Below are positions 1 to 64,000 of a stretch of DNA of 64,000 bases, piece after piece; position 1 is the first letter of the stretch; each line of letters opens with the position of its first letter. This DNA comes from Silvibacterium bohemicum (GTDB lineage Bacteria > Acidobacteriota > Terriglobia > Terriglobales > Acidobacteriaceae). Position numbers and translations under genes: made by a program. Under the pieces are notes generated by a model. The model saw only the letters and a program-made list of their open reading frames with translations. It was not told where the DNA came from and did not search any database. Where the stretch lies: NCBI RefSeq assembly GCF_001006305.1, contig NZ_LBHJ01000003.1, positions 496,001 to 560,000 of the forward strand, written 5' to 3'.

Positions 1-1
1 G

Positions 2-694
2 CTCTTCGCCTATACCTGGTCTCACACCTTCGACAACGGATTATCCGACGGCCTGGGATCGGAGCTGAGCGCTCCATTCTTTCCGCTTCCCAACTGGCGT
101 CACCTCGACTGGTCCCTGTCGCAGATCAATCTTGCGAACAGCTTCACCGGCAGCGTGATCTACGATCTGCCCTTTGGCCGGGGAAAAGACTTTGGCAGCA
201 ATTGGAATAATGTGACCAACACTCTGCTGGGCGGTTTTCAGCTGACTCTCATTGAGAGAATCTCCTCCGGATTCCCTGTGCCGTTGATCGACAGCAATAA
301 CCAGTCTGGCGTGACCTTCAATAGCGGCGGCAATGACAATAACTGGAACCGGCCCAACCAGGTCGCCGGTTGCGGCGCCACCAACGCGGACCACGGCAAG
401 CTGCAGTGGATCAACGCATCCTGTTTTGTCGCGCCGCCCGCTGGTCAGTTGGGAGATGCGGTTCGCGTCCCGGTGAGCGGACCCGACTTCGTCAATACCG
501 ATTTCTCCGTCATCAAGCAGTTCGCCCTGCCCAGGGAAATGGGACTGAACTTCCGCGCCGAGTTCTTCAACCTCTTCAACCACGCGCAGTTCGGCTCGCC
601 GATCAACGACATTAACGCGGTCGGCTTCGGCGCCGTAAACTCAACCGTGAACAATCCGCGGCTGGTGCAGCTCGCGCTCAAACTTACCTTCTAA
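2..694 (+). CDS. TonB-dependent receptor, Oar-like (C-terminal part only)
   Basis: The reading frame is open from the left edge of the window, so only the last 230 residues or so are present. They form the end of an outer-membrane beta-barrel: alternating aromatic/polar strands, the segment IYDLPFGRGK that is typical of the last third of acidobacterial Oar-like receptors, and a final strand ending LALKLTF with the C-terminal aromatic residue that barrel proteins use for outer-membrane insertion. The same IYDLPFGRG-type motif recurs in the complete receptor at 20766-24191. Such proteins import oligosaccharides or other large substrates using TonB energy; the substrate cannot be told from this fragment. 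The start lies outside the window. Confidence 0.9.
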   Translation, partial: LFAYTWSHTFDNGLSDGLGSELSAPFFPLPNWRHLDWSLSQINLANSFTGSVIYDLPFGRGKDFGSNWNNVTNTLLGGFQLTLIERISSGFPVPLIDSNNQSGVTFNSGGNDNNWNRPNQVAGCGATNADHGKLQWINASCFVAPPAGQLGDAVRVPVSGPDFVNTDFSVIKQFALPREMGLNFRAEFFNLFNHAQFGSPINDINAVGFGAVNSTVNNPRLVQLALKLTF

Positions 695-804
695 GGCAGC
701 GTTCGAAGAGGGCAGAAAAATCACTGCGCATCTCGACTCGATGGAATCGAGATGCGCAGGCCATGCCTTCAGTTGGCGATGTTAGGGATGGGATTTGAGC
801 GAGG

Positions 805-1782
805 CTATGCGAAAGACTCGCCGACCATCTCCTCGCTCTTCTTCCACAGCGCCTCAGCGTTTTTAGGATCGAGCGCATATGCGCGCACCCCTTCGCTGAT
901 TGGGCTGATGGCCACATCGTCGGCTACGATCTTGCCTACGTGGCAGTTCTCGCAGTACTGCCCGCCGATCTCCTCGGCCGTAGCCACGACACCGGCCCAC
1001 ACGGAGGTTGCGGCTCCCTGTGGAATCGATTTGAACTCGAAGGTCTGGCCTTCCGCCTCAACCTGCGCTTTGATCTGTGCAATCAGGCTTTCCAGCACGC
1101 CGGGCTCCAGGTGTCGCGCCAGCTCAGTGTGGATGCCGCCGGGATGTACCGCCGCCGCACGCACGCCACGCGACCGATGCCGCTGGTCGAATGCCACAGC
1201 AAAGAGAATGTTTGCCGTCTTCGAGCGGCCATAAGCAACAAAAGGCTCGTAGGGCGTCCGTTCGAAATTCGGATCATCAAGATTGACATTGCCGAAGCGA
1301 TGCCCAGAGGACGAGAGATTGATCAACCGTCCGCCCGCGCGTAGCAGCGAGGCGATCCGGTTGACAAAGACAAAGTGGCCCAGGTGATTCGTACCGAACT
1401 GTGTTTCGAAGCCGTCGGCCGTCTTGCCGAGCGGAGTGGCCATCACTCCCGCATTCGCGATCACCACGTCGAAGGGTTGACCTTTCGCCAAGAGCTCATC
1501 GGCACTGGCACGCGCGCTCTTGAGGCTGGCCAGATCGAGCGCGATCAGCTCGAAGCTTCCGCCGTGAGCCGCCGCATCCGCACGTACCTGGGCAGTAGCC
1601 TTTTCGGCCTTACTCAGATCCCGAGCCGCGCCCACCACATGTGCGCCATGCGCGACCAGGGCGCGTGCCGTTTCCACTCCGATCCCGGCCGATACGCCGG
1701 TAACAAGAATCCTCTTGCCTTGCAGATGGACACCGGACAACACATCTTCCGTAGTCGAGGTTGCACCAAATACAGTTGCCAT
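805..1782 (-). CDS. SDR-family NAD(P)-dependent oxidoreductase
   Basis: This is a 325-residue classical short-chain dehydrogenase. The Rossmann nucleotide motif TGVSAGIG is at residues 28-35, the structural NAG motif at 110-112, the catalytic Ser at about 158, and the YxxxK pair at Tyr184/Lys188. The layout (long loop after the active site, PGGIHTELARHLE) matches the retinol-dehydrogenase/WWOX-like subgroup acting on aldehydes or ketones; the actual substrate is unknown. A good Shine-Dalgarno (GGGAGGA) precedes the ATG. It is divergent from a TetR regulator, with two operator-like dyads in the 133-bp gap, so repression by that regulator is the natural inference. A plausible promoter on this strand is TTGCAA (1913-1908), an 18-bp spacer, then TATTCT (1889-1884), with the second dyad inside the spacer. 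Confidence 0.9.
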   Translation of the reverse strand: MATVFGATSTTEDVLSGVHLQGKRILVTGVSAGIGVETARALVAHGAHVVGAARDLSKAEKATAQVRADAAAHGGSFELIALDLASLKSARASADELLAKGQPFDVVIANAGVMATPLGKTADGFETQFGTNHLGHFVFVNRIASLLRAGGRLINLSSSGHRFGNVNLDDPNFERTPYEPFVAYGRSKTANILFAVAFDQRHRSRGVRAAAVHPGGIHTELARHLEPGVLESLIAQIKAQVEAEGQTFEFKSIPQGAATSVWAGVVATAEEIGGQYCENCHVGKIVADDVAISPISEGVRAYALDPKNAEALWKKSEEMVGESFA

Positions 1783-1833
1783 TCTTTCCTCCCGCTGACC
1801 GCGCGTTTCCAGAGATATGACTCGCGGAAGCTA

Positions 1834-1862
1834 TTGACCGGAGCCACAAGGACAAATAAAAC
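1834..1862 (+). promoter_or_regulatory. candidate promoter of the TetR gene
   Basis: TTGACC at 1834-1839 is followed after 17 bp by TAAAAC at 1857-1862, a reasonable sigma-70-type pair for the TetR gene that starts at 1916. The -10 element touches the first operator dyad (1861-1877), the position expected for autorepression. This is a visual match only. Confidence 0.4.
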
Positions 1863-1877
1863 GGAGAGTGTCTCCGT
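1861..1877. promoter_or_regulatory. perfect operator-like dyad 1 (TetR site candidate)
   Basis: ACGGAGA-GTG-TCTCCGT is a perfect inverted repeat with 7-bp arms and a 3-bp spacer, lying between the divergent SDR and TetR genes. Size and symmetry suit a TetR dimer. A degenerate second copy is centred 30 bp away, at 1891-1907. Confidence 0.7.
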
Positions 1878-1890
1878 AAAAATAGAATAA

Positions 1891-1907
1891 GAGGAGACAG
1901 CCTCCGT
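1891..1907. promoter_or_regulatory. imperfect operator-like dyad 2 (TetR site candidate)
   Basis: On the minus strand this reads ACGGAGGCTGTCTCCTC, matching dyad 1 in its ACGGA and TGTCTCC parts. The centre-to-centre distance to dyad 1 is 30 bp, about three helical turns, so two dimers could sit on the same DNA face. It lies in the spacer of the candidate SDR promoter and just upstream of the TetR start. Confidence 0.55.
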
Positions 1908-1915
1908 TTGCAACT

Positions 1916-2509
1916 GTGACCAGTATGAAGAAGAAATCGACACGTCCCCCGAGCCGAAAGCCGCGCGCCGATGCGCTGCGCAACCGCGAACGCATTCTTG
2001 AGATTGCCAAGGAGGCGTTCACGCGCTCAGGCGCGAACATCAGCCTGGACGATGTCGCCAAGCAGGCCGGCGTGGGCGCGGGGACGCTGTATCGCCACTT
2101 TCCGACGCGCGACGCTCTCCTGGAAGCCGTCTATCGCACCGAGGTGGCGAAGCTCGCCGAAGCGGAGCGAAAGTTCGCCGAGACCATGCCGCCAGTCGAG
2201 GCTTTGCGCGCCTGGATGCTGCTCTTCGTCGACTACATCGCCGCGAAGCAGATCATCGCACCCGCGCTGAACACGCTTGTGGGAGGGCCTTCGAAGCTCT
2301 TCGAATCCTCCGGCGCTCAGATCAAAGGAGCCATTCACGCGCTGGTGAGTCGCGCTATCAAAAGCGGCGAGATACGTCCCGACCTCGATCCGCTCGACTT
2401 GCTGCGGGCTCTGGTCGGAGTTTCGAATGTGGCGTCCGGCCCGGACTGGGCGCAGAGCGCGCGAAGGCTGGTGCAGATCCTCATCCTGGGATCGCGACCG
2501 GCTTCGTAG
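1916..2509 (+). CDS. TetR/AcrR-family transcriptional regulator
   Basis: This is a 197-residue protein with an N-terminal TetR helix-turn-helix at about residues 20-66: RERILEIAKEAF, then ISLDDVAKQAGVGAGTLYRHF, the canonical recognition-helix sequence. The rest is a helical ligand-binding and dimerisation domain. Two starts are possible, GTG at 1916 and ATG at 1925 (MKKKSTRPP); neither has a well-spaced Shine-Dalgarno because the GAGGAG upstream is part of the second dyad. It probably represses itself and the divergent SDR gene. The effector is unknown; a small molecule or aldehyde handled by the SDR enzyme would be the usual arrangement. Confidence 0.92.
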   Translation: MTSMKKKSTRPPSRKPRADALRNRERILEIAKEAFTRSGANISLDDVAKQAGVGAGTLYRHFPTRDALLEAVYRTEVAKLAEAERKFAETMPPVEALRAWMLLFVDYIAAKQIIAPALNTLVGGPSKLFESSGAQIKGAIHALVSRAIKSGEIRPDLDPLDLLRALVGVSNVASGPDWAQSARRLVQILILGSRPAS

Positions 2510-2550
2510 GTTTGTCCACCTCCAAGTTCATCGATCTCTTCGAAGCTCTT

Positions 2551-2590
2551 GTCATTCCGACCGCAGCGAAGCGGAGTGGAGGAACCTGAC
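2551..2590. repeat. short dispersed repeat (GTCATTCCGA type)
   Basis: The stretch starts GTCATTCCGACCGCAGCGAA and ends AGGAACCTGAC. It resembles the element at 40890-40970 (GTCATTCTGA...GAAGAATC). I know similar short intergenic elements as frequent in acidobacterial genomes. It lies between the TetR stop and the stop of the convergent GH18 gene. Confidence 0.45.
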
Positions 2591-2635
2591 GTTCCCCCTC
2601 AACTCCACGCAGCCCTACTCACACTGTTTGTTTCG

Positions 2636-3703
2636 TTACTCGCTCTCGCTGCAGGGGCAGTTTGATTTCGGAGGCAGCGGTTTATCCAACCCTGCTTTGA
2701 TGACGCTCAGCAGCGAATGGGGAGCAGCCGCGTCTCCGAGCATCTCCCATATCATGATGCCGCCATACTGCCGCGCAAGCTGGGTCTCTCTCGCCATCGT
2801 CGCTTCTCCTACGTAGTGAAACGCCTGTCCGTCATCAAGGGACCCGCCGCCGACCATGTCCACCTGCCAGGCATTGGGGTACGCGGCCAGGATCGTGCTG
2901 TATTCCTCTTCTTTCGAATCTCCGTTGTTCGAGGCAAAGAAGGGTACGCCCAGAACGATCTCGTTTTTAGGAACTTTTTTATCCTGCGCGTAGAACTGCA
3001 GCGACGTCAGCGCGGATGCGTAGGACGAATAATTCATCACTGTGATGAAGTCGAACTGGTGAAGCGCCGCGTCGGGCATCGAATCCTGGAGATATTTTGC
3101 AACCGCGGCAGTTACAAGCTTTTTTTCAGGGCGAAATGTCGCAGTAAGCGCAGAGACGAGGGTCGTATACGGAGCACCCATCGCGCTGGGGTCTTCGATG
3201 TCGACATCCACGCCGTCGAGCTGGTGGGCGCGAACAAATTTATCCAGAGAGGCGACCAGGGGTGCGGTGAGTCCCACGTTGTAGAACTGGATGATCAACT
3301 GATCTCCTCCGCCACCGCCGATCGACAGCACAACCTTGACCCCCGCCGCGTGTGCCGTGGCGACGAGCGCATCGAGATCGGCGTCGCTTTCTCCGTTGAG
3401 AGAAAAGTTCATGTCGCTTTGAGCAGTGCATCCCCCTCTGCACTTGGGAGGATTCCCGAAGGCGAGATCCAAATGCGTCATCCTGGTGAGATCCAGGCTC
3501 TTCACGGAATTCGCGAGCCCCGCGCCTTTATAAGCAGGCAAGTAGCCAACGAGCAACGGGGCAGCGCTTGAAGCAGGAGCCGGCTGGCGGGGCTGTTGTG
3601 CGCGGGCGGCGAGGCCGGCGGAGGCCACGAGCAAAACGGCCGCGCCGATGTTTCTTAAACGGGAATTACGTTGTTCGCGGGTACGCAGTAGTATCGACGT
3701 CAT
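2636..3703 (-). CDS. secreted GH18 glycoside hydrolase (chitinase-like)
   Basis: This is a 355-residue protein. A signal peptide occupies about residues 1-36 (basic start, then AAVLLVASAGLAARA). The mature part is a single GH18 TIM barrel: VGYLPAYKG on the first strand, the SIGGG strand-3 motif at about 127-131, and the complete catalytic motif DGVDVDIE at 163-170, whose last Glu (170) is the proton donor. All catalytic Asp/Glu positions are present, so an active chitinase or endo-N-acetylglucosaminidase is likely. GGAG lies 6-7 nt before the ATG. It is divergent from the FAH operon. The GH20 hexosaminidase at 15032-17071 and the amino-sugar genes at 7648-12783 would process its products. Confidence 0.88.
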   Translation of the reverse strand: MTSILLRTREQRNSRLRNIGAAVLLVASAGLAARAQQPRQPAPASSAAPLLVGYLPAYKGAGLANSVKSLDLTRMTHLDLAFGNPPKCRGGCTAQSDMNFSLNGESDADLDALVATAHAAGVKVVLSIGGGGGDQLIIQFYNVGLTAPLVASLDKFVRAHQLDGVDVDIEDPSAMGAPYTTLVSALTATFRPEKKLVTAAVAKYLQDSMPDAALHQFDFITVMNYSSYASALTSLQFYAQDKKVPKNEIVLGVPFFASNNGDSKEEEYSTILAAYPNAWQVDMVGGGSLDDGQAFHYVGEATMARETQLARQYGGIMIWEMLGDAAAPHSLLSVIKAGLDKPLPPKSNCPCSESE

Positions 3704-3886
3704 GGCTTCTCCACATCACGGAATAGAAATCTTGGCCGGTTGGCGGCTTGTCGCGGGGATGGAAACGAACGAAGGATATATTCTTCATTGACAAATATAC
3801 CGATATCCGTCACTTTGTAATGAACCATTATTAATCCTCCCGAGCGGGGATCAAATCTTCTCCACCAACTTCGAAAGGCGATGTGC
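3704..3886. promoter_or_regulatory. divergent promoter region GH18 / FAH operon
   Basis: The gap is AT-rich at 3775-3835. It contains ACTTTGTAATG followed by AACCATTATTA, so that TAATG-AAC-CATTA forms a small dyad. The 11-mer ACTTTGTAATG occurs again in the divergent gap at about 29352 between a ThuA-like gene and a YVTN gene, so it may be a shared regulatory site. Confidence 0.35.
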
Positions 3887-4744
3887 ATGCGATTTGCCGC
3901 TTTCAACAGCGGGGGACAGGCTGGGCTGGCCGTTGCCGGCCGCGACGGACAGTTTCACGGCCTGCTGAGCGGGTCCGCGAATTATCCTGGCCCGCTTGAT
4001 GTTCTGATTCAGAAGGGAAGCGACGCGCTGGCAGCAGCCGCGGACGTACTCGCAAAGGGCGCCGCCATCGATCTCGACAAGGTCGAGTTGCTTCCGCCGC
4101 TGTCCGCTCCTGGAAAGATTATTTGCGTGGGCCTGAACTACGTCGATCACTCGATCGAAAGCGGCTTCACTCCGCCCGACTATCCGACCATCTTCACCCG
4201 TTTTACCTCCAGCCTGCTTGCCTCCGGAGCGCCCATCATCCGCCCCAAGGTCTCGACCCAGCTGGATTATGAAGGCGAGATGGTCGCAGTCATCGGAAAG
4301 AAGGGGCGGCACATCGCGGAAGCGGACGCGCTCGGCCATGTGATTGCTTACTCCATCTTCAATGACGCATCGGTTCGCGACTATCAGAAGAAATCGCCGC
4401 AGTGGACGATCGGGAAAAACTTCGACAGCACCGGCGCCTTCGGGCCTTACCTGGTGACCGCCGACGAGCTTCCGCCGGGAGGGAAGGGCTTGCGCATTCA
4501 GACCCGCCTCAACGGCACTGTGGTGCAGGACGCTTCTACCAACGACATGATATTCAGCGTGGCGCAGCTCATCTCGATCCTGAGCGAGGCGATTACGCTG
4601 TCGCCCGGCGATATCATCGTGAGCGGCACACCTGCCGGCGTGGGCATGGCGAGAAAGCCGCCGCTGTTTATGAAGCACGGCGACGTGTGTGAAGTTGAGA
4701 TCGAAGGAATCGGCGTGCTGCGCAATACGATCGAAGACGAATAA
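3887..4744 (+). CDS. fumarylacetoacetate hydrolase (FAH) family protein
   Basis: The protein has 285 residues when started at the ATG at 3887, which is 8 nt from AAAGG; the ATG at 3881 is too close to that site. The FAH fold is clear: LLPPLSAPGKIICVGLNYVDH, the metal-site region LDYEGEMVAVIGKKGRHI, then IGKNFDSTGAFGPYL, and the terminal GDIIVSGTPAGVG, all diagnostic of the 2-oxo-acid hydrolase/lyase group (5-oxopent-3-ene-tricarboxylate decarboxylase, acylpyruvase, ureidoglycolate lyase-like). A Mg2+-dependent C-C cleavage or decarboxylation of a 2-keto acid is expected, but the exact substrate cannot be read. It is the first gene of an operon with an APC permease (39-bp gap) and an amidohydrolase. 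Confidence 0.88.
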   Translation: MRFAAFNSGGQAGLAVAGRDGQFHGLLSGSANYPGPLDVLIQKGSDALAAAADVLAKGAAIDLDKVELLPPLSAPGKIICVGLNYVDHSIESGFTPPDYPTIFTRFTSSLLASGAPIIRPKVSTQLDYEGEMVAVIGKKGRHIAEADALGHVIAYSIFNDASVRDYQKKSPQWTIGKNFDSTGAFGPYLVTADELPPGGKGLRIQTRLNGTVVQDASTNDMIFSVAQLISILSEAITLSPGDIIVSGTPAGVGMARKPPLFMKHGDVCEVEIEGIGVLRNTIEDE

Positions 4745-4783
4745 GCGCCGCAGCAACGCCAGCCACTTCGTCAGAGGACATGA

Positions 4784-6217
4784 ATGTCGGTGAGTGAAAC
4801 AGCATCCAGCCTGCAGATCGAGAGCGAGACTCGACTGCAGCGGAATGCCTTGTCCCTGAGCCATACTGTGGCATCCACCCTCGCGAGCATCGCTCCTGCG
4901 ATGAGCTTCTTCTTCGGCTTCGCAGTGATCGTTCAGGGCGCTGGATTGGGCGCGCCTATTACTATCCTTATCGCGATGGTCGTAATTCTGTTTCTCACGA
5001 ACACCATCGCGGAATTCTCTCGCTTCGTGCCATCTGCCGGGTCATTCGTTACCTTTTGCGGCAAAGCCTTCGGTCCGTCCATCGGAGCAGCCGTCTCGGT
5101 TTTTCTCACCTTCGGCTATCTCGTCGCTGCGTCGACTGTTGTCTCCATCGCCGGAGTGTGGGTCTCCGAGACGCTGAAGACGTTTTTAGGCATCTCGATT
5201 CACTGGGCCATCCTTACGGTGCTGATCTCCGCGGCCACTGGCCTGCTGGTCATGCATGGCATCGGCATCTCGACGCTCTGGTCAGGCATTTTCTTTTATT
5301 TCGAGGCGGGGCTGTTGATCTTGGGAAGCATCTTCATGATCGTTGCCCATCCCCACTCCCTGACTCTTGCGCCCTTCAAATTTTCGAATCTTACCGGAGG
5401 CCTCGCCGGCCTCGGCGCGGGCTTTCCTTTGGCCGTCTATCTCTTTATCGGATGGGAAAATTCGGCCACACTCGCGGAGGAGACGGAGAATCCGCGGCGC
5501 AACATCCCACGCGCATTGATTACCGGCACGCTAGCGATCGGTATCTTCTATATCTTCCTTGCTTACGCGAATGTGGTCGGATTCAAGATGGACGTGCACG
5601 CCCTGGGCGCATCGCGGCTGCCCTTTATTGATGGATTGAAAGCTTCTGCGCCCAGGTTGCTGGTGGTCGCGTATATCGCCGGCGTGACCAGTATTCTGGG
5701 TTCGCTGATCGGCCTGGTCAATTCTCAGGCACGAATCCTTTTCAACTCCGGCCGTGAAGGTCTGCTCCCTGAGTTTCTCGGGAAGATTCATCCCCGCCAT
5801 CACACACCGCATAGCGCGATGTGGCTATTTCTTTTCATCGCGGTGTTACTGATTCTTAGCTTCAGCCTGGTTGGGCGGGTTGCTCCGATGGATTATTTCG
5901 GCTTTGCCGGAACTCTCGGCACCATTCCGATCATTCTCACGTACATGCTTACCAACCTTGCGCTGCCGGTCTACGTGTTCAAATATCACCGCGGCCAACT
6001 CGACATCCTTCGCCACGTGCTGCTGCCCATTGCCGGCACGCTGGTCATGTTATTCCCGCTCTGGGGGCTGATTCAGCCTGGACAATCCTGGCCTTTGAAT
6101 ATCTTTCCCTGGATAGCTCTGGGTATTCTCGCCGTATCGATTATTTATGGCGTCATTATCGCCCGATTGTCGCCCGGCCTTGCGCAGCGTATCGGGGGCT
6201 ATGTCGCAGATCAGTAA
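4784..6217 (+). CDS. APC-family amino acid permease
   Basis: This 477-residue integral membrane protein has about 12 transmembrane helices and the amino acid-polyamine-organocation fold. Helix 1 carries SIAPAMSFFFGFAV, matching the APC substrate-binding unwound segment. AEETENPRRNIPRAL is the conserved cytoplasmic loop of the family, and NSQARILFNSGREGLLPEFLGKIHP is the typical loop before the last helices. AGAGGA precedes the ATG by 6 nt. Sitting between an FAH hydrolase and an amidohydrolase, it probably imports the amino-acid-like or amide-containing substrate that these enzymes degrade. Specificity is not visible. Confidence 0.88.
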   Translation: MSVSETASSLQIESETRLQRNALSLSHTVASTLASIAPAMSFFFGFAVIVQGAGLGAPITILIAMVVILFLTNTIAEFSRFVPSAGSFVTFCGKAFGPSIGAAVSVFLTFGYLVAASTVVSIAGVWVSETLKTFLGISIHWAILTVLISAATGLLVMHGIGISTLWSGIFFYFEAGLLILGSIFMIVAHPHSLTLAPFKFSNLTGGLAGLGAGFPLAVYLFIGWENSATLAEETENPRRNIPRALITGTLAIGIFYIFLAYANVVGFKMDVHALGASRLPFIDGLKASAPRLLVVAYIAGVTSILGSLIGLVNSQARILFNSGREGLLPEFLGKIHPRHHTPHSAMWLFLFIAVLLILSFSLVGRVAPMDYFGFAGTLGTIPIILTYMLTNLALPVYVFKYHRGQLDILRHVLLPIAGTLVMLFPLWGLIQPGQSWPLNIFPWIALGILAVSIIYGVIIARLSPGLAQRIGGYVADQ

Positions 6218-6250
6218 GTTCAACAGTTACATTTGCAGGAGGTATCAGTC

Positions 6251-7531
6251 ATGAATCGAGTTCTTTTCCGCGGTGCCAGGGTGTGGGATGGCAGCGGCGC
6301 TCCAGCTTTTCCCGCCGACGTCCTTGTCGAAGGCATGCGTATCAAGACCATCGCTCGCGCACCCAACCGTCTGGCGACAGAAGGGGCTAAGGTCATCGAA
6401 GCGCGTGGCAGAACCCTTATGCCGGGCCTTGTGGAAGGCCATGCGCACATCTCGTTCGGCGGCGCGGTGAACGACTCCGATCTGGGCAACATCCCTCCCG
6501 AAGAACACGTCCTGCTCACCGTGAAAAATGCCAAGACGCTGCTCGATCATGGATTCACCAGCGCTTACAGCGCCGCGACCTCCAAGCTGCGTCTCGACGT
6601 GGTGATTCGCAACGCAGTGAATGCGGGCGAAATTCCCGGACCGCGTATTCGCGCCGCCAGCCCGGAGATCACCGTCACCGGTGGCCTCGGCGACGAGCGC
6701 AAAGCGCACATGTATTACGAAAGCTTCGGCATGATCGCCGACGGCAGGGAAGAAATCGCGAAGGCTGTGCGTCTGTGTTGTCGCGAAGGCGTGGACAACA
6801 TCAAGGTCAATATTTCGGGCGATGATCTAAGCCCGGCGGCCCACGGCGGCCTTACCGTCATGCGCGAAGAAGAGGTGCAGATGGCGGTGAGTGTTGCGCG
6901 CGATTTCGGCAAGAAGGTCAACTGCCACGCGCGGGCAGCGGAGTCTGTAAAGCGGGCCGTCCGTTGCGGTGTCGACGTGATCTATCACTGCGAGTCTGCG
7001 GACGAAGAAGCCATCGATATGCTGGAATCCGCGAAGGATCGTATCTTCGTTGGGCCGGCGATTGGCATCATCTACAGCACCCTCTACGAGGGAGAGAAGT
7101 TCGGCTTCATCCGCGACTCCGAAGTGGGACGGGCGATGCAGCGCACCATCGATTCGACGGCTGCCGTGTATACCGAATTGCGCAAGCGCGGAGTACGGAT
7201 TCTCATCGGGGGAGACTATGGGTTTGCGCAGTCACCGCAGGGCGACAATGCGCGGGACCTAAAGCACTTCGTCGACCTGCTCGGATTCTCACCGAACGAG
7301 GCATTGCAATGCGGCACCCGCTTCGGTGGACAGGTCATGGGATTGGGGAAGGAACTCGGAGAGGTTAAGGAAGGCTATATTGCCGATCTTCTATTAGTGG
7401 ACGGAGATCCTTTGGAGGATATCGATCTCGTGGTGCACCAAAGAAATCTGCACGTGATCATGAAAGAGGGATCGCTTTATAAGGATGCGTCTAACTCGGC
7501 CGTTGTCGAACACACAGTGGCGGCAGATTAG
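6251..7531 (+). CDS. metal-dependent amidohydrolase (imidazolonepropionase/prolidase-like)
   Basis: The protein has 426 residues. The ATG at 6251 has an ideal AGGAGG at 6238-6243; an in-frame TTG at 6233 overlaps that site and is rejected. The amidohydrolase superfamily metal ligands are all visible: HAH in GLVEGHAH (His64/His66), a Lys in NIKVNISGD near residue 185 (carbamylated bridge), His in VNCHARA near 226, His in IYHCES near 246, and Asp in GGDYGF near 320. The N-terminal beta-sandwich (VWDGSGAPAFPADVLVEG) and C-terminal IADLLLVDGDPLEDI complete the domain. It cleaves an amide or cyclic amide. It ends the FAH-permease-amidohydrolase operon and is followed by a strong hairpin terminator. 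Confidence 0.88.
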   Translation: MNRVLFRGARVWDGSGAPAFPADVLVEGMRIKTIARAPNRLATEGAKVIEARGRTLMPGLVEGHAHISFGGAVNDSDLGNIPPEEHVLLTVKNAKTLLDHGFTSAYSAATSKLRLDVVIRNAVNAGEIPGPRIRAASPEITVTGGLGDERKAHMYYESFGMIADGREEIAKAVRLCCREGVDNIKVNISGDDLSPAAHGGLTVMREEEVQMAVSVARDFGKKVNCHARAAESVKRAVRCGVDVIYHCESADEEAIDMLESAKDRIFVGPAIGIIYSTLYEGEKFGFIRDSEVGRAMQRTIDSTAAVYTELRKRGVRILIGGDYGFAQSPQGDNARDLKHFVDLLGFSPNEALQCGTRFGGQVMGLGKELGEVKEGYIADLLLVDGDPLEDIDLVVHQRNLHVIMKEGSLYKDASNSAVVEHTVAAD

Positions 7532-7571
7532 AGCAATCGCCAAGCTTTTGTAAGTATCGTTGCTCCAAAGT

Positions 7572-7611
7572 AAAAAACTCAGCGATGCGAAATGCGTCGC
7601 TGAGTTTTTTT
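7572..7611. terminator. bidirectional intrinsic terminator
   Basis: The 14-bp arm AAAAAACTCAGCGA at 7572-7585 pairs perfectly with TCGCTGAGTTTTTT at 7597-7610, around an 11-nt loop that can pair partly. A-tract and T-tract on the two sides allow termination in both directions, serving the amidohydrolase operon (+) and the convergent ROK kinase operon (-). Confidence 0.92.
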
Positions 7612-7647
7612 GTTTTGCTCAGAAGAACGAGCACAGGCTAGCAATGC

Positions 7648-8739
7648 TTATTTCTTGACTGCCTCTTGATTTACGAAGGTCGCTGAGCGAGAACCGGCGA
7701 GGTCGAGCGCGAGACGAAGCGCGCCCATCAATTGTGCATCCGTTCCCAAGTCGCTGAGCGTCAGCTTTGGCTGGCTTCGCATCTTCAATTGTTCCAACAT
7801 CGCCTGCGTGGCTCTGAGAAGGCCTGGATGAACACCCACTCCACCGCCAAGCACAAAAAGCGGGCAGTTCAGAACCAGAGTCACGTTATAAATGGCGCGT
7901 GACAGGATGCGCGCTGTCCGCTGAAGAATCGCTTGAGCCAATGCGTCGCCTGCATGGGCATGATCGAAGATCTGCGTCGCGGTAAGATCCTTCGGCAGGG
8001 AAGTCTTCTTGGCGCTCCAGAGAGTTTGCCACTGCTCTTTGATTCCTTCGCCGCCGATCAGGCTTTCGAGAGCTCCGGGTTCGCCGTGGTCGACTGCGTC
8101 ATCCGCCGTATCGGGAACCAGCATGTAGCCGATCTCTCCCGCCGCCCAGGTCGTTCCGCGAAACGGGGAGCCGTTCAGCACGATGCTTGCGCCGACGCCG
8201 GTGCCGATCGCGAGGAATACAAAATCGCTGACGCCCTGAGCTGCGCCGGCCCAGCTTTCGCCAACGGCGGCGAGGTTCACATCATTGTCCACGATGGCCG
8301 GCGCGTTGAGAGCTTGCTCGAGCAGCATGCGCAGAGGAACGTTACGCCATCCCATCAAGTAAGAAGTCGCAATTACGATTCCCGCGTCGACATCGGTAAT
8401 GCCGGGGGCGCCGGCGGCAACCGCCTTGAGCGTATGAGGTGGCGCAGAGACCTGCTGGAGAAGGTTTTCGACGCCGCCGCGGATGAGTTCGACGACAGCC
8501 TCCGCATTGCGAACTCCCGCAGTCGAGGAACTCCACTTTGCCGCGATCGCGCCCGTGAGGTCGGCAAGCGCCAGACGCAGGTTCGTGGCTCCGATATCGA
8601 TTCCCACGACATAATCGATATCTGCGGTGGCGATCGAATCCCGTTGAGCAGCGTGGTTATTGGGGGGCATCTGTTGCGTCATTCCTGAAGTTGCCTCGTC
8701 TTGTGGGTTTTGCATGTTAGGTTTTTCTCGCCTGTTCAC
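7648..8739 (-). CDS. ROK-family sugar kinase
   Basis: This 363-residue sugar kinase has the ASKHA ATP-binding phosphate-1 motif GIDIGATNLRLALAD, the catalytic-base segment IVDNDVNLAA, and the phosphate-2 segment AIGTGVGASIV. The usual ROK zinc site is absent: where the family has GEIGH followed by a CxCGxxGCxE cluster, this protein has GEIGY and no Cys cluster. The divergent ROK repressor has the same change. The gene starts with GTG directly after the TAA of the MFS gene (an ATG nine codons in is an alternative), so the two are translationally linked. With the SIS enzyme and transporter it probably phosphorylates an imported sugar, perhaps N-acetylglucosamine or a related hexose. Confidence 0.88.
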   Translation of the reverse strand: MNRREKPNMQNPQDEATSGMTQQMPPNNHAAQRDSIATADIDYVVGIDIGATNLRLALADLTGAIAAKWSSSTAGVRNAEAVVELIRGGVENLLQQVSAPPHTLKAVAAGAPGITDVDAGIVIATSYLMGWRNVPLRMLLEQALNAPAIVDNDVNLAAVGESWAGAAQGVSDFVFLAIGTGVGASIVLNGSPFRGTTWAAGEIGYMLVPDTADDAVDHGEPGALESLIGGEGIKEQWQTLWSAKKTSLPKDLTATQIFDHAHAGDALAQAILQRTARILSRAIYNVTLVLNCPLFVLGGGVGVHPGLLRATQAMLEQLKMRSQPKLTLSDLGTDAQLMGALRLALDLAGSRSATFVNQEAVKK

Positions 8740-10146
8740 TTATGACGCAGCTGCCCTGTTTTCCGCGCTGATGCTTTCCAGGTCGCGGCCTTTGGTTTCC
8801 GGAACGACGAATCGCACGAAAAGCAGCGTCACAATACAAAATGCGGCATAAAGAAGGAACGTGAATGTATTGCCCGCTGCTTTGATGAGTGAAAGAAACG
8901 TGAGCGATACAAGGAAATTAGATGCTCCGGAGCCGAGGGAGGCGGCAGCCACGCCGCGGCCGCGCAGTTGCAGCGGAAAGACCTCGGAAACCAGTATCCA
9001 CGCGATGGGGCCCATGCTAAAGGCGAAGCATGTGATGTAAACCATCAGGCAGACGGTCGCAATCACGCCGGGCGCGGCTCCGAATGCTGCCGGGTTGTGG
9101 AACGAATATGCCAGCAAAAGCAGCGAAGCGGTCATGCCACTAATACCCGCATAGAGCAGCGGCTTGCGGCCTACGCGGTCGACGAGCACTAAAGCAATGA
9201 TGGTGGCCAATACGTTGGTGATGGCCACTAATAAAGTCGCAAAGATGGCACTCCGATTCGAGGTGATGCCCGCGAGCGAAAATATCTGTGGTCCGTAATA
9301 GATGATGGTGTTGATGCCGGTGACTTGCTGCAGAACCGTGAATCCGACCGCGATCAGCAAGGAATAGCGGACCGCAGGACTCCAGAGTGCGCTCCAACGC
9401 TTTTCGATCTTGATCTGCAACGCGGAACGAATGTCTTCGATCAGTAACTGGGCGCCGGTTTCATCCGTATAGATTTTGAGCACAGATTGCGCTTCGGAGA
9501 TTCGGTTTTGAGCGAAGAGCCACCGTGGGCTCTCGGGAAGCGTGAGCAGCAGGATGACGAAGAGCGCCGCGGGTATGGCTCCAAGGCCGAACATCAGCCG
9601 CCATCCATGCTGCGGAGCCAGCCAATAACCTACGAGATCGGCCAGAGCGATGCCCACCGTGAGCGCGAATTGGTACAGGCCGATGAGCGTTCCGCGCGAT
9701 CGCGGCGGAGCAAGCTCAGAAACGTAGACAGGCGCGGTGACCGAGGTGAAGCCGATGGCAATGCCAAGCAGCCCGCGCGCGAGGATGAGTGTGATCGCGT
9801 TCGGCGATGCAGGTGCAAGCAGCGAGCCGATCAGAAAAATGACTCCGCCCCAGAGCAGTGTGGAGCGCCTGCCGATGCGGTCTGCGATTGCTCCGCCGGC
9901 CAGAGCTCCGGACATGGCGCCGACAAGCACCACGCTCACCACTACTTCTTCCATGCGTGTGGACAGAGCAAAGGATTCGCGAACGAAAATCAACGCCGCG
10001 GCGATGACCCCCATGTCGAAGCCATAGAGAATGCCTCCCAGCCCGGCAATGAACGAGACCTTCCAGATAAAGCTCTGCCGGACCTGTGTTTGTGGAACCG
10101 TTTTTGTATCGGACAAGGTTTCCTCTCGACGAACAAGCGTCCTCAT
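8740..10146 (-). CDS. MFS sugar:proton symporter (sugar porter family)
   Basis: This 468-residue protein has 12 predicted helices. Sugar-porter signatures are present in order: GFDMGVIAAAL in helix 1, DRIGRR after helix 2, PESPRWL at the end of the first half, QQVTGINTIIYYGPQIF in helix 7, DRVGRKPLL after helix 8, and VPETKGRDLE at the C-terminus. This is the XylE/GalP/GLUT group, which moves monosaccharides with protons across the inner membrane. The upstream SIS gene ends at 10148, one base before this ATG, and the downstream kinase begins right after the stop: a tight three-gene operon. Confidence 0.92.
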   Translation of the reverse strand: MRTLVRREETLSDTKTVPQTQVRQSFIWKVSFIAGLGGILYGFDMGVIAAALIFVRESFALSTRMEEVVVSVVLVGAMSGALAGGAIADRIGRRSTLLWGGVIFLIGSLLAPASPNAITLILARGLLGIAIGFTSVTAPVYVSELAPPRSRGTLIGLYQFALTVGIALADLVGYWLAPQHGWRLMFGLGAIPAALFVILLLTLPESPRWLFAQNRISEAQSVLKIYTDETGAQLLIEDIRSALQIKIEKRWSALWSPAVRYSLLIAVGFTVLQQVTGINTIIYYGPQIFSLAGITSNRSAIFATLLVAITNVLATIIALVLVDRVGRKPLLYAGISGMTASLLLLAYSFHNPAAFGAAPGVIATVCLMVYITCFAFSMGPIAWILVSEVFPLQLRGRGVAAASLGSGASNFLVSLTFLSLIKAAGNTFTFLLYAAFCIVTLLFVRFVVPETKGRDLESISAENRAAAS

Positions 10147-10147
10147 A

Positions 10148-11251
10148 CTACTGTTCCATCACACCGTATTGAAACCTGGGGGGAAGCCTGCAACCCGTTC
10201 GTTCGACCATGCCGAGGGTGAGCGCCTGAGGAACCAGCAGAGAAGTGATGCCCTCCCATGGCTCGGGGACAGCGTCGATCCGCATTGGAAATAGCTTGTC
10301 CGTCGCCGGATGATCTTCGTTTGCCACTAGCACTACCTTGCCGCCGCGACGGTTGCACTCTGCCGCCAGCTTGACTCCAAGATCTGCAGCTCGTCCCAGC
10401 GCGAAGATGATGGCGACATGCGATGCGTCGACGTCAAGGTTGGGGCCGTGCTTGAAACCCGCGCCGGTATGAGGTGCAGCGCGGTAGCCGCTCATTTCGC
10501 GAATGCAGAGAGCGCTCATGAAGGCTCCGCCATAAGCCGCACCGCGGCCGACTATCTCTATATTGGCCGCTCCTCGGCAGAAAGCTTCGAGCTCGCTACG
10601 CTGCGCAAATATCGGATCGAGATTGGCCTCGAAGGCATCGGCAGTGCGCTCGGCATCGTCTTCCCAGGGAAGGCTGAGCATCTCCGACGCGAGAATGATG
10701 GAAGCCGCCGTGGCGTTGGTATAGGTCTTCGTCGCGTTCCCATACTCAGGACCCGCGAGGATGGGCAGCTTATTTTTCGCGAGCTTCCAGCAGGTGCTTT
10801 CCGGGTTGTTGCAGATGAGGCCGAGCTTGCTTTCGCTTTCCGACTTGAACAGCTCCACCAGTTCAGCGCTCTCGCCTGAGGTCGTAAGAAGCACGGATAG
10901 CACCGGATCGCTCCAGACCGGCCGGCCGTAGTGTAGCCACTCGCCGGCATCGACCGAAAACGCGAGCCTTCCGTGAGTCTGAAGGAGAATCGAGCCTCCG
11001 AACGACGAGCAGTAGGACGCTCCCATGCCGATGAAAAGGATTGGGTCCGGCTTTGCTGCCAGCTCGCGAAACTTCTTCAACTCGGCTCGCAGGCTGGGAT
11101 CGGTACGGTAGGCGAGAATCAGGTCACGAAGACGCTTCGGCTGTTCCCGGCATTCGATCTCCAGTATCTGAGTGCCGTTTGCCGCGAGCAGTTCCTTCGA
11201 AGGCTCGACGCCGGCAATCCAGCGCGGCTTTCCTTGACCCTGTTCTCCCAT
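10148..11251 (-). CDS. SIS-domain sugar-phosphate isomerase/deaminase (GlmS/NagB-II-like)
   Basis: The protein has 367 residues. The start is placed at 11251 because GAGGA lies 7-8 nt upstream; extending further would add an unlikely basic stretch. Two SIS domains are seen. The first, about 65-195, has IGMGASYCSSFGG and LTTSGESAELVE, the phosphosugar loop. The second, about 215-350, has EIVGRGAAYGGA and REMSGYRAAPHTGAGFKHGP, the catalytic Glu and His region seen in GlmS isomerase and NagB-II deaminases. No glutaminase domain is present, so it is a sugar-phosphate isomerase or deaminase rather than GlmS. It is first in the operon with MFS transporter and ROK kinase, which fits conversion of amino-sugar phosphate to fructose 6-phosphate. 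Confidence 0.82.
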   Translation of the reverse strand: MGEQGQGKPRWIAGVEPSKELLAANGTQILEIECREQPKRLRDLILAYRTDPSLRAELKKFRELAAKPDPILFIGMGASYCSSFGGSILLQTHGRLAFSVDAGEWLHYGRPVWSDPVLSVLLTTSGESAELVELFKSESESKLGLICNNPESTCWKLAKNKLPILAGPEYGNATKTYTNATAASIILASEMLSLPWEDDAERTADAFEANLDPIFAQRSELEAFCRGAANIEIVGRGAAYGGAFMSALCIREMSGYRAAPHTGAGFKHGPNLDVDASHVAIIFALGRAADLGVKLAAECNRRGGKVVLVANEDHPATDKLFPMRIDAVPEPWEGITSLLVPQALTLGMVERTGCRLPPRFQYGVMEQ

Positions 11252-11580
11252 TCCGTTCCTCGATCTGAAAATATGGTGCGACTGCATCAGCCTCTTTTGC
11301 CTCCCGCGCTGATAACAGCCGGGAAAGCCCGATCGTCCCCGCCACAGGTAAGTGGCACAACAAAAAACTGAGGGCAGCGACGGAGGTGCTGCAAGCTGTT
11401 TCCAACGCAGCTTGACCATACTTCCTAATGATTCTTTAGTATCCCCGGTGTGAAGAGATAAAGCAAGGATATCTTTGCGTTAGGAGCCTGCTTCCGGAGC
11501 CAATGGTGCCATAATTCAAGGTGACTGTGCCGTAAGGTTGGCATATAGTAACCGTGAAATCCATCATTGTCTGGAACTAA
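11252..11580. promoter_or_regulatory. divergent control region with operator-like palindrome
   Basis: This 329-bp gap separates the SIS operon (-) from the ROK repressor (+). A near-perfect palindrome at 11460-11481 has the core GCAAGGAT-ATCTTTGC, with one mismatched pair in the central 16 bp. It is the best candidate for the ROK repressor's operator. No coding region is apparent in the rest. Confidence 0.5.
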
Positions 11581-12783
11581 GTGAAGAAAAAGCCGATTTC
11601 CATTGGAAGGCCCTCGGTTCTGCGCCACACGAATGCGCATAACATCCTCAAGCTTCTGCGCGAATGTGGTTCGTGCTCAAGGGCGGACCTGGTTCGCGCA
11701 TCGAGCCTGAGCGCGCCGACAATTACCAACGTGATCAAAGACCTCCTCTCCGAGGGGCTGGTCGAACCGCTGGGAGAGGGAGAATCCAGCGGGGGACGGC
11801 CGCCGGATATGATCCGCTTCAACGCGGAGCGAGGCTGCCTGTTGGCGATAGAAATCTCTGCGGAAAGCATCTCGTTTCTTCTCACCGACCTTAACGGGAG
11901 CGAACTCGATGCCGAGAAGGTCACGCTGGTAAAGCGAAAGACGACGCCTGACGCGATCTGCTCCTATGTTGTGGACGAGGTGAAGGCTCTGCTGAAGAAG
12001 CAGAAGAAGACGCGCGAGCAACTGCTGGCGATCGTCGTGGGCGTCCCCGCAATCACCAATGTTGAAGATGGCAATGTGCTGGCCATCAGTACTTTGGAGG
12101 GGTGGCGCTCTGTTCCCTTGCGATCCATGCTTAGCAAAATGGTCAATTGCCTCGTGATTGTCGAGAACGATATGAACCTGGCCGCACAGGGCGAACAATA
12201 TTGCGGCGCCGCGCAGTCCGAAAAGGATTTCGTCTTCATTAACATCGGCACGAATGTGGGCGCGGGGGTTTTTTTGGCTGGCAGGATTCACCACGGCTCG
12301 CAGTGGTCCGCCGGAGAGATCGCCTATCTTCGTCTGCCATCAATCTCGCGTAGACAACCGACCATCCACGAATTTGGCGAGCTTGAAACTGTACTCACAA
12401 GTTCGGGGATTCTCAAAAGCTGGCACGAGGAATGCGGAAAGGCCGCGCGGGCGGGAAGGGAAATGGATGCTGTGGGAATTCTCAACCTGGCTCAGGCAGG
12501 AGACCCGCGTGCGGAAAAGATCGTGCGCCATCGGGCGGAGATAGTGGCGGACATCGTCGTCAATTTATCCCTCATCCTCAATCCCGGCCTGATCCTTCTT
12601 GGCGGCGAGGTCGGCAGCCATCCTGTATTGATCGACTTCGTGCGGAAACAGCTTGAAGGAGACGAGTTTGCCGTGACGAAAGTCAGTTCCAGTGCGCCGG
12701 GAAATCGTGCCGTGCTATGGGGCGGGATTTCGCTCGCATTGGAAGCGCTGCCCGGTGTTCTGCTCCCTCAGCCTTCGCTGTGA
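11581..12783 (+). CDS. ROK-family transcriptional repressor (NagC/Mlc-like)
   Basis: The protein has 400 residues and a GTG start. Residues 10-75 form a MarR-like winged helix: NAHNILKLLRECGSCSRADL, then SAPTITNVIKDLLSEGLVEP, then the wing SSGGRPP that is diagnostic of ROK repressors. The remainder is a ROK sugar-binding domain with VENDMNLAAQGE and NIGTNVGAGV. As in the neighbouring ROK kinase, the zinc His/Cys cluster is missing (GEIAYLRLP where GEIGH is usual). Kinase and regulator share long stretches of parallel sequence, so they look like paralogues. It probably represses the divergent SIS-MFS-kinase operon and is released by the sugar or its phosphate. Confidence 0.9.
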   Translation: MKKKPISIGRPSVLRHTNAHNILKLLRECGSCSRADLVRASSLSAPTITNVIKDLLSEGLVEPLGEGESSGGRPPDMIRFNAERGCLLAIEISAESISFLLTDLNGSELDAEKVTLVKRKTTPDAICSYVVDEVKALLKKQKKTREQLLAIVVGVPAITNVEDGNVLAISTLEGWRSVPLRSMLSKMVNCLVIVENDMNLAAQGEQYCGAAQSEKDFVFINIGTNVGAGVFLAGRIHHGSQWSAGEIAYLRLPSISRRQPTIHEFGELETVLTSSGILKSWHEECGKAARAGREMDAVGILNLAQAGDPRAEKIVRHRAEIVADIVVNLSLILNPGLILLGGEVGSHPVLIDFVRKQLEGDEFAVTKVSSSAPGNRAVLWGGISLALEALPGVLLPQPSL

Positions 12784-12948
12784 AATTAGGACGCGGCCCG
12801 GGAATTTCGCGCTTCTCAGCAAAGGCCGCCGGTTTTTCTCCTCATCGGGCATTCTTGACAGCGTGTTTTCTATTGTGGTCCACTTAGTCGCAATGGCGAC
12901 TTTGTTAGAGAACGTTATAAACGGTTACACACCTGCAGCGAGACGCCC

Positions 12949-13749
12949 ATGACGAGCCGCCGGAATTTCATCAAAATTGCCGCAGCGAGCGGATTGGCCT
13001 GCGCTGCCCCTCAGCTTCTTGCCTCCAATCGGCTCAATATAGGAATAGGCACCTATAGTTATCACGGCCTCTCGGTCGAAGACATGATTGTCCAGCTGAA
13101 TGCTCTGCGCATTCGAGAGATCGAGATGTCGCGCGGTGAGTTCATGCTGATGAACCATCCCTCGCCCGAATTATTCAGCGCTACGAGAGAGAAGCTCGAC
13201 CGCGCGGGGATACGGTGTGTGTCCTACTATTCCGCCACAATGAATGATGGCCAGGATATCGAGCGCGCCATCCACTTCGCCAAGCTGCTGGGCTGCGCGA
13301 ACATCACCGGCGATGCGCCCGCACCCGTTCTGAAACAAATCGACGAGCGGCTGACGAAGGCAGGGTTGACCTTCGGGCTGCACAATCACTTCTTTCCGAA
13401 AATCAGGTTCGCTTATGAAAGTCCCGACGAGGTTTGGAATGCAATTTCGGGCCTCTCAAAGACAATGGGAGCCACTGCCGATACCGGCCAGTTTGCAATT
13501 TGCGGATACGATCCCGTCGATGCCATTCGCAAGCTTGCGCCTCGCCTGCGACTGGTGCATCTGAAGGACGTCAAAGCGAAAGATGACGAAGAGAATGTTC
13601 TTCTGGGAACAGGGATCGCGCGAATTCCCGCGGTGATGGATGAACTGCATCGCCAAAATTTTGCCGGTCTGGTTGCGATTGAATACGAGCAGGAAAATGA
13701 CGTCGAGGACATGGTCAAGCAGGTTGCTTTCGCGAGAAAACTCGCGTAG
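12949..13749 (+). CDS. Tat-exported sugar phosphate isomerase/epimerase-like TIM barrel
   Basis: This 266-residue protein has an N-terminal twin-arginine signal (SRRNFIKIAAASGLA), then a xylose-isomerase-like TIM barrel (AP-endonuclease 2 family). Visible metal-site residues are IEMSRGEF (Glu), FGLHNHF (His), ADTGQFAICGYDP (Asp), LVHLKDVK (His/Asp) and VAIEYEQE (Glu). Family members epimerise or isomerise keto sugars or inosose, but a Tat signal points to the periplasm. It is followed after 34 bp by the thioredoxin-domain gene, probably cotranscribed. Confidence 0.85.
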   Translation: MTSRRNFIKIAAASGLACAAPQLLASNRLNIGIGTYSYHGLSVEDMIVQLNALRIREIEMSRGEFMLMNHPSPELFSATREKLDRAGIRCVSYYSATMNDGQDIERAIHFAKLLGCANITGDAPAPVLKQIDERLTKAGLTFGLHNHFFPKIRFAYESPDEVWNAISGLSKTMGATADTGQFAICGYDPVDAIRKLAPRLRLVHLKDVKAKDDEENVLLGTGIARIPAVMDELHRQNFAGLVAIEYEQENDVEDMVKQVAFARKLA

Positions 13750-13783
13750 CTGCGACCCTTAGAATGCCTTGCTGGAGAGAATA

Positions 13784-14920
13784 ATGCGGAAAATATTTAC
13801 GTTAGCTCTGATCTCGCTGGTGTCCCTGGCGCTCCATGGACAAACCTCGCATCCCATCCTCGCCGTCGGTGCTCCGGCTCCGGATTTCTCTCTGCCGGGC
13901 GTCGATGGAAAGACCCACAAGTTGAGCGACTACACGAGCAGCCCGGTCCTTGCTGTCGTCTTCACGTGCGATCATTGCCCGATCGCCCAGATGTACGAGA
14001 ACCGCATCGAGAAGCTCTATCAGGATTACAAAGATCGCGGCGTGGCGGTTATCGCGATTCAGGGCAACGATCCCAAGGCGACCACCATCGATGAGCTCGA
14101 TTCGTCCGATATCGGCGATACTTTGGCGGAGATGAAGATCCGAGTGCAGTACAAGCATATTCATTATCCCTATCTCTATGACGGTGAGACCCAGTCTGTG
14201 ACGCAGGCCTATGGCCCACAGGCTACACCGCACGTTTTCATCTTTGATAAGGAGCGCCATCTCCGTTATCAGGGACGCTTCGATAACAGCTATCGCATCG
14301 AAAAGGTCGCGACCAGCGACGCGCGCAATGCGATCGATGCCCTTCTCGCGAATAAGCAGGTTCCGGTTACCCATACGGCGGTCTTCGGTTGCTCGACAAA
14401 ATGGAAAGAGAAAGAGGCGCTGCGCGTGGCGTCCGAGCAGAAGCTGGAAGGGGAGCCTGTCAGTGTGAACCCGGTAGATGCAGCGGGGCTCAAGAAACTG
14501 CGCGCCAACACCGGCGATAACTACACCCTCGTGACCTTTTGGGCTACCTGGTGCACTTCCTGCATCGCCGAATTCTCAGACTTGCAGGACACGTATCGGA
14601 TGTATAGCGATCGCGGCTTCAAACTGGTGACGGTATCGGTGAACACTCCCGATGAAAAGCCTAGCGTGCTCCGGCTACTGAATAAAAAACATGCCACCAG
14701 CACCAATCTGATGTTCTCGTCAGAAGACACGGCGGGTCTGCAAGCAGCGTTCGATCCGAAGTGGCAGTCGGCGGTGCCCTATTCCGTGTTGCTCGGACCA
14801 AATGGCAAAGTACTTTACAGCACGCTCGGCTCGGTGGATGTACTGCAGCTGCGCAGGACGCTTTTGGCGGCAATGCCATCGGACTATATCGGCTTCAACA
14901 AGTATTGGGCAGGACAGTAG
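13784..14920 (+). CDS. secreted double-thioredoxin-fold protein
   Basis: The protein has 378 residues. The ATG at 13784 has GGAGAG just upstream. A signal peptide (MRKIFTLALISLVSLALHG) is followed by two redox domains. The first, about 25-190, is AhpC/TSA-like with FTCDHCP, a CxxC at Cys62/Cys65. The second, about 225-370, is TlpA/ResA-like with WATWCTSCIAEF, Cys257/Cys260, and the cis-Pro region AVPYSVLLGP. It should act in the periplasm as a thiol oxidoreductase; fusion of two families in one chain suggests internal electron relay or two clients. A hairpin terminator follows. Confidence 0.85.
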   Translation: MRKIFTLALISLVSLALHGQTSHPILAVGAPAPDFSLPGVDGKTHKLSDYTSSPVLAVVFTCDHCPIAQMYENRIEKLYQDYKDRGVAVIAIQGNDPKATTIDELDSSDIGDTLAEMKIRVQYKHIHYPYLYDGETQSVTQAYGPQATPHVFIFDKERHLRYQGRFDNSYRIEKVATSDARNAIDALLANKQVPVTHTAVFGCSTKWKEKEALRVASEQKLEGEPVSVNPVDAAGLKKLRANTGDNYTLVTFWATWCTSCIAEFSDLQDTYRMYSDRGFKLVTVSVNTPDEKPSVLRLLNKKHATSTNLMFSSEDTAGLQAAFDPKWQSAVPYSVLLGPNGKVLYSTLGSVDVLQLRRTLLAAMPSDYIGFNKYWAGQ

Positions 14921-14961
14921 AAATTTCTTCCGATAAGTCGACCTAGGTTTAAATTCAATCG

Positions 14962-14998
14962 ATGGGCTGGCTCTGCATTGGGGTCAGCCCATTTCTTT
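14962..14998 (+). terminator. intrinsic terminator after the thioredoxin gene
   Basis: ATGGGCTG at 14962-14969 pairs with CAGCCCAT at 14985-14992 around a 15-nt loop and is followed by TTCTTT. It lies 42 bp after the stop of the thioredoxin-domain gene. Confidence 0.7.
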
Positions 14999-15031
14999 AA
15001 GTTGTCAATTCGGATTTCATAGGATGAAGCC

Positions 15032-17071
15032 TTGAGTGTTTACCAGGGAATAAGGCAATTGAAGGTTGCTGCTCTTCTGCTTTGCAGCGTGTTGCCGTGC
15101 AGCGCTGCAGAGCTGAACCTCATGCCGTGGCCTTCGCAATTAACGCAGCAGGACGGTTTTCTTGCTCTGGACCATACTCCGCATTTTGACGTTGTCGGCG
15201 AAGACGAGCGGATCGATCATGCACTGACGCGCTTCGTGCACGATCTTTCTTCGCGCACCGGCGCTCCTTTTGATCGCCACTTTCCAGGACAACCGGATGG
15301 CCCGCAGTTCATCATCCACTGCGCCGGTCATGGTCTCCGCGTTCAAGCGCTCGAAGAGGATGAAAGCTACCACCTGATCGTCAGCCAAACAGGTATCGAG
15401 CTGACTGCGGCGAACCCTATGGGGATCATGCATGGGTTGCAGACGGTGTTGCAGCTTGTGCAGCCGGGCCCTCGTGGCTGGGTCATCCCCAATGTGCGCA
15501 TCGACGACACTCCTCGTTTCGCCTGGCGCGGGCTCATGATTGATGTGTCGCGTCACTTTATTCCGCTTGAAAATATCGAGCGAAATATTGATGGCATGGC
15601 AGCGGTCAAGTTAAACGTTCTTCACGTTCACTTGTCGGACGATGAGGGGTTTCGAGTAGAAAGTAAGCGCTGCCCAAAGCTGACTCAGCTCGCTTCCGAT
15701 GGACTTTTCTATACACAAGACCAGGTGCGTGAACTGCTCGCGTATGCGCGTGATCGCGGCGTGCGCGTCGTCCCGGAGTTCGATGTCCCCGGTCACGCGG
15801 TAAGTTGGCTTGTCGCCTATCCGCAGTTGGCATCGGGTCCCGCTCCTCAGGGGCTTGTCCGATCGGAGCATGACCAGGTTCGTCCGCCGCTCGATCCCAC
15901 GCAAGAGGCAACCTACAAGCTGATCGATACCGCCTTCGGAGAGATGGAGAAGCTATTTCCCGATCAGTATTTTCATATCGGCGGCGACGAAGTAGACGGC
16001 AAGTATTGGGACAAGGATGAGCGCATTCAGGCGTGGATGCGCGCACATCAGATCAAGGACAATCACGCTCTGCAGACATACTTCACCAAGCGTGTACGTG
16101 AGATCGTCCACAAGCATGGCAAAGATATGGAAGGGTGGGATGAAATTCTCGACGGAGACTTGCCGAAGGACTCGCTCATCCAGTCCTGGCGCGGCGCGGA
16201 CTCTCTGGCGAATGCCGCCAGGATGGGTTACAAGACCGTGTTGTCGGCAGGCTATTATCTCGACCTGATGTATCCCGCGTCACAGCATTACGCTGTGGAT
16301 CCGACAGCGGGCGAGAGCGCGTCGCTTTCAGCGGAACAGAAGTCGAACATCATCGGCGGAGAAGCCGCGCAGTGGTCGGAGTATGTGACGCCGGAAAATC
16401 TCGACAACCGGCTATGGCCGCGGCTTGGAGCTGTTGCCGAACGGCTGTGGTCTCCCCAGTCAGTGACCGACGTGGATTCTATGTATCGCCGGCTCGCGGT
16501 TCTGAGCCGAAACCTCGAGTGGCTCGGTCTCGAACATCGCATCAGCAGTCAAAGAATGCTCGGCCGCATCGCGGGCGATGACATGCCGCCGGAATTGCTG
16601 AATACGCTGGCGATGGCGGTCGAGCCCGTCAAAGAATATGATCGCGAAAAGACTCAGGTATACGACGGAGAAGCCCCGTTGAATCATCTTGTGGATGCCA
16701 TCTCTCCGGAGAGCGATCAGGCGCGGCATATCAATGCACTCGCACAGCTGGCTGCGCATGATGCGCCGGCGCGCGCGGAGCTGCGGACCTACTTCATCAA
16801 GTGGCGCGACAACGATGCGCCGCTCGAGCCTTATCTCGCGACATCGATGCTGCGGGAGCCGCTCGTTCCGTTATCCAAGAGCCTGTCGACGCTGGGTGTT
16901 CTTGGACTGGCTGCGCTGGATGCGATTGAAACAGCCAAGCCCGTCACTCAGGAAGAGCGCAAAGAACAGCTCGCCAGGGTGGAGGAGAATGCGGCGCCCC
17001 ATGCCGAGATGTTCCTCGTAATTGCGCCTGCTGTACGCACGCTTGTTCAAGCCGAATTTGGAGCAAAGTAA
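15032..17071 (+). CDS. secreted GH20 beta-N-acetylhexosaminidase
   Basis: This 679-residue protein starts with TTG at 15032; AGGA is 7 nt upstream and the nearby ATG at 15024 hits a stop after three codons. A signal peptide runs to about residue 26. The N-terminal GH20b domain (LMPWPSQLTQQDG) precedes the catalytic TIM barrel: RGLMIDVSRHFIPLENIER, LNVLHVHLSDDEGFR, RGVRVVPEFDVPGHA, and HIGGDEVDGK, with the Asp319-Glu320 catalytic pair of substrate-assisted GH20 enzymes. It removes terminal GlcNAc/GalNAc from chitooligosaccharides or glycans in the periplasm or outside, complementing the GH18 enzyme at 2636-3703. Confidence 0.93.
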   Translation: MSVYQGIRQLKVAALLLCSVLPCSAAELNLMPWPSQLTQQDGFLALDHTPHFDVVGEDERIDHALTRFVHDLSSRTGAPFDRHFPGQPDGPQFIIHCAGHGLRVQALEEDESYHLIVSQTGIELTAANPMGIMHGLQTVLQLVQPGPRGWVIPNVRIDDTPRFAWRGLMIDVSRHFIPLENIERNIDGMAAVKLNVLHVHLSDDEGFRVESKRCPKLTQLASDGLFYTQDQVRELLAYARDRGVRVVPEFDVPGHAVSWLVAYPQLASGPAPQGLVRSEHDQVRPPLDPTQEATYKLIDTAFGEMEKLFPDQYFHIGGDEVDGKYWDKDERIQAWMRAHQIKDNHALQTYFTKRVREIVHKHGKDMEGWDEILDGDLPKDSLIQSWRGADSLANAARMGYKTVLSAGYYLDLMYPASQHYAVDPTAGESASLSAEQKSNIIGGEAAQWSEYVTPENLDNRLWPRLGAVAERLWSPQSVTDVDSMYRRLAVLSRNLEWLGLEHRISSQRMLGRIAGDDMPPELLNTLAMAVEPVKEYDREKTQVYDGEAPLNHLVDAISPESDQARHINALAQLAAHDAPARAELRTYFIKWRDNDAPLEPYLATSMLREPLVPLSKSLSTLGVLGLAALDAIETAKPVTQEERKEQLARVEENAAPHAEMFLVIAPAVRTLVQAEFGAK

Positions 17072-17106
17072 AAATCTTCAGTGGGAACGGCAGGTACGTC
17101 GTCGGT

Positions 17107-17913
17107 TCATTGAGACTGACCTGCCGCCCAGAAGATCGAGTTCTTAAAGATCGTTGTAAAAGCGGGATTCTGAAATAGGTCCGGATGGTGGCCCATAAAG
17201 ATGTAGATATTCCGGGCCTTGAGGTGTTCGTTTGTCCAGATCACCGGATGGTCGCCCATCTTCGTCTTTGTGTCAGGCGAATAACTGTCTTCATTCACGC
17301 TGGCCAGTACATGAACATTTGGGCGCGGCGACTTGTCCCACGTATACCATTCCTCTTGTTTGACGTGAAAAGAAGCGGCAACGCCTTTCATCGCCGGATG
17401 CGAAGCATCTTCGACCGTCACTGTTCCATCGGCGAAGGTCGGGATATATCCCGTAAAGCGGATTCCACCCATGAAGTTCGAGAACCACGGCCACATCGGA
17501 AAACCATCAAACTCACCGAGCAGTGTGGCGTGATGGAAGCCAATCCACCCACCTTTGCCTTCTTCGATGTACTTGACGAAGGCCGCCTTTGCCACCGGCG
17601 TCCAGTTGTACGGCGGGTAATTGAGCTGGATGAAGAGCTGATGCTTGGATAGATAGGCTTCATCGATTGGGTCGGTGTTCTCGATGTAATCGATGGAGAA
17701 ATGTTGTTCTGCCGCAAGGTTGTTCAGCCATATCTTGGCGGCATCGACGAATGGCTGGTGGATTCCGCCCTTTTCAGCGAGCGCAACAACCCTGAACTTC
17801 GGGGCTTGATCTTCGGCAGGAGCAGCAAGAGCAGCATGCAAGCCGAAGATCAAGAAAGCGAAGGACCATAGAATTCGATTTTTCATGGAGCGTACGTGGG
17901 ATCTCTGTTGCAT
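17107..17913 (-). CDS. secreted ThuA-like domain protein (copy 1)
   Basis: The protein has about 268 residues from the ATG at 17913, which has GAGG about 13 nt upstream; the ATG at 17886 gives a more compact signal peptide (MKNRILWSFAFLIFGLHAALA) and is an alternative. The body is a ThuA-like class-I glutamine-amidotransferase-like fold: FRVVALAEKGGIHQPFV, YIEEGKGGWIGFHHA, DASHPAMKGVAASFHVKQEEWYTW, and PVIWTNEHLKARNIYIFMGHHP. ThuA proteins act in disaccharide or keto-sugar metabolism, mechanism poorly known. It begins 27 bp after the GH116 stop on the same strand, so the two are likely cotranscribed. A second ThuA-like gene is at 28542-29303. Confidence 0.85.
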   Translation of the reverse strand: MQQRSHVRSMKNRILWSFAFLIFGLHAALAAPAEDQAPKFRVVALAEKGGIHQPFVDAAKIWLNNLAAEQHFSIDYIENTDPIDEAYLSKHQLFIQLNYPPYNWTPVAKAAFVKYIEEGKGGWIGFHHATLLGEFDGFPMWPWFSNFMGGIRFTGYIPTFADGTVTVEDASHPAMKGVAASFHVKQEEWYTWDKSPRPNVHVLASVNEDSYSPDTKTKMGDHPVIWTNEHLKARNIYIFMGHHPDLFQNPAFTTIFKNSIFWAAGQSQ

Positions 17914-17939
17914 GGTTGCGCGAGCCTCGTATTCGTGAC

Positions 17940-20363
17940 TTATTTCGTTGGCGGCGGCGTCATCTCTAGCGCCCAGACAGCAGTGGGGCGCATGTACATA
18001 CCGGCTCTGAAATTCCCCGTAATGTCCCATGCCTCAGGTGTGCGGAACCAGTAGCCTTTCGTCTCGTAAATCACATGATAGAGTCCCCAGGTGGTCTTCC
18101 AGGCTTCGTCTTTCATGCCCTCACTTATCAGAAGCCCCGCATAGCCGAGCGTAGTACCTACCCACACCTCTTTCGCTTCGGCATTCGTGAGAATTTCTCC
18201 GCCTTCGGTCATGCCGTTGACCGCACCCATCTGTCCATCGCCAAACTTCATTACGTTGAAGTTGAAGATCGTCTTCGCCGTCTCGATCTGCATCTCGCGC
18301 GGCACGATATCCCCCAGGCCGGTGAGGTTCGCGTACCACTGACCGGCGAGCTGGTCGGTCTGGATATCATTTCTCGAATCAGTGCTTGTGTCGTAGCGGA
18401 AGTATTTCCCGTTCCACAGTTGGGATATGTAGGTCTTCTGCCCCTTTAGAAAGAGCGCGTGATATTCATCGACCGCCTTCCTGTCGCCGAGGATGCGCGC
18501 GGTCTCTTCGGTGGCGCGCAGGGCAGCCAGCCACAGGCCTCCCGAATATGCGCTTACGCCGTGGACGACCCAATCGTCATAAGTCTGGTCAGGATAGTCG
18601 CTGTTTTCTGGAACCCCTCCGCCATGATCGAACTGGCGAAGATATTCGATTGCGTCTTTCACCGCCGGCCAAGTCTCGCGAAGAAATGCTGTGTCCTTAC
18701 GGCCAGTCAAGACATAGTCTCGATAGACCATGAGCACGAACTTGGAGTTGAGATCCTTCCAGTTATTGGTGTCCTGCCATCCTGGTTCGTTCACCGCGAT
18801 GAACGGATCGCCCTCCGGAACGCCGAGGTCGTGCGGCACCGCGCCAATCTTCTTGCGTTTATGTGTTACGGGCTCGTCGAGGATTTGGCTCTTCCATACC
18901 CAAAGCCCCAGTTCGGGCCATTCCTTCGGCACGGTATCGGCGAACTCCCTCAGTACTTGTTTATCGATGTCAGGCCAGAATTTCAAGAGAGGGAGCGATG
19001 CATAGAAGCGGACGTCGAGCGTGCCATAGTAGGCGTAGTCGAAGCACTCAAGCAGAGCAAACGACGTGGGTCCTTTGAGATCCGCGCCAGCCTGACGGCC
19101 CCAAAAGGTTCCGCCATCGGTGAGCGCATAGAGCTCGTTGAACAGCATGCCGCGATACCAGAGCGGCTTGCTTTCGTCGTTGACGTATGGCGCCTGCCAC
19201 TTATCGATGGCATCGCTCCACGCAGAGGCTTGCGTCAGACCGTCGCGCGCGATCTTCCACGCATTCTTTCCTGACGTGCCATAGAAGTCGGTATATTTAC
19301 GATCCCACTTTCTTCCTTCGCCGAATTGAACCACGGGAAAGTCCCATGAAAGTACCATGGGCACAATCTTTTTCTCTCCCGGCTTGAGCGTGAAACGCAG
19401 AGCAATCGCGCCGGCCAGCCTTTCCTTGTCGCTGACCCAGGATTTCGTGTCGTTCGTCAGCCTGCCGTCCTTGGAGAACGGCGCCCACACAGCCTTGCCA
19501 TCTCCGGATGCCTGATAGGTGGTCTGGTAGGTGACTTCAACGCCGGGCGACTCGAGAGCGGCGATGGCAAACTGGCCATCCCATTCATTGGGTGAGGCAC
19601 CGGAACGGCTTCTGTCGAAGACAATGCCTTTCATGGTTCCAGCATCGCCGACTTTTTCGCTTACGTAATTATTGTAGTTTCCCTGGCTCGGAGCACCGTC
19701 GAAATCGCGCGTGAAGGTGCGGAACCAACCCGACATATTTGTCCATGAGAGAAGCACCGATACGACGACGGTCTTATTGGTAGGGTTCTCGGCGTGCCAG
19801 CGGTAGACGGCGACGGGATAACTTGATTCGCGATAGTTTCCTGGAAGTACCGGCGAGTACTGTTCCAGCGTGACGTGCGCGGGAAATTTATCCCACTTAT
19901 AGTCGAACCACGCTTTTGGAAAAAGCGCATAGTAATTGCCCGCGCCCACAGGATAGTCCCATTGCCAGCTCGATAGTTGGCCACCAGTCGGATGACCGTT
20001 CATCAGCGCCTGCGCCGTACCGTGAGCGTCTCCCTCGGACTGCTGGAACATGGCGAACTGGTTCGCATACACCGGCTCATATTTATGGACACCTGCCTTC
20101 ATGTGCCAGCGTGCAAAGTCGCCGCGATAGCTGCGGGAGAATGTTCCGGCGCCGAAGCCGCCTACCGGAACTCCCTGCCAGTAGCCGTCATCGATATCTC
20201 CGGATTTGAGCGTCACTCCCGGGTTCGCGAGGGGAAGTCCCAGCGGGCGCTCCCATGCCGCTTTCGGGATGCCGTCCGCGCCCCAGGCAGGGGAAACGGT
20301 TGAAAGGCCAAGCGCGAACGCCACAACATGGAATGCAAAGACAGAGATGAACTTTAGCTTCAC
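17940..20363 (-). CDS. secreted GH116 beta-glucosidase/beta-xylosidase
   Basis: This 807-residue protein has an N-terminal signal peptide (to about residue 29, ending SPAWGA). An N-terminal beta-sandwich (GGFGAGTFSRSYRGDFARW) is followed by an (alpha/alpha)6 catalytic domain. The likely nucleophile is Glu439 in ALLECFDYAYYGTLDVRFY and the acid/base Asp592 in YPDQTYDDW, spaced as in characterised GH116 enzymes. Family members cleave beta-glucosides, beta-xylosides or beta-N-acetylglucosaminides. It is the first gene of a probable two-gene unit with the ThuA-like protein downstream. Confidence 0.92.
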   Translation of the reverse strand: MKLKFISVFAFHVVAFALGLSTVSPAWGADGIPKAAWERPLGLPLANPGVTLKSGDIDDGYWQGVPVGGFGAGTFSRSYRGDFARWHMKAGVHKYEPVYANQFAMFQQSEGDAHGTAQALMNGHPTGGQLSSWQWDYPVGAGNYYALFPKAWFDYKWDKFPAHVTLEQYSPVLPGNYRESSYPVAVYRWHAENPTNKTVVVSVLLSWTNMSGWFRTFTRDFDGAPSQGNYNNYVSEKVGDAGTMKGIVFDRSRSGASPNEWDGQFAIAALESPGVEVTYQTTYQASGDGKAVWAPFSKDGRLTNDTKSWVSDKERLAGAIALRFTLKPGEKKIVPMVLSWDFPVVQFGEGRKWDRKYTDFYGTSGKNAWKIARDGLTQASAWSDAIDKWQAPYVNDESKPLWYRGMLFNELYALTDGGTFWGRQAGADLKGPTSFALLECFDYAYYGTLDVRFYASLPLLKFWPDIDKQVLREFADTVPKEWPELGLWVWKSQILDEPVTHKRKKIGAVPHDLGVPEGDPFIAVNEPGWQDTNNWKDLNSKFVLMVYRDYVLTGRKDTAFLRETWPAVKDAIEYLRQFDHGGGVPENSDYPDQTYDDWVVHGVSAYSGGLWLAALRATEETARILGDRKAVDEYHALFLKGQKTYISQLWNGKYFRYDTSTDSRNDIQTDQLAGQWYANLTGLGDIVPREMQIETAKTIFNFNVMKFGDGQMGAVNGMTEGGEILTNAEAKEVWVGTTLGYAGLLISEGMKDEAWKTTWGLYHVIYETKGYWFRTPEAWDITGNFRAGMYMRPTAVWALEMTPPPTK

Positions 20364-20765
20364 GGGACTCTCAATCTACTTAAGATTTGACACGTATAAG
20401 GATGCGCAGAAGCCTGTTTGTGACCGCGGGTGCACTCGGTTCATGCCGTGCCGACGGCTCAATGATGACATGGCCAAGTTTTCTGGAGGGAAGTATTCTT
20501 TTGCGTCCGCCCAAGAAAAAGCTTGCCAAGGCTTCGTCATTCACGGTACATACTAATGAATCGTTACGAAGGATGTCACGTCTTCTTTCGCTCCCTCCAG
20601 ATTCCCCAGGCTTTCGGCACGGTTTCGGAAAAAGCGGGTCATCCATAGAACATCTCCTGACAGGTTGGCATTTTCGCCGGAAACGTTAGCGGAACAGGAA
20701 GAGACGATCGGTAAGACGAACAAGGATTTGAAGAAGGGCTTTTTATTCGGGAGAGGCTATTGAAT
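20364..20765. other. intergenic region upstream of GH116 (-) and TonB receptor (+)
   Basis: This 402-bp gap should contain both divergent promoters. The only clear element is GGGAGAGG at 20749-20756, the Shine-Dalgarno of the receptor. Open frames in it are short and have no recognisable protein character. I see no RNA structure or repeat. Confidence 0.5.
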
Positions 20766-23700
20766 ATGTTCGGAAAGCGAAATGGCTGGGGATTTACTCT
20801 TTGTCTTTTGCTGTGTGCCAGTGCGATTGCGAATGCGCAAAGCACGTCCACAGGTGATATCCGCGGAACGGTAACCGATTCCTCGGGAGCTGTTATCCCC
20901 GGCGCCACGGTCACGGTTGTGAACATCGAGACCGGCGAGAAAAAGGTCTTCACGACCAACAAAAGCGGTCTCTATGACACGATTTCAACACCAAACGGAC
21001 AATACACGGTGACCATTGCCGCGCCCGGATTTGAAGGCCTTGTGCTCGGCCCCATCACGCTGGACATCGGCATCATTACTTTGAACGGCCATATGAAGGT
21101 GGGCAGTACACAGCAGCAGGTTGTGGTTACTGCTGACACTGCTGCGCTACTCCGCACAGAAAGCGGCGAGCAGTCGACAACTCTCGATGAGAAGACCATG
21201 GAGCAATTGCCGCAGGTCGGTCAGGACTGGGCGAACTTCACCATCCTGCTGCCCGGCAGCGCCGGAGCGTCTTCCGCAAATGGCGTGACAAATCCGGGAG
21301 CAGCAGTTTCGCTCAATGGCAGCATGCCTTACAGCGGCAACTTCCTGTCGGACGGCGGCTCGGTCACCAACCCGCATAGCGCCGACGTTGAGACCGATAC
21401 CTTCGACACGGTTTCCGAAGTGGAGATCGATGACTCGAACTTCTCCGCACAGTACGGCATCGGCGGCGTGGTCTTTAACCAGGTGACCAAGGGCGGCACC
21501 AACCGCTTTCATGGTTCTGCCTACGAGCACTTCCAGAATGACGCTCTGGACGCGAGAAGCTATTTCAACGCACCCGACCAGCATATTCCGGAGTTGAAGT
21601 TCAATCAGTTTGGTGGCTCCATCGGCGGTCCGATCTGGAAGAACAAGATGTTCTTCTTCTTCAACTACGACAAAACCATCGATAACAGCTCCTACAGCGG
21701 CTTCACCTCCATGCCGACGAATCAGTTGAAAGGCGTCAACACGCCGAACGGCCAATTCGATCTGACACAGCTAATGCCGTTGGATGGCAACGGCAACAGG
21801 ATTCCAGTAACCGACGGCAACGGCAACAACGTCATCAATCCCTGCACGAACACGGCTGTGTATCAAGGAGAGATCTTCGATCCTCAAACCCAGACCACAG
21901 TCAACGGCCAGATGTGCCGCTATCCGTTCGCGACGGACAATGTGATCCCGGGAAACAGAGTCGACTCTGTCGCCAGAAATCTCCTCCCGTACTTTCAGCA
22001 GCCCAACCAGAACACCAGCCAGGGCATCAACGGCGACTACTACTATGTGGTTCCAACTCCTTCCCCCTCCACCCGCATCTTCGGCAGGATCGACTACGAC
22101 TTCAACAGCAAGAATCGCCTGACTTCATCGATTGCCGTCAGAGACGCAAATTCTCCTGTCTACTCGGAGTGGTCTACCCCGGTTGCGTCCTATCACGACG
22201 ACACCTCGGACTACTCAAGCCAGACCTCCGATGTTTGGTCTTATAGCTCCACGCTTGTGAATGAAGCTCGCTTTAGCTTCAATCGTCAGGGCAGCTTCCT
22301 GATCCCGTTTTCGCTGAACTTAGGTATTCCGGCAGCGATCGGCTTGCAATATGCGAAGGCGGATGTCTTTCCCAACATCAGTATTACCGGAAACATCTGC
22401 TGCGATTCGCCCTATGCCGGCACCAATACGATCTATGTGCAGAATGTCTATCAGCCGTCGGATGTTGTGACTCTCATTCGCGGTAAGCATATTCTGCACT
22501 TCGGTGGCGAGCTCATCATGTTGGAAGACAACTCCACCAACTGGGGTAACGTCGACGCTGGAGACTTTAATTTCTCAGGTCAATACACGCAGGCGAGCTT
22601 GGCTGCATCGGGAAGCGGTGCTGGCTGGGCCGATTTCCTGCTCGGTAACGTACAGAGCTGGGGCGCGACCAATTCGCCTCTCTTCGGCGGACGCCAGAAG
22701 AGCCCGCAGATGTTTGTTCAGGACGACATCAAGCTTCGTTCGAACCTTACAGTCAACCTTGGTCTTCGCTATCAAATCCAGAGGGGCTGGAGCGAAGTTC
22801 ACAACCGCATCGGTGACTTCGATCCAACCATCTTCAACACTGTCTCCGGCAACAACGGCGCGATGTGGTTTGCTCCTGCGAATCATCGCACCCAGGCGCA
22901 AGCCAATGTTTATACCGGCTTTCTGCCACGTATAGGCTTTGCTTACACCCTTCATACCAACACCGTGGTTCGCGGCGGATGGGGCATGTATACCACTCCC
23001 TGGAGCGTCGACCAATACGGAAACGCAAAGGGCGTCGGATACAGCCAATCGGGTAGCGCTCAGGACCAGACGAACGGTGTCACTCCGCTCACAACACTTT
23101 CCGGCCCTGGCGTCTTCTTAGGCACGAATACTCCGCTGCCGTACGTCAACGCGTCCACGTCACCAACCGCATACAACGGCCAGAATGCGCCGAATTACGA
23201 TCCTTACCACACGCCGCTGACCTTCCTGTACTCATGGTCGCTGAGTGTGCAGCATGAATTCACTCACGGCATCACGTCGGAGATTGCTTACGTTGGCAAG
23301 CACGGCGCGAATATGCAGTTCAAGGCCGACATCAACCAGGTCCCGGTGCAAAACCTATCGCCGACTGACGACCCCACTGGGCGGCCCTATCCGCAATTCG
23401 AGTCCATCGGCGGAAGTACTTTCAACGGTGTATCGAACTACAACTCGCTCCAGGCGCAAATACACAAACGGCTTTCAAGTGGTATCGCCTTCGGCAGTGC
23501 CTTCACTTACTCCAAGTTCCTGGACGACATGGACGTCTCGCCCTTCAACGGACAAGGCGGCACGATCAACTTCCAGAATGCTCACGATCCCGCAAGCAAC
23601 TACGCACCATCGAACTTCGACATTCGTACTTCGCTGAAGAGCAGCGTCGTATACGAGCTGCCGTTCGGGAGAGGGCGCACCTGGTTGAACAAAAACCGCT

Positions 23701-24191
23701 TCTTAGATGAGGCAGTCGGCGGATGGCAGGTTTCGGCGATCGTGATCAATCAAACTGGAAATCCATTCACGATCAACTACAACGGCGCCAACAACTCTTA
23801 TTCGCAGGCAGGCAGCTGGTATCCCAACGTCCTGCGTCCTGCACAAAAGGGCATCAAGAAGAGTCTTAATGAGTGGTACGATCCGACTGCGTATATCGTG
23901 GCGGCGAATGGAACCTTCGGCGACTCCCGGCGTAACTCGCTACGCGCGGCGGGAATCGATACGACCAATCTTTCCTTGGGAAAGACATTCAACTTCGGCG
24001 AAGGCATTGGTTTGCAGATCCGTGCCGACGCCAGCAACGTATTCAATCATCCGGATTTCGATGCGCCGGATGGCAACTTTAACGATCCTGTGAACCTGTC
24101 TAATCCAGGCAGGCCACAGGGTGCAGGAACCATCAGCGGCACCACCGTAGGCGGCCGTAATATGCAACTCAGCGCACGTATCGCGTTTTAA
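20766..24191 (+). CDS. TonB-dependent receptor, Oar-like, with carboxypeptidase-regulatory domain
   Basis: The protein has 1,141 residues. The ATG at 20766 is 9 nt from GGGAGAGG; the TTG at 20760 is too close. A signal peptide (to about residue 25) is followed by a carboxypeptidase-regulatory-like beta-sandwich (GDIRGTVTDSSGAVIPGATV), then a plug domain (GEQSTTLDEKTMEQLPQVG...) and a large beta-barrel with late VVYELPFGRGRTW. The final strand ends LSARIAF with the C-terminal Phe. It is an outer-membrane importer of large nutrients powered by TonB; in Acidobacteria these flank polysaccharide genes, as here. The TPR gene follows after a terminator-like hairpin. Confidence 0.93.
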   Translation: MFGKRNGWGFTLCLLLCASAIANAQSTSTGDIRGTVTDSSGAVIPGATVTVVNIETGEKKVFTTNKSGLYDTISTPNGQYTVTIAAPGFEGLVLGPITLDIGIITLNGHMKVGSTQQQVVVTADTAALLRTESGEQSTTLDEKTMEQLPQVGQDWANFTILLPGSAGASSANGVTNPGAAVSLNGSMPYSGNFLSDGGSVTNPHSADVETDTFDTVSEVEIDDSNFSAQYGIGGVVFNQVTKGGTNRFHGSAYEHFQNDALDARSYFNAPDQHIPELKFNQFGGSIGGPIWKNKMFFFFNYDKTIDNSSYSGFTSMPTNQLKGVNTPNGQFDLTQLMPLDGNGNRIPVTDGNGNNVINPCTNTAVYQGEIFDPQTQTTVNGQMCRYPFATDNVIPGNRVDSVARNLLPYFQQPNQNTSQGINGDYYYVVPTPSPSTRIFGRIDYDFNSKNRLTSSIAVRDANSPVYSEWSTPVASYHDDTSDYSSQTSDVWSYSSTLVNEARFSFNRQGSFLIPFSLNLGIPAAIGLQYAKADVFPNISITGNICCDSPYAGTNTIYVQNVYQPSDVVTLIRGKHILHFGGELIMLEDNSTNWGNVDAGDFNFSGQYTQASLAASGSGAGWADFLLGNVQSWGATNSPLFGGRQKSPQMFVQDDIKLRSNLTVNLGLRYQIQRGWSEVHNRIGDFDPTIFNTVSGNNGAMWFAPANHRTQAQANVYTGFLPRIGFAYTLHTNTVVRGGWGMYTTPWSVDQYGNAKGVGYSQSGSAQDQTNGVTPLTTLSGPGVFLGTNTPLPYVNASTSPTAYNGQNAPNYDPYHTPLTFLYSWSLSVQHEFTHGITSEIAYVGKHGANMQFKADINQVPVQNLSPTDDPTGRPYPQFESIGGSTFNGVSNYNSLQAQIHKRLSSGIAFGSAFTYSKFLDDMDVSPFNGQGGTINFQNAHDPASNYAPSNFDIRTSLKSSVVYELPFGRGRTWLNKNRFLDEAVGGWQVSAIVINQTGNPFTINYNGANNSYSQAGSWYPNVLRPAQKGIKKSLNEWYDPTAYIVAANGTFGDSRRNSLRAAGIDTTNLSLGKTFNFGEGIGLQIRADASNVFNHPDFDAPDGNFNDPVNLSNPGRPQGAGTISGTTVGGRNMQLSARIAF

Positions 24192-24203
24192 GGAGCCTCC
24201 TGG

Positions 24204-24247
24204 CCTGAAGGGCGACAGTTTCGGCTGTCGTCCTTCAGGTTTCTCTT
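24204..24247 (+). terminator. intrinsic terminator after the TonB receptor
   Basis: A 15-bp stem (CCTGAAGGGCGACAG at 24204-24218 with CTGTCGTCCTTCAGG at 24225-24239, one G-T wobble) closes a TTTCGG loop and is followed by TTTCTCTTT. It lies 12 bp after the receptor stop. Confidence 0.88.
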
Positions 24248-24287
24248 TCTCGAGGACGAGTTTGCCTATTAACGATACGATCTCAAA

Positions 24288-25487
24288 ATGATTTCAAAGT
24301 ATGTGCCTGCTTCGCTGTGGCTCCTATCGTTCTTTGCGATGCCATGTCTCTGCCAGCCCGCACCCGATGCGCAACAGCAAGTGGAGACGCATTTGCGGGA
24401 AGCGCATCGCCTGTTGAGCGAGAACAAGCCGGCGGCGGCGATCCCCGAATTCAAAGCGGTCATCGCTCTCGATCCTTCGAATATCGATGCTCACGGCAAT
24501 CTTGGTGTTCTTCTTTTTTTTCAGGGGAACTACACGGCAGCGGTTCCTGAGCTGCGCGAGGCACTGCGCCGCAAACCAGATTTGTGGAAGATACAGGCCC
24601 TTCTCGGCATGGGTGAACGCCGGTTAGGAGAGAATGTAGCCGCGCGTACCGATCTTGAAGCCTCTTTCCCTCAGCTGCAGGAACAGAAAATTCGCATCGA
24701 ATCCGGTCTCGAGCTGATCGAGATCTACACGGCTGCGGAAGAGATGGACAAGGCTGCCACAGTGGTGAGCACACTTCGCAATCTCGATCCTGAGAATCAA
24801 GAAGTCTTGTACGCAGCCTATCGTATTCATTCCGACATGGCCCGCGAGGCAATTCTCAGTCTGTCGTTGGTAGCTCCAAAATCGGCATTGATGTATCAGG
24901 CCGCAGCCCACGAGGCGGCACGGCGGGGAGATACAGCCGGCGCAATTCAGGATTATCGCCAGGCGTTGAAGATCAACCCCAAGCAGCCCGGTCTGCACTA
25001 TGAGCTTGCGGAGATGCTAAACAGCCTGCCGCCCACCTCCACGGCCCACGCCGAAGCTCAATCGGAATATGAAGCCGCGCTGGCTCAGAATCCCTTCGAC
25101 GAAAAGGCAGACCTCAAGCTCGCCGAGATAGCGACGCATGGCAACGACAAGAAGAAGGCGTATGACCTCTACGCGAAAGCAGTTCAGCTTCAGCCCGATG
25201 ATCCTGCGGCCAACTATGAACTCGCAAAGGTTCTGCTCAACATGGACGAACCCGAGAAGGCTGAAAAGCTTCTGGAGCATGCCGTTCAATTGGATCCAAC
25301 GAATGCGATCGTTCACTTTCGCTTAGCCACGGTCTATCACCGGCTGAAACGCAACGCCGATGCCGACCATGAGGCTGATGAGTACCAGAAATATAAAGCC
25401 TTGAAAGAGAAGCTGCGGGATACCTGGAAGGATCTGCATTTCGATCCTGAAAAGCCAGATATGTATGGTGGCGATCAGGAAAAGTAA
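24288..25487 (+). CDS. exported TPR-repeat protein
   Basis: This 399-residue protein has a signal peptide ending near CLCQPAPDA; the Cys residues there could make it a lipoprotein, though no clean lipobox is seen. Tetratricopeptide repeats occur at about residues 27-120 (EAHRLLSENKPAAAIPEFKA, DAHGNLGVLLFFQGNYTAAV) and again from about 195 to 375 (GAIQDYRQALKINPKQPGLH, KAYDLYAKAVQLQPDDPAAN). TPR proteins scaffold complexes; its place after a TonB receptor is common in Acidobacteria and suggests a periplasmic partner, but no catalytic function is visible. Confidence 0.85.
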   Translation: MISKYVPASLWLLSFFAMPCLCQPAPDAQQQVETHLREAHRLLSENKPAAAIPEFKAVIALDPSNIDAHGNLGVLLFFQGNYTAAVPELREALRRKPDLWKIQALLGMGERRLGENVAARTDLEASFPQLQEQKIRIESGLELIEIYTAAEEMDKAATVVSTLRNLDPENQEVLYAAYRIHSDMAREAILSLSLVAPKSALMYQAAAHEAARRGDTAGAIQDYRQALKINPKQPGLHYELAEMLNSLPPTSTAHAEAQSEYEAALAQNPFDEKADLKLAEIATHGNDKKKAYDLYAKAVQLQPDDPAANYELAKVLLNMDEPEKAEKLLEHAVQLDPTNAIVHFRLATVYHRLKRNADADHEADEYQKYKALKEKLRDTWKDLHFDPEKPDMYGGDQEK

Positions 25488-25568
25488 GCCGTTCTACGTT
25501 CGCGGCTTGGGAGACTACCAATCGCCCGCGCTAAATTCAGTGATGTTCACTTCGATCACAGGAAATCA

Positions 25569-28517
25569 ATGTTTAAAGGGTTGCTCTTAGTCCTGCTCAC
25601 GATCTTCTCCCTGAAAGCCGCATTCGCGACGTCTTATTATCCTGAGCGTCTTGAAGATGCAAAGGCTTTCTATCTCACTCTCGGAGTGGGCTCGGCGCTT
25701 GGCGATGGAAAAGCGGATGATTCCGAAGCAATCCAGAAGGCTATTGATATCGAGCAGGAAAGGAATAGCGAAGGTGTCGTCTTCATTCCTTCCGGAACCT
25801 ATCGGCTTACGAAGACCGTTTATGTGTGGCCTGGCATTCGCGTGATCGGTTATGGCCCAACGCGGCCTGTATTCATAGTCGCTCCGAACACACCATATTT
25901 TCAGAACGGCCCGGCATATATGGTGATGTTCACCGGCAACCGTCCGGCGAAAACGGCAGCACCCGACGGAACTCGAGTGATTCATGATGCAAATCCTGGC
26001 ACGTTTTATTCCGCGCTGAGCAATGTGGATATCGAAATACAGGATGGAAATCCTGGCGCGGTAGGCGTTCGCGCACGCTATGCGCAGCATTGCTATCTAT
26101 CGCACATGGACTTTCACATCGGTTCCGGCCTCGCTGGAATTCATGACGGCGGCAATGTCGCGCAGGACGTGCATTTCTACGGCGGTCAATATGGCATCTG
26201 GACGCGCAAGCCTTCTCCTGGATGGCAATTCTCCGTCATCGACGCCACCTTCGAAGGTCAGCGGGTTTCGGCGATTCGCGAGCATGAAGCGGGTCTGACA
26301 CTCATTCGTCCACAGTTCAAAGATGTCCCAACAGCAATCTCAATCGACGAGGGCTACGCCGACGAGCTTTGGGTGAAAGATGCCCATCTCGACCACATTA
26401 GTGGCGCTGCATTTGTGATCAGTAATGAAAAGAATGCTCACACCGAAATCAACATGGAAGGTGTGATCTGCCGCGATGTTCCACTCTTTGCCTCTTATCG
26501 CGAAAGCGGAAAGCAGATCGCAGGAGAAGGCACGCTCTATGAGGTAAGTACCTTCTCGCACGGTCTGCACTTCGACGACATTGGTGACACGCCGGCGATC
26601 AAGGATGTGTATCAAGGTCATGCTCTAAAAAGCGCGCCGCTACCGGTCAAATCCGATATCCTCGATCTTCCGCCGATGAATACTTGGGTGAATGTCCGCA
26701 GCCTGGGCGCAAAAGGCGATGGAGTTACAGATGACACCGAGGCATTAAAAAAGGCGATCACCGAACATCGCACGATTTACTTTCCTGCTGGAGAGTATCT
26801 GGTAACCGACACGATCGAGTTGAAGCCCGATACCGTGCTAATTGGTCTGCATCCCAGCATTACGCGCTTTGTGATTGCCGACTCGACGCCGGCGTTTCAG
26901 GGTGTTGGCGAGGCCAAACCGTTGATCGAAGCGCCGCAAGGCGGAACGAACATCGTGACCGGCATTGGCCTATATACCAATGGCGTTAACCCCCGGGCGG
27001 TCGCTGCGAAGTGGATGGCGGGAACTAATTCGATGATGAGCGACGTGCGATTCCTGGGTGGTCACGGCACCTCCGACTTGAGCCCAACACCGAAGCAGGA
27101 TCATCGGTCGTGGAGCATCTATAACAACACGCACACCGCCGACTCGAATATCCAACGGCGCTGGAACGCTCAATATCCAAGCCTCTGGATCACGAACGGC
27201 GGCGGGGGAACCTTTGTGGGCATCTGGACGCCAAGCACATTCGCGCAGGCTGGTCTCTATATCTCAGACACGTCAACGCCGGGAAGAATCTATGAGCTGT
27301 CGAGTGAGCATCATGTTCGCAACGAAATAATGTTGCGGCATGCTTCTAACTGGAACATCTATGCGCTGCAGACCGAGGAAGAAAGCGGCGAAGGGCAGTT
27401 TGCGCTGCCAATTGATGTTCAAGATTCCAGCAACATCACCTTTGCAAACTATCATTCGTATCGCGTCGTCAGCACCTACCAGCCGTTCCCCTACGCTGCG
27501 AAGATCACCGACTCGAAGGATATCCACTTCCGCAATTTCCACTGCTATAGCGACAGCAAGGCGTCTTTCGACAATGGGATTTATGACCAGACCCACAACA
27601 TCGAGATCAGAGACCGCGAGTTTTCCTGGCTCGACATCTCCGGCGGAGCGCTTGCCGTTACTGGCGATAAGCCGCATGTCGTGGTCGATCCCGACGCCAA
27701 GGTCGTGAAACTTGCGGGCGGATTCTTCAATGTTTCGGGCGGAGCAATCGGCCCCTCCGGCGATCCCTATTTTGTCGAAGCGAAATGGAACACCATCTAT
27801 CGCTGGAACGCCGCGGCCCATCATCTGACTGAGGTCCGCAAAAATCCTCTGGAGCCTGTCAATCTGGCCTTCGACAAATCCGGAGACCTGCTGGTTGTCT
27901 CCTATGCGGGGAAGGCTACGGTTTACTCCTTTAAGCCTGAATCAGACGACGAAAGCATTACGCTGTTGCAAGCTGAACCTTCTGCGCCACGACCCGGACT
28001 AACTCCGGTGATTCCTGTGAATTATTGGCGCAGCGAGAATGATTTCGCTCAGGCAATCGTGACTCCGCGTCCATGGCAATTCGTCTCTCCAGATAAGAGC
28101 GTCTTCCTTCCCGTAAAGCAGGACTTTATCAATAACGATCTCTATTACGGAATCAGAATGCAGGATGTTGTTCGCGCCTTTGGGCTCGCACCGGCCGATC
28201 CAAGCAAGCCGTTCTATGTCTCCGACGAGTCTGAGGAAAAAACCTGGAAGGTCACCATCGGAGCCGATGGATCGATCTCGAATCCGACGCTTTTTGCTGA
28301 ACAGGGTGGCGAGGGTGTGGCTGTCGATGCTGAAGGCAATGTATATCTCGCCGCAGGTCAGGTGTTTGTGTACAGCCGCTCGGGTACGTTAATTGACACA
28401 ATCAAGATACCGGAGAGGCCGATCCAGTTATTATTCGGGGGAAGAGATGGGAAGACCCTCTACGTGCTGACCCATTCCGGCCTCTATTCTGTAGAAACTC
28501 GCTTTCGCGGACGCTGA
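25569..28517 (+). CDS. secreted double pectate-lyase-3 / beta-propeller protein
   Basis: This 982-residue protein has a signal peptide to about residue 20. Two right-handed beta-helix starts of the Pectate_lyase_3/GH55 type are visible: GVGSALGDGKADDSEAIQKA with VFIPSGTYRLTKTV near residues 35-90, and VRSLGAKGDGVTDDTEALKKA with IYFPAGEYLVTDTI near 375-420. This two-helix layout recalls GH55 beta-1,3-glucanases, so a glucan- or pectin-active enzyme is plausible. The last 250 residues or so (EPVNLAFDKSGDLLVVSYAGK, GEGVAVDAEGNVYLAAGQVFVY) look like an SMP-30/NHL-type beta-propeller. No metal or catalytic site can be assigned with certainty. Confidence 0.82.
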   Translation: MFKGLLLVLLTIFSLKAAFATSYYPERLEDAKAFYLTLGVGSALGDGKADDSEAIQKAIDIEQERNSEGVVFIPSGTYRLTKTVYVWPGIRVIGYGPTRPVFIVAPNTPYFQNGPAYMVMFTGNRPAKTAAPDGTRVIHDANPGTFYSALSNVDIEIQDGNPGAVGVRARYAQHCYLSHMDFHIGSGLAGIHDGGNVAQDVHFYGGQYGIWTRKPSPGWQFSVIDATFEGQRVSAIREHEAGLTLIRPQFKDVPTAISIDEGYADELWVKDAHLDHISGAAFVISNEKNAHTEINMEGVICRDVPLFASYRESGKQIAGEGTLYEVSTFSHGLHFDDIGDTPAIKDVYQGHALKSAPLPVKSDILDLPPMNTWVNVRSLGAKGDGVTDDTEALKKAITEHRTIYFPAGEYLVTDTIELKPDTVLIGLHPSITRFVIADSTPAFQGVGEAKPLIEAPQGGTNIVTGIGLYTNGVNPRAVAAKWMAGTNSMMSDVRFLGGHGTSDLSPTPKQDHRSWSIYNNTHTADSNIQRRWNAQYPSLWITNGGGGTFVGIWTPSTFAQAGLYISDTSTPGRIYELSSEHHVRNEIMLRHASNWNIYALQTEEESGEGQFALPIDVQDSSNITFANYHSYRVVSTYQPFPYAAKITDSKDIHFRNFHCYSDSKASFDNGIYDQTHNIEIRDREFSWLDISGGALAVTGDKPHVVVDPDAKVVKLAGGFFNVSGGAIGPSGDPYFVEAKWNTIYRWNAAAHHLTEVRKNPLEPVNLAFDKSGDLLVVSYAGKATVYSFKPESDDESITLLQAEPSAPRPGLTPVIPVNYWRSENDFAQAIVTPRPWQFVSPDKSVFLPVKQDFINNDLYYGIRMQDVVRAFGLAPADPSKPFYVSDESEEKTWKVTIGADGSISNPTLFAEQGGEGVAVDAEGNVYLAAGQVFVYSRSGTLIDTIKIPERPIQLLFGGRDGKTLYVLTHSGLYSVETRFRGR

Positions 28518-28541
28518 AAGGACGGATCTGTTTAACGCAGA

Positions 28542-29303
28542 TTATTTCTTTGGCGTTCCTAGCCAAAGCAGCGCGTTTTCAATAAAGATGTTCTGCGTGG
28601 GTTCGGTGAAGATCTTATTTCCGTGACCCACGTTCGTGTAAATCATCTTGTATTTGGTATTAGTCCAGGTAACGGGGATATCTCCACCGTAGAGAGTGTC
28701 TTTAAAACCCAATGGGTAGTTAGAGGGATCGAGCGTCATCAGCACTTTGATGTCGGGACTATGCCGTGGATCGGGCTTCCAGCTATACCATTCGTTGGCC
28801 GGCGAAACATAAGTCGCGGGAAGGCCCTTCATTGCAGGATGTGTGGGATCGTCGATGTCGAGTTTCGCGGGCAGCGGAGGCCAGCTATTTCCATAGAAAA
28901 TGGTGCCAAGAAAATCCGCGAACCAGGGCCAGGTCTTGCGGCTGTCCATGTAGCCGGCAATGTGAAAGCCTAACCACGCTCCTCCATGCTCCATGTAATC
29001 TTGAAAAGCTGCGCGCTGCGGTTGTTTCGAGGGTGCATCGTCCAGCCACAGGACAACTTGATATTGCTTCAGCACGGTGGGATTCATGTCGTCCCAGTTC
29101 GAAGTGGTTTCGAAGTCGAAATGATCTTTTTTAGCCAGGTCTTTAAAGAAGGGAATCGCCTGCTGGGCGAAATCGACGTGATCTTGTTCCACATTCGTAG
29201 AGTAGAAGGCAAGCACGTGAAAAGCTTCACTCTGGCTGAAGCCGGTGGATGTGGCGAGGGCAAAGGCGGCGAAGCAGCAGAGAGCGCGCGAAAATCGAAT
29301 CAC
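28542..29303 (-). CDS. secreted ThuA-like domain protein (copy 2)
   Basis: This 253-residue protein has a clear signal peptide (RALCCFAAFALATSTGFSQ). The ThuA-like fold is shown by FHVLAFYSTNVEQDHVDFA, YMEHGGAWLGFHIAG, DPTHPAMKGLPATYVSPANEWYSW, and PVTWTNTKYKMIYTNVGHG. The layout matches copy 1 at 17107-17913 but the sequences are clearly diverged. It is convergent with the beta-helix gene (25-bp gap) and divergent from the YVTN gene. Role inferred only from context: sugar metabolism in the periplasm. Confidence 0.85.
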   Translation of the reverse strand: MIRFSRALCCFAAFALATSTGFSQSEAFHVLAFYSTNVEQDHVDFAQQAIPFFKDLAKKDHFDFETTSNWDDMNPTVLKQYQVVLWLDDAPSKQPQRAAFQDYMEHGGAWLGFHIAGYMDSRKTWPWFADFLGTIFYGNSWPPLPAKLDIDDPTHPAMKGLPATYVSPANEWYSWKPDPRHSPDIKVLMTLDPSNYPLGFKDTLYGGDIPVTWTNTKYKMIYTNVGHGNKIFTEPTQNIFIENALLWLGTPKK

Positions 29304-29379
29304 AATAAGCCTTCCGGACGAGCTAATAATTTTTAAATCGCGATAGTATCGTACTTTGTAATGGTGAATAATATAGTGG

Positions 29380-30522
29380 ATGACGAGGTCTGATCACAAC
29401 ATGAATCAGCTTGCCCGTGGTTGCCAGTTGCTTATGCCGAGTTGCCGCATCAAGTGTCTTCGGACTTTCCGTGTTTCGCTAATTGCAGTGATGATCGCTG
29501 GTACGATTTGCGGCGCGCATGGACAAAATGAAGCGGTGCAAGGCAGGCTGATCACCAGCCTCGGAGTTGCTGTCAATTCTCGCACTCACAAGGTTTATGC
29601 CGTGAACGAAAGCGAGGATTCGGTCTCGATCACCGACGAGCGCACTGGCTCCACGAAGTCCGTGGCAGTAGGGAAGTCGCCGATTGCGCTGGCTATCAAC
29701 AGGCTCACCAATCGAATCTATGTCGTCGACACCGGCAGCGATGCAATCAGCGTGATCGACGGTCGCGACGATAAGGTGATTGCGACAATCAAGGGCGGAT
29801 CTCACCCTTACACGCTGGCCGTGAACGAGGCTACGAATAAAGCCTATTTGACCTATACCTACGACAATATAGTGACCGTCGTCGACGGCGTAACCAATGC
29901 AACTCAATCGATCAAGACAGGCAGCGCCGATGGAATCGCAATCGACCCTGCAAGCAATACGCTCTTCCTGATGACGTATGAGGCTGGAGACGTCCGGATT
30001 GTGAACGCTGCGACCGGCGCCATCACCAAAGTTGCGGTTGGTCCCCACATCTGGGGGATGACTTTCGATGAGTCATCGAAGACTCTCTATCTGGCGCACA
30101 CCGGAACCGCAGATATCGCTGCTCTGGATGAGAATACGCACGAAGTGACCAAGATTGCTGTCGGATCGATTCCTTGCGCGGTCGCCGTCAATCCGATCAC
30201 ACATACGATATACGCCGTGAATTACGGAGATGGAACCCTCAGCGTAATTGACGCTAAACAGCGCAGAGTGATCGCAACGCTGAACGTCGGGACGCATCCG
30301 CAGGCGGTGGAAGTCGATGCGGTACATAACCGTATCTATGTCGCGAATGTTCACGGCGATAGTGTGACCGTCATCGACGGTGCAAAGAATATCGTGATCG
30401 GCACCGCTAACGCGGGAAGAAATCCTTACGCTCTTGCTGTCGATCCGGATACCGATCGCATCTATGCCGCCAACTATGGCCAGCCCGCGGTCACACGTGT
30501 TGATGCATCGGGCGTTAAATAA
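29380..30522 (+). CDS. exported YVTN-type beta-propeller protein
   Basis: The protein has 380 residues from the ATG at 29380; the ATG at 29401 (MNQLARGC) with GAGG 12 nt upstream is an alternative. After a signal peptide (VSLIAVMIAGTICGAHG) come seven or so propeller blades with the repeating pattern VNxxTxxIYVVNxxxDxxSVIDGxxxxVIATIxxG (for example NRIYVVDTGSDAISVIDG, NRIYVANVHGDSVTVIDG). These are found in surface or periplasmic proteins and usually mediate binding. A terminator hairpin follows. Confidence 0.9.
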   Translation: MTRSDHNMNQLARGCQLLMPSCRIKCLRTFRVSLIAVMIAGTICGAHGQNEAVQGRLITSLGVAVNSRTHKVYAVNESEDSVSITDERTGSTKSVAVGKSPIALAINRLTNRIYVVDTGSDAISVIDGRDDKVIATIKGGSHPYTLAVNEATNKAYLTYTYDNIVTVVDGVTNATQSIKTGSADGIAIDPASNTLFLMTYEAGDVRIVNAATGAITKVAVGPHIWGMTFDESSKTLYLAHTGTADIAALDENTHEVTKIAVGSIPCAVAVNPITHTIYAVNYGDGTLSVIDAKQRRVIATLNVGTHPQAVEVDAVHNRIYVANVHGDSVTVIDGAKNIVIGTANAGRNPYALAVDPDTDRIYAANYGQPAVTRVDASGVK

Positions 30523-30596
30523 CGCTTGATTGGGACAGCGTCTCGGTACAAATGACATTGTCTGCTGACTAGCGCTGCGGCCAGCTTTCGTGAAGA

Positions 30597-30625
30597 GGGT
30601 TCCAGGGCATTCCTGGCCCCTTTTT
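30597..30625 (+). terminator. intrinsic terminator after the YVTN gene
   Basis: GGG-TTCCAGG pairs with CCTGG-CCCC around GCATT and is followed by five T residues at 30621-30625. It separates the polysaccharide region from the acidic/basic protein cluster that starts at 30792. Confidence 0.75.
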
Positions 30626-30791
30626 ACGTTCTCTATCGCGCAGCCCGCTCGTGTCTAGCCATTTCAGGTTCTATCCCTCCTCACCCATTCGAGCGACACC
30701 CGAATCAGCTCACCACAAAATGTGACTGGCAGCGCTTTCGTTGTGGTTCTAACTTCTTCTCATCGTCAGGAACCTTGAGGAGGTCAGAACC

Positions 30792-31781
30792 ATGGCGGAC
30801 ACACATGAGCACGAGCTGGAAATGGAACTAGAGGACGAGTTCCACGAGGGCGAACTCGAAGGGGAAGATGAGGCTGGCCTCGAAGGCGAGGGCTGGCTCA
30901 GTGCGATCGGCAACGTCGCGGGCAGTCTGCTGGGCGAATCCGAGGGCGAAGACGAATTCGAGGACGAAGGTGAATTCGAACTCGAGGGCGAGTTCGAAGA
31001 CGAATCGGAAAACTGGCTCGGAACCGCGGCCAATATTGCCGGAGGCCTCTTCGGCGAGAGCGAAGACGAGTACGAAGGCGAAGATGAGGACGAGACCGAA
31101 CAGTTCTCGTGGGGCGGCGTCGGAAAGTTTCTGAAGAAGGCTGCCAAGATCGCTGCGCCTCTTGTCGGCACCGCCATTCTGGGACCTGCGGGTGGTCAAC
31201 TGATCGGCAAGGCTGCCGGCGCGCTCCTCAATGAAAGTGAATTTGAGGAAGAGCTGGAAGACGAGGATGAGTTCGAATCCGAGAGCGAGATGGTGCACGA
31301 GATCGCTGCCCATCCTCTTACTCACAATGAAGCCGTCGCGGAAATGCTGGCTGAGGCCGCCGCATACGCTTCAACGGAGAGCGAAGCCGAGGCCATGGCT
31401 GGAGCCGCCTTCGCCACCGTTCTCTCGCCGAGAGATCGCCGGGCGCTGCGTCGCGTCCTGCGCCACATGGTGCGCGGCACAGCTGTGCTCACGCGCATTC
31501 TCCGCCGCCATCGCCATACGCGTCACGCGGTGCGAACTGTTCCCACCATCATGCGGCGTGCCGTCAAGGACCTGAAGCGCCAGGCCGCCAAGGGAGTTCC
31601 CATCACTCGTCGCCGCGCGGCCCGCACCGTGGCAAAACATGTCCGTCGCGTGCTCGCCAGTCCCAAAGCTTCCACGACAGCTATCCGTCGCAACGTCAAG
31701 GTCAGTCGGATCGCGAAGCGGACGCCGAAGGTACGGCGCAGTTACAACACCCCTCGGCGCCGTCGCAGCAGCGTGCGGTAA
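30792..31781 (+). CDS. charge-segregated acidic/basic protein, paralogue A
   Basis: I do not recognise this 329-residue protein. Residues 1-105 are dominated by Glu/Asp with spaced Phe, Leu and Gly (EDEFEDEGEFELEGEF). Two copies of a hydrophobic segment interrupt them, WLSAIGNVAGSLLGES (35-50) and WLGTAANIAGGLFGES (75-90). Residues 106-147 are a Gly/Ala-rich amphipathic stretch (GKFLKKAAKIAAPLVG, GPAGGQLIGKAAGALL), 148-170 are acidic again, and 214-329 are very basic (RRRAARTVAKHVRR, PRRRRSSVR). The C-terminal part TRHAVRTVPTIMRRAV is shared with paralogue B. GAGGAGG at 30777-30783 is a strong Shine-Dalgarno. No signal peptide. It could self-assemble by charge pairing; this is inference. It leads a nine-gene unit. 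Confidence 0.85.
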   Translation: MADTHEHELEMELEDEFHEGELEGEDEAGLEGEGWLSAIGNVAGSLLGESEGEDEFEDEGEFELEGEFEDESENWLGTAANIAGGLFGESEDEYEGEDEDETEQFSWGGVGKFLKKAAKIAAPLVGTAILGPAGGQLIGKAAGALLNESEFEEELEDEDEFESESEMVHEIAAHPLTHNEAVAEMLAEAAAYASTESEAEAMAGAAFATVLSPRDRRALRRVLRHMVRGTAVLTRILRRHRHTRHAVRTVPTIMRRAVKDLKRQAAKGVPITRRRAARTVAKHVRRVLASPKASTTAIRRNVKVSRIAKRTPKVRRSYNTPRRRRSSVR

Positions 31782-31827
31782 ACACTGGTTCCCAACGCCC
31801 GGCCAATTCCGACAAGGAGGATGCACC

Positions 31828-32781
31828 ATGGCTTACGAATACGAGTACGAGCTCGAAGATGAGTTCGAAGGCGAACTCGAAGACGAGATGGAAGGCGAAT
31901 TCGAGGAAGAGATGGAGGACGAAGCCGGCCTGGAGGGTGAAGGCTGGCTGAGCACCATCGGCAACATCGCTGGCAGCTTGCTCGGAGAGAGCGAAGACGA
32001 GTTCGAAGGCGAGCTCGAGATGGAAGATGAATTCGAAGACGAGGACGAAGCGGAGCTGAGTCCCATTCGAAAGATCTATCCGGATGCCATGATGGAGCAC
32101 CTCGGAGAGCTCGCGGCCGAAGCAGAAAGCGAAGACGAGGCGGCCGAGCACTTTCTGCCTCTGGTCGGCATGGCGGCCAGCAAGCTGCTCCCGGTTGTCG
32201 CCAGAGCCATCGCGCCGTCGGCCAAGAGAGCTCTTCCTCATATTGCAAAGGCGGTGAGCCGGGCCACTCCTCACTTAACCAAAGCTGTGGGCAAGGTGGC
32301 GCGGGTCCTTCACCACAATCCGAAGACACGGCATCTGCTGCGCACCGTACCGGGAATCGCACGCCGCACCGTCGGACAGATCGCTCGCCGCGCTGCGCAT
32401 GGCCGGCCAGTCAGCCCGCATCACGCGGTGCGCGCGCTTGCCCGGCAGGCCAAGCATGTGCTCGGCACACCTCACCATCGTGCCCACGCACTGCGCCGGC
32501 ACCATCATCTGGAGCGCAGTCTTCACGGCCGGTTGGGCCGCCGCATGACTGGTGTTCATCACGGCAGGCGTCATCACCACACCGGCCGTCATCTAGGCAG
32601 GCCAGGCTTCGGAGTGGTTCCAGGGCGCCGTGGAGTTGGCGGCGTACCCGGAGTGCATCGGAGAGGCGTGCGCGGGATCGGTGGCGTTGCCGGCCATCCG
32701 GCACGAGCGGGACACGCGGCTGGCGGCCACTGCCAATGCGGGGTTTCTCGCTGCGGCTGCTGCGGGCAGTTTATCCGGTAG
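31828..32781 (+). CDS. charge-segregated acidic/basic protein, paralogue B
   Basis: The protein has 317 residues. The start is fixed by AAGGAGG at 31814-31820, 7 nt before the ATG. Same plan as paralogue A: acidic residues 1-77 beginning MAYEYEYELEDEFEGELEDE, one copy of the segment WLSTIGNIAGSLLGES (40-55), a helical middle (FLPLVGMAASKLLPVV), then a basic, His/Arg-rich half with TRHLLRTVPGIARRTVG, the motif shared with A. The end differs: Gly/His/Arg-rich (HHGRRHHHTGRHLGRPG) and a terminal Cys-rich patch CQCGVSRCGCCG that could bind metal or form disulfides. No signal peptide or confident transmembrane helix. Function unknown. Confidence 0.85.
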   Translation: MAYEYEYELEDEFEGELEDEMEGEFEEEMEDEAGLEGEGWLSTIGNIAGSLLGESEDEFEGELEMEDEFEDEDEAELSPIRKIYPDAMMEHLGELAAEAESEDEAAEHFLPLVGMAASKLLPVVARAIAPSAKRALPHIAKAVSRATPHLTKAVGKVARVLHHNPKTRHLLRTVPGIARRTVGQIARRAAHGRPVSPHHAVRALARQAKHVLGTPHHRAHALRRHHHLERSLHGRLGRRMTGVHHGRRHHHTGRHLGRPGFGVVPGRRGVGGVPGVHRRGVRGIGGVAGHPARAGHAAGGHCQCGVSRCGCCGQFIR

Positions 32782-32808
32782 AGACTTTTTGCGGCCGAGG
32801 GAAAGGTC

Positions 32809-34149
32809 ATGGCAACACTCGCTGAAAATCCGAGGGGAACTACGGTAAAGCCAAGCTCTCGTCCGCAAAAACCGCGAACGAAGCCGGGAACCAATAGTGC
32901 GGTGTTGCCAAGCTGGCTGCGTGCGCAATCGATCAACGTCACTCGCCACGCTGCGGCGCTGCGGCCCTTCAAGAGGGAAGAGTTCGGCACCGGACAGGCA
33001 GCGCCCTCGGAAGGACATATTCAAGTCGTCAACGACCTGATCACCGGTCTGCGCGGCGGTCTCTTGAAGATGTCGCGGAAGGTCCACAACGCCATCGGCG
33101 CAGCGGGCGAGAGTCCCACTTCGCGCGAGCTGCAGAGGGTGGTGACCGGCAAGGACAAGGCTCACCGCTGGGTGCAGGGGATCGAAAAGATCTGGGATTT
33201 TTACTTTGAGCTCTTCGGCCAGCGGCAGGGCAAGTATGGCGACTGGCTGCTGAGTTGCGATCGCATCGCGATGGATTGCTATCAGGCCGCGTACACCGGG
33301 CTGGGTACGGCAAGAACGATCCCGTCTCCTCCTCCGTTCTGCTATATGAAGACCGGCTTCGCGCCGGCCACCATCCGGCGCGGGATTCGCATGAGGAGAC
33401 TGGGGAAGCAGCAAAACCCTTTTCCTCTGATCCAGCTGCCTTACCACCGCCTCGTGAATCCGTGGACGCTGGGCGCGGTTATGCACGAAGTGATGCACAA
33501 CCTGCAGAGCGATCTCGGACTCAGCCGGGATATCCCAAAGCACGTTGCCATGCGGTTGCTCAAAGCAGGCATCCCGCGTTCGACGGTGTCGGTGTGGGTG
33601 CGTTGGAATCGCGAGATGTTCGCGGACATGGGTGCGCTGCTGCTGGGTGGTCCTGAAGTCGTCGGCTCGCTGATGGATGTGATCGGCCGCGCGCCGCAAG
33701 CTGTAATGGCTTTCCGCGACGGCGGTGTGCATCCGACTCCGATGCTTCGCCTGCTCATCAGCGCCGAAATGCTGCGTCGTCTGGGCTTCGAGAAAGAGGC
33801 GAGAGCATATGCGCGGGCATGGAACAAGATCTATCCCAATCCGCGGGCAGGGACGATCCCGAAGAATGTGATCGATACGTTTTCGCGGGCTTGTGCGCTG
33901 GCCGTCGACACCATGTGTTTTAAGCCTTACCCATCGCTGGGAAACAAGAGCCTGTCGCAGGTGATCCGCTTCGAGAAGAAGGATCAGGAAATGATTGAAG
34001 AGGCGGCGGGCCGGATGGCGGCCGGTAATGACCCCGGAATCATTTCGGAGCGATACCTCATCAGCGCTGCTCGATACGCACTCAATCATCGCCTGGCGCG
34101 GCCGGGCGTTATCACGAAAAACTTTTATAAAGAACTGGTCCGGAGATAG
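32809..34149 (+). CDS. predicted HExxH zinc metallopeptidase
   Basis: This 446-residue protein has the zinc motif HEVMH at residues 226-230 in LGAVMHEVMHNLQSDLG. About 40 residues later, NREMFADMGALLLGGP supplies a likely third ligand, Glu269, in an ExxxD arrangement typical of gluzincin-type peptidases. Residues 1-60 are basic and Pro-rich. No signal peptide is visible, so it would act in the cytoplasm or leave by a non-Sec route. It lies 27 bp after paralogue B and 2 bp before the next gene. Likely role: processing the acidic/basic proteins or another partner; this is inferred from position only. I do not recognise the family. Confidence 0.78.
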   Translation: MATLAENPRGTTVKPSSRPQKPRTKPGTNSAVLPSWLRAQSINVTRHAAALRPFKREEFGTGQAAPSEGHIQVVNDLITGLRGGLLKMSRKVHNAIGAAGESPTSRELQRVVTGKDKAHRWVQGIEKIWDFYFELFGQRQGKYGDWLLSCDRIAMDCYQAAYTGLGTARTIPSPPPFCYMKTGFAPATIRRGIRMRRLGKQQNPFPLIQLPYHRLVNPWTLGAVMHEVMHNLQSDLGLSRDIPKHVAMRLLKAGIPRSTVSVWVRWNREMFADMGALLLGGPEVVGSLMDVIGRAPQAVMAFRDGGVHPTPMLRLLISAEMLRRLGFEKEARAYARAWNKIYPNPRAGTIPKNVIDTFSRACALAVDTMCFKPYPSLGNKSLSQVIRFEKKDQEMIEEAAGRMAAGNDPGIISERYLISAARYALNHRLARPGVITKNFYKELVRR

Positions 34150-34151
34150 CC

Positions 34152-34715
34152 GTGGCGCTGGAAACGATTTTCGCGGAGCTATACAAGCAGTTCAAGCGGC
34201 TGCAGGACAACCTGGTCGCGTTGCGGTTAACGGTTGCGGAAGACAAGCCGAGGTATGGCGATGCGGTGCTCGTGGATCGGCTGGAAGACAGCGTGACTGA
34301 CACCATGGGATCTCTCGATCGCTGCCTGGTTGAATCCCGCCTCGCGCAGAAGGCGGTCGCTCTTCCCGACCTCGAGCGCGCCCGGCGTGCCTTGGTCAGG
34401 TGTCAGGAGCAGTTTCACGCGGCAGAGCGGCGGTTCGGTGACGAGCTGGTGTCCTACGAGAGATTGAGAGACCTGGCCAGTTTCGGCGGGGCGCGCGGCA
34501 AAGAGTGGGCTTCGTGGACGGGCAGCGTGAAGCATGGCCTGGAGCAATGTCGCGATCCGCTGGATGGAGCGAGTAAAGCGTTGGCCGCTTGCTGGCAGGA
34601 GCTTGCGGAGCATAGCGGAACGACTTCCATCGTGATTCACAGCACGAATCTCGGGCAGAAGATCGTTGTGAAAGATCCTCAAACGGCGGACGTCTTCAGT
34701 AAATCGGCAACCTGA
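34152..34715 (+). CDS. unrecognised small helical protein
   Basis: The protein has 187 residues, starting with GTG 2 nt after the metallopeptidase stop; GGAGA is inside the end of the preceding gene, so the two are translationally linked. The sequence is almost entirely helical with heptad-like spacing (FAELYKQFKRLQDNLVALRL, LERARRALVRCQEQFHAAERRF), and the last 35 residues may form a beta hairpin (STTSIVIHSTNLGQKIVV...). No catalytic motif. It may be an adaptor or chaperone for the neighbouring large proteins. Confidence 0.8.
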   Translation: MALETIFAELYKQFKRLQDNLVALRLTVAEDKPRYGDAVLVDRLEDSVTDTMGSLDRCLVESRLAQKAVALPDLERARRALVRCQEQFHAAERRFGDELVSYERLRDLASFGGARGKEWASWTGSVKHGLEQCRDPLDGASKALAACWQELAEHSGTTSIVIHSTNLGQKIVVKDPQTADVFSKSAT

Positions 34716-34760
34716 ATAACAGTACGAGCGGGACTTTCGAAAGTGCATCAGGAGGACATT

Positions 34761-35993
34761 ATGGTTGCAGTAAAAAGGACGGCAGCAAAAAGCGCTTCGA
34801 GACGCACGGCAGCAAAGGACGCGCCCAGGGCTCGGCAAGGACGCATCGACAGTTATGTGTCTTTCACTTTTTTCGATGCATCCAGTGGGATCATGTTGTT
34901 TCCCAAAACCCTCGAGCTGAACTTTCGGTCCGCAGACGTGTCCTGGTCTTCGGGAGTACTGTCCTCGCCTGAGCATGGAGCTTTCCGTGTCCCGCTGGAG
35001 CGAATGGAAGATCATTTGGTCGTGGAGGCCATCGAAGAGCAGTCAAGGCAAACGGGAGAAACCTACGTACCAACGACGATCGAGGTGTCGGTCCAGCGCT
35101 TTTGCCAAATCGGTTGCGATTATTTCATCAGCCAGCCAGTGACCTTCGACATGCGAGCCGGCAGCAGCTTCTGCACTCCGATTCCCATGCCTCTCTATCG
35201 AATCGAGCAGTCCGCCACGCTCCGAGTGCGCGCCTACGATTGCAGCTTCACTGACTTTGTCGAGAATGCGAAATCCTTCCTCAATGGCGTGGGCGTGACT
35301 GTAACCGCAGTCACGGTTCAGTCGCCGGGCAATCGAGAATCGCTTTTCACTCCACCGCAAATATTCACCACGAAGACTATTAATGGAGTCGCTGAGATTA
35401 ACGATCTTCCGCCGAACCGTTTATACGCCGTCGAATTCATCGATCCGCCGGGATACATGAGCGACTCACCCGGTCCGCGTCATCGGTATATAGCTGGCGA
35501 TGCAACCATCGAAATGGCGGCTCTTTTTTGCCCCTGCAATCAGACACCGGAGCGGACCTTGGTCTTCGTCCGCCAGGATTGCCCCAATGTCCGCTGCGGC
35601 AGCCTGAGTTTCGAAGTCAACGGGAAGCCGCAATTGTCCACCTTCGATGGCATCTGGAGCGGACTGCGCGGACTCACGGGCACGGTGGGACTGAGCGCGC
35701 CCGGCAAGACGCTCTCGCCGAACTTCATCGATCTTTCCAGCGATCACTCCGCGGTTCTACAGATCTCTGTAGCCGAGAAGACGCAGAAGCAACTGACAGC
35801 TCCGGTGAAGGGACAGTTCCTCAGTGATACAGGGGTTCCCTTTGCCAACCGTAAGCTCACCGTCCAGCTTCCGGGCACGGCGGCGTACACGATCTGGACC
35901 GATTCGCAGGGCTATTTCGATGCGCCCAGCGGCGCTACGGTCGCCGCGAGCGATGACGCCTTCGGATATCCAACCGCATTTCTTGTGAGTTAA
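34761..35993 (+). CDS. unrecognised beta-sandwich protein with carboxypeptidase-regulatory-like C-terminus
   Basis: The protein has 410 residues. The ATG at 34761 has GGAGGA 4 nt upstream; an in-frame GTG at 34743 lies before that site and is rejected. Residues 1-30 are basic (VKRTAAKSASRRTAAKDAPRARQG). The rest is rich in beta strands: SYVSFTFFDASSGIML, TTIEVSVQRFCQIGCDYF, then a Cys pair CPCN and another QDCPNVRCGSL. Residues 330-410 (VKGQFLSDTGVPFANRKLTVQLPG, TDSQGYFDAPSGATV) match the pattern of carboxypeptidase-regulatory/Ig-like folds. No signal peptide. It could be a structural or binding component. Confidence 0.78.
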   Translation: MVAVKRTAAKSASRRTAAKDAPRARQGRIDSYVSFTFFDASSGIMLFPKTLELNFRSADVSWSSGVLSSPEHGAFRVPLERMEDHLVVEAIEEQSRQTGETYVPTTIEVSVQRFCQIGCDYFISQPVTFDMRAGSSFCTPIPMPLYRIEQSATLRVRAYDCSFTDFVENAKSFLNGVGVTVTAVTVQSPGNRESLFTPPQIFTTKTINGVAEINDLPPNRLYAVEFIDPPGYMSDSPGPRHRYIAGDATIEMAALFCPCNQTPERTLVFVRQDCPNVRCGSLSFEVNGKPQLSTFDGIWSGLRGLTGTVGLSAPGKTLSPNFIDLSSDHSAVLQISVAEKTQKQLTAPVKGQFLSDTGVPFANRKLTVQLPGTAAYTIWTDSQGYFDAPSGATVAASDDAFGYPTAFLVS

Positions 35994-36013
35994 AGCAGAG
36001 TTCAGGAGGAAGT

Positions 36014-37255
36014 ATGCCACCAATTTTTCACGGTCCAGCAAAGCCCACGCCGAGTGCGCCGACTCCCATGGCGGACCTTTCCGCCTACCCGATCCTCACC
36101 GAAGAGGTTGGCTATCCACCTTCGCCACTGGCCAAGCCATCCGGCGGTGGAAGGATCGATGGCGGCGGAGGCGCGTCGTCGATCGGACAGATAGCAAATC
36201 ATGCGATCTCCGCGGTGCTGGGATGGAAGCCGCGCAGCGACGACCCAAAAGCTTTTCTCGGTGCGCTCACCCAATCCTTCACGCTGACTGAAGTCGAAGG
36301 ACACGTCGAATCGAAATGGATCGCCCGCAGCTATGCCGTGCAGACCGACTTATCTGGAGGCATCACCGGAGCGCAGGCCAGTCTCTACGCACGCGCAAAA
36401 GAGGCGATGGATCAATCGCTGCCCCTTCTCGACGGCCTGTATGCTCTCGATCCGACTGCGGAACAGGAAGACGTTGTCGCCTATCGCGATGTTGTGCGCA
36501 CGCAGTTGACGCAGCTGGTGGATGAATTCGGATTCGTCGGCGGCCCGAGGGTGCCGAGAGTGAATACTTACTTTGGCCTCCTGCTCAACAGCCCGGCGAT
36601 TTTCAATCCCAGCGCACTTGTGCAGAGCAATTCCGACCTCATCAACGGTAGCCTGGGCCAGCTGCGTCAGCTCTATGGCGTCTACACCGTAAATTCCGTA
36701 ACGGCCGCGCAAAATTCGTTCGTGAACACGGTCGACGACGAACAGAATACGACCAACTTCCGTATCCTTTCCGACTATGTCACCTCGCTGGCGCAAAGCT
36801 GGATCAACAACTACGGATTCTTTGGAGTAGGCACAACAACTCCCTTCTTCGGAACACAACTGGTGCTCATTTCCCGGCAGCTGTCGGTCATCTCCGAAGA
36901 TGTGGACGAGGTCCGCTTCACTATGGACTCTGTCTTCATCGGTCCCTCCGAGCGGCAGACTCTGCAGGTCAACTTTGGCGGCGGCAACATCCTCTTCTTC
37001 GAGGATTTCGCCAAGTGGGTGCAGGGCTTTGTGGCGGATGAGGCGCCGCCGCTCGTTCAGGAAGGCGGCATCTATGCGGTTCGTTACACTGTGGTCCCGG
37101 TGATCACGCAGCTGCAAACGCTCGCGGCCGGATGCATGACCGCGCCGAACCCCGGCCTGCCTGCGGGCTTCTTTACGCCCCGCGTGCAGCTCGCACTGCA
37201 GCAATTGAGCGACGATCTTGCACAACTGCTGACGCTGGTGAGCGCCATTACTTAG
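36014..37255 (+). CDS. unrecognised 413-residue protein
   Basis: AGGAGGA lies 3-4 nt before the ATG. Residues 1-60 are Pro/Gly-rich and probably disordered (HGPAKPTPSAPTPMADL, GGGRIDGGGGASS). The remainder is mixed helix and strand with no obvious motif: KAFLGALTQSFTLTEVEGHV, YARAKEAMDQSLPLLDGLYAL, QTLQVNFGGGNILFFEDFAK, VQLALQQLSDDLAQLLTLVS. No signal peptide, membrane helix or catalytic signature. It lies between the beta-sandwich protein and the EYEFEL-tailed protein with gaps of 20 and 47 bp, so it belongs to the same transcription unit. Confidence 0.75.
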   Translation: MPPIFHGPAKPTPSAPTPMADLSAYPILTEEVGYPPSPLAKPSGGGRIDGGGGASSIGQIANHAISAVLGWKPRSDDPKAFLGALTQSFTLTEVEGHVESKWIARSYAVQTDLSGGITGAQASLYARAKEAMDQSLPLLDGLYALDPTAEQEDVVAYRDVVRTQLTQLVDEFGFVGGPRVPRVNTYFGLLLNSPAIFNPSALVQSNSDLINGSLGQLRQLYGVYTVNSVTAAQNSFVNTVDDEQNTTNFRILSDYVTSLAQSWINNYGFFGVGTTTPFFGTQLVLISRQLSVISEDVDEVRFTMDSVFIGPSERQTLQVNFGGGNILFFEDFAKWVQGFVADEAPPLVQEGGIYAVRYTVVPVITQLQTLAAGCMTAPNPGLPAGFFTPRVQLALQQLSDDLAQLLTLVSAIT

Positions 37256-37302
37256 ACCGTTGCAATGAAGAGTGACAGGGACTGCCATTAGGAGGAACAA
37301 CC

Positions 37303-38475
37303 ATGGCGACAGAGAAAGACTATCAAGGGTTATTTGACCGCATCGGCGCATTACGGGAGCAGGTGGCGAGCCGGCTCTCTTCGGACCTGATTGCCAATCC
37401 GCAACTGGCCGATGCGTTGACCAAGCAGATCGACGACATGCTCGCGTCGGTGCTGGATGCGGACTCCAAGGTTCCGCCGCCACCGGATAAAGGGCTCGCC
37501 GCCCTGGCCGGTGTCGGCCCGGATGCCGCGAAAGACTTCGGATCTACGCGCATCCCGCAGGGTGTCGAGCCTTACGACGAAACCATCACGTCGGAGCGGA
37601 TCATTGCCGTTGGTGACGTGTACTACCTCCATCAGCATGAAAGAATCGGCGTGTTTCGCGCAGTTCAGAAGCTGCAGGAGTTGTTCAAAGCCGGCACGGT
37701 TCGTCTTTCGGATGGCAATGGCGCGTTCCTTCTCTACCAGTTCGATCGCCGCGATGTGTTGCGCTACACCCGTAACGACCGCCTCTCTGCCTACAAGAGG
37801 ATCTTTGGCTATGGAGGAGCGCCGGTTCCGACCGGATCTCGCCCCAACACCGACTTTCACAAGCTCTTCTCACATTTCGTTCACCAGGTCACGTTGTTCT
37901 GGCGCGACAAGCGCATCTCGGATGTGATCCGCGAGCGTGCTTACGATCCCAGCTTCGGCTCCATTGCCATCGTGCGCCGTGCCGGACTCGATCTGCGCAA
38001 CAATCTCAAGTGGCTGTCCTTCGGTCATCTCAACGTGTTGCGCGTGGAAGTGATGCAGCTCCTCGAGGAGGCCTTCAAGATCCTGGATTCAGACGATGTG
38101 AAGCGGCTCTTCGGCGCGGACAACGCGTGGGATGTGGTGGAAGAAGTTCTGATCCGCTACTTCAACGAACGCCTGGTCACCTCGCCTCGCCAGCGCATGG
38201 CGGTGACGGGACGCGAAGTGCTTCGCTGGCTTGCACAGCCGCACATCCTGCAGACCACGCGTGCGCAATTCGAGACGCTATTGCTGGAGATCGCCGAGCA
38301 GTCGGAAGAATGGCTCACGAGTGCGCAGGCCATGGGCCTGAGCAAGCGGACAGGCTCCCATCGCGTGCTGCCGTGGGATCAGACTCAGCCCACACCAGTG
38401 CGGCCGAATATGCGCCAGAAGGCGGGAGTCTCGGCACAGCGCACGCCGGCGCGGGAGTATGAGTTCGAGCTATAA
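37303..38475 (+). CDS. unrecognised 390-residue protein with EYEFEL tail
   Basis: AGGAGG at 37290-37295 lies 7 nt before the ATG. The protein is largely helical: a coiled N-terminus (LFDRIGALREQVASRLSSDL), a middle with FHKLFSHFVHQVTLFWRDKR and SDVIRERAYDPSFGSIAIVRR, and a C-terminal Pro-rich linker. The last residues are AREYEFEL. That tail copies the Glu-aromatic-Glu-Leu rhythm that opens paralogue B (AYEYEYELEDEFE), which may be a sorting or docking signal shared within the cluster. No signal peptide, membrane helix or catalytic motif. Confidence 0.77.
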   Translation: MATEKDYQGLFDRIGALREQVASRLSSDLIANPQLADALTKQIDDMLASVLDADSKVPPPPDKGLAALAGVGPDAAKDFGSTRIPQGVEPYDETITSERIIAVGDVYYLHQHERIGVFRAVQKLQELFKAGTVRLSDGNGAFLLYQFDRRDVLRYTRNDRLSAYKRIFGYGGAPVPTGSRPNTDFHKLFSHFVHQVTLFWRDKRISDVIRERAYDPSFGSIAIVRRAGLDLRNNLKWLSFGHLNVLRVEVMQLLEEAFKILDSDDVKRLFGADNAWDVVEEVLIRYFNERLVTSPRQRMAVTGREVLRWLAQPHILQTTRAQFETLLLEIAEQSEEWLTSAQAMGLSKRTGSHRVLPWDQTQPTPVRPNMRQKAGVSAQRTPAREYEFEL

Positions 38476-38577
38476 CCGGTCTCGAAAAGGGAAGTCAGAG
38501 ATGAACCTTTCCGGAACGGAGACGTTGAAGAGAGCGGCCAGTAGAGGATAGAGTTTTGCCTCTGCTGGCCGCGCACC

Positions 38578-40020
38578 ATGGCGAAGACCAACATGGAACC
38601 GCATCGTGCTCTCGTCTATGCTCGGAAGCATCGTCCCCGATTCCTTGCGGAACTGAAGGAGTTCCTGCGTCTTCCCAGCGTCAGCTCGCAGCCGGCGCGA
38701 AAGAAGGATGTAGCCGGTTGTGCTGCGTGGCTCGCCGCTCATCTGCGCAGGGTCGGGCTCGACCGCGTTCATGTTATTCCCACGCAGGGCAATCCCATCG
38801 TTTACGGATCACGGCAGCGTGGAGCCGGATACCCGACATTACTCATCTATGGCCACTACGATGTGCTGCCCGGTGAGCCGCTCGGCGAATGGAAGACGCA
38901 GCCTTTCGCTCCCACGGTGAGGGGCAATCGCCTTTATGCGCGCGGCGCGAGCGATGACAAGGGCCAGCTCTTCTGCCACATCAAGGCAATCGAGTCCTTC
39001 CTGGCAGCTGAAGGCAAGCTGCCCATCAACGTGAAGTGCCTCTTTGAAGGGGAAGAGGAGATCGGCAGCCCTCATCTCTTCTCCTTCATCGCGCGCAACA
39101 AGAACGCGTTGCGTGCGGATGCCGCGATCATCTCCGATACGCGAATGATTGCGCAGGGGCGTCCCGCTATCAGCTATGCGCAGCGCGGCGGACTACGCGC
39201 GGAAATAACAATCGAGGGGCCCGAACACGAGCTGCACTCGGGCAGCTTCGGAGGTGCGGTTCACAACCCCCTGCAGGTGTTGTGCGAAATGGTCGCGGGT
39301 TTACATGATGAGCGAGGACGCGTGACCATTCCCGGCTTCTACGACGATGTCGTCGCGTGGAGCGAGAAGGAGCGCAGGTTTATGAGACGCTCTGGACCAT
39401 CCGATGAGAAAATTCGGCAGGAAGCTGGAGTGGAAGGCTCGTGGGGCGAGGCAGGCCACACGCTGTATGAGCGAATTACCACACGTCCCGCATTGACCGT
39501 GAACGGAATTGCCGGCGGACACTCCGGGCATGGTCACAAGGCGATCATTCCATCGCGCGCCGTAGCCAAGCTAAGCTTTCGCCTGGTGCCGAATCAGGAC
39601 CCGTCAAAAATCGGCAAACTCTTCCGCGATCACATTGCGGAAGTCACACCGGTAACGGTTCGCAGCTCTGTCCGCGTGCAATCTCCGATAAGGCCCGCGC
39701 TGATGAACCGCAACGATCCGGCAATGCAGACAGCGGCCTTCGCATATAAGAAAGGATTCGGCACGTCGCCGTTGTTTCTGCGCTCGGGTGGCTCCATTCC
39801 TGTGATCAATAGCTTTCAGGATGAGCTCGGCGTGCCTGTAGTGCTCATGGGCTTTGGATTGCCCGGCGACAACATTCACGCTCCCAACGAAAGCTTTCAT
39901 CTACCCACCTTCTTCCGCGCGATCGACACCTGCATCTGGCATCTCGCCGCGTTTGCGCATCGAAGTCCCGACCAGCGCTCTCGTCCCAGCGAACGCATTC
40001 GCGAACGGATTGCCCTATGA
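38578..40020 (+). CDS. M20-family metallopeptidase (dipeptidase-like)
   Basis: This 480-residue protein has the M20 zinc ligands in order: LIYGHYDVLPG (His, and Asp of the HxD motif), YARGASDDKGQ (bridging Asp), CLFEGEEEIGSPH (general-base Glu and metal Glu), SDTRM (Asp), and HAPNESFHL (last His). The dimerisation lid insertion lies between (GGHSGHGHKAIIPSRAVAKLSFR). It should cleave dipeptides or remove C-terminal residues in the cytoplasm; no signal peptide. Its TGA overlaps the ATG of the next gene in ATGA, so both are translationally coupled. It follows the unrecognised cluster by 102 bp. Confidence 0.92.
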   Translation: MAKTNMEPHRALVYARKHRPRFLAELKEFLRLPSVSSQPARKKDVAGCAAWLAAHLRRVGLDRVHVIPTQGNPIVYGSRQRGAGYPTLLIYGHYDVLPGEPLGEWKTQPFAPTVRGNRLYARGASDDKGQLFCHIKAIESFLAAEGKLPINVKCLFEGEEEIGSPHLFSFIARNKNALRADAAIISDTRMIAQGRPAISYAQRGGLRAEITIEGPEHELHSGSFGGAVHNPLQVLCEMVAGLHDERGRVTIPGFYDDVVAWSEKERRFMRRSGPSDEKIRQEAGVEGSWGEAGHTLYERITTRPALTVNGIAGGHSGHGHKAIIPSRAVAKLSFRLVPNQDPSKIGKLFRDHIAEVTPVTVRSSVRVQSPIRPALMNRNDPAMQTAAFAYKKGFGTSPLFLRSGGSIPVINSFQDELGVPVVLMGFGLPGDNIHAPNESFHLPTFFRAIDTCIWHLAAFAHRSPDQRSRPSERIRERIAL

Positions 40021-40862
40021 TCATCGACTGCCATTGCCATGCCGGAAAGGGCGACAAGATGACCGCCCCGTGGAACACCGACGCGCCCATCGAGAGTTAT
40101 CTGCGGCGCGCGAAGGCCGCCGGGATTCACAAGACCATAGTGATGGCCGCTTTCAACACGGATTACGCCGAAGCCAACGCCCGCCTGGCGAAACTGATTG
40201 CCCGCCATCCCGGCCGGCTCATCGGATTTGCCTTCGTGCATACGCGCCGCGACGCCGGACGCATCTTCAAGATGGTCGAAGAGGCCGTTCGCAAGTGGAG
40301 ATTCCGAGGCATCAAGGTTCACGGCTCGGAATCCATGCCGACGCGTGAAGTCTGCGAGGCGGCAAGAGCCTTTCGCCTGCCGATGCTGGTCGATGTCGCC
40401 AGCAAAGCCGAGGTGATCGACATGCTGGCCCCGCAGTTTCCTGACGTCAACTTTATCGTCGCGCATCTGGGCAGCTTCACTGACGATTGGCGCGCGCATC
40501 AGCAGGTGGCCTATCAGCTTGCCCGCTATCCCAATGTCTACTCCGATACCTCCGGCGTTCGCCGCTTCGATTACGTCATCGAGGCCATCAAACGCGGCGG
40601 CGCGCGTAAGGTTCTCTTCGGCTCCGATGGACCGTGGATTCATCCTGGGCTGGAACTGCATAAGATTCGCCTGTTGCATTTGCCGGAGGAGCAGGAGCGA
40701 TTGGTACTAGGCGGGAATGCGATGCGTTTGCTGGCGAGAAGGAGTCCGGGCACACCAGCTGCACTCCGGCGCAACGCTGCGAGTGAGAGGCATTCACAAT
40801 TGCAAATGTCGCCGGAACGAAGCGACGAAAGACCGGAGAGCGAGTGGGAACACAGGCTCTAA
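40017..40862 (+). CDS. amidohydrolase-2 family metal-dependent hydrolase
   Basis: This 281-residue protein has an N-terminal DCHCHAG giving the HxH metal pair, with MAAFNTDYAEANARLAKLIARHPGRLIGFAFVH, IKVHGSES, FIVAHLGSF (His) and LFGSDGPW (Asp) in amidohydrolase-2 order. The usual His on the strand before FIVAH is an Asp here (LPMLVDVAS), so the metal site may be altered. Members decarboxylate or hydrolyse small carboxylates. It overlaps the M20 gene by 4 bp. The last 50 residues (RSPGTPAALRRNAASERH...) extend beyond the fold and look disordered. Confidence 0.87.
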   Translation: MIIDCHCHAGKGDKMTAPWNTDAPIESYLRRAKAAGIHKTIVMAAFNTDYAEANARLAKLIARHPGRLIGFAFVHTRRDAGRIFKMVEEAVRKWRFRGIKVHGSESMPTREVCEAARAFRLPMLVDVASKAEVIDMLAPQFPDVNFIVAHLGSFTDDWRAHQQVAYQLARYPNVYSDTSGVRRFDYVIEAIKRGGARKVLFGSDGPWIHPGLELHKIRLLHLPEEQERLVLGGNAMRLLARRSPGTPAALRRNAASERHSQLQMSPERSDERPESEWEHRL

Positions 40863-40889
40863 AATCATTCGCTGATTTTGCACTATTCC

Positions 40890-40970
40890 GTCATTCTGAC
40901 GACCAACGGGAGGAAGAATCCCGAAGATCGGGAATGCTCAACTGCGATTCTTCGCTTTGCTCAGAATGAC
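40890..40970. repeat. imperfect inverted repeat, dispersed acidobacterial type
   Basis: The left part, starting GTCATTCTGACGACC and ending GAAGAATC (40890-40920), faces GATTCTTCGCTTTGCTCAGAATGAC (40946-40970), whose reverse complement starts GTCATTCTGAGC and ends GAAGAATC. Between them is a smaller hairpin CCCGAAGATCGGG. It is related to the element at 2551-2590 and may also act as a transcription end for the cluster. Confidence 0.65.
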
Positions 40971-41021
40971 GAGCAAAAGGTGTCACCGCTAATCTTGCTC
41001 TGAATCAACGATGATAATCCT

Positions 41022-41471
41022 CTATCGCATGTGATGGAGTGCGTTTGAATCGTCGTTGAACGATCTCATCTCCAGAATGCGCGCCACCATTGCCGCTCGC
41101 GAACCCACGCCGAGCTTGGCGAAGATCCTCCGCAGGTGAGTGCACACCGTCCACGAGCTGATGTTGAGCACATCGGCGATCACTTTGTTCGGATGTCCCT
41201 TGGCCACCATGCGCACAATCTCCTGCTCGCGGGGGCTGAGGTGAATCATGTCGGCGATCGGTGGAGGCATCCTCACCAGAAGATAGCGATGGCCGTTGAT
41301 TTCGGTATCCAGGAGAATCGTTTCGCCGGACTCCTCAAGGAGTTTTCCGGTTTCTCTTGCAGAGAGCTTTTCTTGAGTCAGGCCAACCAGCGTTTGCAGA
41401 GCATCCGTGACCCGAGTTCGCCCACGATCAACCTCAGAAGAGATAGAAGCCATTGATGGACTGACAGGCAT
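41022..41471 (-). CDS. LuxR-type HTH response regulator-like protein
   Basis: The protein has about 149 residues from the ATG at 41471; the ATG at 41453 and a GTG at 41516 are alternatives, none with a good Shine-Dalgarno. Residues 85-145 are a clear LuxR/GerE helix-turn-helix: LSPREQEIVRMVAKGHPNKVIADVLNISSWTVCTHLRRIFAKLGVGSRAAMV. The N-terminal part (LEESGETILLDTEINGHRYLLVRM) is a short sensor or dimerisation element; no phospho-acceptor Asp domain is present. The upstream region holds several perfect palindromes, probably its own control sites. Confidence 0.85.
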   Translation of the reverse strand: MPVSPSMASISSEVDRGRTRVTDALQTLVGLTQEKLSARETGKLLEESGETILLDTEINGHRYLLVRMPPPIADMIHLSPREQEIVRMVAKGHPNKVIADVLNISSWTVCTHLRRIFAKLGVGSRAAMVARILEMRSFNDDSNALHHMR

Positions 41472-41954
41472 GGGGAGTTTGTCGATCGCATGGTAACCGT
41501 GTAGGCAGCGCCTCACCGCGAAATCTCAGCGGATGATAAATGTCTAGTTCAGGGTCACTCACCAGGTTAACCAACAGGTGCGAAGCGCCTTTCATGTGGG
41601 TTGAGCATTCGGATCGCTGGAGTTGTAATAGTACTCTCGAAAAAAGTGGTTTTGGTGAACACCCCGGTTGGATTACAGATTCGCAGCGAACCGAAGTCTC
41701 AATGCATTGCCTGTTGAATCGTGTTCTGAACACGATTTTCGTTGCAACTAATATTGGATTGCAACGGTATTTTTATAGCTGAACCTCGACGCAGGCCAGT
41801 CACACCTTTGTGTGACCCCTAAACCGGCTAGCGTGAACAGCGTTCGCGGGATGCGAGACATTTAACGGCGTGCTTAATTACGAAGGGCATGGCCGTTCCG
41901 ATTTAATTCAAAGGAAATTGTACCGGTGCTTTGGGCTGAAGAGCCGGAATGTTT
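41472..41954. promoter_or_regulatory. palindrome-rich region upstream of the LuxR-type gene
   Basis: This 483-bp gap between the LuxR-type gene and dinB contains no convincing gene. Dyads seen: GGTTAACC at 41565-41572; a perfect 10-1-10 palindrome at 41717-41737 (arm AATCGTGTTC); CGTTGCAA/TTGCAACG at 41740-41766 with an 11-bp spacer; GTCACAC-CTTT-GTGTGAC at 41799-41816. Confidence 0.55.
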
Positions 41955-43052
41955 TTAATCGAACAGGGCCGGCAGCCCTTCCGCATCCCGAAAGTTGCTG
42001 AGACCAACGCCCACCAGGCGAAATCGATGGCCTGGCTCCGCCTTCACTCGCTCGCGCAATGACAACGCAATGGCCGTGAGCTCATCGCACGTCGCCGGAG
42101 GTCCGATGGGCGTGTGGCTTCGAGTAATGATGTTGAAATCGCTCGTCTTCAGCTTCAACACCACGGTTCTGGCAACACGTGTCTCCTTTCGCGATACCAG
42201 CCACACCTTTTCGGCGAGCCGCCGGATCAGTGCATCGGTCTCGGACAAGGGAAGGTCTCGCTCGAAGGTATCCTCGGCAGAGATGGATTGAGTAGGCCGG
42301 TTGGGAACGACTGGATTGTGATCGATGCCTCGTGCCAGTTCGTAGAGACGGCGGCCGTATCGTCCGAATTGATCTTCAAGCAATGCCAGGTCGAGCGTAC
42401 GCAACTCTCCCACGGTGTTCACTCCGATTTGCTTCAATCGCGACTCGGTCACCTTTCCTACGCCAGGGATGCGGCCCACGGGAAGCGGGAGAAGAAATTC
42501 CATCACCTCGGCAGGTTGGATCACGAAGAGGCCGTCCGGTTTGCGCCAGTCGGATGCGACCTTTGCCAGGAATTTATTTGGCGCCACTCCAGCGGATGCG
42601 GTGAGTTCAATCTCTTCGCGAATATGCTCACGAATCGCCTTGGCCACTCGTGTCGCGGTCGGTACGTCGAGCTTGTTTTCCGTTACGTCGAGATAGGCTT
42701 CGTCCAGCGAAAGAGGCTCGACCAGATCGGTATACCTTCGAAAGATCTCCCTGACTGCAGACGACGCCGCTTTATATCGCGCGAAATCGGGAGGAATGAA
42801 GATGGCGTTGGGACAAAGCCGTTCTGCTCGCACCGCCGGCATCGCCGACCTCACTCCGAACTGCCGCGCTTCATACGAAGCTGCGCAAACCACGGATCGA
42901 TTGCCGCGCCATGCGACAACCACCGGCTTGCCACGCAGGCCCGGATCGTCACGTTGCTCGACCGACGCATAGAAAGCATCCATGTCGACGTGCACGATCT
43001 TTCGAAGCTTGTTTGCGGAATCAACATCGGTGGTGGTCTCTTTCATCGTCAT
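41955..43052 (-). CDS. dinB: DNA polymerase IV (Y-family translesion polymerase)
   Basis: This 365-residue protein has the Y-family motifs IVHVDMDAFYASVEQ (first catalytic Asp), VVCAASYEARQFGVRSAMP, and VEPLSLDEAYLDVT (second Asp/Glu pair). The thumb helix-hairpin-helix is PVGRIPGVGKVTESRLKQIG, and the little-finger domain starts near SISAEDTFERDL. The C-terminus ends EGLPALFD, which resembles a sliding-clamp-binding motif. It copies past damaged bases with low fidelity. No clear LexA box was found in the divergent gap to the anti-sigma-like gene. Confidence 0.95.
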   Translation of the reverse strand: MTMKETTTDVDSANKLRKIVHVDMDAFYASVEQRDDPGLRGKPVVVAWRGNRSVVCAASYEARQFGVRSAMPAVRAERLCPNAIFIPPDFARYKAASSAVREIFRRYTDLVEPLSLDEAYLDVTENKLDVPTATRVAKAIREHIREEIELTASAGVAPNKFLAKVASDWRKPDGLFVIQPAEVMEFLLPLPVGRIPGVGKVTESRLKQIGVNTVGELRTLDLALLEDQFGRYGRRLYELARGIDHNPVVPNRPTQSISAEDTFERDLPLSETDALIRRLAEKVWLVSRKETRVARTVVLKLKTSDFNIITRSHTPIGPPATCDELTAIALSLRERVKAEPGHRFRLVGVGLSNFRDAEGLPALFD

Positions 43053-43480
43053 GAAATGAACCTATCTTCGCTGTCCATGCAATCGGTTAAGCCTGGACAG
43101 ATTGTAGGCGAATGGATGGCGAATATAAAGGAAATTGGCTCATGGGTGAGTTTACCTTCGTACAAAAGAGATAGGAATAACTGACGCCGCTGCTTTAGTT
43201 TGAGGGTGCGATCAGAGCTTCGTGGACGGGATAAAAAAGTCAAAGTCCGCTATCGCGCCGCCCCTAAGAGCCCTTAGACGCGCGAGGAATATTTCCCAAT
43301 ACAGAGTGTTTGGACCAACAAGCGAACGCGTTGTGAATCGGAAATATTTCCAACCTGTCCCAGTTGGTCATCCGAGGTATGGCAACTACGTCCGTATAGC
43401 AGCGCAAGCGAGTGTAAATCGCCCAGTACTCTTAACTACTATTCTCAACGCGTTCAACCACTAGGAAGAGAGGCCCCTAG
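43053..43480. promoter_or_regulatory. divergent region dinB / anti-sigma-like gene with paired palindromes
   Basis: This 428-bp gap has no convincing gene. GGAATATTTCC at 43286-43296 and the perfect palindrome GGAAATATTTCC at 43340-43351 are related sites about 55 bp apart. They could be operators for either divergent gene. Confidence 0.45.
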
Positions 43481-43969
43481 ATGCAATCCTGTAACAAGTA
43501 CTCCGCCAAGATCGGGTGCTACCTTGACAACGAACTGACCGGTGAAGAATTGGAGAATTTTTCAGCGCACTTGGCTGCCTGTCAGGATTGCCGGGAACGA
43601 CTTTATGAAGAGCAGGAATTATCGCGCCTCTTGCGTCAGCACCATCCTCTGTATTCTGCGCCCGCAAAGCTTCGCAATCGCGTACTTGGACAGGTCCTCG
43701 ATTGTTCTGACGTGGATTGCACGAAGAGATGTCGTATCCGTTGCTCACGTCCAACCGGCATGCATTCTTTGATGGCCAAAATTAAACGTTTGCTGGGCAC
43801 GAGGGTAGCCTGTGTGGCCGCCGCAATCATTCTGTGTCTTGGTCTCCTCCCGAGTACGCTTCGACGGGTAAGCGGCGCAGGTTACGATGTGGCTTCCGTG
43901 ACCTCTCACCTCGGATGTCTGAGCGGGTGCGCTTCAGGCCCAGGGAACTGGGAACTGTTCTATCGATAG
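43481..43969 (+). CDS. zinc-finger anti-sigma-factor-like membrane protein
   Basis: This 162-residue protein begins with an anti-sigma ZAS-type motif: CNKYSAKIGCYLDNELTGEEL, then HLAACQDC, giving the His-x3-Cys-x2-Cys zinc site. A single transmembrane helix (VACVAAAIILCLGLLP) lies near residues 107-124. The outer part is only about 35 residues, shorter than in most members. No sigma factor gene is adjacent, which is unusual, since the partner is normally just upstream. The end of the protein may therefore be truncated or altered. Confidence 0.78.
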   Translation: MQSCNKYSAKIGCYLDNELTGEELENFSAHLAACQDCRERLYEEQELSRLLRQHHPLYSAPAKLRNRVLGQVLDCSDVDCTKRCRIRCSRPTGMHSLMAKIKRLLGTRVACVAAAIILCLGLLPSTLRRVSGAGYDVASVTSHLGCLSGCASGPGNWELFYR

Positions 43970-44153
43970 ACAGCGGCCTGGATCGAGAGCATGGTGCCCG
44001 CTTCGATTGCGCTTTCCACCCACGGCGCAATCGGGTGCACGCCCTCATGAGACAGCTTCCAGGCGTCGCCGATCGGCCTCTCGCTCTTTCCATTGTTGCC
44101 AAGTCGGTGGAGAGTGCGATGCAAAGGGCCGCGCAATAAGATAAAAATCATGT

Positions 44154-44918
44154 ATGGACTCACTTGCTGCCCCTTCGCCGGCCTCCCCCGCCGAGGAAGA
44201 ACCTTCCGTCCCTGCACACGTTCCCGTTCCAGTAGTTTCTGAAGATGCCGGGGTTCTGACGCTCCACTTCCAGTCAGACTACGTTCAGAGCCAGATGCTG
44301 GTCGGCGAACCGGACTCACTGGCACTCGCCTACTCCCGCACCATGATGGCCTTCGAGCTCTTCGTTCCGGATGCACAGCAGATCGCCATGATTGGCCTGG
44401 GGGGCGGTTCGATGGCCAAGTGGTGCTACCGCCATCATCCTCAGGCGGATCTGACTGTAGTTGAGATCAACCCGCATGTCATCGCGCTGCGCGACAGGTT
44501 CCAGATTCCAGAGGATGATCGCAGGTTCCGCATCCTTTGTGAGGACGGCACAAAGTTCGTCGAGCGAATCTCTTCGAAGTTCGATGTGCTGCTGGTCGAC
44601 GCATTCGCGACAGATCATCTGCCGCCGGAGTTATGTTCGCAACGCTTCTACGACGACTGCTATCAAACGCTGAGGGGATCGGGTCTGATGGTGGTCAACT
44701 TATGCGAAGAGGACAATCGGCCGATCCTCGCCCGCATTCGTGAGACTTTCAACGGACGGGTGTTGTTATCTCCCGACTCTGATGGCAATACCGTGGTCTT
44801 TGCCTGCAAGGGGAAACTTCTCTGGTCGAAAGGTGAATCCCCGGGCTCGCTTCAGATGAAGCTCAGGAAGTTTGAGAAGAAGTATGGATTAGCAAAGGCT
44901 ATGGCGCCGGTCAGTTAG
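44154..44918 (+). CDS. spermidine-synthase-like methyltransferase-fold protein
   Basis: This 254-residue protein has a Rossmann-like domain: IAMIGLGGGSMAKWCYRHHP (the SAM-type glycine loop), LTVVEINPHVIALRDRF (acidic residue that binds the ribose), RFRILCEDGTKFV, and FDVLLVDAFATDHLPPEL. In true spermidine synthases the last motif is usually DxxDP, so this is the SpeE-like group of uncertain substrate. An N-terminal 30 residues is Pro/Ala-rich and probably disordered. No partner decarboxylase is nearby. Confidence 0.82.
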   Translation: MDSLAAPSPASPAEEEPSVPAHVPVPVVSEDAGVLTLHFQSDYVQSQMLVGEPDSLALAYSRTMMAFELFVPDAQQIAMIGLGGGSMAKWCYRHHPQADLTVVEINPHVIALRDRFQIPEDDRRFRILCEDGTKFVERISSKFDVLLVDAFATDHLPPELCSQRFYDDCYQTLRGSGLMVVNLCEEDNRPILARIRETFNGRVLLSPDSDGNTVVFACKGKLLWSKGESPGSLQMKLRKFEKKYGLAKAMAPVS

Positions 44919-44983
44919 ATTGTGGATTGACTGTGGTTGCAGAGACATGGCGCCCGATCCGAGCGCCATGCTCCGCTATCGCA

Positions 44984-47900
44984 CTACCAGCCGATTCCGA
45001 AAGCCATGTGTTCCGGCTGTCCGGTGGTGATGGTTGTGCTCTGGTTGTTGTTGTCGTCGTAGGAGAAGCCATAGGCCAGTCCTCCAACGGAGTGTTTGTG
45101 CCAGAACTGCGCGTAGAAGTTGGCCGGCGTGGATTGGTAGTACGCCGGAACACTCGCCCAGTTCGCAGGATTGAGAAGAACGCCACGGTTGGTCGCCGAG
45201 CAGATCTGGTTTTCCAGCTGCAACTGCTTGGCATTTTCATCCTGCTGCTGAGCGGTGCTGCCGGAAACGCCAGTTGCCATGGTTCCCGCGCACTCCAGAA
45301 TGTCCTGCGTGGATGGCTGCTGCACGAGGAAGGTCTCGCCCGCATTGGCTGCGGCGGGGTTGATCTCCGTGAAGGTTAAGGTCGATCCCGAAGCGGTGCC
45401 GCTGAACTGGCGTCCGTTGAGGGTGAGCACCAGGGGAGTCGTGCTCCACTGCGCCCAGGCGCTTGCGATATAGCTGGCGAAGTAGTTCGCGTTCGCGCCG
45501 CCCGTACCCAGGGAGAGCTTGGCAGGCGAGAAGATGCGAAGGTTGGACATCGTGGGAGGTTGGAATTGCGCCGGCACTTCGCTGGTGAATTCGCTGTCGA
45601 TCTGGGCGATGGATTCGGTGATGCCCACCTGCTGATGGAAGGTGGCACCCGAGCCCCACACGTCGAGCAGCAGCGGCAGACCGAACTCATCGACCTGGGT
45701 GGTGTTGATGAAGATGCCGTTCTGGTTATTGAATTCGTACCAATCGAAGTGGGTGTTGATGTTGGGATCGGTGCCGTTCTGCGGGTTGGGTCCAGCGTAG
45801 CCGGTCACGTTGCCGTTGCCGTCTCCGTTGACCTGTACGTAGAGGGGATTGCCGAGCGAAATATACGCGCGGGCTGATTGGAAGGTTGGAATCTTCAGCA
45901 GCGTGCTCTGTGCAAGCGTGAAGGAGTAGTTGCCGTAGCTCTTGCCGTCCGGGCCGGTCAAGTGATTGGCCGCCGCCGCATCGTTCAGCGTGAAATCGAC
46001 AATCGTTCCGTCGAAATTCAGGTAAGCGAATTTGCCGTTGGCCGGGTCCATGCCGATCACGGTGACATAGATCTGATTGTTGGCCCATGCTCCGTTGGTG
46101 TTGTTGTTGAGGTCGACACCAATGAAGCCGGGATAGATCGTATATCCTGCGCCGGAATTGTTGACCGTCAGAGTGGCAGCCGTCGAATTGACGGTGCCAC
46201 TCGGATTGCCCACGGTGACGCTGAACTGCTCGCCGTTATCGGTGGCAGCAAGCGTTGGAGTGATGTAGCTCGCGGATGTCGCGTTGGTGATGGCCACGCC
46301 ATTCTTGAGCCACTGATAGGTGAAGGGTCCGTCGCCGCCCGCAACCACAGTAAAGGTTGCGGTGGCGCCGACGTTGGCGGTTACGCTCGCCGGTTCGGTG
46401 GCGATGGTCGGCGCCGTGACCGGGCCGTACACATCGAACTCGAACAGGGAGTAGCCGTACGGCGTTGCTCGCGTCGTTCCATACATGCGGACATAACGGG
46501 CGCTGACCGGGGTGAAGGTGATGTTTTCAACTCCGCCCTTGCCTGCGGGTTGAGTGAAGACGGTTGCCCAGTTCTGCGCGTCGGGCGAGACCTGGATCTG
46601 GTAGACCTTGCCGTAGGCGGTCTGCCAGTGGAGGATGACCTGGTTGATCGTCTGCGCCGTTCCCAGATCGACTCTGATCCAGGAGGGATCGACGAAGGCG
46701 GAAGACCACCGCGTAGTGAGGTTTCCGTCCACCGCGAAGGCTGGGCCGTACAACGCGTCGTTCTGTCCGGCGCTCTCCGCGACCGGTTGATTGAGCGCGA
46801 GGTTCGGGCTGGTAGGTGTGACCGAGTTGACGGTGAGAGTCGCCTGCGTGGAAGTCGCAGTACCGCTGCCGTTCGTGACGGCGACAGTAAAGATGCTTCC
46901 GTTATCTCCCGACTCCAAGACCTGGGTGATGTAGCTGGCGGCGGTGGCGTTCGGAATGGCGACGCCGTTGCGCAGCCACTGGTAGGTGAAGGGACCGTTG
47001 CCGTCTGCCGAGACGGAGAACGTCGCCGTGTTTCCGGCATTCACCGTCTGGCTTGCAGGCTGAGTCGCAATCAGCGGAGCGCTGGCTCCGTAGACTTCGA
47101 ACTCCCACAGTGAGTAACCATAGACAGTCGCCCGCTTCGTTCCGATCATGCGAATGTAACGAGCGGTGACTGAAGGAAAGTCCAGCGTCTCCTGTCCGCC
47201 CTTGCCGTTGTTTTGCGTGTAGACGGTCGTCCAGGTTTGCTCGTCACTCGAGACCTGGATCTGGTAGACCAGGCCGTATGCTGTCTGCCAGCGCAGTACG
47301 GCCTGGTTGATCGTCATCGGCGAGCCGAGGTCGATCTGAATCCATTGGTTGTCGGTGAAAGCCGAAGACCAACGCGTAGTCAGGTTGCCGTCGACAGCGT
47401 TTTCAGGCCCCAGTGCGCTGCTCTCGTTGCCGCTCGACGTTGCTGTCTTGCCGAGCGCCAGGTTGACTGCGACGCCTGGGGTCGTGGAGGTTGGATCGGT
47501 CACCGTCAGCGAGGCGGCTGCGGATTTTGTCGAGCCGCTCGCATTGGTGACCATCACGTTGAAGATACTGCCGCTATCCGACAACGAGGTTGCCGGAATT
47601 GTATAGCTGGTGTTGGTCGCTCCCTGCAGGGCAGTTCCGTTCAGCATCCACTGATACGAGAGTGGTCCATTGCCGTTGGCTACCACCGAGAACTGCGCCT
47701 GCGCGCCATCCACAACGGTCTGGCTTACCGGCTGAGTCACGATGGTCGGAAGTACGGGGCCATAGATCTCGAATTCGAAGACCGAATAGCCGTACTGTGA
47801 GCTGCGCTCCGTCCCATACATGCGGACGTAGCGTGCGTTGGTCGTAGAGAAGACCAGGTTTTCAGCGCCACCTGCGCCGTTGGTCTGCAGGAAGGCGGTA

Positions 47901-50900
47901 GTCCAGTTCACAGCGTCAGTGGATGTCTGAATCTGGTAAACGAGACCGTGGGCGCGCTCCCAGCGGAGAACCACTTGTCCGATAGGTTGCACCGAGCCGA
48001 GATCGACCTGGATCCACGTGGGATCTTCAAAGGACGAAGACCAGCGCGTGGTGAGGTTGCCGTCTGTCGCCTGGGTTGGCGGATAGGCAGCGCTCTCGTT
48101 TCCACTGGAAGTTGTTGGCCAGTTCAGCGCAAGGTTCGCTCCTGTCGGAACGGGGCCTGTGCCGAATCCAGTCACTGCGGTGTCGGTGCTGTTAGTGTTG
48201 TCGATTCCCGCAGCGGAGACCGTGAGGTCAGCCACAGTCGAGGTGACAGAGCCGGCCGGGTTGCTGACAGTGACGCTGTACTGTTCGCCGTTATCGGTGG
48301 CGGCCAGTGCAGGTGTGGTGAAGGAGGCAGCGGTAGCTCCCTGAATTGCGGTGCCGTTCTTAAACCACTGATAGGTGAATGGAGCCGCACCGGTGAAGTT
48401 GACAGTGAAGGTTGCGTTGGCCCCGATCGCCGCGGATTGGCTCGCGGGCTGGGCGGTGATCACTGGCGCGGCTGAACCGGCAGTGACGGTGAGTGTGGCC
48501 GCTGTCGAGGTGACGTTGCCGGCCGAGTTGGTAACGGTGACGCTGTACTGTTGGCCGCTTGCGCTGGCTGCCAGTACGGGCGTGGTGAAGACCGCAGAGG
48601 TGGCGTTCGGAACGGCAACGCCGTTCTGCAGCCACTGGTAGGTGTAGGGAGCGCCGCCGGTCGCATCAACCGTGAAGGTTGCTGTTGCTCCAACTGCGAC
48701 AGACTGGTTTACGGGTGGAAGTGCGATCACCGGAACGGCTGCAGCGCCGCCGCCGTTGTTTCCGCCTCCGTTATTCCCGCCGCCGTTGTTGCCACCACCA
48801 TTGTTTCCGCCGCCGTTGCCGCCGGTCGGGGTGTCGCTGACCGTCAGTGAGACTGCGTTGCTGGTGATGGTGCCGCTTCCATTCGTAACGGCCACGCTGA
48901 AGAGCTCGCCGTTGTCGGTATCGGCGGTCAGCGGCGTGATGTACGTTGCCCCTGTCGCGCCCTGGATGGGAGTGCCGTTTTCAAGCCACTGATAGGTGGG
49001 CGCGGGAACTCCGGACGCAGCAACGGTAAAGGTCGCCGCAGTTCCGACGGTCACCGTCGCAGGTTGGGGTGGTGTTTGGATCGCCGGCGGCTGCGCCGCA
49101 GACGTACCCGCATCGCAAAGCGTTGCACCGGGGAAGTTGTTGGTGACATTCCAGGTCGACGTGCCATCGAAGTTGACGATCGCGGTCTCGGTGGAATCGT
49201 TCGGATTCACGGTTGAAGTCCAGCTGCTCCAGACGCCGGGGAACGCGCAGGAAGCGTTGTTGTTGCCGCTGATGCTAAGCGCTTCAGCCTGGCTGGGAAG
49301 ACGCATGTTGATGCTCGAGCAGTAGCTCGCGGCGTTGATCCCGGTGAATTGCGACCCCGGAGCGGTATCTGTCTGGACGGTGCGTGTCCAGGTCAGGCCG
49401 AGCAGGTTATCGAAGACCAGGTTCTGGTTGGAGGAGTTGACGGTAAAGCGCTCGCTTGCGTCGCCGCATTGCGGGACGTCGTAGACCTGGAACTCATACA
49501 TCGAGTAGCCGTATTGAGTCGCGCGCTGGATGCCCTGCATGCGGATGTAGCGGCCCTGAACCGTGGGGAAGTTCAGCGTCTCCGTTCCACCTAGTCCGGT
49601 GTCGTTGGTCTTAGCTACGTTCCAGGTTGGGTTGGTCGCAGGATCGGCGCTCGTGTAGAGAATCTGATACTGCGTCGCGTACGCATTTTCCCAATTGATG
49701 ATGACGGTGTTGAAGGACTGCACCGAACCAAGATCGACCTGCAGCCATGACGGATCGATGCCTGCCACCGGAGGCGTTGGAGCTGCGCCTGCCGTTGCCG
49801 ATCCCCAGCGGGTGCCGAGGTTGCCATCGACCGCGTTTTCCGGTCCCAGGCAATTGACCCCGCTGAAGGGCGGAGCCGTCGTGCCGTCGCCGCACGCGTT
49901 CTGTGTGCTGCTGGAGGTAGCCGGCTTATCCAGGGCCAGATTGATCCCCGGAGGTGCAAGAGTGAGTTGTGCTGCGGCGCTGGTGGCGGGAACGCCGGCG
50001 GCATTGTTGACCATCACCGTATACGCGCCCACATTGGCCGCACTCATCGCCGGCACCGTGTAGCTGTCCGTATTGGAGAGTGACGTGTTGCTGGCAAGGA
50101 TGGTTGTGGCGCCACCTGCGGGGGTGAACTGCCACTGATAGGTGTAGGGCGAAGAACCGGCAACAGTCGCCGTCAACTGCACCGGCTGGTTGGTTGCAAC
50201 GATCTCGCCGATCGGCGAAGTTGTAATGCTTACCGGCGTTGCAGCGTTGACGGTGAGTACTGCCGTCGACGATTGCACTTGGTTGAGGGGGTTGCTGACG
50301 ATGACATAGAAGTTCTGTGTTCCGGCAGCCGTCAGAACCGGGGTAGTGTAGCTGTTTTGCGGTCCGGATGCCACCGGTGTGCCATTTTCAAACCACTGAT
50401 AGTTGATCTCCGGCGAACCGGACGCAACCACCGTCAGTGTCGCCGATTGACCCACAACGGCGATCTGCGACACAGGCTGTGTCGTGATGGCGACCTTGGC
50501 CGGAGCGCTTACCGTAAGCGTGACAGGATTCGACGTAACCGTGCCGAAGCTGCTTGAGACCACCACGGTGATGCTCTCGTTGTTCTCTGCGGCGGTCGCT
50601 GCGGACGTGACGAAGGTGGTGTCCGTTGCTCCCGAAACCATGCCGCCGTTCACAAACCACTGATAGGTGAGGGTGCCCGAGCCGCTAGCGGCAACGGTAA
50701 AGGTCGCGGGAAATCCAATCGTCGTGGAAGTGCTGACCGGGGGAACGATGATGGAAGGCGCCTGCGATTGCACAGGAGCCGGCGGCGTGACGGAGGTTAA
50801 CTGCACAGTGCCGGGAAGCAGACCGGGAGCTGTCGCAGTCACGGTTACAGTTCCGGGAGTAAAGGTGCTGCGCAGGGCGATCTTGGTCAATCCGCCCTCG

Positions 50901-53650
50901 AAGTTCAGCTCAGGGTCCCCAGGTGCGTGGAAGAAAGCGTACGGTACGCCCTGGATCACATTGCTGTTGGCTTCGGAGAACGCGTCCTGGTAGTAGTTCG
51001 TCCAAGAAGGATCGGCAACATACTGCTCGCTGCCGCCCATATAGCTGGCCGGGCCGCTCACCGAGAAAGTAACGTTGTCGGCTGCGGTGGGCACGATATT
51101 GCCCTGCGCATCCTCAACCTCGGCGACGACGAAGGCCGCATCGGATCCGTTCGAAGTCCACTGAAAACTCGTGCCATCCGGCTTGAGAAGCTCCGGAACG
51201 GCGGTCAGCACGATCTTGTTTTCGGGACCGGCTGTGGTCCGCGAATCGGTTACACCTGCAACGACGTTATGATTCGCGTCGAGGCATTCCGCGGTGACCG
51301 TACCCGAAGCCCAGTTCACCGGCCAAGATACCTGGCCAGGCAAAATCGTAGAGTTTTGCGTAAGGTTGGAACTCGGATCGATGTCCCACGAATTCGGTAT
51401 CAGATCCGCCAGCCCCTCGCCTGTAACTGGATCCTTCGCCGCGCCGTTGATAAGCAGGCGCACCGAGGGACAATTGCTGAAGGCATTCTCCTGGATGGGC
51501 GTGCCCGGAGTGTATTCATAGGCACGATTCCAGTGATGGGCCAGGTGAACGACCGGCTGGACGGAGAAGGGAACCCAGTTGGCCTGATACATGTAGAAGA
51601 GGCCACGGGGAAACCTGTTCATGTCCACCGACGAATATCCCAGCGAGCGGACAAAGTTCGACATATTAGGCTGGTTCTGGAACTCCGCGTAGAGGCTCAC
51701 CTCACCCGGCGAATCGGCAAAATACCATTGCGCCATTCCCATGGTGTTGGCCGCCCTGCCATCGCGCCAGTCCTTCAAATAGGGCGCGGCGAACGCGAGT
51801 TCGAAATCCCAGGCCAGACCGCGGCCAGTTCCAACGTTATCCCAATACTCCGCTCCAAAAGCGGGGAATTGAGGATTGTTCTGCTTGTTTGAAACCTCGC
51901 AGCCTGCGCCATCGCACTCATTGATGTAGGCATACGAGGGAATTCCGGAGCGGGTCGCCTGTTTCCGTGGGTTGATGTTGTCCCATTCCACTCCCAGGTT
52001 TCCCAGGAAGTCCGCAAGGGTCGGATTGTTGCCGCCATTGTCTTCTTCCCAATCCAGAATCGAAGGATGGCTGCGGTCGCGGATGATCATGTCGCGATGC
52101 AGCTCTTCTTTGAGGGTGGTGTCGTCAGCTGAGGGGTCGGTGAAATTACCCTCACCGTCGCCGCTGGGCTGGTCGATCATGATACCGTAAGCATCCGCCG
52201 CTTCCACCAGTTCTTCGCTGCTGGTCGAGTGGCCGATACGAATCACATTGGCGCCCTGCGCCGCCTGCTGCGCGATATCGCGCCACACCTGCTCGTCCGG
52301 AACAGCGGAGCCGAGCGCCGGATAGTCGTAGCGTGCCGCGCCGCCCCACATGTATTGCTGGTGACCGTTGAAGTACGGGAAGTTGCTATCCCACGTGATG
52401 GTGCGGATACCAAGCGGACTCTGCGCCGAATCGACCACGACGCCGTTCACGCTGACGATGTGGTAGACCTTGTACATATACGGTGTTCCGAAGATCGAGT
52501 TGTTCGGATACCACAACGTCGGATTCGGAACCGTGATCATCTGCTGAAACATCGGCTGCGCTGTCGAAGGAAAGGTGTTCGGCGTCATCGGAGGCACCGA
52601 CTGCGTGACCGGCGGTGCGGTCACCACCACATTTCCCTTTGCGTCCACAATCTGCGTGGTCAGCGTAACCTGCTGCGCCGTCGTTGTCTCATTGAGGACG
52701 TTAGTCTGTACTTCGACTACAGCTGAGGCTGCGGTTGCGGTCGCTTCGGCCGCGGGAACTTCGGATACCGTTCCCACATACGTGCCCCAGGTCTTCTGAT
52801 TGGAGTACACGTTCAGGGGAATGTGTACAGGATTGGTGACATACAAAGAGACGTTTCGAAACAAACCGGCCATTGCCTGGCCGAAACGAAAGGCGCCGGA
52901 GAAACCGGGCTGTTCAAACCAGGAATCTCCCCTGGATACGTCCACGGCGATCACGTTGTCCGTGGCGCCATCGGTGTGCAGGTAAGGCGTGAGGTCGACA
53001 ACCACGGGAATGAATCCGACCACGTGCGTGGCCTGGGTGTTTGCCGCCACTGCGCTGATACCCGGAAGCAATGTGCCGTTGATGAATACCTGAACGCCGG
53101 TGTGCGCGCCCTCGATATTGAGCATGAACTTCTGGCCCGCATATTTGGGGTCTACCTTGAAGTGCAGGCGATACCAGTTCTCGTTGCCGGTCAGTGATCC
53201 CTGGCCGCCGCCCGATGTCTGGTTAATAAAAGTGCGCGGTACGTTCGCTTCATAAGGCAACCCAACCGGCTGCCACTTGGCAGTGGAGTCTGAGCTTTCC
53301 ACGAAGGACGGATTCGAATACTCCGTCGAGTTATTCGTATTTTCGAAGAGCCACTGGCTCTGCGGCGCGTTGGAGCCGGCGGTCGCATTCGATATATATT
53401 GCGGCACTCCGGCCGCCAGATTGATCGACATCCGCTGCGAGAGGGGCAGCGACGTCTCAATCTGCTGCGCCCGCGCCTGCGTCGAAAAGAACGCCGCGAA
53501 CAGGACGAGAAGCATGACGATGCCGGTTCGCGCCTCGCTCTTCAGGAGATACGAAGTCCGAAGATTCGCCGAAGGTTTTCGGACGGCATTCAGATTGCTA
53601 GGGGTTGGAGAAATGGTTATGTCGTGGGGAGGGCTGGCGACGATCTGCAT
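44984..53650 (-). CDS. giant secreted GH2-like / Ig / F5/8C / GH64 multidomain protein
   Basis: This 2,888-residue protein starts at the ATG at 53650, with AAGGAG 5-6 nt upstream; a hydrophobic signal segment is at about residues 44-62 after a long N-region. Residues about 60-900 are GH2-like: jelly-roll (WYRLHFKVDPKYAGQKFML), Ig-like part, and TIM barrel with RDRSHPSILDWEEDNGG near 521-538 and FGAEYWD near 600. Nine Ig-like modules follow, each with a YQW motif. Four F5/8C carbohydrate-binding modules (LALxxPxxxS...AVDGNLTTRW) start near 1234, 1838, 2062 and 2281. A DUF1566 module lies near 1395-1513 and a Gly/Asn linker near 1607-1635. The last 390 residues are a GH64 beta-1,3-glucanase-type domain (FDWYEFNN, TTQVDEFGLPLLLDVWG). 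Extracellular glucan degradation is likely. Confidence 0.9.
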   Translation of the reverse strand: MQIVASPPHDITISPTPSNLNAVRKPSANLRTSYLLKSEARTGIVMLLVLFAAFFSTQARAQQIETSLPLSQRMSINLAAGVPQYISNATAGSNAPQSQWLFENTNNSTEYSNPSFVESSDSTAKWQPVGLPYEANVPRTFINQTSGGGQGSLTGNENWYRLHFKVDPKYAGQKFMLNIEGAHTGVQVFINGTLLPGISAVAANTQATHVVGFIPVVVDLTPYLHTDGATDNVIAVDVSRGDSWFEQPGFSGAFRFGQAMAGLFRNVSLYVTNPVHIPLNVYSNQKTWGTYVGTVSEVPAAEATATAASAVVEVQTNVLNETTTAQQVTLTTQIVDAKGNVVVTAPPVTQSVPPMTPNTFPSTAQPMFQQMITVPNPTLWYPNNSIFGTPYMYKVYHIVSVNGVVVDSAQSPLGIRTITWDSNFPYFNGHQQYMWGGAARYDYPALGSAVPDEQVWRDIAQQAAQGANVIRIGHSTSSEELVEAADAYGIMIDQPSGDGEGNFTDPSADDTTLKEELHRDMIIRDRSHPSILDWEEDNGGNNPTLADFLGNLGVEWDNINPRKQATRSGIPSYAYINECDGAGCEVSNKQNNPQFPAFGAEYWDNVGTGRGLAWDFELAFAAPYLKDWRDGRAANTMGMAQWYFADSPGEVSLYAEFQNQPNMSNFVRSLGYSSVDMNRFPRGLFYMYQANWVPFSVQPVVHLAHHWNRAYEYTPGTPIQENAFSNCPSVRLLINGAAKDPVTGEGLADLIPNSWDIDPSSNLTQNSTILPGQVSWPVNWASGTVTAECLDANHNVVAGVTDSRTTAGPENKIVLTAVPELLKPDGTSFQWTSNGSDAAFVVAEVEDAQGNIVPTAADNVTFSVSGPASYMGGSEQYVADPSWTNYYQDAFSEANSNVIQGVPYAFFHAPGDPELNFEGGLTKIALRSTFTPGTVTVTATAPGLLPGTVQLTSVTPPAPVQSQAPSIIVPPVSTSTTIGFPATFTVAASGSGTLTYQWFVNGGMVSGATDTTFVTSAATAAENNESITVVVSSSFGTVTSNPVTLTVSAPAKVAITTQPVSQIAVVGQSATLTVVASGSPEINYQWFENGTPVASGPQNSYTTPVLTAAGTQNFYVIVSNPLNQVQSSTAVLTVNAATPVSITTSPIGEIVATNQPVQLTATVAGSSPYTYQWQFTPAGGATTILASNTSLSNTDSYTVPAMSAANVGAYTVMVNNAAGVPATSAAAQLTLAPPGINLALDKPATSSSTQNACGDGTTAPPFSGVNCLGPENAVDGNLGTRWGSATAGAAPTPPVAGIDPSWLQVDLGSVQSFNTVIINWENAYATQYQILYTSADPATNPTWNVAKTNDTGLGGTETLNFPTVQGRYIRMQGIQRATQYGYSMYEFQVYDVPQCGDASERFTVNSSNQNLVFDNLLGLTWTRTVQTDTAPGSQFTGINAASYCSSINMRLPSQAEALSISGNNNASCAFPGVWSSWTSTVNPNDSTETAIVNFDGTSTWNVTNNFPGATLCDAGTSAAQPPAIQTPPQPATVTVGTAATFTVAASGVPAPTYQWLENGTPIQGATGATYITPLTADTDNGELFSVAVTNGSGTITSNAVSLTVSDTPTGGNGGGNNGGGNNGGGNNGGGNNGGGAAAVPVIALPPVNQSVAVGATATFTVDATGGAPYTYQWLQNGVAVPNATSAVFTTPVLAASASGQQYSVTVTNSAGNVTSTAATLTVTAGSAAPVITAQPASQSAAIGANATFTVNFTGAAPFTYQWFKNGTAIQGATAASFTTPALAATDNGEQYSVTVSNPAGSVTSTVADLTVSAAGIDNTNSTDTAVTGFGTGPVPTGANLALNWPTTSSGNESAAYPPTQATDGNLTTRWSSSFEDPTWIQVDLGSVQPIGQVVLRWERAHGLVYQIQTSTDAVNWTTAFLQTNGAGGAENLVFSTTNARYVRMYGTERSSQYGYSVFEFEIYGPVLPTIVTQPVSQTVVDGAQAQFSVVANGNGPLSYQWMLNGTALQGATNTSYTIPATSLSDSGSIFNVMVTNASGSTKSAAASLTVTDPTSTTPGVAVNLALGKTATSSGNESSALGPENAVDGNLTTRWSSAFTDNQWIQIDLGSPMTINQAVLRWQTAYGLVYQIQVSSDEQTWTTVYTQNNGKGGQETLDFPSVTARYIRMIGTKRATVYGYSLWEFEVYGASAPLIATQPASQTVNAGNTATFSVSADGNGPFTYQWLRNGVAIPNATAASYITQVLESGDNGSIFTVAVTNGSGTATSTQATLTVNSVTPTSPNLALNQPVAESAGQNDALYGPAFAVDGNLTTRWSSAFVDPSWIRVDLGTAQTINQVILHWQTAYGKVYQIQVSPDAQNWATVFTQPAGKGGVENITFTPVSARYVRMYGTTRATPYGYSLFEFDVYGPVTAPTIATEPASVTANVGATATFTVVAGGDGPFTYQWLKNGVAITNATSASYITPTLAATDNGEQFSVTVGNPSGTVNSTAATLTVNNSGAGYTIYPGFIGVDLNNNTNGAWANNQIYVTVIGMDPANGKFAYLNFDGTIVDFTLNDAAAANHLTGPDGKSYGNYSFTLAQSTLLKIPTFQSARAYISLGNPLYVQVNGDGNGNVTGYAGPNPQNGTDPNINTHFDWYEFNNQNGIFINTTQVDEFGLPLLLDVWGSGATFHQQVGITESIAQIDSEFTSEVPAQFQPPTMSNLRIFSPAKLSLGTGGANANYFASYIASAWAQWSTTPLVLTLNGRQFSGTASGSTLTFTEINPAAANAGETFLVQQPSTQDILECAGTMATGVSGSTAQQQDENAKQLQLENQICSATNRGVLLNPANWASVPAYYQSTPANFYAQFWHKHSVGGLAYGFSYDDNNNQSTTITTGQPEHMAFGIGW

Positions 53651-54389
53651 GAAGCTCCTTTATCACTCGCAGCGTTCAGTGCCCATGTTCCGGCACCTGC
53701 ACAGTTGGTAAAAGACAGCTGGGAAAGACTTATTACTATGGTAATGTCGGGGCGGTGGGACATACTCACCCTAGGGGAGGGACTCAAGGTATACAAGCAT
53801 GCTACGGTATCGAATCAAAAATGTTAAATAAGTAATCTAAATTCTGTCAGTTACAGTCCATTCACATAATGTATGCTACGTTGATGTTACGTTTTTTCAA
53901 CGTTATTTCCGACCCGCTTATGTGTTAGTTATCGCGGTTACTTTTGTGCGTCATAACATCGCGCCTAAGCTTTTCCATGAATCCGGAACCCGCAGGCGAA
54001 CAGTGCGATTTGTCGCGTGACCGGGATCATCGGGATATCCAAGTTGTCACCCTCAACGCCGGTCGACGGCCAGGCGGTAGGAAAGACTTACAGACTCTCG
54101 CTTCATCGTGCGCATCAGGCGGATGCATCCAGCACCGCAAACGTCGAATCATCTGCTCCTGGGAACTGCCTTGGAGTATCGATCTTCGATCCGGAGCAGG
54201 GGATCTGCCGCAACGAGAATCCCGACCGCGATGTCGGCGGTATTGCGGGAATATGAAAGCAACTTTCGGGTTTTAGACAAATCAGTCCGTATTTTCCTGT
54301 TGTTTTACCGATATGTGGTTCTTTGCCTGGAAGCGGAAAGCTCGAATTCCGGTCTCTCTCCAGCCTTGCGTTTGAAAGGTTCGAAATCG
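53651..54389. promoter_or_regulatory. long divergent region between giant protein and membrane-bound regulator candidate
   Basis: This 739-bp gap is AT-rich at 53810-53900. An inverted repeat ACGTTGA (53878-53884) / TCAACGT (53897-53903) with a 12-bp spacer is a possible operator. Short open frames within it have no protein character. Promoters for both divergent genes must lie here. Confidence 0.45.
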
Positions 54390-55745
54390 ATGGACACTCG
54401 CACTCCCGTGGCAGGAACGGTCGAAGTCTTGGAAGATGAGCTCACACAGGAATCGACGCGACGGGAAGTTCTTCAGCAGCTTGATCGCATTACGGGCAGT
54501 TTGCATTTTCGAAATAGCAAGCGCTACCCCTCTTTCCTGCGCTACATCGTCTACGAAGCGTTGGCCGGAAGAGCCGAAGTGTTGAAGGAAAGAACCCTCG
54601 GAACCTGTGTCTTAGGCCGCGCCGCCGACTACGATACGAACCTGGATCCGGTGGTGCGCATTACCGCCGGGGAAGTCCGAAAACGGATCGCGCAGTATTA
54701 CCAGTCGCCCGGACATGAACACGAGCTGCGCATCGAGATACCGCGGGGTTCTTACGCTCCTCGCTTCTTTCGTCCGTCGTACATCGTTGGGGATGGTGTT
54801 CCAAACGAGGCGGAGGGTTTTCAGGAAGACCCGGAGGATCAGCAAGCCGCGCCCGTTTCCGTGGCGCCCCTTGTGATTCATGCCGCGGAGATCAGCCGGC
54901 CAACTCTCCCAGCGGTCCCGTTTCCTGAGCTTCGCCCATCTCGGGATGGCGTGCACCTCGCCGTGATTTACTCGGCCCTGTTTGTCCTGCTTGTGGGGTG
55001 GGGCGTGTCCGTGTGGCGGGCATCCGTCAATGCGCGGCTGACGCCCGGCGTCTCTTTTTTCTGGGGAAAGACGCTGCATTCGCCTGAGCCCACCCTGATC
55101 GTCCTCGGCGTCCACTCCTTCGACGAGCATGGGACCGATATCTCTGCGCTCAGCCACGCCAGCATGCCGCGCCCGGAGCAGACACTGCTCTTCGCCATGA
55201 CCCGATCCGACATGGTTCATCTGAGCGACCTCACCAGTTATGGAGAAGTGGTGAAATTACTCACTGGCCATGCTCATCCCTTTCACACCCAGGGAGCGGC
55301 GGACACCACACTCGAACAGCTGCGCCGCGGACCTTTTCTGCTAATCGGCGGCGGTAATAATCTCTGGACCAGGAGATTGACCCAGGATCTGCGCTTTCGT
55401 TTCACATCCCTGAACGGGCGCGATAACGTCATTCAAGACAACCAGCATCCGGCCGCTGTCTGGACTTTGGATGTCACGCGAAACGCGCTGGCCAACTCCC
55501 GGGACTACGGCCTGATCAGCTGCTTCTTCGATCCCCAGACCGAGCAGAATGTGATCCTCGCCGCCGGCATCGGCAAAAGTGGGACGGAGGCCGCTGTCGA
55601 CTTTCTCACCAGCGAAAAAGGTTTGGACGCCTGGTTCCAGTCCGCGCATCCACCATCGGGCGCGAACCTGCAGGTCGTGGTTTCAACCGACGTCATCGAA
55701 GGCCAGCACGGACCGCCCCACGTTGTCGCGTCTTATATATGGTAG
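54390..55745 (+). CDS. single-pass membrane protein with acidobacterial N-terminal domain (possible regulator)
   Basis: The protein has 451 residues. The ATG at 54390 has AAAGG about 11-12 nt upstream; extending upstream adds junk sequence. Residues 25-130 are a helical domain I associate with Acidobacteria: LHFRNSKRYPSFLRYIVYEA, LKERTLGTCVLGRAADYDT, DPVVRITAGEVRKRIAQYY, EIPRGSYAPRF. It recalls a winged-helix layout but I cannot prove DNA binding. One transmembrane helix lies near 188-208 (LAVIYSALFVLLVGWGVSVW), followed by an outer domain of about 240 residues. Divergent from the giant glucanase gene, it might sense its substrate. Confidence 0.75.
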   Translation: MDTRTPVAGTVEVLEDELTQESTRREVLQQLDRITGSLHFRNSKRYPSFLRYIVYEALAGRAEVLKERTLGTCVLGRAADYDTNLDPVVRITAGEVRKRIAQYYQSPGHEHELRIEIPRGSYAPRFFRPSYIVGDGVPNEAEGFQEDPEDQQAAPVSVAPLVIHAAEISRPTLPAVPFPELRPSRDGVHLAVIYSALFVLLVGWGVSVWRASVNARLTPGVSFFWGKTLHSPEPTLIVLGVHSFDEHGTDISALSHASMPRPEQTLLFAMTRSDMVHLSDLTSYGEVVKLLTGHAHPFHTQGAADTTLEQLRRGPFLLIGGGNNLWTRRLTQDLRFRFTSLNGRDNVIQDNQHPAAVWTLDVTRNALANSRDYGLISCFFDPQTEQNVILAAGIGKSGTEAAVDFLTSEKGLDAWFQSAHPPSGANLQVVVSTDVIEGQHGPPHVVASYIW

Positions 55746-55809
55746 CGCCGGGCTGGTAGCGTGGACGAACAGCACTGCGGGCCCATCAAACCCGTGGTCG
55801 AGGAGGAGT

Positions 55810-56700
55810 CTACGCAAGCGCCCGATTCATGTTGCTGATGGCCTCGTCGATCTCCTGCGTGCTCTTGAATCCGACCGTGGCACAGTCCACTCCCGCATTC
55901 CGGAAAGCGAAGTTCATCGCCTTCGCGCGGTCGTCGTGGCTGTTCTGGAACTGACCTCCGCCGCATAGCTTCATTCCGATTACACCCAGCCCTTCTTTTT
56001 TCAGCTGGTGGATATGATCGACCACCTCGCTTACGTTATCGGGGTGGTTGGTGTCCTCGTAGGTCGGTCCGTCCATGCGCGCCCCGTTGTGGTTGATGCG
56101 GATCAAGCCCACATCGAGCCATTGGGTGCCCGGCATCTGACGCAGCGCCGGCAGTCCGTGCACCGAGGCGCCATGCGTGCGGATGACCCCGCTTCGCTGC
56201 GCTTCGAGGATACCGTCCTGCCAGCGTTTGGTGGTCTCCGGCCAGTCGGCCGTGTGCTGCCAATGCAGCAGCATGATGTCGAAGTACTCGGTTTGGGAGA
56301 TACGCCGCAGCTCGTCGAACTTGGCTCGAGCGTCCGTGCCTTGGTGAAACGTAGAGACCTTGCTCATCAGGGTGTAGCTATCGCGCGGTAAACCTTTCAG
56401 AGCCTCGCCCAGCATGCCCGGCGTCTGGTAGGCCTCAGCCGTTTCGAAGAAGCGAATGCCGCGATCATACGCATAATGGATCAGCCGCGTGAATTCCTGT
56501 TGCCCCAGAGCGACTTGCACGGCGCCGCTGTCCGTCCCGGTTCCAAAGGCCAGCCGCGTCACTCCCACCTTGGAACGGCCCAGCACCACGGTATCGGTCG
56601 CGGTGCGCGTGGTGGCGCCCAGCGGAAGAGTTCCTGCCGCCGCCATAGCTCCCGCAGCCAGACCTGTTTTGAGGAAATCACGCCGTGTCGTTGGACTCAT
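55810..56700 (-). CDS. Tat-exported aldo/keto reductase
   Basis: This 296-residue protein has an N-terminal twin-arginine signal (TTRRDFLKTGLAAGAMAAAG). An aldo/keto-reductase barrel follows: VTRLAFGTGT, FFETAEAYQTPGMLGEAL (the catalytic Asp region reads FET rather than FDT, Tyr kept), YTLMSKVS (catalytic Lys), DIMLLHWQHT (His), and VDCATVGFKSTQEIDEAI. A periplasmic NAD(P)-dependent reductase is unusual, since cofactor is not free there; a flavin- or tightly-bound-cofactor mode is possible. It is convergent with the gene at 54390-55745. Confidence 0.87.
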   Translation of the reverse strand: MSPTTRRDFLKTGLAAGAMAAAGTLPLGATTRTATDTVVLGRSKVGVTRLAFGTGTDSGAVQVALGQQEFTRLIHYAYDRGIRFFETAEAYQTPGMLGEALKGLPRDSYTLMSKVSTFHQGTDARAKFDELRRISQTEYFDIMLLHWQHTADWPETTKRWQDGILEAQRSGVIRTHGASVHGLPALRQMPGTQWLDVGLIRINHNGARMDGPTYEDTNHPDNVSEVVDHIHQLKKEGLGVIGMKLCGGGQFQNSHDDRAKAMNFAFRNAGVDCATVGFKSTQEIDEAISNMNRALA

Positions 56701-57062
56701 TTTTGACCTCCGCAGCTCGAGCCGATGGGCGAGCTGGATGATGGGATGTTAGCACGCTCAGGTGACATTGAAAGCAATAGACCCGCATCGATCATATGTA
56801 TGTTTCATTGGACGGCAGCGCTCTTCGTATACTCACTGAAACCACCATTACAGCCGAGGTCCAGTGCCCTTTGGGTTATGAACCCCCCAAAAGCGCTCTG
56901 ACTTGAATTGCTGACGAAAAGCCGACTTATGAGGAGTAAGCCGATTATGGCTGCAGAAAACTCGTCTTGCGAAGGGCTCGACACTCTGGGTTACATCCCT
57001 TTTCAAACTTCCGCATTGCTGACAACTGCTCGCGCGTTGAGTATGTTGTAAAGGATTCGGCC
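56701..57062. other. intergenic region with short direct-repeat copy
   Basis: This 362-bp gap lies between the aldo/keto reductase and the DUF3592 gene. It contains GCCGACTTATGAGGAGTAA at 56921-56939, which recurs with one difference (GCCGACTTGTGAGGAGTAA) at 58076-58094 in the same orientation. Nothing coding is apparent. Confidence 0.45.
56921..56939 (+). repeat. 19-bp direct repeat, copy 1
   Basis: GCCGACTTATGAGGAGTAA; matches 18 of 19 positions of the copy at 58076-58094. The two copies flank the DUF3592 gene, 1,155 bp apart. Confidence 0.6.
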
Positions 57063-57458
57063 ATGATGACAAAACTCTGGGAACGCGTGCGCGGCTACGA
57101 CAAATGGATCGAAACCGCCGCAACCTTTGAAGCTGCAAAAGTCCAAAAAACGCCCCATAATGGGCGCGATGGCAGCGTTAGCTATACCTACAACTCGCTT
57201 GACACGATCTCATGGACAGATCAGAGCGGGGCAACTCACCGCGCAGAATTTAAAGTCCCCGATGACTCCCCGATCTATCAGCTGGTCGATAGAAACCAGG
57301 CCACGATACGGTACGATCCCGATCAACCAGATCGCTTCTATTATCCGGATCTTTTTCGCACACGCATAGCCACTGTTCTGCAACGAATTGGATACACCAT
57401 TCTCTTTTTGGTGATCCTCTCCCTATTTATCGCGTTGAATAGCTGGCTTAGCCGCTGA
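57063..57458 (+). CDS. DUF3592-like membrane protein
   Basis: This 131-residue protein has two adjacent ATGs at 57063 and 57066. The body (DGSVSYTYNSLDTISWTDQSG, AEFKVPDDSPIYQLVDRNQATIRYDPDQPDRFYYPD) follows the DUF3592 pattern, where a YDPxxPxxxxxP segment is diagnostic. One transmembrane helix (ATVLQRIGYTILFLVILSLFIAL) is at the C-terminus, unlike members with a helix at each end. Function unknown. It is isolated, with large gaps on both sides and short direct repeats flanking it. Confidence 0.72.
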   Translation: MMTKLWERVRGYDKWIETAATFEAAKVQKTPHNGRDGSVSYTYNSLDTISWTDQSGATHRAEFKVPDDSPIYQLVDRNQATIRYDPDQPDRFYYPDLFRTRIATVLQRIGYTILFLVILSLFIALNSWLSR

Positions 57459-57645
57459 CGGCACAATACGAGCGCAGTGCCAATGCTAGAAGATTACTCC
57501 TGATAAACGCCCTTATCGTCACCTGAACGCATTCACGTCGGCGACAAGAGATACAGAAGGGTGACGGTGAACCGCCTAACCGAAACCAAAAAAATACTTG
57601 GCGCATAACTAGGCGCTAACTCGCTAAAATAGAGAGAGAGAGAAC

Positions 57646-57694
57646 AAAAGGACCGCTTCCTGGGCTGCTCAACGAACCACGGCACGGTCCTTTT
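57646..57694 (+). terminator. terminator-like hairpin, possible small RNA end
   Basis: AAAAGGACCG at 57646-57655 pairs with CGGTCCTTTT at 57685-57694 around 29 nt. A- and T-tracts flank the stem, so either direction could terminate. It lies nearly 190 bp after the DUF3592 stop. Confidence 0.5.
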
Positions 57695-58075
57695 CCATTT
57701 CCGGCATACCGGTTCACCAAAAGAGGAAGACCAACGCACATCATCGCGCTCTGCGAATACCCTCTGCTCGATGGAGGCCTCTGCCGCCGGCGCCTCTTCG
57801 CACCGGATCTCTTTGCCATCGCCATAAACCTAAGTCGAGCCCCCTCAATGACCGAACTGCAACCCGAACGGAATCAATCACCGCAGTCGACATAGCACAT
57901 TCTTAAGGACATTTCTGAAAACCGCATGGAGTGAATGAGTTACAGCCAGCCAAAGGAATGAAAGCCCAATAAAATCAATGACTGGGTCAAAACCCTCTTA
58001 AATTTTTCACGGAAATCACAACGCTGAGCCACTCGCGCCAGAGCCTGCTGAAGTCGCGATCGTTACTTCCGAGAG

Positions 58076-58094
58076 GCCGACTTGTGAGGAGTAA
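58076..58094 (+). repeat. 19-bp direct repeat, copy 2
   Basis: GCCGACTTGTGAGGAGTAA; same orientation as copy 1 at 56921-56939, one base different. Confidence 0.6.
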
Positions 58095-58214
58095 CCTACG
58101 ACTTTCCGTTACTGGGGAATTCGAGGATTGCTTCTCCGTGAAGTTCTTCGTCGATTTTCTGGAGTTGAGGAATGAAGTTATCGATTTTTGCGACGAATAA
58201 ATGTTCCATCGGCG

Positions 58215-58243
58215 CTGCAAGCGGCCTTCGCAACCGCTTGCAG
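58215..58243 (-). terminator. hairpin downstream of htpG
   Basis: CTGCAAGCGG (58215-58224) and CCGCTTGCAG (58234-58243) form a perfect 10-bp stem with a 9-nt loop, 19 bp past the htpG stop. No strong U-tract follows on the minus strand, so termination efficiency is uncertain. Confidence 0.6.
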
Positions 58244-58261
58244 CTGACCGTTTGCCGCCCG

Positions 58262-60127
<1,866 letters not shown>

Positions 60128-60365
60128 AACAAATTAATTATGGCGAAAATCAGCATTTTTTGCAGCCGAGGGCTGCCGCTTCCGATGAAAGTCACGCACC
60201 AACGCCGGTGAGCATGCGAGGCGCTCCCTCACCAACGATTGGTGTCAGGGTTCGTTTGTAGCCCGTGGTCAGCCGTCGGGCGCGTCATCCGCATCATTGG
60301 AGAAGCAGGGCATTCATTGAGACGCAATATCGCTGCGCTATAGCCTCGGTTCTCATACTGGGCAA

Positions 60366-60899
60366 TCAGGTGAGGTGCTGGACATTTTTTGAAGCGCTTT
60401 GAGAAAGGCTTGCGCAGAGACGCTGAACGACCAGGCAAAACAACGTTAAGACCGATACAAGAATAATCCGCGGATAGAGGTCACGAGCCCGAAAGAGTTC
60501 TACGACGAGGATCAGGATGCCCAGCAGCAGCAATGTGATCGATATGGCGCGATGGAATTGTTTCATTCCGTATTCCACGCTGTTTCGATCTCTTCGCTCG
60601 ATCTCGCGGCCGTGATCGGAATCGGTGCAGGCCTCTTTGCTTCTGCAGGAATTGCAGGCCGCCGCAGGAGCACGATAAATGACGACACCTTTTGCCGAAT
60701 CCGAGAAGATCGGGAAGAGATGCTGATCCTGAGGGCACCTCCAGATATCGCGGCTCGGATCGTAAGTAAAGCCGCTTGCTGCCGATCGAAGAGACCGCCG
60801 GTGAGCATGGCGTGCGACCCACTCCAGGAGAAGCGCGATGACGGCAAGAGACGCCGCATAGGCCAGCATCAGGATAAATTCAAGAGACAGGCCAGCCAT
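60366..60899 (-). CDS. small membrane protein with transposase-like Cys motif, linked to norB
   Basis: This 177-residue protein starts 3 bp after the norB stop, so the two form one operon. One transmembrane helix is at the N-terminus (FILMLAYAASLAVIALLLEW) and two near the C-terminus (ITLLLLGILILVVELF, IILVSVLTLFCLVV). The loop between carries WRCPQDQHLFPIF, then VIYRAPAAACNSCRSKEACT and DSDHGREIER. This Cys pattern is the one that I know from the C-terminal part of IS1182-type transposases, here placed in a membrane protein. It could bind a metal. Function unknown. Confidence 0.78.
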   Translation of the reverse strand: MAGLSLEFILMLAYAASLAVIALLLEWVARHAHRRSLRSAASGFTYDPSRDIWRCPQDQHLFPIFSDSAKGVVIYRAPAAACNSCRSKEACTDSDHGREIERRDRNSVEYGMKQFHRAISITLLLLGILILVVELFRARDLYPRIILVSVLTLFCLVVQRLCASLSQSASKNVQHLT

Positions 60900-60902
60900 A
60901 GC

Positions 60903-63188
60903 TCAACGCTTCTGCGGCTGCGCCACAATATCGGTAAACAGCACATCTTTCGGCTCTTCCGTCGTGACACTGGTGCGCATGTGCCGAATACCCTGGAATG
61001 TCAGGTAGAGAATTGGCAGCGCTCCTCCCAGAATGAAGACGACATCGCCCGGCATCCGAAGCCACTCAAGCACCGAGTTGGAGCGGCTGCTGATGTAGTT
61101 CAACGTTCGCGCGTCATAGTAGCTCACGCTGATCGAATGATAGAGCTGCAAAATTCCCAACGGGAACAGAGTCGCGAAGACCATCCATGCGAGGCCCAGA
61201 TTGAGCGACCAGAAGCTGAGCCGGGCCGCTTTATCCGGCCAATGCTTTTGCGGGATGATATAGCGCAGGCATAAGAGCGCGAGCCCGACCGATAACATTC
61301 CATACACGCCCATAAACGAGGCGTGCGCATGGTTCGCGGTCAGGGCGGTGCCAATCTCGTAGTAGGAAACGATGGGCAAATTGATCAGAAATCCGAATAC
61401 TCCCGCGCCAAGGAAGTTCCAGAACCCGACCGAAGCGAGGAACATCACAGCCCAGTAATGCGGGAACGGTGTTGTCGATCGCGCCTGTTGTGTCGTCCCC
61501 AATTGCAGAAAGCTCCACGCCTCAACCGTGAGGAACGTAAGCGGTATAACCTCGGCAGCCGAGAAAAAAGCGCCAAGCGCCATGTGGAGAGCCGGCTCGC
61601 CGGAGAAATATACGTGGTGCATTGTGCCAACGATTCCGCCAGCCGAGTAAAGAATAACGTCGAGATAGATCATGCGCACCGCGGTGCGCTCGTGGACCAC
61701 TCCCAACAGAACGAAGATGTACGCAACCAGCACCGTTGTGAACAGCTCAAGAAAGTCTTCAACCCAGAGATGCACTACCCAGAAGCGCCAGAAGTCCGTG
61801 GTCGTGAAATGCTCTCCGGGATTCGCAAGAAGTCCTACCCCATAGAAAGCGGGGATGGAGAGAGCAGAGTAGAAAAACAGCCACGGCATGTTTCCTGCAT
61901 GCTCGCCCGCGAGCCGGCCGCGAAGCCCACGATAGAGAATTACGACCCAGAAACACAGTCCCACGGTCAACAGAATTTGCCAGAGTCGACCGAGATCAAG
62001 CCATTCGAACCCCTGATCGCCCACCCATGCGTTGCGAATCAATCCCTGGATTCCACCGTATTCGCCCAAAAGGCTGCCCACAACCACGACGACAAGGGCG
62101 CCCAGCAAACCATAGGCAAGGAGATTTTGTCCGCGCGGCTCTCTTCCCGCAATCATAGGCACGAGGAAGATGCCCGCCGCGAGATAGGAAGTCGCCACCC
62201 AGAAGATAGACAGCTGGAGATGCCATGTCCTGACTACGTTGAATGGCAAAAGCCGGCCCAGATCGATGCCGAAGAAGTTCTGCAGGTCGGCGCGATAATG
62301 CTCGGTCGCTCCACCGAGCAGCGTCTGCACAACGAACAGCGCCGCCATGACGAAGAAGAACCATGCGCACGCATTCTGACCTGGAGTAAGCTGTACTTCG
62401 TCCGGAGCGCGAAAGGACATGCTCTGTTGTTCGCGTCCATGCCATCCCATCAGGTTCCAGCGACCAAAGACGCTGAGGAGCAGCCCGGTTCCGCCCAGCA
62501 AAACGACAAGCGAAAGCACGCTCCACACGATAGAATCGGCAGTCGCATGGTTGTCGACGAGGGGCTCAGGAGGCCAGTTGTTGGTATAGGAGTAAGGATG
62601 CCCCGGACGAGCCGTAGAGGCAGACCACGCAGTCCAACTGAAAAAGGCCGTCAGCTGGCGAATGTCTTCCGGATCATGAATGGCGCTTGGTCTCAACCCG
62701 AACTTTGTGGTGGGTTCTCCGAAGAAGGATGCGTAATAGGCTCGGCACTCTTCAAATGCATGTGCCTGAGCCGCGGTGTATACCAGCGTCCCTGTGGCCT
62801 TGTCGTAGTGATTCGACTTGAAATCCTGAATGGTGCGGCCACGCGCTCTGTCGGAGTCCTGGCCGCCATAGAACTCAATGCTCGAGAGGGCCGCGCGATG
62901 CAGATATTCCGTTGTGAAATCGGGTCCAAGATATGCCCCATGGCCAAAGATCGAGCCATATTCCATCAGGCCATTTCTTAGAAATACCTGCTGACCGCCC
63001 ATAATATCGGCGCGAGTGAACAGAGCTGCACCGTTCGCGCCTTTGACAATCTCAGGAATGGGCGGTTCGTCATTGTAGGTGTAATAGGTAAGTACGCCCA
63101 TGATGAAAAACCCAATGATCAGGACGATGGCCGCTGCCTGAATCCAACCGCGCGAGATCATCAGCGGACGCTTGTCGATCGTGTTCAT
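60903..63188 (-). CDS. norB: quinol-dependent nitric oxide reductase large subunit
   Basis: The protein has 761 residues. The ATG at 63188 has GGGAGCG about 6 nt upstream; the frame continues further upstream but without a start supported by a Shine-Dalgarno. It has the long single-chain qNor layout: an N-terminal helix and soluble domain (GANGAALFTRADIMGGQQVFLRNG), then 12-13 helices with the haem-copper-oxidase-like ligands: RTWHLQLS (haem b), HLWVEDFLELF, and TMHHVYFSG (FeB His pair), ANHAHASFMGVYG (haem His). It reduces NO to N2O with electrons from quinol, giving NO tolerance or denitrification. A striking dyad lies 80-105 bp upstream. Confidence 0.95.
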   Translation of the reverse strand: MNTIDKRPLMISRGWIQAAAIVLIIGFFIMGVLTYYTYNDEPPIPEIVKGANGAALFTRADIMGGQQVFLRNGLMEYGSIFGHGAYLGPDFTTEYLHRAALSSIEFYGGQDSDRARGRTIQDFKSNHYDKATGTLVYTAAQAHAFEECRAYYASFFGEPTTKFGLRPSAIHDPEDIRQLTAFFSWTAWSASTARPGHPYSYTNNWPPEPLVDNHATADSIVWSVLSLVVLLGGTGLLLSVFGRWNLMGWHGREQQSMSFRAPDEVQLTPGQNACAWFFFVMAALFVVQTLLGGATEHYRADLQNFFGIDLGRLLPFNVVRTWHLQLSIFWVATSYLAAGIFLVPMIAGREPRGQNLLAYGLLGALVVVVVGSLLGEYGGIQGLIRNAWVGDQGFEWLDLGRLWQILLTVGLCFWVVILYRGLRGRLAGEHAGNMPWLFFYSALSIPAFYGVGLLANPGEHFTTTDFWRFWVVHLWVEDFLELFTTVLVAYIFVLLGVVHERTAVRMIYLDVILYSAGGIVGTMHHVYFSGEPALHMALGAFFSAAEVIPLTFLTVEAWSFLQLGTTQQARSTTPFPHYWAVMFLASVGFWNFLGAGVFGFLINLPIVSYYEIGTALTANHAHASFMGVYGMLSVGLALLCLRYIIPQKHWPDKAARLSFWSLNLGLAWMVFATLFPLGILQLYHSISVSYYDARTLNYISSRSNSVLEWLRMPGDVVFILGGALPILYLTFQGIRHMRTSVTTEEPKDVLFTDIVAQPQKR

Positions 63189-63267
63189 AGATCGCTCCCT
63201 GGCGCCACTTCCAGATGGCGCTGGACCACTCCAACCCGGGTCTTCTTCGTCAATCGCGATCACGCAA

Positions 63268-63293
63268 CCGCAAAGATGCATTCATCTTTGCGG
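63268..63293. promoter_or_regulatory. 26-bp dyad upstream of norB (NO-responsive operator candidate)
   Basis: CCGCAAAGATG (63268-63278) and CATCTTTGCGG (63283-63293) form a perfect 11-bp inverted repeat around CATT. The core AAGATGCATTCATCTT resembles the AAGATGCAT half-site known for NsrR, the NO-sensing Rrf2 repressor. It is centred about 92 bp before the norB ATG and lacks a U-tract, so an operator is more likely than a terminator. Confidence 0.6.
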
Positions 63294-63328
63294 AGCGCGA
63301 GCGCGCGAGTCTCCACCCATCCAAATGA

Positions 63329-63841
63329 CTACTTGCCGTCCTTCGGCGTTACTTCCCTTAGTTCGCCTGTCGCTAAATCGAAAACAAATCCACGAATTAC
63401 TACATTCGAGGGAATCCACGGATGCGACTTGAGCTTGAGCACCTGCTTTTGTGTCTGTAGATTCACGTCGGTGTAGCAATGGAATTTATCCGGAGATATT
63501 GCCCACGTTCCGGTCTGTTTGTGAAGGTGTTTCTCGAAATCTTCTTCCGAAAATATTTCCATCCCGCAGCCGGTGTGCCCAACGATCATGAGCTCTCGCA
63601 CGCCCAGAACGTGAATTGAAAACATGAGAGACCGCACGACGTCATCTGTTGCTGCGGTTCCCACGTTACGAATTACATCTGCGTCGGCAGGTTTGATGTC
63701 CAGCCATTCGAGCAGTTGGTTCACGCGCGGGTCCATGCACGTGAGGATTGCAACCTTCGGAGCCGGCTTATTCGCCAGCGAAGGATCGTGGTGCGCTGCG
63801 CTCTTACGGCTTGCCGCAATGGCATGTTCGATCAAACTCAT
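63329..63841 (-). CDS. beta-class carbonic anhydrase
   Basis: The protein has 170 residues from the ATG at 63841, which has GGGAGAA about 6 nt upstream. Zinc ligands are Cys35 in ILTCMDPRV (with the Asp37-Arg39 dyad), His89 and Cys92 in IVGHTGCGM, the short beta-carbonic-anhydrase layout found in many actinobacteria and acidobacteria. It interconverts CO2 and bicarbonate in the cytoplasm. It lies 140 bp upstream of norB on the same strand and might share a transcript, though the dyad between them suggests separate control. Confidence 0.92.
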   Translation of the reverse strand: MSLIEHAIAASRKSAAHHDPSLANKPAPKVAILTCMDPRVNQLLEWLDIKPADADVIRNVGTAATDDVVRSLMFSIHVLGVRELMIVGHTGCGMEIFSEEDFEKHLHKQTGTWAISPDKFHCYTDVNLQTQKQVLKLKSHPWIPSNVVIRGFVFDLATGELREVTPKDGK

Positions 63842-64000
63842 TTCGATTCTCCCTGAATAACGTTGCAAGTCCGGGATGCGGTTTGCACCGGTGCGTGCTT
63901 GAATGTTGTTGATGCAGGCCGAACCCTCTCGTCCGGGTTCGGCAATCTGCTGTCAAAGTTCAACGAGGATTGTTCGCATCGGCTCACGCGACCTTGGGCG

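Follow-up and report, generated by a model that had tools for sequence, protein, structure and literature searches.

The nine plus-strand genes at 30792-40862 of the window (the whole 64,000-nucleotide stretch of Silvibacterium bohemicum DNA analyzed here) belong to a conserved unit whose gene order recurs in 13 other records. From what these genes encode, we tentatively propose that the unit gives rise to a protein assembly, made in the cytoplasm, that gathers hydrolytic and wall-binding enzymes, a reading that we lean toward while rating it somewhat below an even chance. A sequence-only reading of the same DNA had put forward an undescribed unit of acidic/basic proteins together with a zinc peptidase. 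That proposal stands, but the extent given for it does not, since a LuxR-type gene also belongs to the unit. The products of g1 to g7 fit no family in Pfam, NCBIfam, or PADLOC; a PHROGs search of these seven proteins returned a single weak match, to g4, and the literature searched gave no recognized description of such a unit. The layout was also as described, with nine plus-strand genes separated by small gaps (the longest being 102 bp, between g7 and g8) and five AGGAGG Shine-Dalgarno sequences: an exact AGGAGG precedes g1, g2, g6, and g7 and also g5 if that gene starts at the ATG at 34761. The claimed lack of Sec signals was assessed by Kyte-Doolittle means of 11 residues over the first 45 residues of each protein, and the highest value, 1.25 (g4), speaks against Sec.

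The order g1-g2-g3-g4-g6-g7-(cassette)-M20-(amidohydrolase), where the cassette is a site of variable content, is found in 11 acidobacterial records, one Verrucomicrobia bin, and one Paraburkholderia plasmid, with one of the 13 being partial. The absence of such co-occurrence in other genomes had been named beforehand as refuting the unit, and these 13 records show that the condition does not apply. With the window, this makes 14 syntenic loci, 12 of which were retrieved with g7, so that the co-occurrence figures are conditional on g7. The g7 search itself gave 14 loci, of which L028 and L029, whose contigs end in g7, lie outside the 14 syntenic ones; L009 has the same sequence as L024, and L010 has the same sequence as L020, and each was counted once.

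The unit is led by two paralogous proteins in which an acidic part is followed by a basic one, as the sequence-only reading had noted. g1 (30792..31781, + strand; 329 amino acids [aa]) has the N terminus HEHELEMELEDEF, matches no known family in Pfam, NCBIfam, or PHROGs, and carries a net charge of -58 on the left and +39 on the right, an order beyond that of all 500 shuffles. g2 (31828..32781, + strand; 317 aa) begins with MAYEYEYELED, has net charges of -44 and +38, and ends in a Cys-rich tail that is visible in the orthologue alignment. The two have a C-terminal domain in common, with 31% identity in the window copy. Orthologues of both were found in 13/13 loci covering their positions, and the acidic-then-basic order exceeded all 500 shuffles of the same protein in 12/12 g1 and 11/11 g2 orthologues. 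All 23 scaffold-like proteins have more Glu than Asp in their acidic part. The unit is rare: with the best 10 candidates per genome scored, the g1/g2 domain was detected in 2 of the 396 genomes searched in the phylum, one of them the genome of the window.

The third gene, g3 (32809..34149, + strand; 446 aa), encodes a putative zincin-like metallopeptidase with the motif HEVMH and a conserved WNREMFAD downstream, and an orthologue is present in all 13 loci that cover it. The HExxH that had marked it as a peptidase is indeed there, and H226, E227, H230, and E269 are invariant in 12/12 aligned rows and are likely to form the active site. No peptidase family matched g3 by profile (Pfam, NCBIfam, and a sequence search of solved structures), and no relatives were found in a phage collection. 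In L006, L008, and L048, distant relatives of g3 share their clusters with CHAT-domain genes, and profiles did not detect g1 or g2 there.

The four genes that follow differ in how widely they occur. g4 (34152..34715, + strand; 187 aa) is of unknown family and is found in 14/14 loci, being cut by a contig end in L018. g5 (34761..35993, + strand), likewise of unknown family, is optional and present in 3/14 loci (the window, L022, and L024); we shifted its start from the GTG at 34743 to the ATG at 34761, which lies behind an AGGAGG. The conserved core protein g6 (36014..37255, + strand) is found in 14/14 loci, with a longer open frame in 11 of the 13 other loci, and is predicted to be largely helical (mean pLDDT of 65.8); its model matched nothing in the PDB (best E value of 0.56). 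The most conserved core protein is g7 (37303..38475, + strand), present in 14/14 loci and 70 to 90% identical to 12 orthologues. Its C terminus, REYEFEL, contains an E-[FY]-E that recurs in 11/13 rows and resembles the tag-type motif described below. A structure model of g7 built from 13 sequences was unusable (mean pLDDT of 35.9), and no g7 relatives were found in viral contigs. When the profiles of g3, g6, and g7 were run against the sequences of solved structures, the best E value was 0.014, to a designed protein, and the matches were taken as chance. The idea that distant g7-like proteins are g6-g7 fusions was dropped when profile comparison with g6 gave no match.

The two enzymes at the end of the unit were correctly recognized from the sequence. 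g8 (38578..40020, + strand), found in 14/14 loci, is an M20 peptidase that passes the NCBIfam cutoff of the PRK08201 dipeptidase family (521.6 versus 441), and g9 (40017..40862, + strand), which overlaps g8 by 4 bases and is found in 12/14 loci, passes the Pfam Amidohydro_2 gathering cutoff (95.6 versus 26.4). Beyond them, convergent on the minus strand at 41022..41516, lies a LuxR-type regulator gene (Pfam GerE). All 14 loci have a homologue of this gene no more than 1.2 kb from the unit (downstream and convergent in 11 and upstream and divergent in 3, with one gene intervening before the downstream copy in L021 and L022), and we therefore extend the window unit to 41516. The repeat at 40890-40970, which had been taken as a boundary, was considered as a terminator and rejected; it is a dispersed element and not specific to the operon, and scoring of 40 of 90 candidates gave at least 41 matches in the genome, its own copy included. 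A scan for terminators listed the hairpin at 30602-30616 among 8 terminator-like matches, compared with an average of 9.2 in shuffles, and a scan for sigma-70-like promoters found none, compared with 2.9 in shuffles. Since these scans did no better than shuffles, neither bears on the transcript.

The variable part of the unit is the cassette site between g7 and the M20 gene (38476..38577, + strand), which is occupied in 9/14 loci and empty in the window, L005, L019, L022, and L026. Its contents include M35-like and trypsin-like peptidases, OmpA-domain proteins, and others. Of the 14 proteins from window-type cassettes, Pfam covered 10, the other 4 being those of L017, L020, L024, and L027:10138. 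The unit belongs to soil Acidobacteriota, and most relatives add digestive enzymes, many of them bearing a matching Glu-rich tag. An initial view that the cassette bodies are all unrelated was abandoned, as blastp showed that many have an OmpA-like or M35-like domain in common.

Many cassette proteins begin with an alternating Glu/hydrophobic tag that resembles the N termini of the scaffold-like proteins. With a threshold of at least two E/D-hydrophobic-E/D triplets within the first 60 residues, set after the tag had been noticed, the tag was found in 10/17 cassette or cassette-like proteins and in 0/107 controls, which were core proteins plus regulator or glutamate decarboxylase (GAD) proteins; the remaining 7/17 miss the threshold. 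The 17 exclude minus-strand open reading frames (ORFs), ORFs of 78 to 110 aa (L010, L017, and L025), a 225-aa ORF (L023), and a 285-aa ORF between g6 and g7 in L027; further ORFs at these loci are not located in the cassettes. The start codons of L023, L024, L025:13173, and L044:12820 were picked by eye. Against shuffled versions of their own N-terminal 60 residues, 8 of the 17 do not stand out at 0.05. In the same test, 8/12 g1 and 6/11 g2 proteins beat their shuffles, and the scaffolds of Paraburkholderia phymatum and L035 do not; because several scaffolds fail against their own shuffles, part of the tag pattern stems from Glu-rich composition. The 10 tagged proteins fall into five body types: M35-like (L016:13134, L018, L020, and L024), trypsin/OmpA linked (L016:14721, L025:13173, and L044:11948), and three single types (L016:14036, L021, and L027:10138). 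These groups have no detectable similarity to each other except for one weak match through an OmpA-like domain (E value of 4.6e-4). With a tag profile built by leaving out one locus at a time, from training sets that omitted the tagless-looking L016:11742, L017:9569, and L025:11468, a cassette protein ranked first in 6/9 loci, and 4 loci reached an E value of ≤1e-4 among 56 to 132 open frames per locus. These four strongest loci include M35-like relatives, in which the tag may be common by descent. A tag search across the window's genome gave nothing significant (best E value of 1.18).

Two loci from more distant Acidobacteriota, L044 and L045, have a scaffold gene, a zincin gene, a g7-like gene, and a cassette-like gene in a row, with g7 profile matches of 1.4e-7 and 2.1e-5, respectively. 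Their scaffolds share 37% identity with one another and are not clearly similar to g1 or g2, and the gene after the g7-like one is trypsin-like in L044 and OmpA containing in L045. In unrooted trees of g3 and g7, Paraburkholderia lies beside the acidobacterial L025 (support of 0.62 and 0.86, respectively), and in the concatenated unrooted tree it lies beside the Verrucomicrobia row (0.85). Horizontal transfer is likely. A plasmid search with the P. phymatum scaffold matched only itself, and the low-complexity filter may hide such sequences.

In the reading that we favor, contacts between acidic and basic halves, together with alternating strands, would join g1 and g2 into a particle, fiber, or condensate in which g7, g3, g4, and g6 would take part. 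The tagged cassette enzymes would be clients that coassemble with this scaffold, g3 would trim the scaffold or the clients, and the M20 peptidase and the amidohydrolase would act on released peptides or substrates. An OmpA-like domain recurs among the cassette proteins, which suggests that they act at the peptidoglycan. A more ambitious version, which we regard as doubtful, is that the unit represents a new class of transferable protein organelle or released particle of soil bacteria. Its scaffold would be built on alternating Glu/hydrophobic strands and would carry a short sequence code that recruits exchangeable hydrolases and enzymes binding peptidoglycan; pH would act as the switch through Glu protonation (with GAD in 6/13 loci), and the zincin and g7 would serve in maturation and in the core.

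The same genes could instead serve precursor processing, with the zincin cutting g1 and g2 between their acidic and basic parts, the basic peptide being the product, and the M20 peptidase and amidohydrolase recycling the rest. The presence of g3 after g1 and g2 in 13/13 loci and of M20 in 14/14, the basic C-terminal domain common to g1 and g2, and the invariance of the likely g3 active-site residues are all consistent with this scheme, but it does not account for the cassette proteins that carry the tag or for the g6/g7 core, the amidohydrolase is absent from 2/14 loci, and we consider it unlikely. The variable cassette and the Glu-rich tag, neither of which had been seen in the sequence-only reading, point to a scaffold with clients over a precursor with recycling. 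The peptidases among the cassette proteins and the CHAT-domain genes near distant g3 relatives in L006, L008, and L048 would also suit self-directed conflict or cell death, in which the scaffold would keep the zincin and the tagged hydrolases, as the effectors, inactive until they are triggered. We give this little credence, since none of the nine genes has a PADLOC match at an E value of 0.01 or an NTPase match in Pfam or NCBIfam, and profiles detect no g1 or g2 in those three loci. Also improbable is a role in acid or proteotoxic stress, in which protonation would switch the Glu-rich scaffolds, these would act as a pH-responsive chaperone or buffer, and the hydrolases would clean up. The excess of Glu over Asp in the acidic part of 23/23 scaffolds agrees with such a role, as does a GAD homologue within 400 bp upstream in 6/13 loci (the L020 protein, the sole one put to NCBIfam, scored 590.6 versus 380.4), but the search gave no such neighbor for the unit in the window, L005, L019, L023, L025, L026, or L027, and the OmpA-like and trypsin-like client domains suggest extracytoplasmic work. 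A known contractile injection system, encapsulin, or microcompartment in disguise is very improbable: excerpts of PMC11495950 and PMC11866011 describe tagged cargo as a mode of loading there, but no sheath, tube, baseplate, HK97, or BMC match was found in the nine genes (Pfam and NCBIfam, with PHROGs also for g1 to g7), and neither g3 in the phage collection nor g7 in the viral contigs had a match.

If the reading as a scaffold with clients is right, bacteria of at least three phyla would have an undescribed means of collecting enzymes, made of proteins without a known family and relying on a simple code in which Glu and hydrophobic residues alternate, and the code would predict clients in other genomes. 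Even without the mechanism, unnamed families gain a fixed gene order, a set of partners, and a testable hypothesis.

To our knowledge, the acidic/basic scaffolds and g6/g7 belong to no NTP-dependent conflict system. The likeness to such systems (PMC7159879 and PMC8195603) is that CHAT genes cluster with distant g3 relatives, and PMC8195603 mentions inactive zincin-like domains; unlike these systems, the unit has no NTPase match, and CHAT neighbors accompany only the distant g3 relatives. In PADLOC, the cassette protein L016:14721 gave weak matches to Avs1b, to LmuA, and to ZorB in its MotB/OmpA-like part, with a best E value of 0.00049. By profile, g8 and g9 are ordinary PRK08201 M20 and Amidohydro_2 enzymes, but here they are fixed at the end of a unit. 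Synthetic alternating peptides such as FEFEFKFK, reported to form beta-sheet fibrils, alternate charged and hydrophobic residues in a similar way, whereas here the charge is mostly Glu and the molecules are natural full-length proteins. In extracellular contractile injection systems, N-terminal signals choose the payloads, according to an excerpt of PMC11495950, and would work similarly to the cassette tag; no sheath, tube, baseplate, or AAA loading ATPase matched in the nine genes (Pfam and NCBIfam, with PHROGs also for g1 to g7). The comparison extends to encapsulins and bacterial microcompartments, in which terminal peptides mark enzymes for coassembly (excerpts of PMC11866011 and PMC8217296), much as the cassette tag would. 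No HK97-type or BMC-domain shell protein was matched by Pfam or NCBIfam profiles in the nine genes, and, in contrast to those compartments, the parts here are varied cassette proteins and charge-split scaffolds. The cluster may be an undescribed bacterial route to enzyme assembly and loading.

The nine genes at 30792-40862 of the window all lie on the plus strand, separated by gaps of at most 102 bp, and an exact AGGAGG precedes five of them, given a start of g5 at the ATG at 34761. The first two proteins, g1 and g2, share a C-terminal domain and run from acidic to basic (net charge -58 then +39 in g1, -44 then +38 in g2), a split larger than in any of 500 shuffles for every g1 orthologue (12 of 12) and every g2 orthologue (11 of 11). 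The zincin-like g3 carries the motif HEVMH, with H226, E227, H230 and the downstream E269 invariant in all 12 aligned rows, and g7 carries E-[FY]-E at its C-terminus in 11 of 13 aligned rows. None of g1 to g7 passed a cut-off in Pfam or NCBIfam, or had a PADLOC match, and the sole PHROGs match among them was that of g4, a weak one to a function-unknown family (E 0.00031). By profile, g8 is an M20 dipeptidase (Pfam/NCBIfam) and g9 an Amidohydro_2 enzyme. Beyond g9, a palindromic intergenic element (40890-40970), searched with the surrounding 101 bases, has at least 41 matches in the genome, its own copy included, 40 of 90 candidates having been scored. A 2888 aa protein at 44984-53650 (-) matches GH2, Ig-like, F5/8C and GH64 beta-1,3-glucanase domains.

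The system is real and conserved. A Paraburkholderia plasmid has the window's gene order for all nine genes except g5, and its g3 and g7 matches are 66% and 79% identical to the window queries. A contig scan with g7 gave 14 loci, of which two on contigs ending in g7 were left out; with the window and the plasmid included, the comparison set is again 14. Genes g4, g6, g7 and g8 each occur in 14 of 14 loci, g1, g2 and g3 each in 13 of 13 (the contig of locus L018 begins in g4 and is not counted), g9 in 12 of 14 (missing in L021 and L022) and g5 in 3 of 14, all counts that are conditional on g7 because it was the query that retrieved 12 of the 14. At the site of the missing g9 there is an opposite-strand gene (L021:14229-15416 and L022:12699-13781 (-)); the L022 gene, the one checked, is PLP-dependent and BioF/Kbl-like by profile. 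A LuxR-type gene lies within 1.2 kb of the unit in all 14 loci, and 6 of 13 have a glutamate decarboxylase (GAD) homologue, one of which was checked by NCBIfam, no more than 400 bp upstream (5' of g1 on the same strand in L016, L017, L020, L021, L022 and L024). The 12 scanned-contig loci comprise 11 from Acidobacteriota, labelled Acidobacteria, Acidobacteriaceae, Terriglobia or Candidatus Sulfotelmatobacter, and one from Verrucomicrobia; L020 is from an Acidobacteriaceae genome, and its sequence recurs identically in genome G002. Of 396 genomes sampled evenly from the window's phylum, Acidobacteriota, the window's own genome among them, two have the g1/g2 domain and eight a g3 relative, with the best few candidates per genome scored. 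The system is apparently undescribed so far: searches of open-access papers listed no recognised description of it.

More distant relatives keep parts of this arrangement. Two loci from other acidobacterial families, L044 and L045, have an acidic/basic scaffold followed by a g3-like zincin, a g7-like gene and cassette-like genes, which encode an OmpA-domain protein in L045 and, in L044, a trypsin-like protein plus another one, each of which has RFE-ELADLE close to its start. In Paraburkholderia phymatum, genes for a GEYQ-repeat protein, a g3-like zincin, a protein of 546 aa and an enzyme like g9 stand in line, and plasmids of Tolypothrix and Burkholderia pyrrocinia carry weak g7 relatives that cluster with S8 peptidase genes. 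Other g3 relatives sit in clusters with CHAT genes, and the zincin family is therefore in wider use. On a Bradyrhizobium quebecense plasmid (L006:8076-24957), plus-strand enzyme genes surround a g3-like zincin (patatin, DUF2252, two PLD-like, two CHAT, GMC oxidoreductase and M4 peptidase). At L048:1153-10405 and L049:1294-10895, the zincin adjoins a CHAT protein (Pfam check in L048 only) and a protein of 1870-1975 aa, that of L048 having no Pfam match. Two SPFL-motif proteins with no Pfam matches lie near a g3-like zincin at L046:6605-13880 (genome G122), and a 429 aa g1-like protein stands alone, outside the cluster, at L035:6732-8021 (genome G014).

Between g7 and g8, 9 of the 14 loci carry a cassette of one to four counted extra genes, which is absent from the window, L005, L019, L022 and L026. 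Pfam, run on 10 of the 14 cassette proteins, matched PG_binding_1, a trypsin-like domain and OmpA with DUF4056 once each, gave a weak M35 match below the cut-off in two and found nothing in five. Outside that run, the HExxH proteins of L020 and L024 are similar to the M35-like ones in blastp, which also links several other cassette proteins through OmpA-like similarity, seen in four by NCBIfam as well, under its cut-offs. Small proteins of 82-95 aa directly after g7 in L016 and L018, and at 9295-9543 in L017, share the motif RQRRADYN-RRSGD...IVLWMDE; ORFs of like size occur in L025 (11235-11471) and L010 (12691-13023). Between g7 and the cassette gene of L024 sits a 121 aa antisense frame with an M20 match of 59 bits (11233-11598 (-), the same as L009:13607-13972), with an intact M20 gene alongside.

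Many cassette proteins start with a pattern approximating ELELEAELExLMxxLxxSDLESE, close to the scaffold starts. Defined as two or more E/D-hydrophobic-E/D triplets within residues 1-60, a threshold set after the tag was noticed, it was found in 10 of 17 cassette or cassette-like proteins (14 cassette proteins plus three from L044 and L045) and was missing from seven, versus 0 of 107 others (g3, g4, g6-g9, GAD and LuxR). The ten tagged proteins span five body types. Against shuffles of their own residues, the fraction was below 0.05 for 9 of the 17, 8 of 12 g1 and 6 of 11 g2 proteins; Glu-rich composition accounts for part of the pattern. With a profile built leaving out the locus under test, a cassette protein ranked first in six of nine loci, at E 1e-4 or better in four (L016, L018, L020 and L024); the profile was weak in L023 and L025 and failed in L017, L021 and L027. 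Since three of these four top-ranked proteins belong among the M35-like relatives, the tag may be shared by descent; in L016 the best match is to a protein of 205 aa that has no Pfam match.

Conservation, charge order, cassette and tag statistics are the established part of this picture, and a scaffold with tagged enzymes is its best reading, in which we infer the assembly, the recruitment, the role of g3 and any release. Opposite charges and alternating strands would drive the assembly of g1 and g2; g7, g6, g4 and g3 would form the core, and the tagged enzymes would join them. Peptides of alternating charged and hydrophobic residues are known to form beta-sheet fibrils, and the alternating Glu/hydrophobic strands here may do so. 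The scaffolds hold more Glu than Asp, which together with the neighbouring GAD suggests a putative pH dependence, and the OmpA-like domains of cassette proteins point to peptidoglycan as a putative site of action. Against the assembly reading, the window copy has no cassette and the rest of its genome no significant tag match; the seven of 17 proteins below the tag threshold and the share of the pattern that Glu-rich composition accounts for also count against it, and none of the structure models supports an assembly.

In encapsulins, microcompartments and contractile injection systems, the cargo that is loaded bears a tag. Since a profile search found none of their defining proteins among the nine genes, we do not file the unit as a member of these systems, but because their cargo is tagged, it may work like them.
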